A stretch of 64,000 nucleotides of DNA from an uncultured Pseudomonadota bacterium. Lineage in GTDB: Bacteria; Pseudomonadota; Gammaproteobacteria; Burkholderiales; Thiobacillaceae. The notes under the pieces were generated by a model. It was not told the origin of the DNA, searched no databases, and worked only from the letters and a program-made list of their open reading frames with translations. Below are positions 1-64,000 of this stretch, piece after piece; positions within the stretch are counted from its first letter, which is position 1, and each line of letters begins with the position of its first letter. Where the stretch lies: positions 1 through 64,000 of the forward strand of contig CAILNT010000086.1 in NCBI GenBank assembly GCA_903835655.1. The letters run 5' to 3'. The position numbers were made by a program, and so were the translations under genes.

Positions 1-131
1 CCCCTTGCGGGTGCAGCGGAGTCGTTGGCGGCTCGGCCGCCGTACGAATCCGGCGTACCCCTTGCGGGTGCAGCGGAGTCGTTGGCGGCTCGGCCGCCGT
101 ACGAATCCGGCGTACCCCTTGCGGGTGCAAC
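1..131. repeat. 57-bp tandem repeat with palindromic core (REP-like)
   Basis: Two identical 57-bp units lie at 1-57 and 58-114, and the first 17 bases of a third follow before it diverges. Each unit contains a perfect 6-bp stem with a 3-base loop (GGCGGC-TCG-GCCGCC at 27-41 and again 57 bases on). The array may continue to the left of the window. A diverged copy lies at about 54305-54365 on the other strand, where the stem sequence differs but still pairs. That marks this as a structured dispersed element rather than simple slippage. Confidence 0.85.
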
Positions 132-212
132 GCAGCCAGGCGTCGCCTGCCGTGCAATCGGGTGCGTAGCGGGTTCACCCAAAGGGTGAGCGTGATCGAA
201 GGCGCAAACCTT

Positions 213-268
213 AAAGCTCATGGGGCCTCACAAGGGAAAATGAGCGGTCAACTGAGGATTCAAGGATT
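213..268 (+). repeat. Dispersed leader-like repeat, copy 1
   Basis: About 50 bases here (from CATGGGGCCTCAC to GAGGATTCAAGGAT) nearly match the region just upstream of the glycosyltransferase start at 37524, read on the minus strand there. I count only a few mismatches. No gene follows on the plus strand at this copy. The rest of 132-276 shows no gene. Confidence 0.6.
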
Positions 269-276
269 ATCGGATA

Positions 277-1371
277 TCAGGCTCTCGTTAGCCACAGCGC
301 AAGCGTGAAGCCAAACCACACGAGAGCGATCAGAGCGGGCATGCCGGAACAGCGATAACCCAATAGCGGCAGCAGGGCCGCCGCCAGAAACAGGAGGGCA
401 CGCACGCCGTTCCAACGGGTCAGGCGCTGCCGCGCTTCCCCGTGCCAGGCGCTGCCGTGACCGGGTTCGAGCCAAACCGGCAGCAACTGGCTGGCCGCAC
501 CGCTGAGCAGGGGCATGAGAAAGCCTGGCAGAAACAGGGTGAGTGGCGCGCTACCCGTCAGCGTACCGATCAGCGCGCAGGCATAGCCAGCGCCAGCGGC
601 GGCAAGCAGCGGCGTGGCGCCATGCCAACCCAGAATCCGGTGGCGATACAGTCGCCACCAGGCCAGCCCCATGCGCCCCAACACCCAGGCCCAGAGTGCG
701 CCGCCCAGCCAGGCCAGAGGGGGTAGCCAGGCCTGGCCGATGGCGAGTGCGAGACTGCCGGCCAGCGCCCATTTCAGGTCATCGCGCAAACGCACTGCGG
801 CCAGGGGATCGGGCCGATCGGCCGCGGTCGGCAGCAGAACCTGCAAGGTTCCCACCGCGGTCAAGCCGATAAAGCCATAGAGATTGATATGCAGATGAAA
901 GAGGCGCAACGCCCCATGCCATCGCGGCAGCAGCGGCAATAACGCCGCAGCCGCCAGGCCCAGCGCCAGGCAGGCCATCGCCGCGACATACCAGTCCAGG
1001 CCCGGGTGCGGGCGGCCCAGTGCCCGGCGGGCGCGACGCAGCATCCAGACCACCATCAGGACGGCGACACAAAGGCCCAGCGCCGCCGCCAACATCACCC
1101 AGGCAAAATCCAGTACGCCGGCGAACACCAGCGAGGCCAGCGCCCCGGCCGCGGCCATCAACCAGGGCAGGCGCGCGCTCCAGCGCCCCGGCGCCCGCCC
1201 GCGCGTGAGCACCGGCACGAAATGCTGCATGGCCGCGGTGATCAGCGTCATCACACCCAGGGCGAGAACCCCGTGCGCCCAGAGGGCGGGTGCGACGGCG
1301 ATCACCCTGGGCAGCGACTGTCCGGCGAACAGCGCGATCAGGGTGGCGATGAGGAGGGTGACCAGGACCAT
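277..1371 (-). CDS. Multi-spanning membrane protein, heme-copper oxidase subunit I-like or NnrS-like
   Basis: This 364-residue protein is almost entirely hydrophobic, with roughly ten or more membrane segments. Histidines sit in membrane contexts, for example HGVLALGVMTL near residue 33 and LFHLHINLYGFIGLTA near residue 156. That arrangement recalls single-subunit heme-copper-oxidase-like proteins and the NnrS family, both often found near denitrification or nitric oxide genes. It is the last gene of the minus-strand run that begins with napD and follows moaA by 40 bases. A function in nitrogen oxide stress or heme/copper binding is inferred from composition and context. No full HCO histidine set was verified. 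Confidence 0.55.
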   Translation of the reverse strand: MVLVTLLIATLIALFAGQSLPRVIAVAPALWAHGVLALGVMTLITAAMQHFVPVLTRGRAPGRWSARLPWLMAAAGALASLVFAGVLDFAWVMLAAALGLCVAVLMVVWMLRRARRALGRPHPGLDWYVAAMACLALGLAAAALLPLLPRWHGALRLFHLHINLYGFIGLTAVGTLQVLLPTAADRPDPLAAVRLRDDLKWALAGSLALAIGQAWLPPLAWLGGALWAWVLGRMGLAWWRLYRHRILGWHGATPLLAAAGAGYACALIGTLTGSAPLTLFLPGFLMPLLSGAASQLLPVWLEPGHGSAWHGEARQRLTRWNGVRALLFLAAALLPLLGYRCSGMPALIALVWFGFTLALWLTRA

Positions 1372-1411
1372 GGACTTGGCGCGTGCGTCGATTGCGCTGG
1401 ACGGGGCGGTT

Positions 1412-2392
1412 TCAGCCGCCGGTCATGTTCATGAAGCGGACGAGTTTTTGCGGTTGCTCGCGGAATTCGTGGCGTTCCGGTTTCAGGTCGATGGCGCGGT
1501 GGCAGGCCTCGACCAGGTCGGCGTCGGTGGCACCCGCGCGCATCATCCGGCGGAAATCCATGTGCTCTTCCTGCCCCAGGCACAGATGCAGCACGCCGTC
1601 CGCGGTGAGCCGCACGCGGTTGCAACTGGCGCAGAAATGCTGCGAGATCGGCGTGATGAAGCCGACCGTAAAGCGCCCGTCGGGGGTGCCCAGATAGCGT
1701 GCCGGGCCGCCGCCCGTCATCAGGGTGTCGACCAGGGAGAAGCGTTGGCGCAGTCCATGGATCACCGGTTGCAGGTCGACGTAGCCCATGCGCCTGGCGG
1801 TCTCGCCCATGGGCATCAGCTCGATCAGGCGCAGGACGAAGCCGCGTTCCATGCAGAAGGCGACCATGGCGTCGATCTCGTCGACGTTTTCCTGCATCAC
1901 CACCATGTTGACCTTGATCGGCGCGAAGCCGACCTGGCGCGCGGCTTCCAGGCCCGCCAGCACCTGTTCCAGGACCGGGCTACCGTTGATCTTCGCCACC
2001 CGCTCAGGGCGCAGGGAGTCGAGGCTGATATTCAGCCGGCGGACGCCGGCGCGCTTGAGATCGCCCGCCATCCGCGCCAGTTGCGTGGCATTGCTGGACA
2101 AGGACAGATCCTCGATGCCGGGCAGGGTGGTAATGCGCGCGCACAGTTCGGGCAGCTTGCCGCGCAACAGCGGCTCGCCACCGGTCAGGCGGACGCGTTT
2201 GAGCCCCAGTCCGGCGAACAGGCCGAGCAGGCGTTCCAACTCGGTGAACGTCAACCAGTGTTCCGGTTCCTCGAAATTCTTGAAGCCTTTGGGGATGCAA
2301 TAGGCGCAACGCAGGTCGCAGCGATCCGTGACGGAAAGCCGCAGGTATTCGATGCTGCGGCCGAAGCGATCGACGAGCGAATTCGCGTTCAT
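1412..2392 (-). CDS. moaA: GTP 3',8-cyclase, molybdenum cofactor biosynthesis protein A
   Basis: This radical SAM enzyme performs the first step of molybdopterin synthesis, converting GTP to 3',8-cyclo-GTP. The 326-residue length is normal. The radical SAM cluster motif CDLRCAYC is at about residues 26-33, followed by the TGGEPLLR motif. The C-terminal second iron-sulfur cluster region CASCNRVRLTADG is present, and the protein ends in the double glycine (MTGG) needed by this family. It sits downstream of napDAGHB, whose NapA needs molybdenum cofactor, so linked expression is plausible. It lies 7 bases after the TPR gene stop. Confidence 0.95.
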   Translation of the reverse strand: MNANSLVDRFGRSIEYLRLSVTDRCDLRCAYCIPKGFKNFEEPEHWLTFTELERLLGLFAGLGLKRVRLTGGEPLLRGKLPELCARITTLPGIEDLSLSSNATQLARMAGDLKRAGVRRLNISLDSLRPERVAKINGSPVLEQVLAGLEAARQVGFAPIKVNMVVMQENVDEIDAMVAFCMERGFVLRLIELMPMGETARRMGYVDLQPVIHGLRQRFSLVDTLMTGGGPARYLGTPDGRFTVGFITPISQHFCASCNRVRLTADGVLHLCLGQEEHMDFRRMMRAGATDADLVEACHRAIDLKPERHEFREQPQKLVRFMNMTGG

Positions 2393-2399
2393 GGCGTGG

Positions 2400-2837
2400 C
2401 TACTTCGTCGCCTCGTCGATCTTCGCCAGGATCGGCACGAGCTGCGCCCGGCGGCCGGGTTCGAGCCGCATCGCTTCCTCGAAGGCCGCGTGGGTCAGTG
2501 ACTTTTCGCCGCCGTGCAGGTAGGCAATGCCCATGCCGATGAAAGCCTTCGCATTGTTCGGGTCGAGGGCGATGGCCTGCTGGTAGAGAGCGATGGCGGC
2601 GGTGAAGTTGTTCTGGGCGATATTGACGCCTGCCAGCCTCATGTGTGCGTCCACGGAGCGTGGGTCGGCCTTGAGGGCGGCGACGAAGGCCTGCTGCGCC
2701 GGTTCGAGTTTGCCCTGTTGCAACAGAAGCGTGCCGCGGGCGATCAGCTCGGTCGCGTTATCTGGGGTCGCAGCCAGCGCGGGTTGGAGGCCGAGCGTAC
2801 AAAACAGTGCAAGCAGCGGAAAGAGTCCAGGTTTCAT
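2400..2837 (-). CDS. Secreted TPR-repeat protein
   Basis: The protein has 145 residues with a signal peptide (MKPGLFPLLALFCTLGLQPA then ALA) and about three tetratricopeptide repeats covering the rest, such as the NNAKAFIGMGIAYLHGGEK stretch. TPR proteins are protein-protein scaffolds. In a nap/cytochrome c neighbourhood a periplasmic TPR protein could assist cytochrome assembly, like the TPR part of NrfG or CcmH, but nothing here proves it. It lies between the octaheme cytochrome gene and moaA on the same strand. Confidence 0.75.
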   Translation of the reverse strand: MKPGLFPLLALFCTLGLQPALAATPDNATELIARGTLLLQQGKLEPAQQAFVAALKADPRSVDAHMRLAGVNIAQNNFTAAIALYQQAIALDPNNAKAFIGMGIAYLHGGEKSLTHAAFEEAMRLEPGRRAQLVPILAKIDEATK

Positions 2838-2862
2838 GCGGGTTCCAGTCGAGTTGCGAACG

Positions 2863-2888
2863 TGGCCCCCCCTTGCGGGAGGGCCACG
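2863..2888 (-). terminator. Strong hairpin after the octaheme cytochrome gene
   Basis: An 11-bp stem (GTGGCCCCCCC at 2863-2873 and GGGAGGGCCAC at 2878-2888, one G-T pair) encloses a 4-base TTGC loop. It starts 12 bases after the cytochrome stop codon. There is no run of T after it, so it may be an mRNA-stabilising or partial attenuation structure rather than a full terminator. Confidence 0.5.
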
Positions 2889-2899
2889 AAATACCTTGC

Positions 2900-4372
2900 T
2901 TACTTCAGGGCGCCCTTGCCGTAGCGCTCTTCGTAGCCTTTGCGCACCTTCTCGATGGCATCCTTGGAGAGGCCATTGAAGTACCAGTCATGGCCGTCGA
3001 TGGGCTTGAAGTACTTGGCGAGCAGTTCATCGGCGAACTTCTCGTTGCCGTCCTTCTTGCGCACCACTTCGCGCATCTCCGGAATCCACTTGAAATAGGT
3101 GTCCTGGGCGACCACATAGATGCCGTTCCACCAGGTGTAGTCCGGGCCCATCATGGCGGCGCCATGGCGAGCGCGGCGGCCTTGATGGTGCCAGATTTCC
3201 CACCAGGTCCACTCGATCTTGTCGTCGAAGGGGGCTGCGGTGATGTAGCCGCCCTTGACCAGTTCACCCATCATGGAAGAGAGGGGTTTGGCGAACTTGT
3301 CGTTGTAGAGGTCCACGACGTCATCGAACTGCTTGTAGTGGCCCAGCACCTGACGATCGGTGTGGCAGGCCGAGCAGACGTCCTTCATCTTGTCGCGGCG
3401 CTGCTCCCAGGTCAGGATGGATTTGACCTTGGAGCCTTTCACCTCGTCGCCGATCTTGGGCAGGGGCTGATTGGCGGGCTGGTCGAATTCGTCGCCGCTT
3501 TCCAGGCGAACCATGTTGAGCTTGCTGGAGACGGCCGGCCTCAGTGTCCAGGAGATACGCTCGCCGACATCGTGGGTAACGGCCTGTTCACGCGTGGCAC
3601 CCATGTGACAGGTGGCGCAGGTGGGCGCTGCCGAATAGTCCCGGCCGACGACCCAATGCTTGGATTCCATGTTCATTTCCTTCTCGAAGGACTTGAACAG
3701 GATGCCGTGCTTGGACTCCTCGTAGATCTCTTTCTGCGGGTGATCCGGCCCCAGATGGCATCTGCCGCAGGTGTCGGGCTGACGCGCTTGCGCCGCGGAG
3801 AAGCGGTGTCTTGCGTGGCAGGAGGAGCAGGAACCGCGACTGCCGTCCAGGTTGTGGCGGCCGATGCCGGTGTTGGGCCAGGTCAGGGGCGTGGGCATGC
3901 CTTTCGCGTCGACTTCCACGTTCGAACCGTGGCACTGACGACAGCCGGCGTTGACGGCTTGCGGTCCGCCGATCACTTCGCCCATCAGGTTGTCCAGGGA
4001 ATTCAGGATGTCGCCGGCCTTGGCATGGTGCGAACGCTGTTGCTGGGCCACTTCCTTCTCGTGGCAGGCGGCGCAGTCCTTGGGCGTGACGATGGTGTGG
4101 ATCGTGACCTTGTGGTGCAGGTAAGCGCCTTTTTCACCGGCCTGGGCCTTGTGGCAATCGAGGCAATCCACGTCCTTGCCGGCGTGCGCGCTCTTCTTCC
4201 ACTCGGACACCAGGCCCGGTGTCTCATCCATGTGGCATTTGACGCATTTCTGCCCCGTAGCCATCTCTTCAGCCGACTTGCTCGGCGCGGCATCCGCCGT
4301 GTTCAGCATGAACACCGCACATGCGAGGATGCCCATGATCCTCGGTAGTAGTCTGGGTAGTAATCGCTTCAT
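2900..4372 (-). CDS. Octaheme hydroxylamine oxidoreductase-like cytochrome c
   Basis: This is a periplasmic multiheme cytochrome of 490 residues with a signal peptide ending near residue 29 (NTADAA). Eight CXXCH heme motifs are at about residues 43, 70, 100, 144, 182, 202, 252 and 333. The spacing and the C-terminal GRRARHGAAMMGPDYTWWNG block fit the HAO/epsilon-HAO octaheme family, not the tetra- or pentaheme NrfA family. The start at 4372 is chosen because AAGGAG lies 7 bases upstream and the signal peptide begins there. Family members either oxidise hydroxylamine or reduce nitrite, nitric oxide or hydroxylamine. Its place downstream of napB, with an FNR/DNR-type site upstream, favours a reductive or detoxifying role, which is an inference. 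Confidence 0.88.
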   Translation of the reverse strand: MKRLLPRLLPRIMGILACAVFMLNTADAAPSKSAEEMATGQKCVKCHMDETPGLVSEWKKSAHAGKDVDCLDCHKAQAGEKGAYLHHKVTIHTIVTPKDCAACHEKEVAQQQRSHHAKAGDILNSLDNLMGEVIGGPQAVNAGCRQCHGSNVEVDAKGMPTPLTWPNTGIGRHNLDGSRGSCSSCHARHRFSAAQARQPDTCGRCHLGPDHPQKEIYEESKHGILFKSFEKEMNMESKHWVVGRDYSAAPTCATCHMGATREQAVTHDVGERISWTLRPAVSSKLNMVRLESGDEFDQPANQPLPKIGDEVKGSKVKSILTWEQRRDKMKDVCSACHTDRQVLGHYKQFDDVVDLYNDKFAKPLSSMMGELVKGGYITAAPFDDKIEWTWWEIWHHQGRRARHGAAMMGPDYTWWNGIYVVAQDTYFKWIPEMREVVRKKDGNEKFADELLAKYFKPIDGHDWYFNGLSKDAIEKVRKGYEERYGKGALK

Positions 4373-4500
4373 CTCAGGTCTCCTTGACTTATAAAAACAT
4401 AACCGCACATTGCCAGCCACCTCGTTTCCGACCGTAGCGGACTTCCCCTCCACGATCGGCGCTTGGGGCGTATGGTAGGACCGGGCTTGCGCGGGCTTCC

Positions 4501-4514
4501 TTGACAATCATCAA
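4501..4514. promoter_or_regulatory. FNR/DNR-type binding site upstream of octaheme cytochrome
   Basis: TTGACAATCATCAA matches the CRP/FNR superfamily pattern TTGAY-N4-RTCAA with one half-site change. It lies about 130 bases upstream of the octaheme cytochrome start, between that gene and napB. A second site of the same kind precedes napD. Confidence 0.65.
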
Positions 4515-4554
4515 GACCGCTGAAGGTCCACCCGCACCGGGGTTTCGGGCGGGA

Positions 4555-5025
4555 TTACTTCGCCTTTCTGAAAGTGCTCTTTACCAGCAGATCCACCTTG
4601 GCTTGCGGACGGTGGCACTGGATGCAATTCCAGCGGCCCATGTAGAGTTCGCCTTTCTTGACGTCGACATAATGGCTAGCGGGGGAAGGGATAGGCATGC
4701 CCGGACTGAGTTTCTGGCCGATCAGATCCGGCAACACATGGCAGTCGCGGCACAAGTTGGTATCGCGCGTGATGGGCACCATGTCCTTGATGGTGTGCGG
4801 GATCATGGGCGGCGCGGAGTAGTAGGACTTGGCGATGCGCTTGTTGCTGCCGGGGTCGCCGCCACCATATTCGGCCATGACGGGTGCATCGGGAATGTCG
4901 TAGACGCTGGTCTTGGACAGGCCAAGCGAGTCATCGGGTATGGCTTGATCCTGAACCGCAAACGCAGGCAGGGACACAGCCATGGCCAGGACGACACTCA
5001 ATGTCTTCCACGCGGGTTTGCTCAT
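4555..5025 (-). CDS. napB: Periplasmic nitrate reductase diheme cytochrome c subunit
   Basis: NapB passes electrons to NapA in the periplasm. The protein has 156 residues with a signal peptide ending at SLPAFA. Two heme motifs, CRDCH (about residue 92) and CIQCH (about 135), carry the usual NapB surroundings, including the MIPHTI segment that supplies a distal histidine. The start codon overlaps the napH stop by 4 bases, which indicates translational coupling in napGHB. Confidence 0.96.
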   Translation of the reverse strand: MSKPAWKTLSVVLAMAVSLPAFAVQDQAIPDDSLGLSKTSVYDIPDAPVMAEYGGGDPGSNKRIAKSYYSAPPMIPHTIKDMVPITRDTNLCRDCHVLPDLIGQKLSPGMPIPSPASHYVDVKKGELYMGRWNCIQCHRPQAKVDLLVKSTFRKAK

Positions 5026-5933
5026 CTCGTACTCCTTTGAAAGGCATCCGCCTGTGAATTATGGCCGCGGATCATGGGTTTGAAATCGAACTTCAGACTG
5101 CCTTCTGGGCAGATCGGCGTACAGCGACCGCAATTGCTGCATTCGCCGGAATACACATAACCGCGTTCTTCCAGCTTCTTCAGGTTGAGTACCTGAGGCT
5201 CCGGGCAGACCCTGGCGCACTCGCCGCAGTGGGTGCAGGTATTCTTGTCGAAGCGCACCCGGACCTGGCCAACCCGGCCGATCAGGCTGTAAAACGCACC
5301 CAGCGGGCAGAGATGGCCACACCAGCCATTCTTCAGGATCAGCAGATCGAACAGAAAGATCGCCAACAGGGAAGTGAAGCCCATCCCCAAACCGAAGACG
5401 ATCTCGCGGTGTGCCATGCCGATCGGACTCACCCACTCGAACGCGGCCAGGCCGGAGAGGATGGTGATGACCAGGGTCGCGGCCAGGATGAAATAGCGCA
5501 GTGAGCGTGGCAACTGGAAGATCGCCTGGATACCCAACTGCTTGCGCAACCAGCCGGCCGCATCTGTGACCACGTTCACCGGGCAAGCCCAGGCACAGAA
5601 CACGCGCCCGCCCAGGAGCAGGTAGACACCCAGGACGATGCCGGCGCCGATCAGACTCTCCTGTTTCAGCACATGGCCGGTCAGAAATATCTGCAAGGCA
5701 GCGAAAGGATCGGTCAGTGGGATCAGTCCGGCGAAGGTCGATGCGGACAGATTGCCGGACAGCAGCGGCACTTTCCTACCCATGCTCCAACCCCAGTGTG
5801 CCGTGCCGAAAAACAGCAGGAGGATGCCGAACTGGCTGATGCGCCGCAGGACGATATAGCGCCAGGCCCAGAAACGTGCCACCAGCGTGCGCCGCTGGAG
5901 TTTTTCCACGGAGGCTTGGGCTGCTTGGCTCAC
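5022..5933 (-). CDS. napH: Membrane quinol oxidase/ferredoxin-type protein NapH
   Basis: NapH, with NapG, carries electrons from the quinol pool toward periplasmic NapB/NapA. The 303-residue protein has about four or five membrane helices. It contains two conserved CX3CP motifs (CAWACP at about residue 115 and CGHLCP at about 205) and two C-terminal 4Fe-4S ferredoxin motifs (CTHCGECARVCP and CSNCGRCTPICP). It overlaps napG and napB by 4 bases each. No napC is seen, so NapGH is the likely quinol route. Confidence 0.95.
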   Translation of the reverse strand: MSQAAQASVEKLQRRTLVARFWAWRYIVLRRISQFGILLLFFGTAHWGWSMGRKVPLLSGNLSASTFAGLIPLTDPFAALQIFLTGHVLKQESLIGAGIVLGVYLLLGGRVFCAWACPVNVVTDAAGWLRKQLGIQAIFQLPRSLRYFILAATLVITILSGLAAFEWVSPIGMAHREIVFGLGMGFTSLLAIFLFDLLILKNGWCGHLCPLGAFYSLIGRVGQVRVRFDKNTCTHCGECARVCPEPQVLNLKKLEERGYVYSGECSNCGRCTPICPEGSLKFDFKPMIRGHNSQADAFQRSTR

Positions 5934-6691
5934 AAGCCACCTTCATTGAGGTAGTCCATGCCAGGCGCCTTCTTGGGAACGGGGGCGTCTGCCACCGCGG
6001 GGGCCGCGGGCGGTTTGAAATCCTTGGTGACTTCGGTGTCGAAGGTCCAGCCGAGACGGTAGTGCTCGCCGATCTTCCCCTGCACCAGTTTGTGCGGCAG
6101 TATGCGGATCGCGGCCACTTCGGTGGGACAGGCATGTTCGCAGATGCCGCAACCGGTGCAGGCATCGGAATGCACCAGGGGCACGAACATGGCATGCTTG
6201 GAAATCTGCCGGGGGTGGGCCTCGAGCGTGATCGCCCGGCCCTTGATCGGGCATACACGATGGCAGATCTCGCAGCGTAAGCCCTTCCAGGACAGGCAAT
6301 TCTCGATATCGATCACTGCCAGGCCCATGCGCGCATCCTCGATGCGTTCGAGCCTGGGCGACAAGGCACCGGTGGGGCAGACCTTCATGCAGGGGATGTC
6401 CGGACACATGACACAAGCACCCGTGCGCGGCTCGTAGTACGGCATGCCGATGGGCAGACTGCCGCCGGCCTGCTGCAACTTGAGGATGTGCGGCGGGCAA
6501 GCGTTCACGCACTGCCCGCATTTGATGCAGACCGCGTTGAAATCATCCTCGGCCAGGGCGCCGGGTGGGCGCAAGGCATAGGGCGCGGCCCGCGCCTCAT
6601 TGCGCAGGATATAGCCCCACAACAGGCCACCGGTGCCCGCGAGCGCAGCCCCCTGCGCCAACTTGACCAAAAATTCGCGTCGGACGTTCAT
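5930..6691 (-). CDS. napG: Tat-exported ferredoxin-type protein NapG
   Basis: This periplasmic iron-sulfur protein works with NapH. The 253-residue protein starts with a Tat-type signal (RREFL at about residue 4). It carries four 4Fe-4S clusters' worth of cysteine motifs: CIKCGQCVNACP, CVMCPDIPCMKVCP, CEICHRVCP and CTGCGICEHACP. The last about 50 residues are proline/alanine-rich and variable. It is separated from napA by 79 bases that contain an inverted repeat, and it overlaps napH by 4 bases. Confidence 0.95.
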   Translation of the reverse strand: MNVRREFLVKLAQGAALAGTGGLLWGYILRNEARAAPYALRPPGALAEDDFNAVCIKCGQCVNACPPHILKLQQAGGSLPIGMPYYEPRTGACVMCPDIPCMKVCPTGALSPRLERIEDARMGLAVIDIENCLSWKGLRCEICHRVCPIKGRAITLEAHPRQISKHAMFVPLVHSDACTGCGICEHACPTEVAAIRILPHKLVQGKIGEHYRLGWTFDTEVTKDFKPPAAPAVADAPVPKKAPGMDYLNEGGL

Positions 6692-6701
6692 GGTTTACGT
6701 T

Positions 6702-6758
6702 GGTTCAAGGCGCAAGATACAAGGGCAATCCCTGGCGGGTTTCCTTGCATCTTGAACC
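6702..6758 (-). promoter_or_regulatory. Inverted repeat between napA and napG
   Basis: GGTTCAAG...CAAGG at 6702-6724 can pair with CCTTGCATCTTGAACC at 6743-6758, with a bulge of six or seven bases on one arm. It fills most of the napA-napG gap. Such structures often separate differently expressed cistrons by stabilising or processing the mRNA. That role is an inference. Confidence 0.45.
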
Positions 6759-6770
6759 TCGCATCTGATG

Positions 6771-9536
6771 TCAGGCCTTGTAGATCTTTACTGCGCACTT
6801 TTTGTAGTCAGTCTGCTTCGACAAGGGGCAGGTCGTATCCAGCGTGACCTTGTTGATCAGCACGCCTTCGTCGAACCAGGGCACGTACACCAAGCCACGA
6901 GGCGCGCGGTTGCGCCCGCCGGTTTCCACGCGCACCTTGACTTTGCCGCGGCGCGATTCGACCCAGACCAGGTCGTTGCGCTTGAGCCCCCTGGCATCCG
7001 CATCCTTCTGGTGGATCCAGCACACCGCCTCGGGGACCGCGCGATGCAGTTCCGGGACGCGCCGGGTCATGGTGCCTGAGTGCCAATGCTCTAGCACGCG
7101 GCCGGTCGCCAGCCAGAGGTCGTAGTTGGCATCCGGCTTTTCGACCGGCGAGGCGTAGGGGCGGAAATAGATCTTGGCTTTGTGCGAGATGTCCACCTTG
7201 CCGGCGGGGTCGCCCATCTTGTCCAGATCCCCCATCACCAGGGAATTGCCGTTGTTGCCGTAGAAATCGAAGCCGCTGCCACGGGCGACGTAAGGGTCAT
7301 ATTTCTCGTTGTTGCGCCAGGGTGTCTCGGTCCACTTGCCCTCTTTCAACACCACCGGCCATTTCAGTCCGCGCACGTGGTCGTCGTGGTAGACGTCGAA
7401 GGGTGCGAGGTCATGACCATGACCCATGCCGAACTTGCGGTATTCCTCGAACAGCGCCTTCTCGGGGAACCAGCCATCCTTGAGCAGATCGCAGATGTGG
7501 TTGCCGTGGCCGCGCGCCACCGCGTTGTCTGGCCACTTGTATTTCTTGTTTTCCGGCGTAGCGAAGAGCACTTCGTAGAGGGTGGTCTCGGGCGTGTAAC
7601 CCATCTTCACCGCCTCGTCGAGCACGCTGGGCAACTTGCCATCCGGGAAACCCTCGGCCTTGAGACCGGGCAGCGGTTGTTCGCCCCAGACCTCCTTGAG
7701 TTTGAAGCGCTTGGACAGTTCCAGCATCATCCAGAGGTCGCCTCGCGCCTGACCGGGTGGCAACACTTGCTGGCGCCAGACCTGGGTGCGGCGCTCGGCA
7801 TTGCCGTAAGCGCCCCATTTTTCGTTGATCATGGCCGCGGGCAGGATCAGGTCGGCCACCTTGCAGGACACGCCGGGATAGGCGTCGGCGACAACGATGA
7901 AGTTGTTCATCTCGCGCGCAGCCTTGATCCAGTGGTTGACGTTGGCGGTGTTCTGCCAGGGATTGTTGACCTGGGTCCAGCTGAATAGAACCTGCCCGTC
8001 CTCCAGATCGCGCATGATCTTGACGAAGTGGCTGCCCATCTGGGGGTTGATGGTCTTGGCGGGCAAATGCCAGATTTCCTCCGCGTGCGCCCGGTGCTTC
8101 GGATTCATCACCACCATGTCGGCGGGCAGACGGTGGGCAAAAGTACCCACCTCACGCGCAGTGCCGCAAGCGGAAGGCTGGCCGGTGAGCGAGAAGGCGC
8201 CATTTCCGGGCGCGGCCTGGCGGCCGGTCAGCAGGTGGATCATGTAGGCCTGCTCGTTGACCCAGGAGCCGCGCTGGTGCTGGTTGAAGCCCATGGTCCA
8301 GAAAGACATGATCTTGCGGCCTTGCTCACAATAGTAGTCGGCGAGTTGCTGCAACTTGGCCTTGAACTGATCCATCGGCTCGTCCGCGTCGCCGCGGGCG
8401 ATCTCGGCGACGAAATCGAGCGTATAGGGCTCCAGGGCGATCTTGAAATCCTCGAAGCTGATCGCCCAGTCCTTCATCGCGGTGGCCACATTCTTCTGCT
8501 CGACGACCTCGCCCTCTTTCTTGCGCTGGGCGATGGCCTCGTACTTGTCGATGACGTGCGATTTCTCGTTCTTGTAAATCTCCATCTCGGCGGCGGAGGC
8601 GTACTTTTCGACGTTCTTCGGCCGAAATCCGTAGCCGATATCGTAAGGGCCGGTTGCGAATACCGTGTGTTGCTTGACGAAATCGTGATCGATGGCGTCG
8701 CGCTTGACGATTTCCCGGGCGATGAAATTCTGGATCGCCAGGTCGGCGCTGGGCGCCATGATGATTTCGAGATCGGCGATGTCGGAGGACATGTTGCCGA
8801 ACGTGGTCAGGTTCACCACCCGCATCTTGTCGTGCGTGAGGCGGCGGTTGGTGATGCGCGACCAGAGGATGGGATGCATCTCGGCCATGTTCGCACCCCA
8901 CAACACGGCGGTGTCGGTGTACTCGATGTCGTCGTAGTTGTTCTGCGGCTCGTCGATGCCGAAGGTCTGCATGAAGCCGACCACGGCGGAGGCCATGCAG
9001 TGGCGGGCGTTGGGATCGAGGTTGTTGGAGCGGAAACCGGCCTTCATCAGCTTGACCGCAGCATAGCCCTCATGGATGGTGTACTGGCCAGAGCCGAAGA
9101 TGGAAATACCGTGCGGCCCTTTCTCTTTCATGGCCCAGCGCATCTTCTCTTCCATGATATCGAGCGCATGTTCCCAGGAAACCGGCGTGAACTTGCCTTT
9201 CTTGTCGAACTTGCCATCGGTCATGCGCAGCAGGGGCTGGGTCAGCCTATCCTTGCCGTAGTTGATCTTGCCGTTGAAATAGCCCTTGATGCAATTCAGG
9301 CCACGATTCACCGGTGCATCCGGATCCCCCTTGGTAGCGACGATGCGGTTGTCCTTGGTGGCGATCATGATGCCGCACCCCGTCCCGCAGAAACGGCAGA
9401 CTCCCTTGTCCCACTGCCAGTCTTTCTCACCTGCCCTGACGGCGGCTTCGGCCTGTTCGGACAGCGGCATGCCGACGGTGGCCGCGGTGGCCGCGGCGAC
9501 GCTGTTCTTCAGAAAGTCACGACGTGATAGTCCCAT
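6771..9536 (-). CDS. napA: Periplasmic nitrate reductase catalytic subunit
   Basis: NapA is the bis-MGD molybdoenzyme that reduces nitrate to nitrite in the periplasm. The protein has 921 residues, longer than the about 830 of E. coli NapA. A Tat signal SRRDFLKNS is at residue 4. The 4Fe-4S motif CRFCGTGCG is at about residue 47, with the fourth cysteine in [11 protein letters not shown]. The molybdenum-ligand cysteine lies in ARHCMASAV. The remaining sequence matches the DMSO reductase fold to the end, including the [16 protein letters not shown] block. It lies 19 bases after napD. Confidence 0.98.
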
Positions 9537-9555
9537 TTTCGGTCTCCTGCCTCGA

Positions 9556-9879
9556 TCAATCGTTCAGATATGCCGGTACGGCACAGGTCTCATGCGAGTC
9601 GCTCGCCGGGCCGACTTCCAACTCCGGCGGCATGGCTTCGTATACGTGCTCATCCTCGGCCAGATAGTGGTAAACCATCTCCGCCATGATGACGTGGGGC
9701 AGCGCCTTGATACGCTTCACCCCCTCGATCTCGGCGTGGATGTCCGGCGCCTCCTGCACCGCGACGATGCGGCCGTCGTCCACTTGGTGCACTTCCACGC
9801 CTTCCAGCGCATTCAGCGCCGCCACCACCCGATCCTGGCTCTCCGGTTTCGCCATCACCAATATTCCCGACAAATTCAC
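9556..9879 (-). CDS. napD: NapA signal-peptide-binding chaperone
   Basis: NapD binds the Tat signal of NapA and holds it back until the molybdenum cofactor is inserted. The protein has 107 residues, with the ferredoxin-like NapD core in the first about 80 ([32 protein letters not shown]) and a short acidic tail. The start is a GTG codon at 9877-9879, supported by AAGGAGG 6 bases upstream. It is the first gene of the nap cluster and has an FNR/DNR-type site about 60 bases ahead. Confidence 0.93.
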
Positions 9880-9938
9880 GACGCGCCTCCTTGTACTCGG
9901 ACCAGGCTCGATCCTGACCTCGCCACGTGGCGATTGCT

Positions 9939-9952
9939 TTGACCATAGTCAA
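9939..9952. promoter_or_regulatory. FNR/DNR-type palindrome upstream of napD
   Basis: TTGACCATAGTCAA is a perfect TTGAC-N4-GTCAA palindrome of the CRP/FNR/DNR type, 60 bases upstream of the napD start codon. Oxygen- or NO-responsive activation of napDAGHB is the natural reading. The other bases of 9880-10248 hold no convincing gene beyond the remnant at 10139-10198. Confidence 0.75.
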
Positions 9953-10138
9953 GACGGGGGGAAGTTGCGAGCCGGGGGAGAAAACCGCCCGTGCCTGAGT
10001 CGGCGCCTGCGGGTGACGTGCGCAAGGGGGCGCGCAAGAGCGGCCTGACTTTCTCGGCGCGGCGAATGCCTTGTTTACTGCGCGCCCGACGCCGTGGAGG
10101 GCCTCAAGCGTCGGCGTACACGCCCTGTGCCCGCGAGC

Positions 10139-10198
10139 TCAGACCCGCCCCAGGAACGCTTCGAACGCATCCAGCGGCATCGGACGCCCAGAGTAGGT
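10139..10198 (-). pseudogene. Possible remnant of the C-terminus of an EAL-domain protein
   Basis: Between two stops, the minus strand reads TYSGRPMPLDAFEAFLGRV. This resembles the last residues of EAL cyclic-di-GMP phosphodiesterases (the family's GYxFSRPMP...FExxL ending). Nothing upstream continues the domain, so if real it is a decayed end left by deletion. The match is short and could be chance. Confidence 0.3.
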
Positions 10199-10248
10199 TT
10201 ATTCGGTGGCTGCCGTCGGCTTATCGGGCGCACGCACGGCAACGGGCT

Positions 10249-12279
10249 TCAGGCCATGCCGTTGTGGCGCAGCAGCGCGTCTATGGTTGGCTCCCTGCCG
10301 CGGAATGCCTTGAAGGACTCGAGGGCCGGGCGGCTACCGCCTTGTGCCAGGATTTCGCTCCAGAAGCGGTGACCTACTTCCGGGTTGAGCACGCCGCCGA
10401 CGTGACTGCCGGCCTCTTCTTCGAACAGACTGTAGGCATCGGCCGAGAGCACTTCCGCCCATTTGTAGCTGTAATAACCGGCCGCATAGCCGCCGGCGAA
10501 GATGTGGGAGAAGTTGTTGGGGAACCGGTTGTAGTCAGGCGGAATGAGCACGGCCACGCGTCGGCGTATCTCACCCAGCAATCCCAGCGCGGTCTGGCCC
10601 GGAGCCAGATCGTGGTGGAGATGCATGTCGAACAGGGAGAATTCGATCTGGCGCAGGGTCTGCATGCCGGCCTGGAAGTTTCTGGCGGCTTGCATCTTGT
10701 CGAACAATGCCCGCGGCAGCGTCTCGCCATTGTCGACGTGGGCGGTCATGTGGCTCACCACGTCCCATTCCCAACAGAAGTTCTCCATGAACTGGCTGGG
10801 CAGTTCCACCGCGTCCCATTCCACGCCGTTGATGCCGGACACGCCCAGGTCCTCCACCTGGGTCATGAGGTGATGCAGGCCGTGGCCAAATTCATGGAAC
10901 AGGGTGATGACGTCGTCGTGGGTGAGCAGCGCCGGTTTGCCGCCCACCGGGCGGGTGAAGTTGCAGTTGAGATAGGCCACCGGAGTCTGGATGCCGCCGT
11001 CCGTGTTGCGCCGGGTGATGGCGTCGTCCATCCAGGCGCCGCCGCGCTTGGTGTCGCGGGCGTGCAAGTCGAGATAGAACTGGCCCACCCGATTTCCGGC
11101 CGGGTCGTGGATGGCATAAAACCGCACATCCTCGTGCCAGACCGGCGCGACATCAGGAACGATGGACAGGCCGTAGAGGCTCTCGATGACCCGAAACAGG
11201 CCGGCCAGCACGCGCCCTTCCTGAAAATACTGTTTCACCTCGTTTTCCGAATAGGCGTAACGCACCTCGCGCAGCTTCTCGCTGGCATAGGCCACGTCCC
11301 AGGCCTGCAACTCGGGCAGTTGCAGCGTGGACGCGGCGAACGCACGCAGTTCCGCCATGTCGCGTTCGGCGTAGGGTTTGGCGCGGATCGCCAGTTCATC
11401 GAGGAAAGCGAGCACCTGGGCCGGGCTCTCGGCCATCTTGGATTCGAGTGAGACCTGGGCGTAGGAATCGAAGCCCAGCATCCGCGCTTCTTCCTGTTTC
11501 AACGCCAGGATGCTGGAAATCAGCGGGGTATTGTCGAGTTCCGCCGCGCCGAATTCCGCGGCGCGCGTGCTGTAGGCGCGGTACATCTCCTCGCGCAAGG
11601 ACCGGTTTTCGCAATATTGCAAAATCGGCATGAACGAAGGGGCTTGCAGATTCAGCTTCCAGCCGTGTTCGCCGTCGGCTTGCGCCATCTCCTGGAACAT
11701 CGCCCTGGTGTCGTCGGGAAGGCCGGCGAGTTGCGCTTCGTCGGTGATGAGCTTCGACCAGGCGCGGGTGGCGTCTAGCAGGTTTTCCTCGAACTTGGCG
11801 GAGAGCTTGGCGAGTTCTTCCTGGATTTCCATGAAACGCGGTTTCTTCTCGTCCTCCAGGTCGGCCCCACCCAGGAGGAAGTCGCGCAACTCGTTGTCGA
11901 TGATTTTCCTGCGTGCCGGCGCCAGGCTGGCGAACTCGGACGCCCCCGCGAGCGCCTTGAACTGGCGGAACAAGCCCTCGTGCTGGCCCAACTCGGCGTA
12001 GTACTGAGTAATCTTGGGCAGATTCTCGTTGTAGACCTCACGCAACTCCGGGCTGTCCAGGACTGAATGCAGGTGCGACACCTGGCCCCAGGCTCGCGAC
12101 AGGCGCTCGTTGGCGTCTTCCATGGGGGCCACGAAGGCTTCCCAGGTGGGGGCCGCGTGCAACTGGCGCGCGACCAGGGCGCGGTTCTCGGCCAGGATAC
12201 GATCGATCGCGGGCGTGACGTGTTCGGGGCGGATTTCCGCGTAGCGTGGCAGGCCGGAGAAGTCGAGCAGTGGGTTCAT
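10249..12279 (-). CDS. prlC: Oligopeptidase A, M3 family zinc metallopeptidase
   Basis: This cytoplasmic peptidase degrades oligopeptides such as cleaved signal peptides. The protein has 676 residues, close to E. coli PrlC at 680. The zinc-binding motif is FHEFGHGLHHLM at about residues 464-475, with the conserved C-terminal YAAGYYSYKWAEVLSADAY block. The start at 12279 (MNPLLDFSGLP) matches the family N-terminus; the open frame runs 84 bases further upstream without family-like sequence. The gene follows gspB on the same strand after about 87 bases. Confidence 0.95.
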   Translation of the reverse strand: MNPLLDFSGLPRYAEIRPEHVTPAIDRILAENRALVARQLHAAPTWEAFVAPMEDANERLSRAWGQVSHLHSVLDSPELREVYNENLPKITQYYAELGQHEGLFRQFKALAGASEFASLAPARRKIIDNELRDFLLGGADLEDEKKPRFMEIQEELAKLSAKFEENLLDATRAWSKLITDEAQLAGLPDDTRAMFQEMAQADGEHGWKLNLQAPSFMPILQYCENRSLREEMYRAYSTRAAEFGAAELDNTPLISSILALKQEEARMLGFDSYAQVSLESKMAESPAQVLAFLDELAIRAKPYAERDMAELRAFAASTLQLPELQAWDVAYASEKLREVRYAYSENEVKQYFQEGRVLAGLFRVIESLYGLSIVPDVAPVWHEDVRFYAIHDPAGNRVGQFYLDLHARDTKRGGAWMDDAITRRNTDGGIQTPVAYLNCNFTRPVGGKPALLTHDDVITLFHEFGHGLHHLMTQVEDLGVSGINGVEWDAVELPSQFMENFCWEWDVVSHMTAHVDNGETLPRALFDKMQAARNFQAGMQTLRQIEFSLFDMHLHHDLAPGQTALGLLGEIRRRVAVLIPPDYNRFPNNFSHIFAGGYAAGYYSYKWAEVLSADAYSLFEEEAGSHVGGVLNPEVGHRFWSEILAQGGSRPALESFKAFRGREPTIDALLRHNGMA

Positions 12280-12366
12280 GGCGAAAGACGGTGGAGGGCG
12301 ACTCACGCAACATTGGGGCGATACGGCGGCTCTGCAATCCCCGCCCCATCGCCGCGGGAACATTCG

Positions 12367-12933
12367 CTAACGCACGCCGTGGTGGAAGCGGTAGCCCTTG
12401 TAACTCAGGATGACGCCATCGGCGGTGATCTGCTCCAGGCGCAAGCCGGGTGCGAGGAGATCGCCCTGCCTGAGCAGCTTGTCGTTGATCATGGTGATGC
12501 GATCCGCGGGCTGGCTGGCATAGCCGTGCAAGGAGATCGACAGGCTGGGGATCTCCTGCTGGATCGCCGCGGGCAATTCGCCGAGCGCGGCCACGCCGGG
12601 TTGGGTTGCGCTGGCCGCGGCTGGGCGCGCCTGTGGCTGCGGGGCCCGCGCGGGAACGCGAGGGGGTGCCGGCGGCGAAGGCGGCGAAGGCGCGGCCACC
12701 ATCTGCGGCCGGATCGGGGCCGCAGCCTGGCTCACGGCCGGCGGGGCAATCGGCTGCCAGGGCCGCAGCCAGCCGATCGCCATGCCGGCTATGAGCAAAG
12801 CCAGCGCGAGAACGACATTCAAGGAAAAGACCGGCCGTTTCTCCACCACGGCCGGAGTCGCCAGGGTCACTGGCGCCGTGCCGCGTTGGCGCTGCTGATC
12901 GGATTTCCTGAGCGCATCGAGGATGTAGGACAT
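12367..12933 (-). CDS. gspB: GspB-family type II secretion assembly protein
   Basis: This 188-residue inner-membrane protein helps GspA assemble the secretin of type II secretion systems. It begins with MSYILDALRKSDQQRQRG, the family's signature N-terminus. One membrane helix follows (about residues 40-60), then a Pro/Ala-rich linker. The C-terminal GspB domain (about 115-188) contains SLSISLHGYAS and ends in LSYKGYRFHHGVR. The start lies 2 bases after the gspA stop, so the two are co-translated. No other type II secretion genes are in the window. Confidence 0.9.
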   Translation of the reverse strand: MSYILDALRKSDQQRQRGTAPVTLATPAVVEKRPVFSLNVVLALALLIAGMAIGWLRPWQPIAPPAVSQAAAPIRPQMVAAPSPPSPPAPPRVPARAPQPQARPAAASATQPGVAALGELPAAIQQEIPSLSISLHGYASQPADRITMINDKLLRQGDLLAPGLRLEQITADGVILSYKGYRFHHGVR

Positions 12934-12935
12934 GG

Positions 12936-14480
12936 CTAGCGCACTCCCTGAACGCGGACCAGGCTGGGGGCCGTGCGATCCTTGGCGCCCAGCAGGCGCA
13001 GCAGCGTCTGCTGGCCGATATTGCCGTCGGGAACCAGACCTTGTGTGAGCTGGAACTGCTGCACCTGGCGCCTCAAGGCCGCATCGAATACCGGATCCGC
13101 CTGGGCAGCCTCCCCGGTGAGCAGCGTTTGCAACCATGCCACGGCCGCCCCCCGGTCGCCCGGTCGGATCACCCCCGGCACGGCGGGCGGCGCGCGCCAG
13201 AGCAGGGTGTAGCGTCCCGTCCATTGCGTCGCCAGGACGTTCAGGGAGACCACCTGGATCTTGCCGGCAAGGGAGAAGGTGGCGCTGTTCGCATCCAGGG
13301 AAAGCAGGGTCGCCACGAATTCGCGTCCCTGGTCGTCGTGCATGCGCAGCAATGCCGGCCGGTTCAGCTGCCGCAGCTCGTCCAGGCCGGCGCGCGCCGT
13401 GCGACAGCGCAAGCCCAGCTCCTCGGCCTGGCGGCAAGCGGCTTCGCCGCGATAGCTCGCGCCCCATGCCTGGAACAGCGCGGCATAGGCGCTCTCCTCG
13501 TCGGGAGGCTGCCGGGCGGGCCATTCCAGGGTGTCGGCCAGGACCACGGCAACGCGGGCGAGGATCGGCTTCGGCGCGGTCGCATGGGGCTGGGGCCGAT
13601 GCGTCAGCAGCGCCAGCACAGCGGCGGCAAGCAGCCCCGTCAGGAGGAGGATGCCCCGGTAGCGTGCCGGTGGACGGTTGAAGACCTCGCGCGCGGCACG
13701 CGCCAGGGTCGCGCGATCGACCCGTTCCTTGCCCTGCGCGTAGGCGCCCAGCAACGCCCGGTCGCACAACACGTTGATGATCCGAGGTACACCGCCGCTG
13801 TAGCGGTAGATCTGGCGCATGCGCGCGCCGGGAAACAAGGGCCGCTGCGTCCCCGCCACGTCCAGACGGTGGCGCACATAGGCCGCCACCTCCTGCCGGG
13901 TCAAGGGCCCCAGGTGATAGCGCGCGACGATGCGCTGCGCCAACTGGCGCAACTCCGGGCGGTCCAGCATGGCCGCAAGCTCGGGCTGGCCGATCAGGAT
14001 GATCTGCAACAGCTTGCGTTCGTTGGTTTCCAGGTTGGTGAGCAAACGCATTTGCTCCAGCACTTCGGCGGAGAGGTTCTGCGCCTCGTCGATGATCAGC
14101 ACCGCGTGTCGGCCATGGGCGTGGGCATCGAGCAGATGGGCATTGATGCAATCGACGAACACCTTGACGCTGGTGTTGCCCGCCGGGTAGGCGATGCCGA
14201 ACTCGGCGCAGATGGTCGAGAGCAATTCCTCCACCGACAGCTTGGGGTTGAAGACGTAGGCCAGGTCGCACGTCGCTGGAATCTGTTCGAGCAGGGCGCG
14301 ACAGATCGTCGTCTTGCCCGCCCCCACCTCGCCGGTAAGCAGGACGAAGCCGCCATCGCCGCCCAGGCCATAGAGGAGATGCGCCAGGGCCTCCTGGTGG
14401 CGTGAACTCATGTAGAGGAAATGCGGGGCGGGCGCGATGGAGAAAGGCGCTTCGTTCAAGCCGAAGAAATTTTGGTACAT
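12936..14480 (-). CDS. gspA: GspA/ExeA-family AAA ATPase with peptidoglycan-binding domain
   Basis: GspA couples ATP hydrolysis and peptidoglycan binding to secretin insertion. The cytoplasmic AAA domain has Walker A GEVGAGKTT at about residue 50 and Walker B VLIIDEAQNL at about 125. A membrane helix lies near residue 275. A periplasmic region follows, ending in a PG_binding_1 domain (about residues 425-500, DAALRRQVQQFQLTQGLVPDG). The start MYQNFFGL at 14480 matches the family; an in-frame ATG five codons upstream is possible. It is paralogous to the XrtA-locus ATPase at 43369-44370. Confidence 0.9.
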   Translation of the reverse strand: MYQNFFGLNEAPFSIAPAPHFLYMSSRHQEALAHLLYGLGGDGGFVLLTGEVGAGKTTICRALLEQIPATCDLAYVFNPKLSVEELLSTICAEFGIAYPAGNTSVKVFVDCINAHLLDAHAHGRHAVLIIDEAQNLSAEVLEQMRLLTNLETNERKLLQIILIGQPELAAMLDRPELRQLAQRIVARYHLGPLTRQEVAAYVRHRLDVAGTQRPLFPGARMRQIYRYSGGVPRIINVLCDRALLGAYAQGKERVDRATLARAAREVFNRPPARYRGILLLTGLLAAAVLALLTHRPQPHATAPKPILARVAVVLADTLEWPARQPPDEESAYAALFQAWGASYRGEAACRQAEELGLRCRTARAGLDELRQLNRPALLRMHDDQGREFVATLLSLDANSATFSLAGKIQVVSLNVLATQWTGRYTLLWRAPPAVPGVIRPGDRGAAVAWLQTLLTGEAAQADPVFDAALRRQVQQFQLTQGLVPDGNIGQQTLLRLLGAKDRTAPSLVRVQGVR

Positions 14481-14519
14481 GCAGGTCATGGGCACAAGGT
14501 ACCGATTACAGCGGCGACG

Positions 14520-17500
14520 TCAAGCGTCACCTTGGGCGCCCGCCGGTGCGAATACCCAGTGGACCACGTCGTCGACGTAGGTGAACAACACCGGGATGAC
14601 CAGCAGACTCAGGAAGGTGGAGGTGACCAGGCCGCCGATGACGACGATCGCCATGGGCGCGCGGAAACTGGGGTCGACGCCGATTCCCAGGGCGATCGGC
14701 AACATGCCCGCACCCATGGCCAGGGTGGTCATGACGATCGGCCGGGCGCGTTTGGAGGCCGCGTCGAGCAGGGCTGCACGGCGCGACAGGCCCAGCTTGC
14801 GGCGCGCCAGAATGACGTAGTCGACCAGCAGTATGGAGTTCTTGGTGGCGATGCCCATAAGCATGATCAAGCCGATCATCGATGGCATCGACAACATGGT
14901 GTGGCTGAGGAACAGGGCCAGGAAGGCACCGGGGATGGACAGCACCAGCGCGGCGAGGATGGTCACCGGCTGGACGAAGTCGCGGAACAGCAGCACCAGC
15001 ACGATATAGATGCACAGCACGCCGGTGGCCATGGCCAGGCCGAAGCTGGCGAACAACTCGTTCATCGCCTCGGCGTCGCCGACGCTGGTCAGGGTCACGC
15101 CCGCGGGCAACTGCCTCAGGCTGGGCAGGGCATGGGCACGCTGCTCGACTTCGCCCAGCGGCATGCCGTTGAGTTCGATCTCGAAGTTGACGTTGCGCAG
15201 CCGGTCGTAGCGGTCGATTTCGGTCGGGCCGCTGTCGATCGCCAGATCGGCGACATTACCCAGAGGCACCGGTCCGCGCGCACCCGGCACCGGCAGGCGT
15301 TGCAGCAGGCTCAAATCCTGGCGCGCCGCTTCGGGCAGGCGCACGGGCATGGACACCTGGCGCTGGCTGAGGTTGAGCTTGGCCAGACTCTGATCGTAGT
15401 CGCCCGCGGTGGCGACGCGCAGGGTGTCGGCGATCGCCGCCGTGGTCACCCCCAGATCCGCCGCTCGCGCCGCGTCCACCCGCACCACCAGCTCCGGACG
15501 GGTCAAGGTGGCGCTGCTGGTGACGTTGCCTATCCCCGGCAGGGCGCGCAGTTCGCGCTCGACCCGGGCGGCGTGCAGGGCCAGTGTCCGACCATCCAGG
15601 CCGGCAAGCACCAGGACGTATTTCTCGTTGGAGCCGCCGAAACCAACCTTGACCCGCACGCCCGGCAGCGCCTCCAGCGCCCGGCGCAAGCGCGCTTCTA
15701 TCCTCTGTTTGCTGACGCCATGGCGTTTGCTGCGATGGGTCAGGTTGAGCGTCAGGGTGGCCCGACGCACCTCGCCTGCACCCTGCGGGGCGAAGGGGTC
15801 GGCGCCGGTATTGCCGCCGCCTATGGCGGTGTAGGTCATGTGCACATCCGGGTCGCGCCGCACCAGAGCACGCGCCTGTTCCGCGGCGGCAAAAGTCTGG
15901 GCGTAGGTGCTGCCGGGCGGCAAGGTCAAGCTGACCTGGGTCTGCGACAGGTCGTCGGGTGGGATGAAGCCGGTGGCCAGGAACGGCACCAGGGAGAATG
16001 AGCCGACGAAGAAGGCCCCCGCCGCCAGGGTGGTGAGGATGCGGTGATTCAGGCAGGCCATGGCCCAGCCCTGGTAGATTTCCAGCCAACGCGGCGGCGA
16101 TGGGGGTATATCGGGCGCCCTGAGCAGGTAAGCCGCCATCATGGGCGTGAGCAGACGCGCCACCACCAGCGAGAAGAACACCGCGATCGCCGCCGTCCAG
16201 CCGAACTGGACGAAGAACTTGCCGGCAATGCCGCTCATGAAAGCGGTCGGCAGGAATACCGCGATCAGGGTGAAGGTGGTGGCGATCACCGCCAGACCAA
16301 TCTCCACGGCGGCTTCGGTCGCGGCTTGCAGCGGCGGTTTCCCCTGGGCCAGGTGGCGCATGATGTTTTCGATCTCGACGATGGCGTCGTCCACCAGGAT
16401 GCCCACCACCAGCGACAGCGACAGCAACGTCACGATGTTGATGGAAAAGCCCAGGGCATGCATCGCCGCGAACGCAGGGATCACCGACAAGGGCAAGGCC
16501 GTGGCGGAAACAAGGGTGGCGCGCCAGTCGCGCAGGAACAGCCAGACCACAATCACCGCGAGGACTGCGCCCTCGTACAGCAGCAGCATCGAGCCCTGGT
16601 AGTTCTCCAGCACGGGATCGACGAAGTTGAACGCCTCGGTGATCTCGACGTCCGGGTGCGCCGCCTTGAGCCTGGCCAGTTCGGTACGCACGCCATCGGC
16701 CACTTCCACTTCGCCCGCGCCGCGCGAACGCACGATCTCGAAACCGACCACCGGGCGACCGTCGAGCAAAGCCCCGCTGCGCTGCTCGGCCACGGTATCG
16801 CTGACCGCGGCGACCCGATCGAGGCGCAGGTGGCGACCGTCGGAAAGGGTGATCTCCATGGCCGAGAGTTCCTGGGCGCTCTGCACCGTCGCCAGGGTGC
16901 GCACCGACTGTTCGATGCCGCCGACATCGGCCCGGCCGCCACCGGCCTCCTGCTGCACCTGGCGCAACTGCCGCGAGATGTCGGCGGCGCTGGCGTTGAG
17001 TGCCAGCAGGCGCGCGGGGTCCAGTTCCACGCGCACCTCCCGGGTCACGCCGCCGACCCGCGCCACCGCGCCGACGCCGCGCACCGCGCGCATGACCCGG
17101 GCCACCTCGTTATCTACGAACCAGGACAGCGCCTCGTCGTCCATCCGTGCCGAGGCCACTGTGTAGGTCAGGATCGGCGAGCCGGACAGGTCGACTTTGG
17201 CCACCACCGGATCGCGCAAGTCGGCGGGCAGGTCGGAGCGCACCCGTGTCACCGCGTCGCGGACATCATCCACGGCCTCCTGGGTGGGTTTCTCCAGGCG
17301 GAACTCGACCGTGATGACGACCATGCCCTCCATCACTTTCGTGTAGAGGTGCTTGACGCCTTGCAGCGTCGCCAGTGAATTCTCGATCTTGCGCGCCACC
17401 TCGGTTTCCATCTGCCCGGGAGCCGCGCCTTCCAGGCTGGCGGTGACCGTCACCATGGGCAGATCGATGTCCGGGAAATTCTGGATCTTCATGGCCCGGA

Positions 17501-17585
17501 AGCCCAGCAACCCGAGCACCGTGAGCAGGAGAAACAGCAGGATCGCCGGAATCGGGTTGCGGATAGACCAGGTCGAGACGTTCAT
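14520..17585 (-). CDS. RND-family efflux pump inner-membrane permease
   Basis: This is a proton-driven trimeric exporter of the HAE1/AcrB superfamily, with 1021 residues and twelve predicted helices. The N-terminal helix (IRNPIPAILLFLLLTVLGLL), the LVVGILVDDAIVEIENI helix with its paired aspartates, the large periplasmic loops and the second-half repeat are all present. It is 3 bases downstream of the adaptor gene stop. No outer membrane channel gene is next to it, so it probably uses a TolC-type channel encoded elsewhere. The substrate cannot be told from sequence. Confidence 0.93.
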   Translation of the reverse strand: MNVSTWSIRNPIPAILLFLLLTVLGLLGFRAMKIQNFPDIDLPMVTVTASLEGAAPGQMETEVARKIENSLATLQGVKHLYTKVMEGMVVITVEFRLEKPTQEAVDDVRDAVTRVRSDLPADLRDPVVAKVDLSGSPILTYTVASARMDDEALSWFVDNEVARVMRAVRGVGAVARVGGVTREVRVELDPARLLALNASAADISRQLRQVQQEAGGGRADVGGIEQSVRTLATVQSAQELSAMEITLSDGRHLRLDRVAAVSDTVAEQRSGALLDGRPVVGFEIVRSRGAGEVEVADGVRTELARLKAAHPDVEITEAFNFVDPVLENYQGSMLLLYEGAVLAVIVVWLFLRDWRATLVSATALPLSVIPAFAAMHALGFSINIVTLLSLSLVVGILVDDAIVEIENIMRHLAQGKPPLQAATEAAVEIGLAVIATTFTLIAVFLPTAFMSGIAGKFFVQFGWTAAIAVFFSLVVARLLTPMMAAYLLRAPDIPPSPPRWLEIYQGWAMACLNHRILTTLAAGAFFVGSFSLVPFLATGFIPPDDLSQTQVSLTLPPGSTYAQTFAAAEQARALVRRDPDVHMTYTAIGGGNTGADPFAPQGAGEVRRATLTLNLTHRSKRHGVSKQRIEARLRRALEALPGVRVKVGFGGSNEKYVLVLAGLDGRTLALHAARVERELRALPGIGNVTSSATLTRPELVVRVDAARAADLGVTTAAIADTLRVATAGDYDQSLAKLNLSQRQVSMPVRLPEAARQDLSLLQRLPVPGARGPVPLGNVADLAIDSGPTEIDRYDRLRNVNFEIELNGMPLGEVEQRAHALPSLRQLPAGVTLTSVGDAEAMNELFASFGLAMATGVLCIYIVLVLLFRDFVQPVTILAALVLSIPGAFLALFLSHTMLSMPSMIGLIMLMGIATKNSILLVDYVILARRKLGLSRRAALLDAASKRARPIVMTTLAMGAGMLPIALGIGVDPSFRAPMAIVVIGGLVTSTFLSLLVIPVLFTYVDDVVHWVFAPAGAQGDA

Positions 17586-17588
17586 GAC

Positions 17589-18671
17589 CTATTGGGCGGG
17601 CGTAACTGCCGCGACCACCCGCACGCTGTCGCCGTCGGCCAGGAAAGCGCCGCCGGATGCCACCACACGCGCCGCGGCGTTTAGTCCCGCGCGGATTTCG
17701 ATGCGATCGCCGGCGCGCTGGCCGAGGCTGACCTTGGTCTGGATGACCCTGTTGTCGCCACCGATGCGCAGGACGTAGCCGAACCCTTCACGCAGGAGCA
17801 CGGCGGTCTGCGGCAGGGTCAAGCCGTTCCTCACGCCGAGTTCGATCTCACCCTGCGCGAACATGCCGGCGCGGGCGCTACCGGAGACCGGCAGATCGAC
17901 ATAGACGAGGCCGTTGCGGCTCTGTGCATCCACGGTCGGCGCCAGCGCGCGCAGCCGGCCTTGCAGTGCGGTACCACCCACCGGCGTGACCCTGACGCGC
18001 ATCCCCGGGCGCAGCCGGGCGAGGTCGGCCGCGGCCACTTCGGCGCGCCATTCCAGCCGTCCCTGGCGGATCAGGCGAAACAGCTCCTGGCCGGCGGGCA
18101 GCACTGCGCCCACGGTAGCACTGCGCGCCGAAATCACGCCCCGGTCAGGGGCGAGCACCCGCGTCTGTGCCAGGCGCAACTGGCGCGTCTGTTGTTGCGC
18201 GCGCTGCGCCTCCAGGCGTGCCCGCGCGGTTGCCGCAGCGGTCAAGGCCTGGGTCACCTTCTGCTCGCTGACAAACCCGGCCGCGCGCAACTCGAGGCTA
18301 CGCCGCACTTCGGCGTTCGCCTCGGCCAGGGTGGCTTCGGCCTCGGTCACGGCCGCGCGGGCCTCCGCCAGATCGGCGGCCGGCGTCTCCGTGGCAAACG
18401 AGGCCAACACCTGGCCGCGCCGCACCACGTCGCCGACATTGACCCGCACCTCGGCCAGGCGCAGACCATTGGATTCGGCGCCGACAATGGCCTCCTGCCA
18501 GGCGGCGATGTTGCCGTTGGCGCTGACCGTCAGCGGCAGGCGGCTGCTTTGCGCACGGGTCGCGGCGACGCTCAGTGCCGGCTTGACCGGGGCCTGGGGA
18601 ACGTCTGCCATCGCGGGGGCGATGGCCAGCATCAGCGCGGCCAGCAGTGCAAGGGGGGGGCTGCCGTTCAT
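17589..18671 (-). CDS. RND efflux periplasmic adaptor (membrane fusion protein)
   Basis: The adaptor links the RND permease to an outer membrane channel. The protein has 360 residues from MNGSPPLALLAALMLAIAPA, which reads as a signal peptide; an in-frame ATG at 18704 would add 11 residues. Biotinyl-lipoyl-like halves (VRVNVGDVVRRGQVLASF and the GVISARSATVGAVLPAGQ part) flank an alpha-helical hairpin at about residues 95-160, followed by beta-barrel and membrane-proximal domains. It is transcribed just ahead of the permease. Confidence 0.9.
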   Translation of the reverse strand: MNGSPPLALLAALMLAIAPAMADVPQAPVKPALSVAATRAQSSRLPLTVSANGNIAAWQEAIVGAESNGLRLAEVRVNVGDVVRRGQVLASFATETPAADLAEARAAVTEAEATLAEANAEVRRSLELRAAGFVSEQKVTQALTAAATARARLEAQRAQQQTRQLRLAQTRVLAPDRGVISARSATVGAVLPAGQELFRLIRQGRLEWRAEVAAADLARLRPGMRVRVTPVGGTALQGRLRALAPTVDAQSRNGLVYVDLPVSGSARAGMFAQGEIELGVRNGLTLPQTAVLLREGFGYVLRIGGDNRVIQTKVSLGQRAGDRIEIRAGLNAAARVVASGGAFLADGDSVRVVAAVTPAQ

Positions 18672-18722
18672 GTCGGCGCGGTCGGCGGTCGGTTCGGATT
18701 CCATGGGGCGAGCGGGATAGAA

Positions 18723-20282
18723 TTATCCCCCCAGTCGGACCAGGGCATATTCCATGCTGTCCGACAGGGCACGCCAACTGGCGTCGATGATGTTGGGGCT
18801 GGCCCCCACCGTGGTCCAGGCGTCTCCGCCGCTCTGGAAGTCGATCAGGACGCGGGTGTTGGCGGCGGTTCCCGACGTGCCGGTGAGGATGCGCACCTTG
18901 TAATCGGTCAGGCGCACCGTGCGCAGCACCGGGTAGGCATCCACCAGCGCATCCTGCAAGGCGCTGGCCAATGCGTTGACCGGGCCGTTGCCTTCGGCCG
19001 CGGTGAACTTCACTTCACCCTTCACCCGGACCTTCACCGTCGCCTCGGAAAGCAGGCCGCGCCCATGACGCCGCTCGGTGATGACGAAGTAATCGAGTAA
19101 CTCGAAGGGGCGCAGATAGTCGGCATTCAGGCGGTGGAACATCAGTTCGACGCTGGCCTCGGCCGCCTCGAATGTGAAGCCCTCGTGCTCCAGATGCTTG
19201 ATTTGTGCCAGGACCCGCTGTGCCTCCTCGTTGTCGAGGGCCAGACCGAGACGGCGCGCCTGGAGCAGGATGTTGCCGCGCCCGGACAATTCCGAAGTCA
19301 CCGCGCGCATTTCGTTGCCGACCTGCTCCGGGTCGATGTGCTGATAGGTGTCGGGCGATTTCAGGATCGCCGCGACGTGAATGCCGCCCTTGTGGGCGAA
19401 AGCGGAATGTCCAACGTAGGGTTGGTGGTCGTCGTGTTTCAGGTTGGCCACCTCGGCGACGAAGCGCGACAGCGTAGTCAGCTCGCGCAAGCACGTCTCC
19501 GGCAACACCTCGTAGCCCATCTTCAATTGCAGGTTGGGCAGGATGGTCACGAGGTCCGCATTGCCGACCCGCTCGCCATAGCCATTGATCGTGCCCTGCA
19601 CCATCGTTGCCCCGGCACGCACCGCCGCCAGCGAATTGCCAACCGCGCAGCCGCTGTCGTCATGGCAATGCACCCCGAGTCTCGCGTTGGGCAAATGCTC
19701 CGCCACCGCGCGCGTGATCGCTTCCATCTCCCAGGGCAGCTTGCCGCCATTGGTCTCGCACAGCACCAGCCAGTCGGCGCCGGCATCCAGAGCCGCACTC
19801 AGGGTGGCCAGGGCGTACTCCGGGTTACGGACGAAACCATCATAGAAATGCTCGGCATCGAACACCACTTCCCTGCCCTGATGCTTCATCCAGGCCACAC
19901 TGTCGCGGATCATCGCCAGGTTTTCCGGGAGCGTCGTGGACAACACCTGGCTGACGTGAAAGTCCCAGGATTTGCCCACCAGCGTCACCGCCGGAGTGCC
20001 GGCGTCGAGCAGCGCACGCAGGTTGGCGTCGTCCTCGCAGCGCGAGTCGGCGCGGCGGGTGCGGCCGAAGGCGGCCAGGCGCGCGGGCAGGTTCATGCGC
20101 CTGGCGCGCGCGAAGAAGTCCGCATCCTTGGGGTTCGAGCCGGGCCAGCCGCATTCGATGTAGTGCATGCCGAAGGCCGCGAGGCGGTGTGCGATGGTCA
20201 GCTTGTCCTCGACGGAAAGGGAAATGTCTTCGCGTTGCGAGCCGTCGCGCAGCGTGGTGTCATAGAGCAGGATCGCGGTCAT
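18723..20282 (-). CDS. cimA: (R)-citramalate synthase
   Basis: The enzyme condenses pyruvate with acetyl-CoA to citramalate, a threonine-independent entry to isoleucine synthesis. The protein has 519 residues with an HMGL-like TIM barrel beginning LLYDTTLRDGSQRE. It contains the GVHCHDDSGCAVGNSLAAV metal-binding stretch and the HKGGIHVAAI motif. A C-terminal LeuA regulatory domain covers about residues 385-510. Length and N-terminus fit CimA of the GSU1798 type rather than LeuA or NifV. The ATG at 20282 is preferred over a TTG four codons upstream. Neither has a strong ribosome site. Confidence 0.9.
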   Translation of the reverse strand: MTAILLYDTTLRDGSQREDISLSVEDKLTIAHRLAAFGMHYIECGWPGSNPKDADFFARARRMNLPARLAAFGRTRRADSRCEDDANLRALLDAGTPAVTLVGKSWDFHVSQVLSTTLPENLAMIRDSVAWMKHQGREVVFDAEHFYDGFVRNPEYALATLSAALDAGADWLVLCETNGGKLPWEMEAITRAVAEHLPNARLGVHCHDDSGCAVGNSLAAVRAGATMVQGTINGYGERVGNADLVTILPNLQLKMGYEVLPETCLRELTTLSRFVAEVANLKHDDHQPYVGHSAFAHKGGIHVAAILKSPDTYQHIDPEQVGNEMRAVTSELSGRGNILLQARRLGLALDNEEAQRVLAQIKHLEHEGFTFEAAEASVELMFHRLNADYLRPFELLDYFVITERRHGRGLLSEATVKVRVKGEVKFTAAEGNGPVNALASALQDALVDAYPVLRTVRLTDYKVRILTGTSGTAANTRVLIDFQSGGDAWTTVGASPNIIDASWRALSDSMEYALVRLGG

Positions 20283-20445
20283 GAGGATAGTCAATGAAGG
20301 TGGAGTCGTGGCAGCCAGAGCCGGAGCGAGCCTACCGCAAAGCCTCCCGCAAAGGGGGGTTAAGCCGGTACCCGCCGGTGGAAGCTATGCCGCCAGTCCT
20401 CCAGGGTTCGGCTAAACTGCGGCAACGCTGAAACCGGGCCTCACC

Positions 20446-20865
20446 ATGTCCTCCAAGTCCTTGCGCATATTTCTGCCTATTGTGGCCGCTCTGCTCGTGC
20501 TGCCCCTCCTCTGGGTGTGGCTGACGCTGCACTGGAGTTATTCCGAGGGTGAGCGGGCCGGCTATGTCCAGAAGCTTTCCAGGAAGGGCTGGCTTTGCAA
20601 AACCTGGGAAGGTGAGATCGCCATGGTGACCATGCCCGGGGCGATCCCGGAGAAGTTTTTCTTCACGGTGCCGCAGGAGTCCGTCGCCAACCAGATCAAC
20701 GCCCTGGCCGGAAAACGGGTGGTGCTGGTCTACCAACAGCACAAATTCATCCCGTCTTCGTGTTTCGCCGAGACGGAATATTTTGTGACCGCCATCCACG
20801 AGGTTCAGGATCAAGCCGCGGTCCAGCCTGTGCCCGCAACTCCACGCTTGCAGCCGCCGCATTGA
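20446..20865 (+). CDS. Small membrane-anchored protein of unknown function
   Basis: The protein has 139 residues with one N-terminal membrane helix (FLPIVAALLVLPLLWVWL). A folded region follows, containing SYSEGERAGYVQKLSRKGWL, CKTWEG and a CFAETEY segment. I recognise the pattern as a conserved hypothetical of beta- and gammaproteobacteria but cannot name a function. It is the only plus-strand gene between 277 and 49872 and is convergent with metH. Confidence 0.8.
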   Translation: MSSKSLRIFLPIVAALLVLPLLWVWLTLHWSYSEGERAGYVQKLSRKGWLCKTWEGEIAMVTMPGAIPEKFFFTVPQESVANQINALAGKRVVLVYQQHKFIPSSCFAETEYFVTAIHEVQDQAAVQPVPATPRLQPPH

Positions 20866-20887
20866 TCTGGGTTGTAAGCCGCGGCGA

Positions 20888-24553
<3,666 letters not shown>

Positions 24554-24634
24554 GAGGGAGGGCTGCCAGACACGAAAAATGGGCGGATTCTAACATCCTG
24601 GCCCAGGTGCCCCTTCCCGGCGTCATCCAGACGA

Positions 24635-26071
24635 TCAGAAATCGAAGTAGATGAATTTCTGACTGCTGCCGCCGAATAAGATCACCAACATGACCAGGCT
24701 GGCATAGGCCAGGCCGCGCAGCGAGAAGTGCAGCCCCCCCCAGGATTCCAGTCGCGCCACCAGGGCGCGCTCCATGCGCGGCTCGACGAAGGTGAGCAGC
24801 AGGCTGGCCCAGACGAGGAAGTGCACATAGATGCGCAGGCTGGGCGCCTGTGCGGTGGCTGGGGCCAGACCCAGCATGGCGCCGGAAATGGTCCAGGCCT
24901 CGTGGAACCCTGGTGCGCGAAAGAACACCCAGGTGATCCACACCGCAATCAGTGTGGTGGGCCAGCCCAGCCAGGAAAGCAAACGACTGGTGGGCGACCC
25001 CGCCGCGATACCCAGGTACCGGTAACCTTCGAGCAGGAGTCGATGCAGTACCAGATAGCCGCCATGCAACGCGCCCCACACCGCGAAGGTCCAGGCTGCG
25101 CCATGCCAGAGGCCGCCGAGGATCATGGTAAGCATCAGGTTGGCGAGGTTGCGTGCCATACCCTGGCGATTGCCACCCAACGAGAAGTACAGGTAATCGC
25201 GCAGCCAGCGCGACAGGGTGATGTGCCAGCGCTGCCAGAATTCGCGCAAGCTGTGACTGACATAGGGGTTGCGGAAATTGCGCGGCAGCGTAACCCCGAA
25301 CATCCGCGCCAGGCCGATGGCCATCTCGCTGTAGCCGGAGAAATCGAAATAGATTTGCAGGGCGAACACCGTGGTGGCGAGCCAGGCGGTATAGCAATCG
25401 AGCCGCCCCGGGTAGGCAAACAACTCATCAGCCAGGGGCGCCAGGTTGTCGGCGAACAGAATTTTCTTGATCAGCCCTGCCAGGAAGATCAGGCCGCCCA
25501 ATTGCATGTCCCTGGGTCGCAAAGGCGCCAGATTTTCCAGTTGTTCCACCAGTTCCGAGGCACGCAGGATGGGACCGGCGATCATGTGCGGGAAAAATGT
25601 GACGTACAGGCTCCAGGCACGAAACGAGATGGGATGGGTCCACTCGCCGCGATACACGTCTATCATCACCGACAGCATGTGGAAGGTGTAGAAGCTGATG
25701 CCCAGCGGCAGGGCCCAGGCGGACCAGCCGGCGTCGAGCCCTGTCAGGGGCGCCCCCAGCCATGTACTCACCCCTAGCAGGGTGTTGATGGCCATGCCCA
25801 GGTATTTGAGCACACCCAACAGGGTGAGGTTGAGCACCAGGCCGAAGACCAGGAGTGTGCGGCTGCGGGTCTGGGTCAGTCCGTGATAGATCGAGTAATT
25901 GATGACCACCGAGGCCACCAGCAGGATCAGGTAGATCGGCTTCCAGGAGGCATAGAAGATCAGGCTGCCCACCAGGATGATGGCCGCGCGCTGACGATAG
26001 CTGTTGGCCCCCGCATAGAGCAGGAGCAGGACGGCGAAGAACACCAGGAAGACAGGTTGACTGAAGACCAT
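24635..26071 (-). CDS. MBOAT-family polysaccharide O-acyltransferase (AlgI-like)
   Basis: This integral membrane enzyme moves acyl groups, usually acetyl, across the membrane onto exported polysaccharide. The protein has 478 residues and many helices. The MBOAT core carries WHITLSRWLRDYLY and, about 40 residues on, the catalytic histidine in LGGLWHGAAWTF. It is the last gene of the XrtA polysaccharide locus, 2 bases after the SGNH-like gene stop. The pair resembles the AlgI-AlgJ/X arrangement for acetylation. Confidence 0.92.
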   Translation of the reverse strand: MVFSQPVFLVFFAVLLLLYAGANSYRQRAAIILVGSLIFYASWKPIYLILLVASVVINYSIYHGLTQTRSRTLLVFGLVLNLTLLGVLKYLGMAINTLLGVSTWLGAPLTGLDAGWSAWALPLGISFYTFHMLSVMIDVYRGEWTHPISFRAWSLYVTFFPHMIAGPILRASELVEQLENLAPLRPRDMQLGGLIFLAGLIKKILFADNLAPLADELFAYPGRLDCYTAWLATTVFALQIYFDFSGYSEMAIGLARMFGVTLPRNFRNPYVSHSLREFWQRWHITLSRWLRDYLYFSLGGNRQGMARNLANLMLTMILGGLWHGAAWTFAVWGALHGGYLVLHRLLLEGYRYLGIAAGSPTSRLLSWLGWPTTLIAVWITWVFFRAPGFHEAWTISGAMLGLAPATAQAPSLRIYVHFLVWASLLLTFVEPRMERALVARLESWGGLHFSLRGLAYASLVMLVILFGGSSQKFIYFDF

Positions 26072-26073
26072 GG

Positions 26074-27069
26074 TTATCTTCGTCCCGCTGCCGTGAGCTT
26101 GAGCGCCAGGGCACGGCTGAAGCGCTGGGCACCGCGATCGTTGAGGTGACCGGGGTTGATGAATTCATCGGCCATGAGGTCGCTCAAGGGCGCTTCGATC
26201 ACCGCGATGCCGCGTGAACGCAGTTCAGCCAGCACGGCGCGGTAAGGCGCGGCCTCCAGCGTGCCCCCCTGCAGGTACAGGGACTGGCGGTTGAGCATGG
26301 GCATGAACACGACGCTGACCTGCACACGCCGCTGCTCCAACAAATCCAGGCCATGCCACAAGGCGGCGAGGGTCGTCGGATCCGGTGGCGCGCGGGTTCC
26401 CGCCTCCTGCTGCATGACCTGCGCCTGGTTCTGCGCCCCCGAGAAACCCTTGCGATAGCCGAGAAACTCTGCGGCACCCCCGCCCACCGGTTCGCCAGGG
26501 CGCAGGGTGGATGCCAGGAACTGCAAGACCTTTTCCGGCTCCCGCAACCCGCGCAGATTGTCGCTGTAGCCCCACAGGCGAATGCAATTCCCCAACCAGG
26601 CACGGTACAGGTCCGCCCTCCACAGTGTGGCGCGATCGACGAAAAACACGCTGTAACCCAGGGAATCGTCGGCCTGCATGGTGCTTTCATCGAGACCGAT
26701 CACAACCTCCCGAATGCCGTTGCCGCCCAGCAGGCCTTTTTGGTCCAGGCGCTCCAGCATGCCTTGCAGGATCAGCGCATTGGCTCCAGGTACGCCGAGG
26801 TTGAAGGCTCCCTGGCTGGGCAAACCCAGGATTGCGCCGACCGTGCGCGGATCGATACCGTTATCTACCCGGCTGTTGCCGATGAACAGGATGCGCGGCG
26901 TTTGACGCTCAACATGGAACACCTTGTCCATGGCGCGCCCGGCGGCAAACACTGCGCGATAACGCTGAACCAGTGCGTCGCTGTGCAGCGCAGCCTCGGC
27001 CAGCGAGACGAGGGCAGCGGCCAACCAGAACGCAGCGCCGAGCCCGGGAGGAATGCGGGGCAACAACAT
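26074..27069 (-). CDS. SGNH-like exopolysaccharide acyltransfer partner protein
   Basis: The protein has 331 residues with an N-terminal signal or anchor helix (FWLAAALVSLAEAAL). An SGNH-type block I-like segment IGNSRVDNG is at about residue 62, and a C-terminal NPGHLNDRG motif supplies the usual histidine. Such proteins (AlgJ/AlgX/DltD-like) accept acyl groups from an MBOAT partner and place them on the polysaccharide. The next gene is exactly such an MBOAT. ATG 27069 has GTGAGG upstream; a GTG at 27081 overlapping the previous stop is the alternative start. Confidence 0.7.
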   Translation of the reverse strand: MLLPRIPPGLGAAFWLAAALVSLAEAALHSDALVQRYRAVFAAGRAMDKVFHVERQTPRILFIGNSRVDNGIDPRTVGAILGLPSQGAFNLGVPGANALILQGMLERLDQKGLLGGNGIREVVIGLDESTMQADDSLGYSVFFVDRATLWRADLYRAWLGNCIRLWGYSDNLRGLREPEKVLQFLASTLRPGEPVGGGAAEFLGYRKGFSGAQNQAQVMQQEAGTRAPPDPTTLAALWHGLDLLEQRRVQVSVVFMPMLNRQSLYLQGGTLEAAPYRAVLAELRSRGIAVIEAPLSDLMADEFINPGHLNDRGAQRFSRALALKLTAAGRR

Positions 27070-27077
27070 GTGAGACC

Positions 27078-28385
27078 TCACCTAACGACTTCGCGTTTGT
27101 GGCGAGTGAAGCCAGCGCGCCGCGGCAAGGTTGTCGCGGCGGATGCGACCACTGCCGGCTCCTGGTGGATCAAGCCCCAGGTGATCACGGTGATCGCGAT
27201 GAAGTGGTAGTAGAGGTCGAAGTAGGACAGTCCCAGAAACGCCCCGGCGGTGGCGTAACCCACCAGGCTAACCTGGACCATGGCGGCCAGGTCAGCACCC
27301 CATTTTCGCCCGGGATCCTTTTTGCATAGCCGCTTGATCTGATTACAGCGCATCCAGGTCATCAACCCCAGCGTCATGAAGATCGCGAAACCGATGAAGC
27401 CCTGCTCTCCGATCTGCTCGAAATAGATGCTGTGCACATCATGCACATTGCCCGGATCCGGAGCGTAGCGTTCGAAGATGGGTTCCTGGAACATCTTCAT
27501 GCCCCCGCCCGTGATCCGCACCTTGGCCACGTTCCAGGCGACCCACCAGGCATTGACGCGCCCCATGGCAGACTCATCCTGCTCGTAGGTCTTCACGGTG
27601 TTCATGCGGTCGTACCAGGCCTGCGGCATGATGCTGCCGATGATGAGGACGCTGATTGCGATCATCAGCGCGGTCACGAACTTGTTCCCGCTCTTGAACC
27701 AGAGAAACAGGCCCATCGAAGCCATACCGATGAGGCCGCCACGCGACTGGCTGCCGATGGCCGCAATCGCCGAGAGCATCATCGTCACACCCAGTCCGAA
27801 CCGCATCCAGCCGCGCGTATCGTAGGTGCGCAGGTATGACAACAAGGGGATGATCATCGCCAGCACCAGGGCCATCTCGTTGCTACCGCCGAAGAAAGTG
27901 CCTTCCGGTCCCTGAACGTGAGCGACCCCGCCATGGATGATGGTGAAGATGCCGCCCTTGATGCCGTAGAAACCCAGGGAAACGCAGATCACCCAGATCA
28001 GCCCATCGAGGCGCTCCCGGGTGTTGATGACCATCATCGTGACGTAGGTCATCAATAGAATCTTGAACACTTTGATGAACTGCTCCCAGGCCAGATCGGG
28101 GAAGAAGGCGAAGTAGCTGGTGACGGCCATCCAACCCAGGAATACCAGAAACAAGATGGTCTCGCGTGTCCAGGGAATGCGCTTGGGTTCCTTGCTGAAA
28201 AGCAGGCCGGCGAAGGTAGCCAGCGCGATGATCAGCGCCCAGGGGAAGTTCAGCGCCCAGCCGAAGCAAAGGCGGTGCGGGTTGTGGTAGCCGATCCACG
28301 ACCACAGGTAGATGCCGATCTGCGGCCGGCGCAACACCAGCGGCAGGAAGCCAAACACCACCGCGGCGACGATCAGGTCTCTCAC
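27078..28385 (-). CDS. Putative O-glycosylation ligase, exosortase A system-associated
   Basis: This polytopic membrane protein of 435 residues has about eleven helices. It belongs to the O-antigen ligase/polymerase-like group that accompanies exosortase A (the TIGR03097 type). Typical segments are the N-terminal RPQIGIYLWSWIGYHNPHR, GTFFGGSNEMALVLAM and the periplasmic loop NVHDVHSIYFEQIGEQG. Its role is likely polymerisation of the polysaccharide or its transfer to protein. Its start overlaps the formyltransferase-like gene stop by 4 bases. Confidence 0.9.
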   Translation of the reverse strand: MRDLIVAAVVFGFLPLVLRRPQIGIYLWSWIGYHNPHRLCFGWALNFPWALIIALATFAGLLFSKEPKRIPWTRETILFLVFLGWMAVTSYFAFFPDLAWEQFIKVFKILLMTYVTMMVINTRERLDGLIWVICVSLGFYGIKGGIFTIIHGGVAHVQGPEGTFFGGSNEMALVLAMIIPLLSYLRTYDTRGWMRFGLGVTMMLSAIAAIGSQSRGGLIGMASMGLFLWFKSGNKFVTALMIAISVLIIGSIMPQAWYDRMNTVKTYEQDESAMGRVNAWWVAWNVAKVRITGGGMKMFQEPIFERYAPDPGNVHDVHSIYFEQIGEQGFIGFAIFMTLGLMTWMRCNQIKRLCKKDPGRKWGADLAAMVQVSLVGYATAGAFLGLSYFDLYYHFIAITVITWGLIHQEPAVVASAATTLPRRAGFTRHKREVVR

Positions 28386-29221
28386 CGGGCGTCTTCCCGC
28401 TCTGCCCGCGCGCCGAACCAGGTGACGCGGCGGCCAGGATTCGGTCCGCGCAGCAGGCCATCGCGCAGCTTGCGATCCACCACCCGCTCATGCCGCAGGC
28501 CGCGCTGCTTGACCTGATACAGACGCCCCTTGTGCGGCTGCTTCTGGCCGAAACCCTCGCCCAAGTCCAAGCGGCGCACGAACTCGGCATAGACCTCGGC
28601 GCTGGTCTGCACGGCACGCCAGAAGAGGCGGAGCTCGTCGTCATCGGCCCTGATTTCCGGGCTGACGTGGGCGATCAGACCGCCGGTGTCGATGCCGGCG
28701 TCGATCCAGTGCAGGGTGCAGCCAATCTTTTCCGGTTCAGCGTTGTAGAGCGCCCAAAAAGTGCAGTCGGCGCCGCGGTATTCCGGCGAGAGGCCACCAT
28801 GCAGGTTGGCGATGCCCAAGCGCCCCTCCCGAAGCAGGTCGCCGCGGATCAGCGAGGTACCGAACACGCACAGGAGGTCGGGCTTCAGTTCGCGCGCCAG
28901 GGCCACAACGTCGGGGTGGTTGATGTGCGGGAATTCACGCACCCGTTCGGGATGGTTCAGGCGGGCCACGCCATCCGCGAAAAAGAACCGGCCTTCCGGG
29001 TTGCCGCTGTAGCGGCGGCGGTCGCGCAGCCAGCGCCAGAGCTTGCGCGCGAAGTTGTCCGGGCGCAGCGTCCGGAACAGCTTCTTCCAGGAAAACGCCG
29101 ATCCGGTTTCGTTGACGATGGCCACCACATCGGCCGCCTCGCACAGCGCATTGGCCACAAAAATGTGGCGCGGACTGCGACCACACAACACCATAACGCG
29201 CAGACGGGAAGGCTCAGGCAT
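28382..29221 (-). CDS. Formyltransferase-family protein of the polysaccharide locus
   Basis: The protein has 279 residues. The formyltransferase core is visible as PDLLCVFGTSLIRGDLL, NLHGGLSPEYRGADCTFWAL and CTLHWIDAGIDTGGLI. These carry the Asn-His-Asp catalytic set also found in methionyl-tRNA and sugar-nucleotide formyltransferases. The context argues for N-formylation of an amino sugar rather than of initiator tRNA. ATG 29221 is chosen because AAGGAG stands 7 bases upstream. It overlaps the toroid gene by 8 bases. The acceptor sugar is unknown. Confidence 0.8.
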   Translation of the reverse strand: MPEPSRLRVMVLCGRSPRHIFVANALCEAADVVAIVNETGSAFSWKKLFRTLRPDNFARKLWRWLRDRRRYSGNPEGRFFFADGVARLNHPERVREFPHINHPDVVALARELKPDLLCVFGTSLIRGDLLREGRLGIANLHGGLSPEYRGADCTFWALYNAEPEKIGCTLHWIDAGIDTGGLIAHVSPEIRADDDELRLFWRAVQTSAEVYAEFVRRLDLGEGFGQKQPHKGRLYQVKQRGLRHERVVDRKLRDGLLRGPNPGRRVTWFGARAEREDAR

Positions 29222-30452
29222 GGTGCGCTCCTTCCGGGTTTGCATCAGAGGGGCCAGGCGTGACGGTGGGCACGGGGGGCACGGCGATGTCGGCCATGTC
29301 CATGAGCAGCGCGTCGGCGAAGAACTTGGCCGCCCAGTTGGGATATTCGAAACGCGAGTACCCCCCCCAGATCGGCGCCGACCCGGCTATGCCGCCGCGC
29401 ACGGCTGGATACGCGTGATCCAGGCGCTGCGTGGTCTTGAGGTAGGCGATACCGCGGCGCGCATTTTCCCGCAATTCCCGGGCACCCGTGACTTGCGCCA
29501 GACGGGTCCAGTTCATGCTCATCTGCGCGACCCCGGTGAGGCAACAGTAGTTCGCGTGGGCGACCCAGCCGTCCCGATAGGTCCCAGCCAGCCAGCCGTC
29601 CGCGCGTTGTACGGCGGCGATGCCGCGTGCGGCCGCGAGTGCCGCGTTCAGGTAACGTTCCTCGCCCAGCAGCACGCCGGCCTCCAGGAAGCCGCGAATG
29701 GCGTAGGCGATGGTGTGGGTGAAGGGTGAGCGATCGGGCACGAAAGCATTGCTGGCAAACCAGCCCGTTGCAGTCTGCCGCGTCAACGCCCAATCCAGGT
29801 GGCGCCTGGCCGCCTCGACCAGAACCGGGTCGCGAGCCAGGAGCCCGGTGGACAGGAGGGGCCAGGTAGCGCGCGTGTTGTAGACGTGCGGGGTATCGTT
29901 GTGCTCGAAGCGGCGGAAACAACCGTCTTCATCCTGTTGCGCCACCAGCCAGTGGCCCGCGCGCACGGCCGCCGCCAAACATTCCGGACGCCCGAGCTGC
30001 ACGTGGCCTGCGACCATGCCGTGCATGATCTGGCCGGTATTGAATATGACCGGGCGGCTGCCCGGCTCTCCGAAATGGCCGGGGAAGGCTCCGTCTGCCT
30101 GTTGGATGGACAGCTCCCAGGCAATCATGCGGTTGGCGCGCGTTTTCAATTCCGGGCGATGCAGGTGTTCGGCCGCGGCCAGGAAGGTCTCGATGATGTA
30201 GCCGGTGGTCTCCGGGTAACTGGGCAGCCAGCCGTCCTCGAAGCTCCAGCCGGCCGACACGCCGCCGGCATCCGCGTGCCCGTCGCGCACGTCCTGGGCG
30301 CGGCAGAGCCAGTCGATGACGGCAACCAGGTGCTCGCCGTGGGGCCTAGGCTCACCCCGGACGCCGCGCACGCTGTCCAGAATCAGCGCTAGGTGGCGCC
30401 TACGCCAGGGTTTGTAGCGCAGCGGCAGAGCGAGGAGATCAGCGATGTCCAT
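29214..30452 (-). CDS. Alpha/alpha-toroid protein of the polysaccharide locus
   Basis: This 412-residue protein shows repeating helical-hairpin motifs with the patterns YPETTGYIIETFL, ADGAFPGHF, DEDGCFRRFEHN, TGWFASNAF and ADGWLAGTY. These indicate an alpha/alpha toroid as in terpene cyclases, prenyltransferases, glycan lyases and epimerases. No QW or DXDD terpene cyclase signature is seen. In this setting a sugar-modifying enzyme such as an epimerase, lyase or hydrolase is more likely than terpene synthesis. No signal peptide is present, so it probably acts in the cytoplasm. ATG 30452 is supported by AAGGA upstream. Confidence 0.6.
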   Translation of the reverse strand: MDIADLLALPLRYKPWRRRHLALILDSVRGVRGEPRPHGEHLVAVIDWLCRAQDVRDGHADAGGVSAGWSFEDGWLPSYPETTGYIIETFLAAAEHLHRPELKTRANRMIAWELSIQQADGAFPGHFGEPGSRPVIFNTGQIMHGMVAGHVQLGRPECLAAAVRAGHWLVAQQDEDGCFRRFEHNDTPHVYNTRATWPLLSTGLLARDPVLVEAARRHLDWALTRQTATGWFASNAFVPDRSPFTHTIAYAIRGFLEAGVLLGEERYLNAALAAARGIAAVQRADGWLAGTYRDGWVAHANYCCLTGVAQMSMNWTRLAQVTGARELRENARRGIAYLKTTQRLDHAYPAVRGGIAGSAPIWGGYSRFEYPNWAAKFFADALLMDMADIAVPPVPTVTPGPSDANPEGAHHA

Positions 30453-31842
30453 GGTTATCCTTGGCGGTGGCTCGATCCAGTTCGCCGCCGAGACGGACAT
30501 GGCTCACCACGTAACGATGCTTGCCGGAGTCTTCCGGCGGAATGCGCTCGACCACCCTCACCGTGATCCGTACCGACTCACCCAGGCGCTGGTGCAACCC
30601 CGCCTTGATGCCGAGAACGGCGCGATCGTGCCAACGCGCATCGGGTACGGCGAGCACTTCCACGTCCTGGAGGCTGTGCTGGATCAACTTGAACTCCGCC
30701 AGGCCCTCGATGGCGCGCAGCACGTAGATGCCGGCCAGGGCATGCATGATGGTGCCATCCTCGCGCACCAGGAAGTCGGTGCTGCGCCCCACGACCTCGG
30801 CGAGTGCATGCAGGCCGCGCCCCGCGCGGTCCGCTTCGGGAGAGAGCCGCACCATGTCGCCCGTGCGGTAGCGGATGAAGGGCTGCGCCTGGGAACACAG
30901 ACCGGTCATCACCGCCTCGCCCATTTCACCGGGTGCCACCGCATTACCGGCTTCATCCAGGACTTCCAGGACGATGCTCTCGCTCAGGAGCAGCACCTGC
31001 CCCTGCGGTGTCTCGTGGGCGGTGAAGCCGACGTCGCGACTGCCGAACTCGTTCGCCACGGGTACGCCGAACACCGTGGCAATGAGTTCGCGTTGGTGCG
31101 GGTAGAGCGGCTCGCCGGTGGTGCAGACCACCTTGAGCGCCCCCAAGCGCAGACGGCGGCCGCGTTCTTGCGCGTGTGCGGCCAGCAGCGCCAGGGAACT
31201 GGCATAACCGTACAGGCATCGCGGCTGGAAGGCCTCCAGCGCATCGAGGTAGGCGTCCATGCGCACGGGTGTCATGGCGAAGGCGTTGAGCACCAACTGG
31301 TTGATGAGGCGGTCGCGCACGGTCTTGACCCAGTCGGTCTTGTTCAGCTCGACCGGCGCGCCCCAGAGATAGGCCTCCGGATCGCCCACTTCCACCCCCC
31401 ACCAGCGCCGTGCCCGCATCCGCCCGGCCGCGTCGGAAGCCTGGCGCTCCCGGCCGAAGTGAAATATCAGTGGGGAGCCGCTGGAGCCGCCGGTGTTGTA
31501 CCGGTATGCCCCGCCCGGCACGTCCATCCATACGAGTTCCTCGCGGTGGGCGGCGGCGTCGCGCTTGTCCATGCGAGGCAGGCGGCGGAGATCGGACAGG
31601 CTGGACAGGCCCTCCGCAGACAAGCCGGCGGCTTCCAGCCTTTGCCTATGCCAGGAACTATGCGCATGAGCGACCCGGAACAATCGGCGCAGTTTCTCCA
31701 GTTGCAGGGCCTCGACTTCCGTGCGGGACAGCCACTGGCTCTGCTCCAGTTCGGCCAGATAGGCGAAGGTCGGCCGCTTGAACACCCGCTCCTGCAAGGG
31801 ATAGATGACCCGACGGGCAAGGAGGGCGGGGATTTTCAGCAT
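30439..31842 (-). CDS. CapK/PaaK-like adenylate-forming enzyme
   Basis: This 467-residue member of the ANL superfamily contains the phosphate-loop-like segment NTGGSSGSPLIF at about residue 116. It also has CTTGEPLYPHQRELI, the NEFGSRDVGF motif and PFIRYRTGDMVRL. It resembles CapK-type enzymes found in capsule loci and phenylacetate-CoA ligase. It probably activates a carboxylic acid for attachment to a sugar or carrier, but the substrate is unknown. It overlaps the glycosyltransferase gene upstream by 7 bases and the toroid gene downstream by 14. Confidence 0.85.
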   Translation of the reverse strand: MLKIPALLARRVIYPLQERVFKRPTFAYLAELEQSQWLSRTEVEALQLEKLRRLFRVAHAHSSWHRQRLEAAGLSAEGLSSLSDLRRLPRMDKRDAAAHREELVWMDVPGGAYRYNTGGSSGSPLIFHFGRERQASDAAGRMRARRWWGVEVGDPEAYLWGAPVELNKTDWVKTVRDRLINQLVLNAFAMTPVRMDAYLDALEAFQPRCLYGYASSLALLAAHAQERGRRLRLGALKVVCTTGEPLYPHQRELIATVFGVPVANEFGSRDVGFTAHETPQGQVLLLSESIVLEVLDEAGNAVAPGEMGEAVMTGLCSQAQPFIRYRTGDMVRLSPEADRAGRGLHALAEVVGRSTDFLVREDGTIMHALAGIYVLRAIEGLAEFKLIQHSLQDVEVLAVPDARWHDRAVLGIKAGLHQRLGESVRITVRVVERIPPEDSGKHRYVVSHVRLGGELDRATAKDNHGHR

Positions 31843-33125
31843 TGTGCGGCCTTTCTCCCCTCACTCGTGGGCGGGAGTGAGGCCAAGGGGGGGGCGACGT
31901 TTTCCAGCGGCGTGCCTGCGTGCAGCGCCGCGAACTCCGCGAGCAGGACCTTCACGCGCACGTCCCAAGCGTTTTCCGCGGCGTAAGCGAGGATGGCCTG
32001 GGCCGGCCAGTCGCGGTTCAGTGCTGCGCGCAGGGCATCGGTCAGTGCGGCCCGGTCGCCGAAAGGTACGATCGTCCCCAATTCAGGGCGACATACCACT
32101 TCGCGGTTGCCGCCGACATCAGTGGCGACCACCGGCAGGCCGCAGGCCATCGCCTCGAGAAAGACGTTGGCCCAGCCCTCGTTGCTCGTAGCCAGCACGA
32201 ACACGTCGGCCGCCGAGAGCGGCCACTTCAATTCGTCGGGAGGCAGCGCGCCGAGGAAATGCACCCGTTGTTCCAGGCCGGCGGCGGCGACCTGGGCGCG
32301 CAGCGCCGCCGCCATGTCGCCCTCGGGATTGACGCCGCCGACGATCAGGTAATGTAGATTCGGTTCGGCTTTGAGCAATTCCGGCAGGCACTCGATCACC
32401 CGGTGAAAACCCTTGCGCTCCACCAGCGCGCCCACCGACACCAACACACGGGCATCGTCCGGCAAGCCGAAGCGCCGCCTCGCCGCCTCGCGCGCCACCG
32501 CTTGGAAGCGTTCCAGGTCGATGCCATTGCCGATCACCCGGCCCTTTTCCGCTGGCAGCCCCAGGCTGATCGCCAGCTGCCGCAGCGAATCGGAGACCGC
32601 GAACACCCGGTCCGCGCGCGCCAGCGCCTGGATGACGAGGGGGCGCAGCAGAGGATTGCGGCTATGCGGCACTTCGGTGCCACGCAGGGTGATGCTGACC
32701 GGCAGGCCCAGCCAGCGCCCCAGCAGGGTGGCGGCGTAGCCGTCCGGGTAGGCGAAGTGGGCGTCGATCAGGTTGCAACCCTGGCGCTTCAGGCGCCACA
32801 GCAGGGGCAGGCAGGCGAGCGCCATCATGTAGCCATCGAGCCGCCGCAGCAGGCCGGGTAGGGCGAAAAACCGGGGAAAGCGGATTTCGATGCCGTTTTG
32901 CGTTTCCAGGTGTGCCGGCTGAGGCCGGTAGTCGGGGCGCCACCGCCGGATCAACCCTTGCCCGGGAAACCAGGCGCGCGGCGAGACCACGACCAGGGGC
33001 AGATGCCGGCCGACGCGGAACATGCGCTCGCGGATGAACAGCCCGGCCTGCGGCTGAGCGGCGCTGGGAAACAGGCTGGAAAAAACGATGAGGCGGGGGC
33101 CAACCATCACTTCCGCGGGAATCAC
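31836..33125 (-). CDS. Family 4 glycosyltransferase
   Basis: This 429-residue GT-B fold enzyme has an N-terminal acceptor domain (LIVFSSLFPSAAQPQAGLF, NLIDAHFAYPDGYAATLLG). The C-terminal donor domain carries VSVGALVERKGFHR and the E-x7-E motif in NEGWANVFLEAMACGLPVVA. The start chosen is GTG 33125, which overlaps the upstream gene's stop and follows GGGGAGAG; ATG 33107 is the alternative. It probably adds one sugar to the lipid-linked repeat unit. Confidence 0.9.
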   Translation of the reverse strand: MIPAEVMVGPRLIVFSSLFPSAAQPQAGLFIRERMFRVGRHLPLVVVSPRAWFPGQGLIRRWRPDYRPQPAHLETQNGIEIRFPRFFALPGLLRRLDGYMMALACLPLLWRLKRQGCNLIDAHFAYPDGYAATLLGRWLGLPVSITLRGTEVPHSRNPLLRPLVIQALARADRVFAVSDSLRQLAISLGLPAEKGRVIGNGIDLERFQAVAREAARRRFGLPDDARVLVSVGALVERKGFHRVIECLPELLKAEPNLHYLIVGGVNPEGDMAAALRAQVAAAGLEQRVHFLGALPPDELKWPLSAADVFVLATSNEGWANVFLEAMACGLPVVATDVGGNREVVCRPELGTIVPFGDRAALTDALRAALNRDWPAQAILAYAAENAWDVRVKVLLAEFAALHAGTPLENVAPPLASLPPTSEGRKAAQC

Positions 33126-34339
33126 AGGGCTCTCCCCAGAGCGCGGCCGTAGATGGCGCGATAATTGGCGATGCTCTGCGTCCAGTTGCGCTCGCTCTCC
33201 ACGAAGCGGCGGCCGTGGGCGCGCAGGGACGCGCCACCGTCCGCCAGGTTCAATGTGGCGATGGCCTTGGCGGCGAGATCGGTGGCGTCGCCAGCACGGA
33301 ACAACACCCCGGTGACGCCATCTTCGATCAGCTCCCTGTGCCCGCCCACGTCCGATGCGATCAACAAACGCCCCTGCGCCATCGCTTCCAAGGGCTTCAG
33401 GGGCGTGACCAGATCGGTCAGACGCATGCCATGGCGCGGATAGGCCAGCAGATCGACCAGGTCGTAGTAGCGGTTCACCTCGGCGTGCGGCACGCGGCCG
33501 ACGAACACCACCTTGTCGGCCAGATCCAGCGCGGCCACCTGGGCCTTGAGATTGGCCTCCTGTGGCCCGCCGCCGACCAACAGCAATTTCACGTCGGGTG
33601 CTTGCGCCAGCACCAGGGGCAAAGCCTGGATCAGCAGATCCAGGCCTTCGTAGGCATAGTAGGAACCGAGAAAACCGATCACCCGGCTGGCATCCAGTCC
33701 CAGTTTGGTTTTCAGCGCAGGATCGGGCTCGCCCCCCAGGCTGAACCGCTCGATGTCCACGGCATTGGGGACGACGCCGATCTTGTCCTGCGGAACGCCG
33801 CGCGCGATCAGGTCGCCACGCAGACCGCCGCAGATGGTGACGACCTGGTCCGCCTGGTGCACTGCGCGGGATTCCATGGCGCGCGTGAGACGGTAGCGCA
33901 GGCCCCACTCGGACTGGGTGCCATGGTCCACCGCGGCATCCTCCCAGAAGGCGCGAATCTCGTAGACGACGGGGATGCCCAGTCGGCGGCCGACATGGAG
34001 GGCCGGATAGGCATTGAGCACGGGAGAGTGCGCGTGCAGCAGGTCGGGTTTGAGCCTGGTGCAGAGTTCCAGGAGGCGGCGCTCGCTGGCCTGCATGAAG
34101 GCCCACTGATTGAACAGCGGCAGGCGGCTAGCCGGCCCGCCGGGCAAGGGGGTGCGAAAGAAGCGCAGGCCATCCGCGATCTCTTCCAATTGCCCCACCT
34201 GGCCCTGCTTCGGGCTGGTCAGGTGATGGGTTTCCCAGCCCAGCCTGGCCTGCCCGCGCAGGATGTTGGCGCTGCGAAAGGTATAGCCGGAGTGCAGCGG
34301 CAGGGAGTGGTCGAAGAGGTGGAGGATACGCAGTGTCAT
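33122..34339 (-). CDS. Exosortase A system-associated family 4 glycosyltransferase
   Basis: The protein has 405 residues. The N-terminus MTLRILHLFDHSLPLHSGYT and the segment FRSANILRGQARLGWETHHL are typical of the XrtA-associated glycosyltransferase group (TIGR04063 type). The C-terminal half contains GSYYAYEGLDLLIQ and the KPLEAMAQGRLLIASDVGGH donor-binding block. A two-hairpin REP-like element lies just upstream of its start. Confidence 0.92.
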   Translation of the reverse strand: MTLRILHLFDHSLPLHSGYTFRSANILRGQARLGWETHHLTSPKQGQVGQLEEIADGLRFFRTPLPGGPASRLPLFNQWAFMQASERRLLELCTRLKPDLLHAHSPVLNAYPALHVGRRLGIPVVYEIRAFWEDAAVDHGTQSEWGLRYRLTRAMESRAVHQADQVVTICGGLRGDLIARGVPQDKIGVVPNAVDIERFSLGGEPDPALKTKLGLDASRVIGFLGSYYAYEGLDLLIQALPLVLAQAPDVKLLLVGGGPQEANLKAQVAALDLADKVVFVGRVPHAEVNRYYDLVDLLAYPRHGMRLTDLVTPLKPLEAMAQGRLLIASDVGGHRELIEDGVTGVLFRAGDATDLAAKAIATLNLADGGASLRAHGRRFVESERNWTQSIANYRAIYGRALGRAL

Positions 34340-34349
34340 GGCGGAATTT

Positions 34350-34435
34350 GTGTATCAGTCGCGTTAGCGACGCATGATGTCCCCCTCTCCCAGGGACGGG
34401 AGAGGGGTTGGGGGTGAGGGAAAACGGGCATGGCG
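34350..34435 (+). repeat. Two-hairpin REP-like element, copy A
   Basis: Hairpin 1 is GTCGC-GTTA-GCGAC at 34358-34371. Hairpin 2 is CCCCTCTCCC at 34382-34391 with GGGAGAGGGG at 34398-34407. GTTGGGGGTGAGGG and a tail reading AAAACGGGCATGGC follow. It fills the gap between the amidotransferase stop and the next glycosyltransferase start inside the XrtA locus. The tail and core recur at 51346-51430 on the other strand. Confidence 0.75.
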
Positions 34436-34436
34436 C

Positions 34437-36362
34437 TCATGCTTTCACCCTGAGTGGTCTCGTCGCCATGTCCGTTTCCTGGTTGCGCAGAAAGGCCTCG
34501 AACATCAGCAGGGCCCAGAGCGGCGAGCTGTAGTCGCGCACCCCGCGTGCATGTTCGTCCGCCATGCGTGTGAGGTAGGCCATGTCGAACAGGCCGGAGT
34601 CGGCCATGCGCTGCGATCGCAGGGCGACGTGGAGCTTTTCCTTGAGTGGGCCGCGGAACCACTCGGCCAGCGGGATGGAGAAGCCCATCTTGCGTCGGTA
34701 GAGAATGTCGTTCGGCAGGTAGGGTTCCAGCGCCCGCTTCAGCATGAATTTCCCCTCGCTGCCGCGCAACTTGAAATCCACCGGCAGTCCGGAGACCCAT
34801 TCCACCAGTTTGTGATCGAGGAAGGGCACGCGTACTTCCAGTGCGTGAGCCATGCTGGCGCGGTCGACCTTGGTGAGGATGTCACCCGCCAGATAGGTCT
34901 TCATGTCCAGATATTGAACCTGGGAGACCATGTCTCGCCCCGGGTTCTTTGCATGGTGGCGGCGCAACACCTCCACCGCGGAATAGCCGTTCAGGCGGTG
35001 CTTGAATTCGCGACTGAACACCCGAGCCCGCAGGCCATCGCCCATCACCGAGACACCGTGGAAATAGCCTTCCACGGTATCGCGCGCCATCGCTTCGAAG
35101 GTGGTCTTGGCGCGCAGCACCTTGGGTGCCCAATCCGCTTTGGGATACGCGGCCCCGAGAAAACCGAACAGCGGTTTGCGCAGGCCGTAGGGCAGCATCA
35201 AACGCATCCGCTCTTCGTAGGAGTGCCAGCGATAGCGCCGGTAGCCGGCGAAGTTCTCGTCGCCACCGTCGCCCGACAGGGCCACGGTCACGGTCTTGCG
35301 CGCCAGCTGGCAGACGCGGTAGGTCGGCATCGCCGAGGAATCGGCGTAGGGCTCGTCGTAGAGGCGGGCGAGTTCGTCGACCAGGTCGAAGTCGTCGGCC
35401 TCCACCCGATTCATGTGGTGGTCGGTGCGATAACGCAGGGCCACCTGGCGGGCGTATTCCGCCTCGTCGTATTTCGGATCGGAGAAGGCGATCGAGCAGG
35501 TCTTCACCGGCGACTCGGTCAGCCCCGCCATCATCGCCACCACCGCGGAGGAATCGACCCCCCCGGAGAGAAAGGCGCCCAGGGGCACCTCGGCCACCAT
35601 GCGGATCTTCACCGCCTCGCGCAAACGCTCGATGAACTCTTCTTCGGCATCCTCCAGGGACAGGGCAAGATGCGGCTGGAAAGGCACGTCCCAGTATTCG
35701 CGGGGGGTACCCACGGGCTCGCCGCGCCGGATCAGGAGGCGGTGACCGGGTGGCAGCTTCAGGGCGGCGCGATAGATGGTGCGCGGCTCCGGCACGTAGC
35801 CGTAGGCGAAATACTCTTCCACCGCCTGATCGTCGATCTCGCGGCGAAATCCCGGCCAGGCGGTGAGGGTCTTGAGTTCCGAGCCGAAGATCAGGAAGCC
35901 GTCGTCGCTCAGCGCATAGTGCAGCGGTTTCACGCCGAGGCGGTCGCGCGCCAGGAACAGCGCTTGTCGGTTCCGGTCCCACAACGCGAAGGCGAACATG
36001 CCACGGAAATGGTGGACGCAGTCTTCGCCCCACTGTTCCCAGGCATGGACGATAGTTTCGGTGTCGGAGCGGGTCTTGAAAATATGGCCGAGGGCGGTCA
36101 GTTCCGGAATCAGATCGACGAAATTGTAGATTTCGCCGTTGAACACCACCCAGACCGTATCGTCCTCATTGGCCAGGGGTTGCTGGCCGGCGGCGATGTC
36201 GATGATGGACAGCCGTCGATGCCCCAGCCCCAGCCCCGGCTCGATGTGCAAGCCAGCTTCGTCCGGGCCGCGATGCCATTGCATGTCGTTGATGCGGGCG
36301 AGTACATCGCGGTTGATGGTTCGTTGTTCACGCAGGTCGAAGACGCCGGTTATGCCGCACAT
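34437..36362 (-). CDS. Exosortase A system-associated glutamine amidotransferase (asparagine synthase-like)
   Basis: The protein has 641 residues. Cys2 of MCGITGVFD is the nucleophile of the class II glutaminase domain (about 1-220). The C-terminal synthetase domain has the pyrophosphate loop GAFLSGGVDSSAVVAMM. It fits the XrtA-associated amidotransferase family (TIGR03108 type), which probably amidates a uronic acid or other carboxylate on the polysaccharide. The start is fixed by the required N-terminal Met-Cys. No Shine-Dalgarno is present, because repeat sequence occupies the leader. The preceding stop lies 1 base before the ATG, so coupling is likely. Confidence 0.93.
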   Translation of the reverse strand: MCGITGVFDLREQRTINRDVLARINDMQWHRGPDEAGLHIEPGLGLGHRRLSIIDIAAGQQPLANEDDTVWVVFNGEIYNFVDLIPELTALGHIFKTRSDTETIVHAWEQWGEDCVHHFRGMFAFALWDRNRQALFLARDRLGVKPLHYALSDDGFLIFGSELKTLTAWPGFRREIDDQAVEEYFAYGYVPEPRTIYRAALKLPPGHRLLIRRGEPVGTPREYWDVPFQPHLALSLEDAEEEFIERLREAVKIRMVAEVPLGAFLSGGVDSSAVVAMMAGLTESPVKTCSIAFSDPKYDEAEYARQVALRYRTDHHMNRVEADDFDLVDELARLYDEPYADSSAMPTYRVCQLARKTVTVALSGDGGDENFAGYRRYRWHSYEERMRLMLPYGLRKPLFGFLGAAYPKADWAPKVLRAKTTFEAMARDTVEGYFHGVSVMGDGLRARVFSREFKHRLNGYSAVEVLRRHHAKNPGRDMVSQVQYLDMKTYLAGDILTKVDRASMAHALEVRVPFLDHKLVEWVSGLPVDFKLRGSEGKFMLKRALEPYLPNDILYRRKMGFSIPLAEWFRGPLKEKLHVALRSQRMADSGLFDMAYLTRMADEHARGVRDYSSPLWALLMFEAFLRNQETDMATRPLRVKA

Positions 36363-36407
36363 GTCAGTAGCGAGTAGCGAGTAATGAGTAGCGAGTGGCG
36401 AGAGCGG
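36363..36407. repeat. Short tandem repeat at the glycosyltransferase-amidotransferase junction
   Basis: Near-repeats of the 8-base pattern AGCGAGTA run in a row (GTAGCGAGTAGCGAGTAATGAG and on). The repeat encodes the ATRYSLLATRY tail of the upstream glycosyltransferase and forms the leader of the amidotransferase gene. Confidence 0.75.
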
Positions 36408-37524
36408 TTTCATACACGGCCCGATAGGCCGCGGCCATGCGCACCAGGGAAAATTCGCGCTCGATGCGCGCCCGTGACGCCGCACCCTCGCGGGCACGAC
36501 GTTCCGGGTCGACGGCGTAGTCTAGCAGCGCGCGCGCCAGTGCGGCACCGTCTCCAGGGGAGAACAGCAAGCCGTTGCCGCAGGTCGTCACCAATTCCGG
36601 GTTGCCGCCTACCGCGGTGGCGATCACCGGCAGGCCGGTGGCCATGGCTTCCAGGATGGTATTGGAGAGACCTTCGCCTAGCGAGGGCAAGACGAATACG
36701 TCCAGGGTGCGCAGAAACTCGGCGGTATCTTCACGGTTACCAGGCAGCCAGGCTTGGGGCGAAAGCCCGGCCCGATCCAGCAGGGCCAGGCACTCGCTGC
36801 GCGCGGGACCGTCGCCCGCGATCACCAGGCGCAGGCCCTCGGGCCGTTTCGCCTGGCTACAGGCCGCGATGAAGGCGTGTACCAGGGTCGGATAATCCTT
36901 CACCGCGACCATGCGGCCGATGCTGCCGATGACGCAGGTGGCCCCCTGAAAAAAACCGTCCGGGCCGATGCCGGGCCGGACCTCGGCACGAGGATGAAAC
37001 TTTTCGCCATCGACGCCGTTGTAGATCCGCGTGAGCCGTGCGGGTGCCACCCCGACCGTGTCGCGTAGCCAGTCGGCCAGGTCGCGGCTGACACAGGTGT
37101 AGTGGCGTATCAGGGGGCGGGCGGCGCGGCGCAGCAGGTTGTACTTCCAGTTGCGCCCTTGCAGATCGAACACGTCGCGGCCGTGTTCGCCATGCAGGCG
37201 CGCGGGCACTCCGGCCAGGACGGCGACGAACTGGGCCTCGATGGCATTGAGGTTGCGGGTGTGGATCAGGTCCGGCCGGAGTTCGCGCAACAAGCGGTGC
37301 AGCCGCCAGAGCCAGCCCGGAGAGTGCCCGGGAGGCTTGTTCAGGTCATGGAAGGCCACGTCGTCGCGCTCGATACGGCCGCGAAATTCGGTGTGGTCGG
37401 TCAAACTGATGATGACGTGGCGAAAACTCTCCCGGGGCAGACGGTTGATCAAGTTGACCAGGCCATTCTCCATGCCGCCGGTGCCGAAGTGGTAGACCAC
37501 GTGGGCGATCAGGGGGGGCGTCAT
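36364..37524 (-). CDS. Exosortase A system-associated sugar transferase
   Basis: This 386-residue GT-B glycosyltransferase begins with IAHVVYHFGTGGMENGLVNL, characteristic of the TIGR03088-type sugar transferases. It contains PDLIHTRNLNAIEAQF, the RIYNGVDGEKF hinge, and the donor motif PSLGEGLSNTILEAMATGLP. The last 11 residues (ATRYSLLATRY) come from a short tandem repeat and look like an added tail. A dispersed repeat forms its leader. Confidence 0.92.
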   Translation of the reverse strand: MTPPLIAHVVYHFGTGGMENGLVNLINRLPRESFRHVIISLTDHTEFRGRIERDDVAFHDLNKPPGHSPGWLWRLHRLLRELRPDLIHTRNLNAIEAQFVAVLAGVPARLHGEHGRDVFDLQGRNWKYNLLRRAARPLIRHYTCVSRDLADWLRDTVGVAPARLTRIYNGVDGEKFHPRAEVRPGIGPDGFFQGATCVIGSIGRMVAVKDYPTLVHAFIAACSQAKRPEGLRLVIAGDGPARSECLALLDRAGLSPQAWLPGNREDTAEFLRTLDVFVLPSLGEGLSNTILEAMATGLPVIATAVGGNPELVTTCGNGLLFSPGDGAALARALLDYAVDPERRAREGAASRARIEREFSLVRMAAAYRAVYETALATRYSLLATRY

Positions 37525-37572
37525 CCTTGATTCCTCAGTTGACCGCTCTCTTTCCCCCGTGAGGTCCCATGA
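37521..37572 (-). repeat. Dispersed leader-like repeat, copy 2
   Basis: Read on the minus strand, this runs from TTCATGGGACCTCAC through GCGGTCAACTGAGGAATC to the start codon of the glycosyltransferase at 37524. It is nearly the same as 213-268. It contains the GAGG that could serve as ribosome site, so the repeat provides the leader of this gene. Confidence 0.6.
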
Positions 37573-37579
37573 ACATGGA

Positions 37580-39091
37580 TCATCGCTGGTCGGCCAGACG
37601 TTGGAGGCCGGGTTCCATGTCGGCCAGGAAGGCGATCAGGCTCTTTTCCGCCTCGTCCTGATGGTCCTGGTAGGGGGCGGCGATAATGAGGGCGGTGCCG
37701 TCGTCACGTCCGCCCAACAGGCGGGTCAGGGTGAGCCGGATCTTGATGAGATAGGGGTTGACCGTGTCCCCGCCCTGCACTCGATTCCACTGCCAGGCGA
37801 GGATGCGTTGCCCCTCCCCCGACAGGCGCAGCCGGGTTTCGACCACTTCCAGTGGATGGCCGGACACGCTGACGATGCGCCGCGAACTCCCCACGTTCTG
37901 CCAGACATCGTGTTCCTCCGGAACCATACGGTTTTGGCCGCTGACCAGCTTTTCGCCGCTGCGCTGCCGGGCGTAGTAGGCGGCATAGAGGAGCACGCTC
38001 TCCTTGCCTCGGGCATAGTTCGCCGTCAGCAAGCCATCCATCCCGACCCAGTGCGGCAGCCAGACGGCGAAAGGCCGCGCCTGGGATCGCCAGCCCCCCA
38101 TGGCCACGGGTGTGGACAGGGCTGATGCCGTGCGCGCCAGGGGACGCGCATCGAGGACGCCTTCCCATACCGGGAACAGGGCCGCGAGGCCGACGCAGGC
38201 GGCTGCCATCAGGGCCGGCGAGCGTGGGGACAGGGGCGGCGCGCGGGCCGGTTCGGGCACCATATCCTCCCGCCAGGCGAGTCCCACCCAGAACATGGTC
38301 AGGGTGACGATGCCGAACCACACCCAGCCATAGATGAAGTGGGCCAGGCCGACGGCGTAGTGGTTGCCGACGAAATGACCGATGAGCACGATCATGGTGG
38401 CGCGAAAACCGTTGGCGACGATGGGGATGATCGCCGCGGCCAGGCCGAAGGCCATGCGCTTCCAGAGGGTGCGATAGGTCAGGTAGGCGTAGAGCACCCC
38501 CAGGGTGAACGAGGCGATCAGGTAGCGCATCCCCGAGCAGCCCTCGATCACATTCCACTCCCCGGTCGGGATGGAGAGGAAGGCGCCTTCGCGATAGACC
38601 GGGATGCCGATCAGTTGCAAGGCGGCGACGACAAAATTCGCGGTGAATTCGATGAGCGAGGGAATCAGGAAGGTGCCGTTGGGAACCATCAAGAACAGGA
38701 ATGCCAGGGGAAAGGCGGCGGCACGCACCAGATGCAGGCCGAACAGGGCCCATGTGGCCGCGATCCAGAGCCCGACCAGCGCGTATTGTTCCACCACGTC
38801 CGCTCCCGCCAGGCGCGCGATCAACCATAGGCAGAGCAGGGGCGCGGCAAGCAGCAGAGCGCGCCAGTCGGGTGAGGCGGGCGTCGCGGCCAGCGCGTGG
38901 CGATTTCTCCAGGCCAGCCACAGCGCCATCGGCAGGATGACATAGCCGTGGGTGAAGGTGTCGTAGTGCTCCCAGATGTGCACCATGGCCGAGAAGGTGG
39001 GGTCGAGCAAGGCCGCCAGGCTGGCCCAGGTCAGAGCGAGGAGGCCCAGTGCCATGAGCCAGTCGCGTTGCGGGGAGGTGGTTGGGTTCAT
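37580..39091 (-). CDS. xrtA: Exosortase A fused to an EpsI domain
   Basis: XrtA is the membrane transpeptidase thought to cut PEP-CTERM tails and link the proteins onward. The N-terminal about 290 residues have about eight helices with the catalytic triad visible: Cys in EGCSGMRYL, Arg in ANGFRATMIV, His in GLAHFIYGW. The remaining about 210 residues form an EpsI-like periplasmic domain (VAMGGWRSQ, YYARQRSGEKLV, NRMVPEEHDVW). The protein has 503 residues. The start MNPTTSPQRDW at 39091 has GAGG upstream, and earlier in-frame starts lack family sequence. No PEP-CTERM substrate is encoded in this window. Confidence 0.96.
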   Translation of the reverse strand: MNPTTSPQRDWLMALGLLALTWASLAALLDPTFSAMVHIWEHYDTFTHGYVILPMALWLAWRNRHALAATPASPDWRALLLAAPLLCLWLIARLAGADVVEQYALVGLWIAATWALFGLHLVRAAAFPLAFLFLMVPNGTFLIPSLIEFTANFVVAALQLIGIPVYREGAFLSIPTGEWNVIEGCSGMRYLIASFTLGVLYAYLTYRTLWKRMAFGLAAAIIPIVANGFRATMIVLIGHFVGNHYAVGLAHFIYGWVWFGIVTLTMFWVGLAWREDMVPEPARAPPLSPRSPALMAAACVGLAALFPVWEGVLDARPLARTASALSTPVAMGGWRSQARPFAVWLPHWVGMDGLLTANYARGKESVLLYAAYYARQRSGEKLVSGQNRMVPEEHDVWQNVGSSRRIVSVSGHPLEVVETRLRLSGEGQRILAWQWNRVQGGDTVNPYLIKIRLTLTRLLGGRDDGTALIIAAPYQDHQDEAEKSLIAFLADMEPGLQRLADQR

Positions 39092-39101
39092 CCTTGAATC
39101 C

Positions 39102-40391
39102 TCATTGCAGTAATTCATCCACCCCGGCGAGGCAGGCCTCCCAGGCATAGTCCGCCAGTACTCTCTGGCGCGCGGCGGCACCCAGGTTCACGCCGCCCAG
39201 GACTTCGAGGATGCGAGCGACGAAGCCGCCGGCCCCCTCGGCCAGCAGGATTTCCTCCCGACTCGCCGTCAGGCCTTCCAGGGCTTGGGGGCTGACCACC
39301 AGCGTGCATCCCATGGCCATGCCCTCCAGCACCTTGTTCTGCACACCCCGTGCGATCCGCAGCGGCGCCACCACCACGCTCGCGTGCGCCAGCCAGGGGC
39401 GGATATCGGTCACCCGCCCGGTCACCAGTACGCCGGGGAGGGTGGCCAGCGCGCGCACCTGCGGCGACGGCTTGCCGCCGACGATGGCGAACAGCAGGTC
39501 CGGGCGCAGCCGCCGCAATTCCGGCATCACTTCCCGCGCGAACCAGGTGACCGCGTCCACATTGGGCCAGTAATCCATGGCACCGGTGAATACGATCGCG
39601 GTCCCAGCCAGCGGCTCGGGCCTGGGATAATCGCGCACGGGGGAGAAATAGTCGGCATCGACGCCGTTGCTGTAGCTGCCGATCCGTACCGCGGATTCGG
39701 GCGCCAGGGCACGAAAATCTGCGGCCTCCACCGCCGAGACGAACAAGCTGGCGGTGAAGGCCGCCGCCACCTGCCGTTCCCACGCCAGCAGGCGTTCGCC
39801 TTCGCGGCGATACAGCCAGGACAAGGGCCAGGAGAAGAACCCGGCCCTGGTCGCCGCATACTGGCGCCACTTGTCCGAGTCGATGTCGACGAAATCCATC
39901 ACCCGCCGCATGCGGTCGGGGCGAACCTCGGGCGGCGACGCTTGCGGCCCGCAGCGCTCGCGGGCGGCGCTGGGGGTGAGGGGCATGACGAAACGGCCCA
40001 TGACGGAGGAATAGCAGAGCGCGCGCTCGACCCCGGAGCGCAGGTGTGCGTCCACCCAGGCTTGCAGTCCGGGGTGGCGGTAATAGGGCAAGGTGAGGGG
40101 TTCGCCGCTGAGGAGGCCAGAGAGGGCGCGCAGCTTGCCCAGGCGTGGATTCAGGCCGGCGAAATAGGTCGAGTCACAGATCGAACGCAACTTGTCGCAA
40201 TGTCGCCAGTCATCGGGATCGTCCACGAACGCGCCCAGATGCACCCGGTAATGGCGGGTGAGGTGTTGCAGCAGATGCCAGGCGCGTATCTTGTCGCCCT
40301 TGTCCGGCGGATAAGGAATGCGGTGGGCGAGGAACAGCAAGTCGGGCTTGCCTCCGGCCTCTTGCCCCCGCGTCGCCATCGCCCCTGGCAT
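39102..40391 (-). CDS. Exosortase A-associated sugar transferase (Stp1 type)
   Basis: The protein has 429 residues with the N-terminal LLFLAHRIPYPPDKGDKIRAWH signature of the TIGR03087 glycosyltransferases. A middle RVMDFVDIDSDKW motif follows, then a C-terminal donor site (GAMDYWPNVDAV, GVQNKVLEGMAMGCTLV). The start is ATG 40391, or ATG 40379 four codons later. It precedes xrtA directly and is the first glycosyltransferase transcribed in the locus. Confidence 0.92.
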   Translation of the reverse strand: MPGAMATRGQEAGGKPDLLFLAHRIPYPPDKGDKIRAWHLLQHLTRHYRVHLGAFVDDPDDWRHCDKLRSICDSTYFAGLNPRLGKLRALSGLLSGEPLTLPYYRHPGLQAWVDAHLRSGVERALCYSSVMGRFVMPLTPSAARERCGPQASPPEVRPDRMRRVMDFVDIDSDKWRQYAATRAGFFSWPLSWLYRREGERLLAWERQVAAAFTASLFVSAVEAADFRALAPESAVRIGSYSNGVDADYFSPVRDYPRPEPLAGTAIVFTGAMDYWPNVDAVTWFAREVMPELRRLRPDLLFAIVGGKPSPQVRALATLPGVLVTGRVTDIRPWLAHASVVVAPLRIARGVQNKVLEGMAMGCTLVVSPQALEGLTASREEILLAEGAGGFVARILEVLGGVNLGAAARQRVLADYAWEACLAGVDELLQ

Positions 40392-40395
40392 CGGC

Positions 40396-41427
40396 TTACC
40401 CGAGCTGCCGGATGATGTGCGGACCGATGAAATTGGCCAGCGCGAGCGGCATGCGTTGCCAGGCCTTGATGAACAGGCGGTACTTGGGATTATTGGGATT
40501 GTTCTCGGGCACCGCGCCGGCGCGCACCAGATGGTAGCCGTAGTGCAGCGCTTGCGGCTCGAAACCCCAGTTGTGCTTGAAGTCGTAGGCACCGGTGCCG
40601 ACCTTGCTGCGGCCGAAGTCGAACAGCCTGTAGCCTCGCTCCACGGCCAGCCGCATCACCTCCCAGTACATGAAGTCGCTGCCCGCGAGCAGCCGGGCAG
40701 CCGCCGTGACGCCGGCGTAATAGGGCCACACCTCGTCGCGGAAATAGAAATTCATGACGCAGCACACCACTTCATCCTGCTGGGTGACGCTGACGATGTC
40801 GACATCGGCACCGAATTCCTCCAGCAGCAACTGGAAGTAACGCCTGGGGAGGACCGGAGTGCCCAAGCGGTGCCAGCTTTCGCAATAAGCGGGGTAGAAG
40901 CGCCGCAGATCGTGGTCGATCTCGCTCCTCAGCCCGACCTTGATTCCCTTGCGCACCATGGCGCGTTGTTTGCGCGGTATGGCCAGCAGATTTTGCTCGA
41001 CCTCCGGGTCGAGCGCCCGGCGGAAGGTGGCATAGAGATTGGTTCCGGGCCAGTCCGGATGGGCGGGCGCATCGCGGTCGCGGTATTCCAGATGCCCCAC
41101 GCCGAGCGCCTCGGCCAAGGCCAGTGCCGCCCGATCAAGCGCCTGTCGAGCCTCGTCGTTGGCGGCGACGATGCCGCCGTAGACGCAAAACGGCATGGAA
41201 ACCAGGGTGTGACCAAACAGCGGGCTACGGACTTCGCCCAGGGGCAGGACGCCCTCGATGCGGCCCTCCCGTTCCGCCAGGAGAAAATGGCAGGGTTGTT
41301 TGAGCGCGGTCTCGATCACCCGGCGCCAGCCATAGCGGTGAAAGAAGGTGGCCCCCGGTGCGGCCTGCACATAGGCATCCCAGGCGGCGGCATCGGTGGC
41401 GACGGCAGTGCGGATGATCAGGTTCAT
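40396..41427 (-). CDS. Exosortase A-associated FemAB/GNAT-like protein
   Basis: The protein has 343 residues. Its two GNAT-like halves match the XrtA-associated FemAB family (TIGR03019 type). It begins MNLIIRTAVATDAAAWDAYV and contains PGATFFHRYGWRRVIE, ARLLAGSDFMYWEVMR and the RLFDFGRSKVGTGAYDFKH segment. Relatives attach amino acids through aminoacyl-tRNA. Here it could add an amino acid to a sugar or peptide acceptor, which is unproven. The ATG at 41427 overlaps the deacetylase stop by 4 bases. Confidence 0.9.
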   Translation of the reverse strand: MNLIIRTAVATDAAAWDAYVQAAPGATFFHRYGWRRVIETALKQPCHFLLAEREGRIEGVLPLGEVRSPLFGHTLVSMPFCVYGGIVAANDEARQALDRAALALAEALGVGHLEYRDRDAPAHPDWPGTNLYATFRRALDPEVEQNLLAIPRKQRAMVRKGIKVGLRSEIDHDLRRFYPAYCESWHRLGTPVLPRRYFQLLLEEFGADVDIVSVTQQDEVVCCVMNFYFRDEVWPYYAGVTAAARLLAGSDFMYWEVMRLAVERGYRLFDFGRSKVGTGAYDFKHNWGFEPQALHYGYHLVRAGAVPENNPNNPKYRLFIKAWQRMPLALANFIGPHIIRQLG

Positions 41428-42275
41428 GGATACTTCAACTCGGCGGCGTAGACCCGGTCGGCGCGGCCCCAGCGGAAATCGACACAGAGGCGGTCGAGCT
41501 TGGCGGTCATGCGATCCAGATTGACGTAATGGCGCAGCCGGCTCTTGAGGGGGGCGCCCGGCACCCGCGGCTGAGCGGGATCGATTTCCCATGGGTGGAA
41601 ATAGAATACGGCGGGACGCCTCTCCAGCCGGTTGACCCGGCCGATCAGCCAGCGCGAGGCCGCATAGGGCAGCAGGCGAAAATAGCCACCGCCCGCCGCG
41701 GGCAGGTTGCGCCCGGCCAGGGGAACCGTGGTGGGTGGGATTTCCAGCAGGGCGGGGCAGGTCTTCGGGCGATAGGGGAAACGCGGCGCTTCGGGCATGC
41801 CGTAGTGGTCGTGGGCGATTGGGTAGATGCTGGAACTGTAGCGGTAGCCGGCCTCCGCCAGGACGTCCAGCGCCCAGAGGTTGGCGCGGCCTATGGAAAA
41901 GCTGGGGGCGCGATAGCCGGAAACCGGTACTCCGGACAGGTCCTCCAGCAGTTTCTTGGCGCGCGTCACATCTTCCCCGAATGCCTCTCGCGTGAGGCCG
42001 GTCACGCGCTGATGCCCGTGGCCGTGGCTGGCCAGTTCGTGGCCGGCGGCGACGATGGCGCGAACCACGCCGGGATAGCGTTGGGCGATCCAGCCCAGGG
42101 TAAAGAAGGTGGCCTGCACCTCATGGCGCGCGAATAGTTCAAGGATGCGCCCGACATTGGCCTCCACCCGGCAAGGCCAAGTCTCCCAGGCGTCGCGCGG
42201 GATGGTGTGTTCGAATGCGCCTACCTGGAAGTAATCTTCCACATCGACGCTCATCACGTTGATGATGCCGCTCAC
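41424..42275 (-). CDS. Exosortase A-associated polysaccharide deacetylase
   Basis: This 283-residue NodB-type carbohydrate esterase has motif 1 as MSVDVEDYF, the metal-binding HELASHGHGHQ, the RAPSFSIGRANLW motif and FYFHPWEIDP near the end. It fits the TIGR03006 type. It would remove N- or O-acetyl groups from the polymer or a precursor. GTG 42275, overlapping the wecB stop, gives the family-typical residues before MSVDVEDYF; ATG 42254 is the alternative. Confidence 0.93.
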   Translation of the reverse strand: MSGIINVMSVDVEDYFQVGAFEHTIPRDAWETWPCRVEANVGRILELFARHEVQATFFTLGWIAQRYPGVVRAIVAAGHELASHGHGHQRVTGLTREAFGEDVTRAKKLLEDLSGVPVSGYRAPSFSIGRANLWALDVLAEAGYRYSSSIYPIAHDHYGMPEAPRFPYRPKTCPALLEIPPTTVPLAGRNLPAAGGGYFRLLPYAASRWLIGRVNRLERRPAVFYFHPWEIDPAQPRVPGAPLKSRLRHYVNLDRMTAKLDRLCVDFRWGRADRVYAAELKYP

Positions 42276-43372
42276 GCCGTGCCGTCCAGCCAAGCGCGCA
42301 AGTGCGCCGCGATGCGCTCGGCCGCGTGGCCGTCCCAGAACTCCGGGATGCGCCCGCGTTTGCCGCCGCTGGCGAGGATGTCGCGAAAACAGGCCAGGAT
42401 CGCGTCCGGGTTCGGCCCGGTGAGGGTGTTGGTGCCTTCAACCAGGGTGATCGGACGCTCCGTGTTTTCCCGCAGGGTGATGCAAGGTACGCCCAACGCC
42501 GTCGTTTCCTCCTGCAAGCCGCCGGAATCGGTGAGCACCAGGGTGGCGTCCCGCATCAGGCCCAGCATTTCCAGATAGCCCTGCGGCGGCAGCAAACGGA
42601 TGCCGGGTGCCGCCAACAAGCCCGCCAGGCCGAGGCGCTCCGCGGCCGACCGGGTGCGGGGATGGATGGGGAAGACCACGTCGACCTCGCGCGCAACGAC
42701 GCCCAGGGTTTCCAGGAGTCGGCGCAAGGTGGCCGGGTCGTCGACATTGGACGGGCGGTGCAGGGTGACCACGGCATGGCCCCGGGCCGGTTTCCCGCCC
42801 AGCGTCGCCTCCGCCGGCACGGCCCGGGCCAGATGCGCGCGCAGGGTGTCGATCATGACGTTGCCGACGAACTGGATGCGTTCGCGGGCGATGCCTTCGC
42901 GCAGGAGATTGGCCAACGCCGAGCGCTCGGTGGTGTAGAGCAGGTCGGAGATCTGATCGGTCAGGACGCGGTTGATCTCTTCCGGCATGGCGCGGTCATT
43001 GCTGCGCAAGCCAGCCTCTACGTGGATGACCGGGATACCCTTCTTGGCCGCGACCAGAGCGCAGGCGATGGTGGAATTCACATCGCCCACCACCAGAATG
43101 GCTCGCGGGGGCTGCGCATCCAGCACCGGTTCGAAGGCGCGCATGATGTCCGCGGTCTGCACCGCGTGGCTGGCCGATCCGACTTCCAGGTTGACATCCG
43201 GGCGCGGGATGCCGAGTTGATCGAAGAAGCTGTCGCTCATCGCCGGGTCGTAGTGCTGACCGGTATGGACCAGCTTGGTGGAAATCGCCTGGGCTGGAAA
43301 GGCCGCCATGATCGGCGCGATTTTCATGAAGTTGGGGCGGGCGCCCACTACGCACAGGACTTCGGTCATCAT
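42272..43372 (-). CDS. wecB: UDP-N-acetylglucosamine 2-epimerase (non-hydrolysing)
   Basis: The enzyme interconverts UDP-GlcNAc and UDP-ManNAc and so supplies ManNAc or ManNAcA for the polymer. The protein has 366 residues with VVGARPNFMKIAPIM at the start, VVGDVNSTIACALVA, HVEAGLRSNDRAMPEEINR and TDSGGLQEETTALGVPC. The start is ATG 43372 (or 43369), with AAGGAAA upstream. It overlaps the ATPase gene by 4 bases. The presence of this gene suggests a ManNAc-derived sugar in the repeat unit. Confidence 0.96.
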   Translation of the reverse strand: MMTEVLCVVGARPNFMKIAPIMAAFPAQAISTKLVHTGQHYDPAMSDSFFDQLGIPRPDVNLEVGSASHAVQTADIMRAFEPVLDAQPPRAILVVGDVNSTIACALVAAKKGIPVIHVEAGLRSNDRAMPEEINRVLTDQISDLLYTTERSALANLLREGIARERIQFVGNVMIDTLRAHLARAVPAEATLGGKPARGHAVVTLHRPSNVDDPATLRRLLETLGVVAREVDVVFPIHPRTRSAAERLGLAGLLAAPGIRLLPPQGYLEMLGLMRDATLVLTDSGGLQEETTALGVPCITLRENTERPITLVEGTNTLTGPNPDAILACFRDILASGGKRGRIPEFWDGHAAERIAAHLRAWLDGTA

Positions 43373-44370
43373 TCGTTTTCCTTGCCGCTGGTCAGCGTGT
43401 AGAGCACCTTGCGCACCAGAGGGATGAGTCGGCTGACGGAGCGCTCGATGGCGACCATGCGGCCGTCCATCCGATCCATCAGGGCACTGTCTGGCGTCGC
43501 TGGCCGCGCAGTGCCCTCCTCCCGCGGCGGCGGTGGCTCCTGATTGGCGTGTTGATGATGGACTTCCTGGCGCAGGTCGCTGATGACTTCCTGAACCGCA
43601 CTCGAACCCAGGTGCGTGCGCTCTTCCAGGTAGCCGAACAGGAGGATGCGGTCGCACAGGGTGTTGATGCGTCGGGGCACGCCGGCGGTGAACTGAAAGA
43701 TGGCGTCGAAGGCGCCTTCGGAAAACGAGGGCGAGCCCTGCCAGCCGGCGGTTTTCAGCCGATGCAGGATGTACTGCATGGTTTCCGCACGATCGAGCGG
43801 ACCCAGGTGGTAGGAGGCGATCACCCGTTGCCGCAATTGCAGCATTTCCGGGCTTTGCAGGGTGTCGCGAAATCCGGGTTGCCCGAGGAGGAAGGATTGC
43901 AACAGCGGTTTGTCGCCCTCGTGAAAATTGGAGAGCATGCGCAACTCCTCGATCGCGCGCAGGTTCAGGTTCTGCACCTCATCGACCACGAGCAGCGGCT
44001 TGCGCCCCTGGCGTACCGCCAGTCGCAGATAATCCTCCAGGCCCTTGAGCAGGGCGGACTTGGTGATGCCTTCCGCCTTCAGACCAAAGGCGGCCGCGAT
44101 GCTGCGCAAGGTGTCCTCGGCATCGAGCTGGGTGCTGACCAGCTCAGCGATCAGGTAGGCGCCGTTTTCCAGCTTGCGCAGCAGGCTCTGGACCAGCGTG
44201 GTCTTGCCGGCGCCGACATCTCCGGTGATGATGATGAAGCCCTCCCCGAGAGACAAGCCATATTCCAGGTAGGCGAAGGCGCGCTTGTGGCCACGGCTGG
44301 CGTAGAAGAAACGGGGATCGGGATTGAGCTGGAACGGCTTGTCCCGCAGCTGATAGTAGCTCTCGTACAT
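43369..44370 (-). CDS. Exosortase A-associated ExeA-like ATPase
   Basis: This 333-residue AAA protein of the TIGR03015 type starts MYESYYQLRDKPFQLNPDPR. Walker A is GDVGAGKTT (about residue 51) and Walker B is LLVVDEVQNL. It lacks the membrane helix and peptidoglycan-binding domain of GspA. Its role in the XrtA locus is unknown; by analogy it may help place the export machinery in the wall. It is paralogous to gspA at 12936-14480. Confidence 0.93.
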   Translation of the reverse strand: MYESYYQLRDKPFQLNPDPRFFYASRGHKRAFAYLEYGLSLGEGFIIITGDVGAGKTTLVQSLLRKLENGAYLIAELVSTQLDAEDTLRSIAAAFGLKAEGITKSALLKGLEDYLRLAVRQGRKPLLVVDEVQNLNLRAIEELRMLSNFHEGDKPLLQSFLLGQPGFRDTLQSPEMLQLRQRVIASYHLGPLDRAETMQYILHRLKTAGWQGSPSFSEGAFDAIFQFTAGVPRRINTLCDRILLFGYLEERTHLGSSAVQEVISDLRQEVHHQHANQEPPPPREEGTARPATPDSALMDRMDGRMVAIERSVSRLIPLVRKVLYTLTSGKENE

Positions 44371-44378
44371 AGTGGGTC

Positions 44379-46040
44379 TTAGAAGGTCATGCCGAGTTGG
44401 GCGCTGACCCTGTTTTCCTCGATGGCGCCGCTTGTGGCGTGCTGTTCCGAATGGCGGGCGGAAAGGCTGCTACTGACATGGGGGCTGAGTTGGTGCGTCA
44501 GCAACCAGTAGAGCGCCCAGGTGTCGCTCTCTTGTGCGGCGGCTTCGGCCTTGCTCCAGTTCGTACCCAGGGAGATCGCGGTCCGGGAGGAAAGCGGCAA
44601 GGACCAGTTTGCATCGACGCCGTTCTGGCGGCTCGAACCCGCGGCACTGCTGTTGCTGAGCGACTGGACCCGGGATTGGCTCAGGGAGAAGGCGAGCGCA
44701 CTCCGGCCCAGGGAGAAATTGAGCGTCCCGGCCCAGGTCTTGTTGTAGGTGGTCTGGTTGAGCAACTGGGTATACGGAATGGCGATGGATACCGGCTGGC
44801 AGCCCGCCGGCATGGGCTGGCCCGAGACGATGGCCTGGAATTGGCCGTTGCAGAGGTAGAAAGGAAAGGTGGACACTTGGTTGATCTGCTGCGAGGCATT
44901 CGTCACGGATTCCGCATAGTTCAGGCCCACCACGGCGCGGCGAAGTCGGTGGCTGGAGCTGAGCGCGTAGGAAGTGTAGCCGTAGGAGGACAGGCCGTTG
45001 GTCGTCGTGTCGACGCCGGAGGCGCCCGAATCGAAGTTTTTTTGCGCCGATCCGGAGATACTGGTCAGGACGGAGGGCGTCCAGTTCCCGGACAGGCTGT
45101 AGGAAGCCGAGCCGTTGCGCCGACCGGAAGTCGCGGCCAGCGTGAGCCTGCGAGTCGGCGTCCAGTTGGCGGAGAGGCTGGAAGTGGGGCTGCTGCCGCT
45201 TCGTCCCGCGGTTCCCGTCAGAGTAAACGAACGAGTGGGAAACCAGGTCGCGCCGGCCACCGTGTAGTGGCTGCCTTGGCCCTGAAGGGCGCTTAACCCC
45301 TGGGCGCCGTTATTCCCGCCCCCCAGGAAGACCCGTGTCTTGCTCAATATGGCGTAGCCTACGTTGTAGCTGTCGCCTGTCAGCGACGAGGTGGTGGCTC
45401 CGTAGGCGTTGTTGCGACTGTAGTTCGCCGCATAGCTGAGGCGTTCCGGCCGCGGTCCGCTGCGCAGTCCCAGCTTCAGGTCATCGCTGGTGCTGCTGGC
45501 CAGGGCGCTGGAGCCGGCGCTGGCGTAATTCAGGCCCAGGCTGGCGTCGGTGATCAGGCTGCGATCGAATAACTCGTTGTGCAAACTCGGCGTCAGCGCG
45601 AGCGAGCGGGTCTCGACCCGATTCGAGTTGGTCGTGTCGCTGTTCTGGGAGGTCGCGGCGAACTGCGAGGCGTAGCTTTGACCGACCTGTGCGTTGCCGT
45701 CCAGCTTGAGGACCCCGACGACCGGTTCGACCTGCATGCTGGCGTTGAGTGCCTGGGTGAGGCTGTTCCGGCCGGAGTCGTAGAGCAGCTCGCTCAGGCT
45801 GTAGGTCAGATTGGCGCTGCCTCGCCTTCCCTGTCGGCTCAAGCTGAGGCTGGGCGAAACCTGGGTGATCCATGCGGATTCGGGACTGGTGCTGACCAGC
45901 GCCACGTTGTCGCTATGGGTCTGCGTCAGACTCAGACCGGTCGTGGCTTTCCAGTCGCTGGCGGCAAAGGTGAATGCCGGCAGGAGCCCGATCAGGAGCG
46001 GGAGGACGCGCGAATTATTGCTCAGGAGCTTTCTCGCCAT
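44379..46040 (-). CDS. Exosortase A-associated outer membrane beta-barrel protein
   Basis: This 553-residue protein has a signal peptide (MARKLLSNNSRVLPLLIGLL then PAFTFAA). It continues with alternating, serine-rich amphipathic strands through to a C-terminal aromatic residue (SAQLGMTF). That composition is typical of a large beta barrel and of the TIGR03016-type PEP-CTERM-associated proteins. It may form the outer membrane pore or a scaffold for the polymer. ATG 46040 lies inside the 3' end of the autokinase gene (26-base overlap). Confidence 0.85.
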   Translation of the reverse strand: MARKLLSNNSRVLPLLIGLLPAFTFAASDWKATTGLSLTQTHSDNVALVSTSPESAWITQVSPSLSLSRQGRRGSANLTYSLSELLYDSGRNSLTQALNASMQVEPVVGVLKLDGNAQVGQSYASQFAATSQNSDTTNSNRVETRSLALTPSLHNELFDRSLITDASLGLNYASAGSSALASSTSDDLKLGLRSGPRPERLSYAANYSRNNAYGATTSSLTGDSYNVGYAILSKTRVFLGGGNNGAQGLSALQGQGSHYTVAGATWFPTRSFTLTGTAGRSGSSPTSSLSANWTPTRRLTLAATSGRRNGSASYSLSGNWTPSVLTSISGSAQKNFDSGASGVDTTTNGLSSYGYTSYALSSSHRLRRAVVGLNYAESVTNASQQINQVSTFPFYLCNGQFQAIVSGQPMPAGCQPVSIAIPYTQLLNQTTYNKTWAGTLNFSLGRSALAFSLSQSRVQSLSNSSAAGSSRQNGVDANWSLPLSSRTAISLGTNWSKAEAAAQESDTWALYWLLTHQLSPHVSSSLSARHSEQHATSGAIEENRVSAQLGMTF

Positions 46041-46977
46041 AGCCACCGTAGCCGCCATAACCGTAGCCGTAGCCATAATCGCCGGCGCTGCCTCCCGAGA
46101 CGAATTTGTTGAGCACAATGCCGACATGCTCGCAGCCGGCCAGGTGCGTGAGCGCATCTGTGATCGCATCCTGGGGCGTGCGCTCCGCTTCCACCACAAA
46201 AACGATCTGCCCCATATAGGTGGCCAGTACGGAGGCTTCACTAGTCGCGAGCAATGGCGGGCAATCGAAAATCACGATGCGATCGGGGTAGCGATTGGCG
46301 ATGTCCTGCACGAAGTTCTTCATCGAGGAACTCGCCAGCAATTCCGTGGCATGCGTGATGCTCTCGCCCGCGGGCAATACCGAGAGTTTATCGATGCTGG
46401 TCTTGATCAGCACGTCGGACAAGGGCAGTTCGGAATCCTGAAGGACATCGATCAACCCGCGCTTGGCCTTGAGGCCGAGATACCGCACCACCGATGCCTT
46501 GGACACGTCGGCGTCGATCAGGAGCACGGTGTGTTCCAGTTCCGTGGCCATGCTGATCGCCAGATTGATGGACGTGAAGGTCTTGCCTTCGCCGGGCAGG
46601 GAACTGGTCACCATGATGAGATTGCCGTTCTTCACCCGCTCGACACCGCCGTGGCCGAAGGCATTTGCCAGCAGGGGACGCTTGATCAAGCGATATTCTT
46701 CCGTCACCTTGCTGCGGCCGGAATCCGGGGTGACCGCACCCATCGCCTTGAGGCGCCCAAGGTCGACCTCGCCATACTGGCTACCCATGACGGTCGCCGG
46801 GCCATCATCTTCCGTATGCATGCGGGCGGGGCGCTTTTTGGGTTGGTCGAACGAAGTCTCGATGAGGTCGATCGAGTCCTCGATGAGCTTGTGCCGAACG
46901 GCGTCGTTCTCCACCTCCGCTCCGGGCGTTGCCAGGGACCGGGACAGCCGGCTGGCGGCGCGCTCGATGATGCTCAT
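46015..46977 (-). CDS. Exosortase A-associated tyrosine autokinase
   Basis: This 320-residue cytoplasmic BY-kinase of the TIGR03018 type has Walker A SSLPGEGKT, Walker A' LLIDADVSKA and Walker B IVIFDCPPLL. It ends in a glycine/tyrosine cluster with seven tyrosines (DYGYGYGYGGYGGYG) that serves as the autophosphorylation tail. It works with the chain-length protein encoded just upstream, and phosphorylation cycling controls polymer length and export. It lies 13 bases after the chain-length gene stop. Confidence 0.94.
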   Translation of the reverse strand: MSIIERAASRLSRSLATPGAEVENDAVRHKLIEDSIDLIETSFDQPKKRPARMHTEDDGPATVMGSQYGEVDLGRLKAMGAVTPDSGRSKVTEEYRLIKRPLLANAFGHGGVERVKNGNLIMVTSSLPGEGKTFTSINLAISMATELEHTVLLIDADVSKASVVRYLGLKAKRGLIDVLQDSELPLSDVLIKTSIDKLSVLPAGESITHATELLASSSMKNFVQDIANRYPDRIVIFDCPPLLATSEASVLATYMGQIVFVVEAERTPQDAITDALTHLAGCEHVGIVLNKFVSGGSAGDYGYGYGYGGYGGYGEKAPEQ

Positions 46978-46990
46978 CCCATTCTCCTCA

Positions 46991-48529
46991 TCAAGCCGCA
47001 GGGGAAAGCAGCAGGTAGTAGACGATCTGCCCCAGATAAGCGACGAACAACATGCCCGTCGCGGCGAAATAGATGTAGTTGAGCTTGCGCGTGCGCCGCA
47101 GCATGGCGTCGGTTTGGATCATGGAGACCGCGCCAAGCAGGGGCAAGTCGGTCAACTCATGCAGGTGGCGACGACTGGTCACCGTGGGACGCAATTGCGC
47201 CAGCAGGAAGGCCAGCACCGCGCCCAACGCGATCCCCGCGAACGGCGCCACGGTCACCAGGAGGGGGCGATTCGGCCAGACCGGCTTGCCATCCACACGG
47301 GGCGGATCGACGACGCGGAAATCGACCGAATCGGTTTTCGTCTCCACCTCGCTGGTGAGCGAAGCGGTCTCCCGGCGATCGAGCATGGCGGCGAAATTTT
47401 TCTGATATACGCCATAATCGCGCATCATTTGCGTGTATTCGCCCTCGATATGCGGCACCAGGTCGACCGTCCGGTAGAGATCGCTTTTCTTCTTGCCGAG
47501 CTGTTCGACGCGCGCCTTGAGCATGGCGACATTGGCATCGGCCTCGGCGATGGCGATGGTCAGCTGCTGGTAGATCGGGTTCTGCGCCTTGACGGCCTCA
47601 TGGCTTCCACCGTGTGCCGACGCTTCTTCCTGCTTCTTCTGTTCCAGCAGGTGGGCGATCAGGCTCTTGGTGCGCGCGATCTCCGGGTGCAGATCGGTGT
47701 ATTTCAGGCGCAGGCTGTCGATCTGCGCCTGCAAGGCGGAGACGCGGGCATCCAGCGCCGTGGTGGAGGCATTGACGGGCACCACCGCGTCCAGGGTTTC
47801 GTTCTGGTCCTGGAGTTGCTGCGACAGTTGCTGCTTGCGGTTCACGGCCTCCAGGAGCTCCTGTTTGGCCTGTTCCAGGGCCGCCGAGACTTGCTGATAC
47901 TGGCCGTAGAACCCGCCTTCGGTTCCCGGCATGTTGCCGATGTTGCGGCGCTTGAACGCCTCCATCTCCTTTTCCTTCGCCAGCAGCTTGTCTTCGTAAT
48001 GGTGCAGTTGATCGTCGATGAATTTCTGGGATTTGGTCAGGTCCGTGCGCGTTCCACCCAGGCTGCTTTCGGTGAATAGCGTCAACAAGGCCTGGACGAC
48101 ACGTTTGGCCAGATCCGGGTTGGAATCCGCGTAGGAGATCGTGTAGATCTGGCTTTCGCCACCGCCGCCCAACATGACTTTTCCCGCCAGTCCGTTAAAG
48201 AGCGCCTCCTGTTGCTGCGGAGTCTTCGCGCGCAGATCCAGGTCGGTCATGCGCGCCAGTTTTTCCAGGTTGGGCCTGCTGAGCAGGGTGCGGGTAATCA
48301 TGGTGATCTGCTGCCCGGTGTTGGGCTGGATCGCCAGTCCGCCCAGGAGCGGCTTCAACAAAGACTGGGTGTCGACGTAGACCCGTGCCTGAGCCTGGTA
48401 GCGATTTTCCAGAGAATAGATGTACACCCAACTGACCACCGCGACCAGCCAGGCGACGATCAGCATCAGCCAGCGGCGGCGCCAGATGCCGCGCGCATAC
48501 CCCAGGAACTGTTCGACTACAGGATTCAT
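46991..48529 (-). CDS. Exosortase A-associated chain-length determinant (Wzz/GNVR type)
   Basis: The protein has 512 residues of the polysaccharide co-polymerase family. An N-terminal Wzz domain with membrane helix (LIVAWLVAVVSWVYIYSLENR) is followed by a long coiled-coil periplasmic region (about residues 160-380). A GNVR-like region and two C-terminal helices follow (LLVTVAPFAGIALGAVLAFL and YIYFAATGMLFVAYLG). It fits the TIGR03007 type. It sets polymer length with the autokinase downstream. Confidence 0.94.
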   Translation of the reverse strand: MNPVVEQFLGYARGIWRRRWLMLIVAWLVAVVSWVYIYSLENRYQAQARVYVDTQSLLKPLLGGLAIQPNTGQQITMITRTLLSRPNLEKLARMTDLDLRAKTPQQQEALFNGLAGKVMLGGGGESQIYTISYADSNPDLAKRVVQALLTLFTESSLGGTRTDLTKSQKFIDDQLHHYEDKLLAKEKEMEAFKRRNIGNMPGTEGGFYGQYQQVSAALEQAKQELLEAVNRKQQLSQQLQDQNETLDAVVPVNASTTALDARVSALQAQIDSLRLKYTDLHPEIARTKSLIAHLLEQKKQEEASAHGGSHEAVKAQNPIYQQLTIAIAEADANVAMLKARVEQLGKKKSDLYRTVDLVPHIEGEYTQMMRDYGVYQKNFAAMLDRRETASLTSEVETKTDSVDFRVVDPPRVDGKPVWPNRPLLVTVAPFAGIALGAVLAFLLAQLRPTVTSRRHLHELTDLPLLGAVSMIQTDAMLRRTRKLNYIYFAATGMLFVAYLGQIVYYLLLSPAA

Positions 48530-48563
48530 CCGGCTTCCCCATCAGGTCCGCAGAGGCACTCGC

Positions 48564-49172
48564 TCAGAACCAGCGTTCCGGAATGATCAGGACATCGCCG
48601 GGACGCAGTTCCACGTTCGCCGAGACGTCGCCATCCCGAATCAAGTCATCCAGCCTGACCCCGAATTGCTGGGGTTTGCCATCGGCCACCCGGAGGATGC
48701 TGGCGTGATTACCAGCGGCGAAGTCGGTAATGCCGCCCACCGCGATGAGCAGGTCCAGCAGCGACATGTGCTCGCGATAGGAGAGCGTCTGCGGTTTGGT
48801 CGCCTGGCCCAGTACACGAATTTGCTGGCTGTAAGGCCCGACGCCGCCGGCCACGGTGACCGTGACGATGGGGTCCTGGATGTATTTTCCGAGGATCTTC
48901 TCGATCTCGCGCGCCAGTTGAGTCGGTGTTTTCCCGGTCGCGGGAAGATCCTCGACCAGACTCATGGTCATCTTGCCATCGGGCCGGATCGCGAAGGAGC
49001 CGGACACTTCCGGGTTGCCCCAGACGAAGACGTTGACGGAATCCCCAGGTCCCAGCAGGTAAGTCCAGTCGGAGGCGCCCTCGGCCCTCGCTGGCGCGGG
49101 CGGGTAAAGCGGTTTGCTGGCGCAGCCCGACAACAGAATCCCCAGCAACAGGGGAAGCAAGTAGCGATACAT
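48564..49172 (-). CDS. Exosortase A-associated polysaccharide export lipoprotein (Wza-like)
   Basis: The protein has 202 residues with a lipoprotein signal (LLPLLLGILLSGCASKP, Cys at about 17). A poly-export domain (YLLGPGDSVNVFVWGNPEVSG) and a SLBB-like region follow (GPYSQQIRVLGQATKPQTL). It forms the outer membrane export channel of the TIGR03027 type. The start at 49172 is set by GAGGAGATCTC upstream and the lipobox. It is the first gene of the XrtA locus, so the main promoter probably lies in 49173-49270. Confidence 0.94.
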   Translation of the reverse strand: MYRYLLPLLLGILLSGCASKPLYPPAPARAEGASDWTYLLGPGDSVNVFVWGNPEVSGSFAIRPDGKMTMSLVEDLPATGKTPTQLAREIEKILGKYIQDPIVTVTVAGGVGPYSQQIRVLGQATKPQTLSYREHMSLLDLLIAVGGITDFAAGNHASILRVADGKPQQFGVRLDDLIRDGDVSANVELRPGDVLIIPERWF

Positions 49173-49206
49173 GAGATCTCCTCGCGTTTGAATCACAAGC
49201 GGGTTG

Positions 49207-49233
49207 ATTATGACACAGGCGCTTTTGCTGCAA
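49207..49233 (-). promoter_or_regulatory. Candidate sigma-70 promoter of the XrtA locus
   Basis: On the minus strand TTGCAG is followed after 15 bases by CATAAT, about 35 bases before the export lipoprotein start. The -10 matches 5 of 6, but the spacer is short, so the call is weak. Confidence 0.25.
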
Positions 49234-49270
49234 TTTGAGTAGCGATCCTGCGCTGCGGGTTACCGTGGCT

Positions 49271-49579
49271 TCAGTCCAGCCAGCGGATCAGGTAGAAGAG
49301 TCGAAAGCCCTCTGAGGAGCGCGAGGGTCCGGATGCGACGGCTGCGTGGTAGCCCTGTTCTGGTCGGGCGACTGCCCGAGCCGCGTCCTCGGATGGCTGG
49401 ATGCTGACACAACCCTCGGGAAAACGCTGGCGCTTGCGTTGCGGCGAATAGATCACGACATAGCCCGCACGGACCGGAGACGACTCCGCATCCGTGAGTA
49501 GCTGCGCCCCTGGGGTGGCCAAGCCGTTACTGGGACGACCAGGCGAAAAACCCGGGCGCGTGGCAATCGCTTCGTCCAT
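49271..49579 (-). CDS. Small protein of unknown function, partner of the next gene
   Basis: The protein has 102 residues, no signal peptide and no recognised domain. It contains GYVVIYSPQRKRQRFPEGCV and ends FRLFYLIRWLD. Its ATG overlaps the stop of the neighbouring 97-residue gene by 4 bases, which supports real coding. It lies upstream of the XrtA locus on the same strand. Confidence 0.5.
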   Translation of the reverse strand: MDEAIATRPGFSPGRPSNGLATPGAQLLTDAESSPVRAGYVVIYSPQRKRQRFPEGCVSIQPSEDAARAVARPEQGYHAAVASGPSRSSEGFRLFYLIRWLD

Positions 49580-49872
49580 CAGTTCAGCTTATGGTCCGGT
49601 GCCAGGAACTGCATAGCCTGGGTAGATTGCACCTCATCGCTGTAGTGGGGTCGCTCGTTGCGCGTCAGACCGAGCACCTCGGCCAATTCCGCCTCGCGTG
49701 CCGATATCAGGCCCAGGCACATGCGGATGTTTTCCACCGTGTCCGTGCACAAGGGGCTGGCATTGCCGTCTCGGGGCGCGGTGTCGCGCACGATCGAGGT
49801 CAGGGTCTTGCGCATGGCGCGCATGATTTGCCGTTCCTTGGAGAGTTCCGTATTGGCTTCAGGGTTTTCCAT
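49579..49872 (-). CDS. Conserved small protein of unknown function
   Basis: This 97-residue, mostly helical and charged protein reads ERQIMRAMRKTLTSIVRDTA, then NIRMCLGLISAREAELAEVLG. I recall similar small proteins in other betaproteobacteria without an assigned function. The start MENPEAN at 49872 is preferred over earlier in-frame starts. It is divergent from mlaA and coupled to the 102-residue gene. Confidence 0.6.
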   Translation of the reverse strand: MENPEANTELSKERQIMRAMRKTLTSIVRDTAPRDGNASPLCTDTVENIRMCLGLISAREAELAEVLGLTRNERPHYSDEVQSTQAMQFLAPDHKLN

Positions 49873-50035
49873 GCAAGAACCTTCACGAGAGAGAAGAAGA
49901 TATCTCGCATTCTCCCCGTGGCCGACGGACAGGGTCAACCTGGAATTCATCCGGCGGCAGGTTTTCGCGGGTCGCCGTGCTCAAGTAGACTGTGCGCCAG
50001 CCGCCATCCTGGCAAAAAACGCACCGACGCATTCC

Positions 50036-50728
50036 ATGAAAATCTACCCTATCCTGCTCGTGGCACTCCTGGCCTTGAACCTGGCCGGCTGTGCGAGCAA
50101 CGGTGATCCGCGCGATCCGCTGGAACCGATGAACCGCTCCGTCCACAGTTTCAATGAAGGCCTGGATCGGGTCGTGCTAAAACCCATGGCGACCGGCTAC
50201 AAAAAAGTGATGCCCGAATTCGCGCAGATGGGGGTGCGCAATTTTTTTTCCAATCTGGACGATGTCACCGAGCTGACCAACGATCTTCTCCAGTTCAAGC
50301 TGCGTGATTCCGCCTCCGACGTATTGCGCATCGGCATCAACAGTACCTTCGGGTTTTTCGGCCTGCTCGACATCGCATCCGAGATGAAACTGGAAAAACA
50401 CGGCCAGGACTTCGGACAGACGCTGGGTCACTGGGGGGTCGGCAGCGGGCCCTATCTGGTCCTGCCCTTCTTCGGACCCAGCAGTCTGCGCGACGGCACC
50501 GGACTCGTGGTCGATATGGAATACATCGACCCGTTGCAACGGGTCGACCGCATCGCGACGCGCAATCAGGCCATGCTCGTGCACACCGTCGCTCGTCGCG
50601 CCGACCTGCTTGCCACCAAGTCGGCGATCGATGCCGCCTCCCTGGATGCCTACGAGTTCACCCGCGACCTGTACCTCGAACACCGGCGCGCCCAGATATT
50701 CGGCGGCCCGCCCCCCGATCAAGAATGA
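50036..50728 (+). CDS. mlaA: MlaA/VacJ lipoprotein of the lipid-asymmetry system
   Basis: MlaA removes phospholipids from the outer leaflet of the outer membrane and passes them to MlaC. The protein has 230 residues with lipobox LNLAGCAS (Cys at about 19) and DPLEPMNRSVHSFNEGLDR. It contains RVGI-type segment LRIGINSTFGFFGLLDIASE and the HWGVGSGPYLVLPFFGPSS core. The other mla genes are not nearby. The stop overlaps the greB start by 4 bases. Confidence 0.95.
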   Translation: MKIYPILLVALLALNLAGCASNGDPRDPLEPMNRSVHSFNEGLDRVVLKPMATGYKKVMPEFAQMGVRNFFSNLDDVTELTNDLLQFKLRDSASDVLRIGINSTFGFFGLLDIASEMKLEKHGQDFGQTLGHWGVGSGPYLVLPFFGPSSLRDGTGLVVDMEYIDPLQRVDRIATRNQAMLVHTVARRADLLATKSAIDAASLDAYEFTRDLYLEHRRAQIFGGPPPDQE

Positions 50729-51276
50729 CGAGCCGGGAAATCGCCGAGGAAGAAGCCGACGAAAAGGAAGAGAGTGTCTCCCCGCTTCCCGTAGGCGAAA
50801 GAAATTACATGACCCCGGCCGGCCATGCCCGGCTACAGGCTGAATTCACACAGTTGCTGAGGGTAGAGCGCCCGCAGGTGGTCGGCGTGGTGTCCTGGGC
50901 CGCGGGTAACGGCGACCGTTCCGAAAATGGCGATTACATCTACGGCAAGAAGCGCCTGCGCGAGATCGACCGGCGTCTGCGTTTTCTCACCAAGCGCCTG
51001 GATAAGGCCGTGGTGGTCGACCCCGCCGCCCAGGAAAACAGGGATTGCGTCTACTTCGGTGCCAGCGTCAGCGTCACCGACCAGAACGGCGAGACCTACA
51101 CCTACAGCATCGTCGGCCTCGATGAAGTGGATCCAGGGCGTGGGCGCATTTCCTGGATTTCTCCCCTGGCGCGTGCCCTGATCAGGGCGCATCTAGGCGA
51201 CCGCGTGCGTTTCCTGTCTCCGGGTGGCCCGCGGGAGCTGGAAATCGTTACCATCGAATATCGGGCACTGGACTGA
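50725..51276 (+). CDS. greB: Transcription elongation factor GreB
   Basis: GreB stimulates transcript cleavage by backtracked RNA polymerase. The protein has 183 residues. An acidic extension (EEEADEKEESVSP) precedes the family core beginning NYMTPAGHARLQAE. The coiled-coil tip with its acidic pair is in GDRSENGDYIYGKKRLREIDRR, and the FKBP-like C-terminal domain ends in the SPGG...E segment. GreB rather than GreA is indicated by the YIYGKKRLREID sequence. Confidence 0.95.
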   Translation: MTSREIAEEEADEKEESVSPLPVGERNYMTPAGHARLQAEFTQLLRVERPQVVGVVSWAAGNGDRSENGDYIYGKKRLREIDRRLRFLTKRLDKAVVVDPAAQENRDCVYFGASVSVTDQNGETYTYSIVGLDEVDPGRGRISWISPLARALIRAHLGDRVRFLSPGGPRELEIVTIEYRALD

Positions 51277-51345
51277 GCGCGCTATGATGCGGCACGTTTT
51301 TACGGGCAAGGCGAGTAAGCCGCTCGCGGACGATGAACGACTGGC

Positions 51346-51430
51346 CATGCCCGTTTCCCTCACCCCCAACCCCTCCCCGAAAGGAGAGGGGAGCTTCGTG
51401 CGTCGCTTTGCGGCGTTCACGTTAACGGAG
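51346..51430 (-). repeat. Two-hairpin REP-like element, copy B
   Basis: On the plus strand GCCATGCCCGTTTCCCTCAC, then CCCCAACCCCTCCCC and GGAGAGGGG, then a second stem around CGTCGCTTTGCGGCG. It is the reverse-strand partner of 34350-34435 and fills the gap between greB and the response regulator. Confidence 0.75.
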
Positions 51431-51435
51431 TAGCC

Positions 51436-52068
51436 ATGAATACCATCCATGTCCTGCTGGTCGACGATCATCCCCTGCTGCGGCTCGGTGTGCGCCGTTC
51501 CCTGGAAAGCGAGGAAAGCTTGCGCGTAGTCGGCGAATGCGCCGATCTCGCCTCGGTCCGTGCCTGGCTGAGCGGCGGCGGCAAGGCCGAGGTTGCAATT
51601 CTCGACCGCAGCCTACCCGATGGCGATGGCCTGGAAATCGTGCCGCAGTTGAAAATTGCCGGCATGAAAGTCATCGTCCTGACCGTGGAGGATGCGGATG
51701 CCGAGATACGTGCGGCCATCGAGGCGGGCGTCGACGGCTACCTGCTCAAGTCCTCCGACACCGAACAGATCACCCATGCCATCGGCATGGTGTTGCAGGA
51801 TGTCGGCGCCTTCCCGCCGCATGTGGTGCAGAAGCTCACCCGTGGAAGCAGCGAAGACCCTCTGGGCCGGCTCTCCGTACGTGAACTGGAAATCGCCGAG
51901 TACGTCGCCCAGGGGTATAGCAACAAGGTGATCGGCGCCAAGCTCAAACTGTCCGACAACACCGTGCGCAACCATCTGGCCAATGTCATGCAGAAGTTGA
52001 ACTTCCACAATCGCGTGCAGGTCGCCACCCTGGTGTTGCAGCATCTCAAGAAGCACAAGCGGGTCTGA
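51436..52068 (+). CDS. NarL/FixJ-family response regulator
   Basis: The protein has 210 residues. The receiver domain (about 1-120) has the acidic pair in LLVDDHPLLR, the phospho-acceptor Asp in VAILDRSLPDGDG, and the Lys in LLKSSD. A LuxR-type helix-turn-helix (about 145-205) reads LSVRELEIAEYVAQGYSNKVIG. No sensor kinase gene is adjacent, so the signal is unknown. GGAG stands 8 bases before the ATG. It is convergent with acs. Confidence 0.92.
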   Translation: MNTIHVLLVDDHPLLRLGVRRSLESEESLRVVGECADLASVRAWLSGGGKAEVAILDRSLPDGDGLEIVPQLKIAGMKVIVLTVEDADAEIRAAIEAGVDGYLLKSSDTEQITHAIGMVLQDVGAFPPHVVQKLTRGSSEDPLGRLSVRELEIAEYVAQGYSNKVIGAKLKLSDNTVRNHLANVMQKLNFHNRVQVATLVLQHLKKHKRV

Positions 52069-52082
52069 TACACCCCGTGGCT

Positions 52083-52102
52083 GGCCGCACGTGAATGCGG
52101 CC
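52083..52102 (+). terminator. Hairpin after the response regulator gene
   Basis: GGCCGC-ACGTGAAT-GCGGCC gives a perfect 6-bp stem starting 14 bases after the stop codon. There is no T run, so it is only a candidate terminator between convergent genes. Confidence 0.35.
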
Positions 52103-52282
52103 GGCCAGCGTTACTTGACCACCTCTTTGAGTCGCTCAAGCAACGGTTTTAGCTGCGCTGAAACCGTTACTTGCCACCCTTCAAGTCGCTCAAGCAACGG
52201 TTTTAGCTGCGCTGAAACCGTTACTTGCCACCCTTCAAGTCGCTCAAGCAACGGTTTTAGCTGCGCTGAAACCCGGCCAGCG

Positions 52283-52312
<30 letters not shown>
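52101..52312. repeat. Duplicated acs 3' end flanking a 54-bp tandem repeat
   Basis: A 40-bp direct repeat (52101-52140 and 52273-52312, one mismatch) contains the last codons of acs. Between the copies a 54-bp unit repeats with period 54 (units begin at 52132, 52186 and 52240; the third is partial). Half of the unit itself resembles the acs 3' end. On the minus strand the unit reads as an 18-residue repeat VSAQLKPLLERLEGWQVT in an open frame ending in KEVVK, but that frame lies beyond the acs stop. Confidence 0.9.
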
Positions 52313-54271
<1,959 letters not shown>

Positions 54272-54300
54272 GACAGGCGTCTCCTTGGCGGGCAGTAGCG

Positions 54301-54366
54301 TTTTCCTTCCCCGCAAGGGGAGCATCGGATTCGTGCGTCGCCAAGGCGACAACGACTCCGCGGTCT
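54301..54366 (-). repeat. REP-like element in the acs-glnE intergenic region
   Basis: Stems CCCC-GCAA-GGGG (54309-54320) and GTCGCC-AA-GGCGAC (54337-54350) sit in a sequence that, read on the minus strand, matches the 57-bp unit at 1-114: CGGAGTCGTTG, a stem, ACGAATCCG, CCCCTTGCGGG. Stem bases differ between copies but pairing is kept. It lies in the divergent promoter region of acs and glnE. Confidence 0.7.
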
Positions 54367-54419
54367 CCGGGGAAGGCGCAAAATCGGATAATTCAATCAG
54401 GCCGCATTTTGTACGCATC

Positions 54420-57206
54420 ATGCCCCCCTTGCCAGCCCAGGAAATGATCTCATACGCCGCCGCCTTCAGCCGCTGGCTGGCGTCCCGTCTCGAAGCCCGC
54501 GCCGAATTGAACGGCTGGCTGCAAGAAACACTCGGCAACGCGGTTTCGCGCCAGGAAATGACGGACTTCCTGGGAAGCCGGGGAGGCGGTAAAGCTGCTC
54601 CCCCGGCTTCCCTCACCCCCATCCCCTCTCCCGCCTGCGAGCGAGAATCGCTGCGCGACCGGGGCTTGTATGGCTTCACCACGCAGGAGGAACTGAAGCG
54701 CCAGTTGCGCCGCCTGCGCGAGCGGGTGTTCGCGCGCGTGATGCTGCGCGACCTGAATGGCCTGGCCGACCTGGCCGAGGTCACGCACACCCTGACCGAT
54801 CTGGCGGAAGTCAGCCTGGGCGTCGCCACCGCCTTCCACCACGACGAGCTCGCCGCCGTCCACGGCGAACCGCTCGACGCCGCCGGGCGCGTGCAGCGGC
54901 TGATCATCGTCGGCATGGGCAAGTTGGGAGGGGGCGAACTCAACGCCTCTTCGGACATCGACCTGATCTTCGTGTTTCCCGAGGAAGGGGAGACTTCCGG
55001 CCCGCGCCGCATCTCCAACTTCGAGTTCTTCACCCGCCAGGGCAAGCGCGTGATCAACAGCATCGACGACAAGACCGGCGACGGCCATGTGTTCCGCGTC
55101 GACATGCGTTTGCGCCCCTATGGCGATTCCGGACCCCTGGTATGCAGCTTCGCCATGCTGGAAGAGTATTTCTACGCTCAGGCACGCGAGTGGGAACGCT
55201 ACGCCTGGATCAAGGGCCGCGTCCTCACCGGGGATCGCGGCGAGGAACTCGAAGCACTGCGCCACCCCTTCGTGTTCCGCAAATACCTGGATTTCGGCGC
55301 TTTCGGCTCGATGCGCGAACTGCATGCCCAGATCCGCCGCGAGGTCGAGCGCCGCGACCGCGCCGACAACATCAAGCTCGGCCCCGGTGGCATTCGTGAA
55401 ATCGAATTCATCGCCCAGGTGTTCCAGCTCATCCGTGGCGGCCAGGAGCCTGCCCTGCGGATGCGGCCGACCCGAACCCTGCTGCTGCGGCTCGGTGCCT
55501 TGCGCCTGCTGCCGGAAACCCAGGTAAGGGAACTGGACGAGGCCTATGTCTTCCTGCGTAACCTGGAACACCGCCTGCAATATCTGGACGACGCCCAGAC
55601 GCAGACGCTGCCGGAAGGCGAGGAAGAGCGGCGGCGCGTGGCCGGGGCGATGGGGTTCGCTGATTGGGGTGCCCTACTGGCGCGACTCCAACCCATGCGG
55701 CGCCGTGTCTCCGGACAGTTCGAACAGGTCTTCGGCGCGCCGCAGCAAGACCAGTCCAGCCACACACTGGCCGGACTGTGTGAACTACCCGAGGCACAGG
55801 CGCTGGCGCGCCTACAAGGTGCAGGCTACGGCGAGCATGCCCTTGCCGCGCTGGAACGCCTGCGCGTACTCAAGCACAGCAGCCGCTACGCCAGTCTGCC
55901 GGCTCAAAACCAGGCCGCGCTCGATGGCCTGCTGCCGCCCCTGGTGGAGGTGGCCGCACGTTTTCCCAATGCTCTCGAAACGCTCACGCGCATCCTCAAC
56001 CTGCTCGAAGCCCTGTGCCGGCGCGCACCCTATCTCGCCCTGCTCAAGGAATACCCGCAGACGCTGATGCAGCTCGCGCGCATCTTCAGCAGCAGCCCCT
56101 GGGCCGCGAGCTACCTGGCCAGGCAGCCGCACTTGCTCGATGAGCTGCTCGATCAGCGCCAACTCATGGCCGCTCCGGACGGGAAGGTGGCGCGTGAAGA
56201 ATTGCAGCGGCAACTGCACGGCCACACAGGGGACGTCGAACGGCAGATGGATGCCCTGCGCCACTTCAAGCAGAGCGAACTCTTCCGCCTGCTGGCGCAG
56301 GATCTCGCCGGCATGTGGAGCGTGGAAAAGATTTCCGACCATCTCTCCGATTTGGCCGACCTGCTGCTCGAAGCCACCTTGAATCTGGTCTGGTCGAATT
56401 TGCCCAGCCGCCACCGCGAGCAACCCGCCTTCGCCATCATCGCCTACGGCAAACTGGGCGGCAGGGAACTCGGCTATGCATCCGACCTGGACATCGTTTT
56501 CCTGCACGACGACCCGCATCCCGACGCCCAGGCGATCTATGCCCGCCTGGGGCAGCGCCTGAATACCTGGATGTCCACCCTGACGCCGGCCGGCACGCTC
56601 TATGAAACCGACCTGAGGCTGCGCCCGGACGGCGCTTCCGGACTGCTGGTGAGCAGCCTGGCGGCCTTCGCCGACTATCAAGAGAACCAGGCCTGGACCT
56701 GGGAACACCAGGCGTTGACCCGCGCCCGCTTCTGCTGCGGCGATATCCGCGTGGGCGAAGGCTTCGCCGAAATACGCGAGCGCATACTGGGCCGCGAGCG
56801 CGACGCGGAAATGCTGCGCACCGATGTCCTGGAAATGCGCCGGAAGATGCAGGCCGGTCACCCCAATTCCAGCGGCCTGTTCGACCTGAAGCACGATCGC
56901 GGTGGCCTCGTGGACGTCGAGTTCAGCGTGCAATATCTGGTGCTCGCCCATGCCTCGCGGCATCCCGAACTGCTCGCCAATGTCGGCAACATCGCCCTGC
57001 TGAAAATCGCCGGCGCCTTGAAATTGATCCCGGACGACCTCGCCCGAGCTGCCGCCGACGCCTACCGCGAACTGCGCCGCCGACAACACGTCGTGAAACT
57101 GCAAGGCGCGGAGCAGGCGCGCGTCGAGCACGGCGGCCTGCACCAGGAAATCGCCGCCGTGAAGGCGCTCTGGCAAGCGGTGTTCCGCGGGAAAGCGGGC
57201 ACATGA
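54420..57206 (+). CDS. glnE: Bifunctional glutamine synthetase adenylyltransferase/adenylyl-removing enzyme
   Basis: GlnE adds and removes AMP on glutamine synthetase in response to PII signals and glutamine. The protein has 928 residues. The N-terminal nucleotidyltransferase motif [20 protein letters not shown] (adenylyl-removing half) is at about residue 167. The C-terminal [18 protein letters not shown] (adenylylating half) is at about 680. Residues about 57-80 ([16 protein letters not shown]) are encoded by part of a REP-like repeat and look inserted. Start ATG 54420 is the best fit; an ATG eight codons later is possible. Confidence 0.95.
54606..54650 (+). repeat. REP-like repeat half inside the glnE coding region
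   Basis: GCTTCCCTCACCCCCATCCC continuing with CTCTCCCGCCTGCGAGCGAG matches the conserved CCCTCACCCCCAACCCCTC part of the elements at 34350 and 51346. The reading frame continues through it without a stop. Confidence 0.6.
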
Positions 57207-57643
57207 GCGATATTGCGGATTGCCGTGGCGCAGGCCGGCGGTAATCAAGTTCAAGGGAACGCCGGTTGAAACGTACTGGAAGCGGCCTCTTCGGCATGCT
57301 TCTTTTCTTTCCGTTCTTCGGATGGGTCTGTACCATGCGCGACTGGCTTGCGAGCTTGTTCACGACGCCCCCTAGCTTGCTTCAGGATCAGTGCCAGAGG
57401 GAATCAACCAGGATTTGTCCTGAAACCTGCATTTGAAACGCCATCGCCTGCCGTCCCTGGCGGGCAAGCCTGCCTTGGCCGAACAGATGTAGTGGTTTGC
57501 TGCTCACTCGACTGCCCCTGAGGGATGCGGATTGCCGCGGTGAACTCCGTAGACTCAGGACGTTGGCGCAGGCCGAGTCACACATGGAATTGAACCTGAA
57601 GAACGAGGAAGTTAGTGGACCCTACCGAACAGCTACAGACAAG
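57207..57643. other. 437-bp gap without a supported gene
   Basis: No frame here shows family-like sequence. A plus-strand frame of about 57 codons from TTG 57265 has no ribosome site and I do not call it. The region separates glnE from the tRNA-Leu terminator. Confidence 0.5.
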
Positions 57644-57676
57644 AAAAAAGCCGCGAACCCTAGTGGGATGCGGCTT
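57644..57676 (-). terminator. Rho-independent terminator of tRNA-Leu
   Basis: On the minus strand AAGCCGC, a 15-base loop, GCGGCTT and then TTTTCTT follow the tRNA 3' end by about 35 bases. Stem plus T run is a classic intrinsic terminator. Confidence 0.8.
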
Positions 57677-57710
57677 CAAGGACTTCTTTGGAACTTTTCG
57701 GATATTAACT

Positions 57711-57797
57711 TGGTGCCCAGGAGAGGACTCGAACCTCCACGCCCTTGCAAGCGCTAGGACCTGAACCTAGTGCGTCTACCAATTCCGCCACCTGGGC
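57711..57797 (-). tRNA. tRNA-Leu (anticodon CAG)
   Basis: Read on the minus strand, the acceptor arm GCCCAGG (57797-57791) pairs with CCTGGGC (57721-57715), followed by discriminator A and encoded CCA (57713-57711). The D-arm region GGAATTGGTAGACG, the anticodon stem CTAGG/CCTAG around CAG, a long variable arm (class II) and GGTTCGAGTCC of the T arm are all present. It is 87 nt with CCA. Confidence 0.97.
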
Positions 57798-57831
57798 CAA
57801 GAAGCCGCGCATTCTACTGACCAAAAAAATT

Positions 57832-60225
57832 ATGTCAACGAAAAAAACACCTGCCCAAGACTTCCCCCCTCCTCCCGCCAAAGCCGCACCGGCCAGAGCG
57901 CGGAAACCCGCACCGCAAACCGTGGACGCGCCCCCTCCCAAACCAGCCCGACGCGGCCAGAAAGCCCTGCGCTGGCAAGACCCCTTTCTCGAACGCGAGC
58001 GCGCCAAATACGGCCAGGCCATGCCTAGTCGCGAATTCATCCTGCAACTGGTGACCGAATCCGCCGCTCCGGTGGACATCGAGGAGTTCGCCGGGCGCCT
58101 GGGCCTGGATGCCGACGAAGTGGATGCCTTCATGATTCGGCTGCGGGCGATGCAGCGCGACGGCCAACTCATGATCAACCGCCGTGGCGCACTCTGCCTG
58201 CCGGAGAAGATCGACCTGAAGAGCGGGCGCGTCGATGGCCATGCCGATGGTTTCGGCTTCTTCATCCCGGACGACAAGTCGGGCGACATGTTTCTGCCCG
58301 AGAAGGAAATGCGCGGCGTCCTGCACGGTGACCGCGTGATGGTGCGCGAGCATGGCCAGGACCGGCGTGGCCGCAAGGAGGGGAAGATCGTCGAGATCCT
58401 GGAGCGCGCCAACACCACCCTGGTGGGACGCCTTTACCGGGAGCGCGGCTACCAGTGGGTGGTGGCGGAGAACAAACGCATCAGCCAGGACATCCTGGTG
58501 CCCGACCACCAGGATCTGGGCGCCTCAAATGGCCATGTGGTGATGATCGAGATCAACGAGCATCCGACCCGGCATGCGCCGCCGGTGGGCAAGGTGATCC
58601 AGGTGCTGGGCAACTATGCCGACCCGGGCATGGAGATCGAGATCGCCCTGCGCAAGCATGATCTGCCCAACGAGTTCCCCCATGACGTCCTGGCCCAGGC
58701 GGCCAAGCTGCCCAAGGGCGTGACCAGGAAGGATATCGCCGACGGCCGCGAAGACATCCGCGCCCTGCCGCTGGTGACCATCGATGGCGAAGATGCGCGC
58801 GACTTCGACGACGCCGTGCATTGCCAGCCGGAAGGGCGCGGTTTCCGCCTCTGGGTGGCGATCGCCGACGTGTCGCACTACGTCACGCCCGGTTCCGCTC
58901 TGGACCGCGAGGCGCTCAATCGCGGCAATTCGGTGTATTTCCCGCGACGGGTCATCCCCATGTTGCCGGAAGAGCTTTCCAACGGACTGTGCTCACTCAA
59001 TCCGGCGGTCGATCGCTTGTGCATGGTGTGTGAAATGGAGATCTCCAGCTTCGGCAACATCAAGAAGCACCGTTTCTATCCTGCGGTGATGCACTCGAAG
59101 GCGCGGCTGACCTACAACCAGGTCTGGGATTGGCTCGAATCGGGCAAGCCGCCCGAAGATCGGGACTGGCTGATGCCGCACCTGCAGAACCTGTACAAGT
59201 TATTCAAGGTGCTGCTGAAGGCCAGGGCTAAGCGCGGCGCCATCGACTTCGAGACGGTGGAGACCAAGATGCTGTTCGACGCGCAGGACAAGATCGAACG
59301 CATCGTCGCCACCACACGAAACGACGCGCACCGATTGATCGAGGAATGCATGCTCGCGGCCAATGTCTGCGCCTCCGACTATCTCGCCAAGCGCAAACAC
59401 CCCGCGCTCTACCGCGTGCACGAAGGCCCGACGCCGGAGAAGCTCAAGGCGCTGCAAGAGTTCCTCGCCGAATTCGGCTTCTTCCTCGACGGCGGCGACG
59501 AACCGCACGCCAAGGATTACGCCGAGTTGCTGGCCAAACTCAAGGGGCGTCCGGACGAACAACTGCTGCAAACCGTGCTGCTGCGCTCGCTGCGCCAGGC
59601 CGTCTACAGCCCGGAGAATGCCGGCCACTTCGGCCTGGCGTATGAGGCTTACACGCATTTCACCTCACCCATCCGCCGCTACCCCGACCTGCTGGTGCAT
59701 CGCGCCATCAAGGCTTGCCTGAAGAAAGAAATCTACAATCCGGGGAACTGGGAAGATATCGGCGCCCAGTGCTCCAAGACCGAGCGCCGCGCCGACGATG
59801 CGACCCGCGACGTGGTGGCCTGGCTCAAGTGCTACTACATGCAGGACAAGATCGGAGAGGCATTCGACGGCGTCATTTCCGCCGTGGTCAGCTTCGGTGT
59901 GTTCGTGGCGCTCAACGATGTCTTCGTGGAAGGCCTGGTTCACGTTTCCGAACTGGGGCAGGACTACTTCCATTTCGACGCCGCTCGCCACCAAATGACG
60001 GGCGAACGCACGGCCAAGCGCTACCGCCTGGGGGACAAGGTGCGCGTGCAGATCGCCCGCGTCGACCTGGAAACCACGCGCATCGACTTCAGCTTGCTGG
60101 ATAATGCCGCCGTCCCCGCCGCCTTCCCGAAGATGGGCCCGAAACCCGCTTCGCCCGCAAGTGAAAGAGGGGCGACAGGCGAGAGGCATTCCACGCCAGC
60201 GTCCAAGAAAGCCCGAAAGAAATGA
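57832..60225 (+). CDS. rnr: Ribonuclease R
   Basis: This processive 3'-5' exoribonuclease degrades structured RNA. The protein has 797 residues. A Lys/Pro/Ala-rich N-terminus precedes a helix-turn-helix-like domain (about 60-110), cold-shock domains, and the RNB catalytic domain with IDGEDARDFDDAV (metal-binding aspartates at about residue 325). A C-terminal S1 domain contains AVVSFGVFVALNDVFVEGLVHV. ATG 57832 is just downstream of the divergent tRNA-Leu. Its stop overlaps the rlmB start by 4 bases. Confidence 0.97.
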   Translation: MSTKKTPAQDFPPPPAKAAPARARKPAPQTVDAPPPKPARRGQKALRWQDPFLERERAKYGQAMPSREFILQLVTESAAPVDIEEFAGRLGLDADEVDAFMIRLRAMQRDGQLMINRRGALCLPEKIDLKSGRVDGHADGFGFFIPDDKSGDMFLPEKEMRGVLHGDRVMVREHGQDRRGRKEGKIVEILERANTTLVGRLYRERGYQWVVAENKRISQDILVPDHQDLGASNGHVVMIEINEHPTRHAPPVGKVIQVLGNYADPGMEIEIALRKHDLPNEFPHDVLAQAAKLPKGVTRKDIADGREDIRALPLVTIDGEDARDFDDAVHCQPEGRGFRLWVAIADVSHYVTPGSALDREALNRGNSVYFPRRVIPMLPEELSNGLCSLNPAVDRLCMVCEMEISSFGNIKKHRFYPAVMHSKARLTYNQVWDWLESGKPPEDRDWLMPHLQNLYKLFKVLLKARAKRGAIDFETVETKMLFDAQDKIERIVATTRNDAHRLIEECMLAANVCASDYLAKRKHPALYRVHEGPTPEKLKALQEFLAEFGFFLDGGDEPHAKDYAELLAKLKGRPDEQLLQTVLLRSLRQAVYSPENAGHFGLAYEAYTHFTSPIRRYPDLLVHRAIKACLKKEIYNPGNWEDIGAQCSKTERRADDATRDVVAWLKCYYMQDKIGEAFDGVISAVVSFGVFVALNDVFVEGLVHVSELGQDYFHFDAARHQMTGERTAKRYRLGDKVRVQIARVDLETTRIDFSLLDNAAVPAAFPKMGPKPASPASERGATGERHSTPASKKARKK

Positions 60226-60965
60226 GCCAACGCATCCTGATCCACGGCTTCCACGCCGTCACCGCGCGCCTGCGCCACCATCCCGAGAGCATCCAGGTCA
60301 TCTACATGGATGAGAGCCGGCGCGACCGGCGCGCGAAAGACTTGATCAAGGCAGCCGAAGACCGCAACGTGCGCGTGGTCCTGGCCGACGGCGCCCGCGT
60401 CGACGAAATGGCGCGCGGCAAGTCCCAGGGCGTGGTCGCTCAAGCCAACCAGATCGAACTGGCCCGCGACCTCGACGAGGTTCTGGAGGCGCTGACCGAA
60501 CCCGCCCTGCTGATGGTGCTCGATGGCATCACCGATCCACACAACCTGGGTGCTTGCCTGCGTAGCGCCGACGCCTTCGGCGTTCACGCCGTACTCGCGC
60601 CCAAGGACCGCTCCGCCGGGCTCTCCGCCGTGGTCATGAAAGCGGCGAGCGGTGCCGCGGAATCCGTGCCCTATCTCACCGTCACCAATTTGGCGCGGGC
60701 GCTGCGCGACTTGAAGGATCGCAACATCCTCATCATCGGCACCGACGACGACGCGCCCTCCGGCCTGATGGACGCGGACTTCACCGCAGCCTCGGCGCTG
60801 ATCCTGGGCGCGGAAGGTGCTGGCATGCGGCGCCTGACCCGGGAGCACTGCGACCTGTTGGTCAGCATTCCCATGTTTGGACAGGTAGAGAGCCTCAATG
60901 TCTCGGTCTCGGCCGGGGTGTGCTTGTACGAGGCACGGCGGCAAAGGATACTGACGGGGAAGTAG
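60222..60965 (+). CDS. rlmB: 23S rRNA (guanosine-2'-O-)-methyltransferase
   Basis: RlmB methylates G2251 of 23S rRNA. The 247-residue SPOUT enzyme has an N-terminal L30e-like substrate-binding domain (ILIHGFHAVTARLRHHPES). The knotted C-terminal domain shows DGITDPHNLGACLRSADAFG, ILGAEGAGMRRLTREHCD and IPMFGQVESLNVSVSAGV. The rnr-rlmB order is the common proteobacterial one. Confidence 0.97.
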   Translation: MSQRILIHGFHAVTARLRHHPESIQVIYMDESRRDRRAKDLIKAAEDRNVRVVLADGARVDEMARGKSQGVVAQANQIELARDLDEVLEALTEPALLMVLDGITDPHNLGACLRSADAFGVHAVLAPKDRSAGLSAVVMKAASGAAESVPYLTVTNLARALRDLKDRNILIIGTDDDAPSGLMDADFTAASALILGAEGAGMRRLTREHCDLLVSIPMFGQVESLNVSVSAGVCLYEARRQRILTGK

Positions 60966-60969
60966 GCGT

Positions 60970-61521
60970 ATGGACAAGAAACTCGACGACGCATGGAAAC
61001 TGCTCAATAGCGCCGAATTGCTGCACGGCGCCACGGCGATCGAACAGGCGCTGGACTGCCTCGCCGCGCAGATCAGCGATGCACTCGCCAACGCCTATCC
61101 GATCGCCCTGTGCGTCATGGGCGGTGGCGTGGTGTTCGCCGGCAAGTTGCTGCCGCGCCTGGGATTTCCTCTGGAGTTCGATTACCTGCACGCCACCCGT
61201 TACCGCAGCGGCACGCGCGGCGGCGAGATCGAGTGGGCGGCCCTGCCGCGCATGGACCTGACCGGGCGCAGCGTGCTGCTGCTGGACGACATCCTCGATG
61301 AAGGCCACACGCTCGCAGCCGCCAGGCAACGCCTGCTCGCACTGGGGGCCGCCTGTGTGATGATCGCCGTGCTGGCTGACAAGGAACTCGGCCACGAGAA
61401 GCCCGTCGCGGCGGATTTCGTCGGCCTGTCCCTACCCAACCGCTATGTCTTCGGCATGGGCATGGATGCCCACGGCCTCTGGCGCAACCTGCCGGGAATC
61501 TATGCAATGAAGGAGCAATGA
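60970..61521 (+). CDS. hpt: Hypoxanthine(-guanine) phosphoribosyltransferase
   Basis: The enzyme salvages hypoxanthine (and guanine) to IMP (GMP). The 183-residue type I PRTase has the PRPP loop as LLLDDILDEGHTL (about residue 100), the flexible region RYRSGTRGGEIEW, and the C-terminal FVGLSLPNRYVFGMGMD that holds the base. The stop overlaps the start region of the thioinosine phosphorylase-like gene, a functional pairing discussed there. Confidence 0.93.
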   Translation: MDKKLDDAWKLLNSAELLHGATAIEQALDCLAAQISDALANAYPIALCVMGGGVVFAGKLLPRLGFPLEFDYLHATRYRSGTRGGEIEWAALPRMDLTGRSVLLLDDILDEGHTLAAARQRLLALGAACVMIAVLADKELGHEKPVAADFVGLSLPNRYVFGMGMDAHGLWRNLPGIYAMKEQ

Positions 61522-62294
61522 TGCTGGCCATCATCGGCGGTACCGGGCTGACCAAATTCCCCGGCTTGTCCATCACGCATCGACAAGTCATCCGCACGCC
61601 CTATGGCGAGCCGTCCGGGCCGATCACCTTCGGCGAACTCGACGGGCATCCCATCCTCTTCCTGGCGCGACACGGCTACGGCCACACCATCCCGCCGCAT
61701 CTGGTGAACTATCGTGCCAACCTCTGGGCACTGCACGCGCAGAAAGCCAGCCATGTCGTCTCGGTCGCGACCGTAGGCGGCCTGCATCCGGACCTCTCGC
61801 CCGGTTGCCTGGCCGTGCCCGATCAGATCATCGACTACAGTCACGGACGCGAAACCACGTTCGCGGACTATGGGGAAGCCCCCGTGACGCACCTGGACTT
61901 CACCTGGCCCTATTGCGAGGAAATGCGACAGCGCTGCATCCGGGCGTTGAACCTGGCCGGGGAGGGCTTCATGGATGGCGGCGTCTATGCCTGTGTGCAG
62001 GGGCCGCGCCTCGAGACCAAGGCGGAGATCGACCGGCTGGCGCATGATGGCGCCGACATGGTAGGCATGACCGGCATGCCGGAAGCTTATCTGGCGCGGG
62101 AAATCGGCCTCTGTTACGCGGCGATCGCGGTCTCGGTGAACTGGGCCGCCGGACGCGGCGACAGTGCCAACTGCATCTCGCCGGAGGTGATAGAAACCAC
62201 GCTGGCCAACGTCATGACCCGGCTGCGCGGGGTGCTGGCCAATCTGGCCTGCATGAGCTACGCGGTGGAAACCCCGGGCAACAGCGCCCGCTGA
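61521..62294 (+). CDS. S-methyl-5'-thioinosine/thioadenosine phosphorylase family protein
   Basis: This 257-residue PNP/MTAP-family enzyme has [12 protein letters not shown], the phosphate-binding RHG ([20 protein letters not shown]), [12 protein letters not shown], and the base/sugar segment [20 protein letters not shown]. The length and short form resemble S-methyl-5'-thioinosine phosphorylase of Pseudomonas. That enzyme releases hypoxanthine, the substrate of the hpt product encoded directly upstream. Specificity for thioinosine over thioadenosine is an inference. Start ATG 61521 has AGGAG 5 bases ahead; ATG 61518 is the alternative. Confidence 0.88.
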
Positions 62295-62305
62295 AGGAGG
62301 CAAGC

Positions 62306-62854
62306 ATGGCTGTACGAGACATCCTGCGCATGGGGGATCCCCGACTGCTGCAAATGGCGCAGGCGGTGGAAGCCTTCGCCACGCCGGAATTGCACGAACT
62401 GGTCGCCGACCTGATCGATACCATGCGCGCCAACGATGGCGCTGGTCTCGCCGCGCCGCAGATCGGCGTCAACCTGCAAGTGGTGGTGTTCGGCTCGGAG
62501 GGAAACCCGCGCTATCCGGATGCCGAGCCGGTGCCGCTCACCGTGCTCATCAACCCGGTTCTCACGGCACTGTCCGAGGAGTTGGAGGAGGCCTGGGAAG
62601 GCTGTTTGTCCGTGCCGGGCTTGCGCGGCAAAGTGCCGCGCCATGGCCATCTTCATTACACCGGCTTCGACCAGCACGGCCAGGCGCTCACGCGCGAGGT
62701 CGCCGGTTTCCACGCGCGTGTGGTGCAGCACGAGACCGACCATCTTTGGGGCATCCTCTATCCCAGACGGATACGCGACCTGCGCTACTTCGGCTTCACC
62801 GATGCGGTGGTTTCGGAGCACATCGAAGCGGCACCTGAAAATAATTCAAAATAA
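62306..62854 (+). CDS. def: Peptide deformylase
   Basis: The enzyme removes the formyl group from nascent proteins. The 182-residue protein has all three motifs: [10 protein letters not shown] (about 46), EGCLSVPG (about 97, metal-ligand Cys) and QHETDHLWG (about 138, His-Glu-His). AAGGAGG stands 6 bases before the ATG. It is not next to fmt, so it may be one of several deformylases. Confidence 0.96.
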
Positions 62855-62857
62855 CGC

Positions 62858-62884
62858 TAAAGTTTCTCCCGCCCCGTCCGTTAT
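62858..62884 (+). promoter_or_regulatory. Sigma-28 (FliA) promoter of the flagellin gene
   Basis: TAAAGTTT, 11 bases, then TCCGTTAT. The -35 is a perfect match to the sigma-28 consensus, the spacer is exact, and 5 of 8 bases of GCCGATAA match. It lies about 80 bases upstream of the flagellin start and begins 4 bases after the def stop. Confidence 0.85.
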
Positions 62885-62963
62885 GGGACCAAGGCAAGGA
62901 GTACTGTCCAAGCCCCGGAGGCAGAAGTCCTCCTACCAACGACCCTAGAAAAGGAGCTTTATC

Positions 62964-63878
62964 ATGGCAATCGGCAGCGTCAACCTCACCTCATCCATGC
63001 GTACCAATCTGGTCAGCTTGCAGAACACCGCGAGCATGATGAGTAACGCGGAAAACCACCTCTCCACCGGCAACAAGATCAATACCGCTGTCGACAACCC
63101 GGCGAGCTTCTTCGCCGCGCAAGGCCAAACCAGCCGCGCCAGTCAATTGGGCAGCCTCAAGGACAACATCGGCCAGGCCATTCAGACGGTCAATTCGGCG
63201 AGCAACGGTATCACGGGCGAGCAGGCCCTGATCGAATCGCTGCGCGGCGTCATCACCCAGGCGCGCTCCGCCATCAATGACACGGTCAACAGCGCCACGA
63301 TACTGGGCGGCTCCAAGACGGGCGGTACCAGCGGCCTGACTTCGCAATACAACAGCCTCATCGGGCAATTGAATAACCTCGTCAACGACTCCAGCTACCA
63401 GGGCGTCAACTTCCTGACCAGCGGCAGTGCCGGCACGGCCGTGCTGACGGTCAACTTCAACGAGAACGCTTCGACCAGCATCACGGTTTCCGGTTTCAAC
63501 GCCGGTGCCAGCGGACTGGGCATCTCGGGCGGCGGCACGACCAAGGCAGTCACCGCGAATTCCACGGGCAATCTTACTTCGGGCAGCATCAACAACGCGG
63601 CCAACCTGAACAAGATGGAGGCTTCGCTCAACACCGCACTTGCCACCTTGCAGACCCAGTCGTCCGCGCTGGCGTCCACCCTGAGCATTTTGACCGCGCG
63701 CCAGAGCTTCATCACGAGCATGGTCAACACCTTGACGGTGGGATCGACGAACCTGGTTGGCGCGGATACCAACACGGAGAGTGCGAACCTGCTCACCTTG
63801 CAGACGCAGAATCAGTTGGGTGTCACAGCCTTGAGTATGTCCAACCAGGCGAATTCGGCAGTCCTGAAATTGTTCTAA
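62964..63878 (+). CDS. fliC: Flagellin, short atypical form
   Basis: The protein has 304 residues with the conserved N-terminal D0/D1 helices (VNLTSSMRTNLVSLQNTASM, NHLSTGNKINTAVDNPASFF) and C-terminal D1/D0 (TESANLLTLQTQNQLGVTAL through VLKLF). A short glycine/serine/threonine-rich middle (about 150-210) replaces larger D2/D3 domains. The N-terminal pattern is closer to flagellins I know from alphaproteobacteria such as Magnetospirillum and Azospirillum than to the usual MAQVINTN start of betaproteobacteria. AAGGAG stands 8 bases before the ATG, and a sigma-28 promoter precedes it. Confidence 0.93.
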   Translation: MAIGSVNLTSSMRTNLVSLQNTASMMSNAENHLSTGNKINTAVDNPASFFAAQGQTSRASQLGSLKDNIGQAIQTVNSASNGITGEQALIESLRGVITQARSAINDTVNSATILGGSKTGGTSGLTSQYNSLIGQLNNLVNDSSYQGVNFLTSGSAGTAVLTVNFNENASTSITVSGFNAGASGLGISGGGTTKAVTANSTGNLTSGSINNAANLNKMEASLNTALATLQTQSSALASTLSILTARQSFITSMVNTLTVGSTNLVGADTNTESANLLTLQTQNQLGVTALSMSNQANSAVLKLF

Positions 63879-63901
63879 TCAGGTCGCTTGATGGCCTTTT
63901 T

Positions 63902-63925
63902 CGCGTGGGAGCAGTAACCCACGCG
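63902..63925 (+). terminator. Perfect hairpin between flagellin and the next gene
   Basis: CGCGTGGG-AGCAGTAA-CCCACGCG is a perfect 8-bp stem 24 bases after the flagellin stop, directly abutting the GGGAGG of the next gene. No T run follows. It may dampen read-through or hide the ribosome site. Confidence 0.5.
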
Positions 63926-63939
63926 GGAGGTGTGTGATC

Positions 63940-64000
63940 ATGGTCACTGAAATTACAGGAATGGGCTCCAATTACCCGGTAGTTGGGCAGACGCCGGCGG
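63940..64000 (+). CDS. Truncated gene after flagellin (start only)
   Basis: The ATG at 63940 has GGGAGG upstream and opens MVTEITGMGSNYPVVGQTPA before the window ends. A FlaG-like or FliD protein is common in this position, but 20 residues do not allow a family call. Confidence 0.5.
   Translation, partial: MVTEITGMGSNYPVVGQTPA

Follow-up and report, generated by a model that had tools for sequence, protein, structure and literature searches.

Gene Organization of the Locus

In the window, meaning the whole 64 kb stretch of DNA that was analysed, the nap genes (napDAGHB), a cytochrome gene with eight CXXCH motifs (OCC), a TPR gene and moaA were all located on the minus strand. The features were as follows.

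1412..2392, minus strand: moaA, molybdenum cofactor synthesis; NCBIfam TIGR02666, 352 bits (cut-off 284)
2400..2837, minus strand: TPR protein, 145 aa; Pfam TPR; directly after OCC
2903..4372, minus strand: OCC, HAO-superfamily octaheme cytochrome c; 490 aa counted from the ATG; 8 CXXCH; Pfam PF13447
4501..4514, minus strand: FNR/DNR-type box TTGACAATCATCAA = TTGATGATTGTCAA; centred 135 bp upstream of the OCC ATG
4555..5025, minus strand: napB; Pfam NapB, 71.6 bits (cut-off 25.1)
5022..5933, minus strand: napH; NCBIfam PRK09477, 342.3 bits (cut-off 234)
5930..6691, minus strand: napG; NCBIfam PRK09476, 293.1 bits (cut-off 269)
6771..9536, minus strand: napA, periplasmic nitrate reductase; NCBIfam PRK13532, 1353.9 bits (cut-off 904); Tat signal match
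9556..9879, minus strand: napD; GTG start; Pfam NapD PF03927, 76.4 bits (cut-off 28)
9939..9952, minus strand: FNR/DNR-type box TTGACCATAGTCAA = TTGACTATGGTCAA; centred 66 bp upstream of the napD start

NapA, NapG and NapH passed the curated NCBIfam cut-offs. NapB and NapD passed those of Pfam only, their NCBIfam scores being below threshold (46 vs 230 bits for napB and 30 vs 113 bits for napD). The protein at 277-1371 matched nothing in Pfam or NCBIfam at E 0.001. Judged by eye, the N-termini of both OCC and the TPR protein were signal-peptide-like. The preliminary description had placed napDAGHB and then an eight-heme HAO-family cytochrome on one strand, which the profile matches and the heme count bore out, and its bounds of 2900 and 9952 fit the coordinates of the genes and boxes.

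Classification of OCC

OCC contained exactly eight CXXCH motifs and no CXXCK, and it matched the Multi-haem_cyto profile PF13447 with 85.5 bits (cut-off 21.9). In the OCC alignment (A1, 45 rows), eight CXXCH motifs were present in 45/45 rows. The CXXCK motif is described in PMC12285233 as typical of NrfA and ONR; active-site CXXCK occurred in 0/45 rows, and on this motif OCC is not of the NrfA/ONR kind. Against PDB sequences, the best match was 4qo5 (E 5.6e-47), which we take to be IhOCC of the archaeon Ignicoccus hospitalis, and HAO 1fgj was matched with E 1.1e-24. The fold comparison also ranked 4qo5 first, followed by the reducing HAO-like complex 6h5l, and all 11 Foldseek matches with E ≤0.001 were HAO-type structures or 4qo5. 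By its eight CXXCH motifs, profile and fold, OCC belongs to the HAO-superfamily octaheme cytochromes.

The column taken to be that of the cross-link tyrosine of HAO held Tyr in 11/11 nitrifier HAO rows and agreed in two alignments. In OCC it held Trp (34), His (9) or Gln (2), with no Tyr in 45/45 rows, so that the tyrosine of oxidative HAO/HDH (P460) enzymes appears to be absent. An invariant Tyr of OCC, Y412, lies two residues before this column, and the tyrosine argument therefore depends on the alignment. From the lack of Tyr in the column, OCC is probably reductive. The opposite reading, that OCC oxidises hydroxylamine or hydrazine, could appeal to the common HAO fold, to an Asp-His pair aligned with HAO and kept in 45/45 OCC rows, and to such activities described in vitro for the orange octaheme of Beggiatoaceae (PMC6449678). 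However, with the cross-link column lacking Tyr and the OCC clade separate from nitrifier HAO, we regard it as very unlikely.

For the tree, incomplete genes and reading frames whose heme count differed were dropped; the further removal of 18 redundant loci reduced the set from 103 to 85 rows. A second tree, from which another four odd rows and 13 gamma loci had been taken out, comprised 68 rows plus 4qo5, which was entered with its visible sequence pieces only. The OCC clade was separate from nitrifier HAO and from the set labelled epsilon-HAO-like in the present study, a set without Campylobacterota sequences. The kinship to epsilon-HAO that had been suggested was not recovered against this set, and epsilon-HAO was dropped as a name for OCC. 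The traits of epsilon-HAO, lack of the critical tyrosine and occurrence with Nap and without NrfA, did hold for the window's genome, where NrfA was not found.

FNR/DNR-Type Boxes and the TPR Gene

The motif TTGAY-N4-RTCAA had only two exact matches in the 64 kb window, one before napD and one before OCC, where the preliminary description had placed them. Dinucleotide shuffles of the window gave a mean of 0.16 exact boxes, and 0/100 shuffles reached two. Among relatives, a box lay upstream of OCC in 44/54 scorable beta/gamma loci, compared with 10/590 control ORF upstreams in the same loci, and in 0/15 scorable loci of other phyla. These counts leave out L057 and L070 (without upstream sequence) and L013 and L073 (chosen frame partial). 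On the tree, box presence required 9 changes over 59 rows, with L013 scored there as lacking it. Furthermore, 9/9 other napDAGHB clusters fetched had a napD box, centred 65-85 bp before napD. These sites point to a conserved FNR/DNR regulon site at OCC, and the common FNR/DNR-type control of nap and OCC put forward in the preliminary description is supported by them.

A -10-like hexamer read by eye, TACCAT, starts 23 bases after the OCC box. In 35 aligned loci, a descriptive score for TATAAT-like hexamers was highest 22 bases downstream of the box (2.17 of 6 positions matching; 0.74-1.83 at other offsets), a spacing that we take to be of class II. A sigma-70 promoter scan of positions 1-10400 of the window returned 0 sites. 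Several absences count against the explanation favoured below. L002-L005, the closest four relatives by OCC, lacked the box, as did 15/15 scorable loci of other phyla, and exact boxes were absent from two of the three nap-adjoining relatives (one mismatch in L046 and three in L065), as well as from L009, which has a NarXL pair. OCC relatives kept the box far more often than they kept a nap neighbour.

The TPR gene, unlike the nap neighbour, is also a conserved feature. It was directly downstream of OCC in 45/55 beta/gamma loci by script and in 50/55 after a hand check. The hand-added cases were L007, L010 and L013, where its start overlaps the OCC stop; L074, where OCC lies in two frames and the TPR gene begins 241 bp after the second; and L014, counted from tblastn only. 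When the TPR protein was compared with the PDB, the best 60 of 96 matches were generic or designed TPR proteins.

Neighbourhood of nap and OCC in Relatives

Conserved synteny of nap and the octaheme had been set beforehand as a check, and it failed: OCC stood beside 0/13 other nap clusters fetched. From the side of OCC, NapA was nearby in 3/75 fetched relatives' loci (76 less L077, which is no OCC), with 0.17 expected under a rough chance model. With the window included, the pairing made four separate changes on the tree; positives were scored there at any length and negatives only if the locus was ≥14 kb, so that 44/63 rows were scored. The adjacency thus arose as separate placements, above the chance expectation. 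FCSD and ccm genes were commoner OCC neighbours than nap, which weighs against the explanation favoured below. NarXL-like pairs were near OCC in 5/58 loci; a looser NarL count (15/58) was not used as evidence. In the order of L051, a search of 5 genomes, with no recognisable Beggiatoaceae among them, gave one further OCC (L137).

Pairs of nap and HAO-like octahemes are already in print and are not new here. They are described in Caldithrix, Denitrovibrio and epsilonproteobacteria (PMC5317091) and in orange Beggiatoaceae (PMC6449678), so the arrangement, first called unusual, is so only in a relative sense.

The two units might also be adjacent by chance, nap and OCC-TPR-moaA having been joined by a recent rearrangement in the window's genome only, a reading that can coexist with any function of OCC. 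The absence of OCC from the 13 other nap clusters fits it, and so does the close relative L002, which has OCC-TPR-moaA (92% identical DNA) without nap upstream and whose genome, G399, has no NapA over cut-off. However, the break in L002 is near an insertion-element-like hairpin, G399 shows only scraps of window positions 4600-14537 (40 of 143 candidates scored), and the gene at 10249-12363 is likewise absent from it, position 14537 being a contig end. The gap in G399 is therefore probably one of assembly, and L002 was dropped as proof of a later nap addition. The recurrence of the pairing and the separate box of each unit argue against a chance neighbourhood, which was considered quite unlikely.

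Gene Content and Probable Function of OCC

The OCC genomes surveyed were 51, namely the window's genome and 50 of those of the 76 loci. NapA over cut-off was found in 33/51, the window's genome being Nap-positive, and was absent in 18/51, a few with fragments, which is a point against the explanation given below. In raw counts, relatedness included, NapA was present in 13/16 beta OCC genomes vs at least 68/399 genomes in the order. The order-wide searches scored the best 3 candidates per genome, or the best 2 for NapA, so that the counts of 32/399 and 68/399 may be low. The window's genome had no match to PF02335 (NrfA; the profile presumably covers ONR as well), PF02239 (NirS) or TIGR02376 (NirK). 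Strong NirS-family matches occurred in 16/51 OCC genomes, and OCC is therefore not simply a substitute nitrite reductase.

Neither Hcp (TIGR01703) nor a NapC/cM552-type cytochrome (PF03264) was found in the window's genome. By these profiles, the genome lacks the combination of NapC/cM552 with Hcp/Har that marks reverse-HURM ammonification of the Nautilia type, and the proposed route from nitrate to ammonium through free hydroxylamine was not upheld.

The most likely function of OCC appears to be that of a nitrite/NO/hydroxylamine enzyme, as first suggested. In the explanation we prefer, and hold to be slightly more probable than not, OCC would be a HAO-superfamily octaheme running in the reductive direction, a periplasmic reductase of nitrite (or NO/hydroxylamine) that is induced under anaerobic conditions and works downstream of Nap. 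A fall in oxygen, or NO, would act through a putative Crp/FNR-family activator, turning on the nap operon and a presumably separate OCC-TPR transcript. NapAB would then reduce nitrate to nitrite in the periplasm. With electrons from a presumed donor, OCC might turn nitrite into ammonium or into NO/hydroxylamine, or else remove those intermediates, and the small TPR protein may be its dedicated assembly or docking partner. The orange octaheme, whose gene follows napA and napB, is reported in PMC6449678 to have three activities: nitrite reductase, hydroxylamine oxidase and hydrazine oxidase. The same source argues that its Thioglobus homologue is not a respiratory nitrite reductase, which is against our preferred explanation. 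Among the literature matches listed (titles and abstract openings, outside subscription papers), no paper named the OCC clade in beta- or gammaproteobacteria.

A related possibility is detoxification, in which OCC clears hydroxylamine or NO arising from nitrate respiration and respires no nitrite. It overlaps the preferred explanation, the two not being exclusive, and the authors of the orange octaheme work put it forward as an option (PMC6449678). The FNR/DNR-type box upstream of OCC would suit it, and the 16/51 genomes with a strong NirS-family match would have no need of another nitrite reductase. In the window's genome, however, NO-forming nitrite reductases of the tested families were not found, so there would be little NO to remove. 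Taken by itself, detoxification was judged rather unlikely.

OCC could also serve the sulfur side, as electron acceptor or hub for flavocytochrome c sulfide dehydrogenase or as a sulfur-oxyanion reductase, with the nitrate link secondary. FccB-like genes lay within 10 kb of OCC in 21/58 beta/gamma loci (6 changes on the tree) and directly upstream of it in L003 and L005, a Pfam FCSD in the latter. Moreover, FCSD was present in 37/51 OCC genomes, the window's included, and the record titles of many carriers mark them as sulfur oxidisers. However, no FccB-like gene was near OCC in the window, and none was found near OCC in 37/58 loci, some of them on short contigs; the box, NarXL and nap neighbours favour nitrogen oxides, and the published related octahemes act on nitrogen compounds. 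This role seems fairly improbable to us.

A wider reading, speculative and in our estimate distinctly improbable, is that OCC-TPR would be a so far overlooked module for nitrite ammonification in sulfur-oxidising beta- and gammaproteobacteria, under FNR/DNR control, with electrons from FCSD in the periplasm and with nap joining repeatedly to give a complete nitrate-to-ammonium cassette. If so, nitrite would be reduced by sulfide with no part played by the quinone pool, NrfA or NapC. In a worldwide survey, nitrate ammonifiers were counted by nrfA and onr (PMC10716430); if the OCC clade makes ammonium from nitrite, genomes like the window's would be uncounted ammonifiers, and a nitrogen-retaining route would be added to many sulfur oxidisers, among which record titles show animal symbionts and purple sulfur bacteria. 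With its conserved box and TPR partner, this clade lends itself to concrete tests.

Comparison with Known Systems

Nitrifier HAO has the fold, the eight CXXCH motifs and the Asp-His pair in common with OCC, but it carries the cross-link Tyr that the OCC column lacks and forms a separate clade. The Kuenenia reducing HAO-like complex Kustc0457/0458 (6h5l) was the second best fold match (TM 0.51), with 19% identity; unlike OCC, it consists of two proteins and belongs to an anammox bacterium. Nitrite reduction is described for a HAO-like protein of Kuenenia that lacks the cross-link, taken here to be this complex.

Epsilon-HAO of Nautilia and Caldithrix is likewise described as an octaheme without the critical tyrosine; Nautilia has nap elsewhere or anywhere in its genome, and Caldithrix has it next to the octaheme and lacks NrfA (PMC3701875, PMC5317091). 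It differs in that OCC falls outside the present epsilon-HAO-like clade, which has no Campylobacterota sequences, and in that Hcp and NapC/cM552 were not found in the window's genome. The orange octaheme BOGUAY_0691 of a Guaymas Beggiatoaceae, compared by published description only, is similar in being an octaheme of 511 aa with napA and napB upstream, in a sulfur-bacterial host, and with nitrite reductase activity (PMC6449678), whereas the main text of that paper uses none of the words "tetratricopeptide", "FNR" and "operon".

4qo5 differs from OCC in its 26% identity over the fold alignment, in Asp-Val at the Asp-His position and in its very long branch. However, it is the nearest solved relative of OCC: it was the best match in sequence and in fold (TM 0.61, rmsd 9.3), likewise has no Tyr in the cross-link column, and branched in the tree as the sister of the OCC clade, as far as its visible pieces show.

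Gene Organization of the nap-Octaheme Region

The genes relevant to the octaheme cytochrome c of the HAO superfamily (OCC) were arranged on the minus strand in the order napD, napA, napG, napH, napB, OCC, TPR gene and moaA:

9556-9879, minus, napD
6771-9536, minus, napA
5930-6691, minus, napG
5022-5933, minus, napH
4555-5025, minus, napB
2903-4372, minus, OCC, octaheme gene (Pfam PF13447, 85.5 bits)
2400-2837, minus, TPR gene
1412-2392, minus, moaA

OCC contained eight CXXCH motifs and no CXXCK motif. The exact FNR/DNR-type box (TTGAY-N4-RTCAA) occurred twice in the 64-kb window, at 9939 before napD and at 4501 before OCC; dinucleotide shuffles of the window gave a mean of 0.16 boxes, and none of 100 reached two. 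The preliminary description of napDAGHB with an eight-heme cytochrome and two matching boxes was correct. After moaA, a 364-aa membrane-like protein (277-1371) matched nothing in Pfam or NCBIfam at E 0.001. Furthermore, an exopolysaccharide cluster at 27078-46241, minus strand (O-antigen ligase, asparagine synthase, glycosyltransferases, UDP-GlcNAc 2-epimerase, AAA ATPase), presumably resembles those of XrtA/PEP-CTERM systems.

Family, Fold and Active Site of OCC

The best PDB sequence match of OCC was 4qo5 (E 5.6e-47), which we take to be the octaheme cytochrome of Ignicoccus hospitalis, followed by nitrifier HAO 1fgj (1.1e-24), and then by 6h5l and other HAO-type chains. The AlphaFold2 model, built from 45 orthologues, had a mean pLDDT of 75.5 and a pTM of 0.68. 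Among its fold matches, 4qo5 ranked first (TM 0.61, rmsd 9.3), the reducing HAO-like complex 6h5l second (TM 0.51) and HAO third; each of the 11 matches at E ≤ 0.001 was HAO-type or 4qo5.

A scan of a one-genome-per-species collection yielded 76 loci, of which 75 were OCC relatives. Within the window's order, with the best three candidates per genome scored, 32 of 399 genomes had any match, mostly nitrifier HAO or distant paralogues. In an 85-row tree, a 65-row OCC clade stood apart from nitrifier HAO and the set labelled here epsilon-HAO-like (99% SH-aLRT). The clade comprised beta- and gammaproteobacteria and loci titled Ignavibacterium, Calditrichota, Acidobacteriota, KSB1 and others; when the visible pieces of 4qo5 were included, 4qo5 was its sister on a long branch. 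The epsilon-HAO-like set consists of proteins of about 400-490 residues and stands as a proxy for true epsilon-HAO; because the tree is without Campylobacterota sequences, the kinship of OCC to true epsilon-HAO is judged by this proxy alone. In the window's genus, genomes G088 and G167 bore the epsilon-HAO-like type (L085, L086; 27-30% identical to OCC), and OCC was not found among their best 3 of 3 and best 3 of 12 candidates. No nap gene was found in the 19-kb stretch around the octaheme of G088 (L165).

Several loci carried additional or irregular frames. A further HAO-like gene lay near OCC in the KSB1/Ignavibacterium-type loci L055 (about 7 kb off), L058 and L059 (within 2 kb). A second eight-CXXCH frame with an extremely long tree branch adjoined OCC in a Zoogloeaceae contig (L012, 4071 onward), and OCC of Thiocapsa sp. 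KS1 (L074, 9965-11485) spanned two consecutive frames, a frameshift or sequencing error.

The tyrosine of the HAO motif W-T-Y-T-E-G, presumably the heme cross-link tyrosine, was present in 11/11 nitrifier HAO rows and in none of the 15 OCC and 13 epsilon-HAO-like rows shown in the alignment with HAO; a second alignment placed this column identically. Across 45 OCC rows the column held W (34), H (9) or Q (2). Since Y412, two residues earlier, was invariant in OCC (45/45), calling the cross-link tyrosine absent hinges on how the rows are aligned. Two residue pairs, Asp-His after heme 6 and Thr-His, were likewise invariant (45/45). According to two papers, tyrosine absence is a sign of reductive octahemes (PMC12758564, PMC3701875), and the former treats tyrosine versus reaction direction in HAO-like enzymes.

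Conserved Neighbours and Regulatory Site

Of 55 beta/gamma loci, a script placed the TPR gene directly after OCC in 45, and a hand check (L007, L010, L013, L014, L074) raised this to 50; the gene was not found there in L032, L033, L034, L044 and the partial L073. Of 54 beta/gamma loci that could be scored, 44 had the box upstream of OCC, as did 0/15 loci from other phyla; as a control, the box occurred in 10/590 upstreams of other ORFs in the same beta/gamma loci. Its presence required 9 changes over 59 tree rows, many of them close relatives. In 35 aligned loci, a TATAAT-like hexamer peaked 22 bases after the box (raw score 2.17/6; other offsets 0.74-1.83). The exact box was absent before OCC in its four nearest relatives (L002-L005) and in L008, L009, L010, L044, L046 and L048; among three relatives with nap beside OCC, it was present in L014 alone. 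A box centred 65-85 bp before napD was found in 9/9 other napDAGHB clusters, and a box before napD in 1/4 nap clusters without napGH.

Within 10 kb of OCC in 58 beta/gamma loci, some of them short, genes were found for the flavoprotein of flavocytochrome c sulfide dehydrogenase (FCSD; 21), its diheme partner (22), CcmF (15) and a Crp/Fnr-family regulator (10). The Crp/Fnr gene was 117-252 bp from OCC in L015, L016, L020 and L051. NarXL-like pairs were near OCC in L009, L035, L036, L046 and L048, with NarL over the curated cut-off in L035, L036 and L046 and under it in L009 (226/250 bits); all four kinases tested matched NarX/NarQ, each below cut-off. In L003 and L005, FCSD genes immediately preceded OCC in the same orientation, and genes for cytochrome c maturation followed.

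Association of OCC with nap

Conserved nap-octaheme synteny, the check proposed in the preliminary description, was not observed: OCC was in none of 13 nap clusters (L153-L164, L168) fetched from 12 other genomes, two being from G261. Nine were napDAGHB and four lacked napGH. OCC was located elsewhere in three of these genomes, G400, G402 and G444 (L003, L005, L062). NapA was present in all five searched genomes of the window's genus, the window's own included. A strong NapA match lay near OCC in 3 of 75 fetched OCC loci (L002-L076):

L014, Rhodocyclaceae, strong NapA match near OCC
L046, Halochromatium glycolicum, OCC, TPR, NarL and NarX (other strand), Crp/Fnr gene, 162-aa ORF, napA, napG, napH
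L065, Acidobacteriota, OCC, napD, napA (truncated where the contig ends)

L043 had napGH-like genes only. A rough chance model expected 0.17 NapA genes in 1.13 Mb of OCC flanks (P(≥3) 0.0008), and the nap-OCC placements, window included, took four changes on the tree (44 scored rows). Therefore, nap-OCC is a recurrent pairing, not inherited synteny.

The genome of L002 (G399) was a close relative, with DNA 92% identical over window 14537-19565. L002 had only the 3.0-kb OCC-TPR-moaA segment in common with the window, the break being 16 bp before the OCC ATG; a hairpin near it reads as insertion-element-like. NapA over cut-off was not found in G399. This was not taken as loss of nap, since window 4600-14537 appeared in G399 as scraps only (40 of 143 candidates scored), with the gene at 10249-12363 missing as well. 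In L161 (7187-11399, a napA-napB cluster without napGH), moaA directly followed napB and was 61% identical to the window's moaA; nap-moaA linkage may itself be recurrent.

Genome Content and Predicted Function

In 51 OCC genomes (the window's and those of 50 fetched loci), NapA was over cut-off in 33, the NapC/NirT family was found in 45, FCSD in 37 and Hcp in 14. NrfA was strong in one and over a loose Pfam cut-off in nine. PF02239 (NirS family), which we take to include NirN and NirF, was over cut-off in 24 and strong (E < 1e-100) in 16. NirK was over cut-off in none, with weak copper-protein matches in 29. Among betaproteobacterial OCC genomes, 13/16 had NapA (exceptions G399, G401, G408) versus 68/399 in the window's order (best two candidates per genome scored), kinship ignored. 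The window's genome had NapA and FCSD, and profile searches gave no match to PF02335, PF02239, TIGR02376, TIGR01703 or PF03264.

The best-supported reading is that OCC is a reductive periplasmic octaheme with predicted oxygen/NO regulation, probably a nitrite (or NO/hydroxylamine) reductase. Nap would supply its substrate, the TPR protein may be a dedicated partner, and NapGH/NapB or FCSD are candidate electron donors. The route from nitrate to ammonium through free hydroxylamine (Nautilia pathway), a route mentioned in the preliminary description, is incomplete in the window's genome, where NapC-type cytochromes (PF03264 search) and Hcp (TIGR01703) were not found.

Comparison with Published Octahemes

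The nap-octaheme pairing itself is already known. NapA and NapB genes lie upstream of the orange octaheme BOGUAY_0691, with reported nitrite reductase, hydroxylamine oxidase and hydrazine oxidase activities; detoxification is also proposed, and its Thioglobus homologue is argued against as a respiratory nitrite reductase (PMC6449678). Other papers describe epsilon-Hao adjoining nap in Caldithrix, as also noted for epsilonproteobacteria and Denitrovibrio (PMC5317091), and the Nautilia reverse-HURM with nap, haoA, cycB and Har (PMC3701875). Ammonifier markers counted in another study were nrfA and onr (PMC10716430), and a further paper mentions an octaheme cytochrome c of purple sulfur bacteria that is sulfide-induced in Allochromatium vinosum (PMC6374484). 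Compared with these systems, what is new is that OCC belongs to a clade of its own with a conserved TPR gene and regulatory site, and that it has repeatedly been joined to nap and NarXL.
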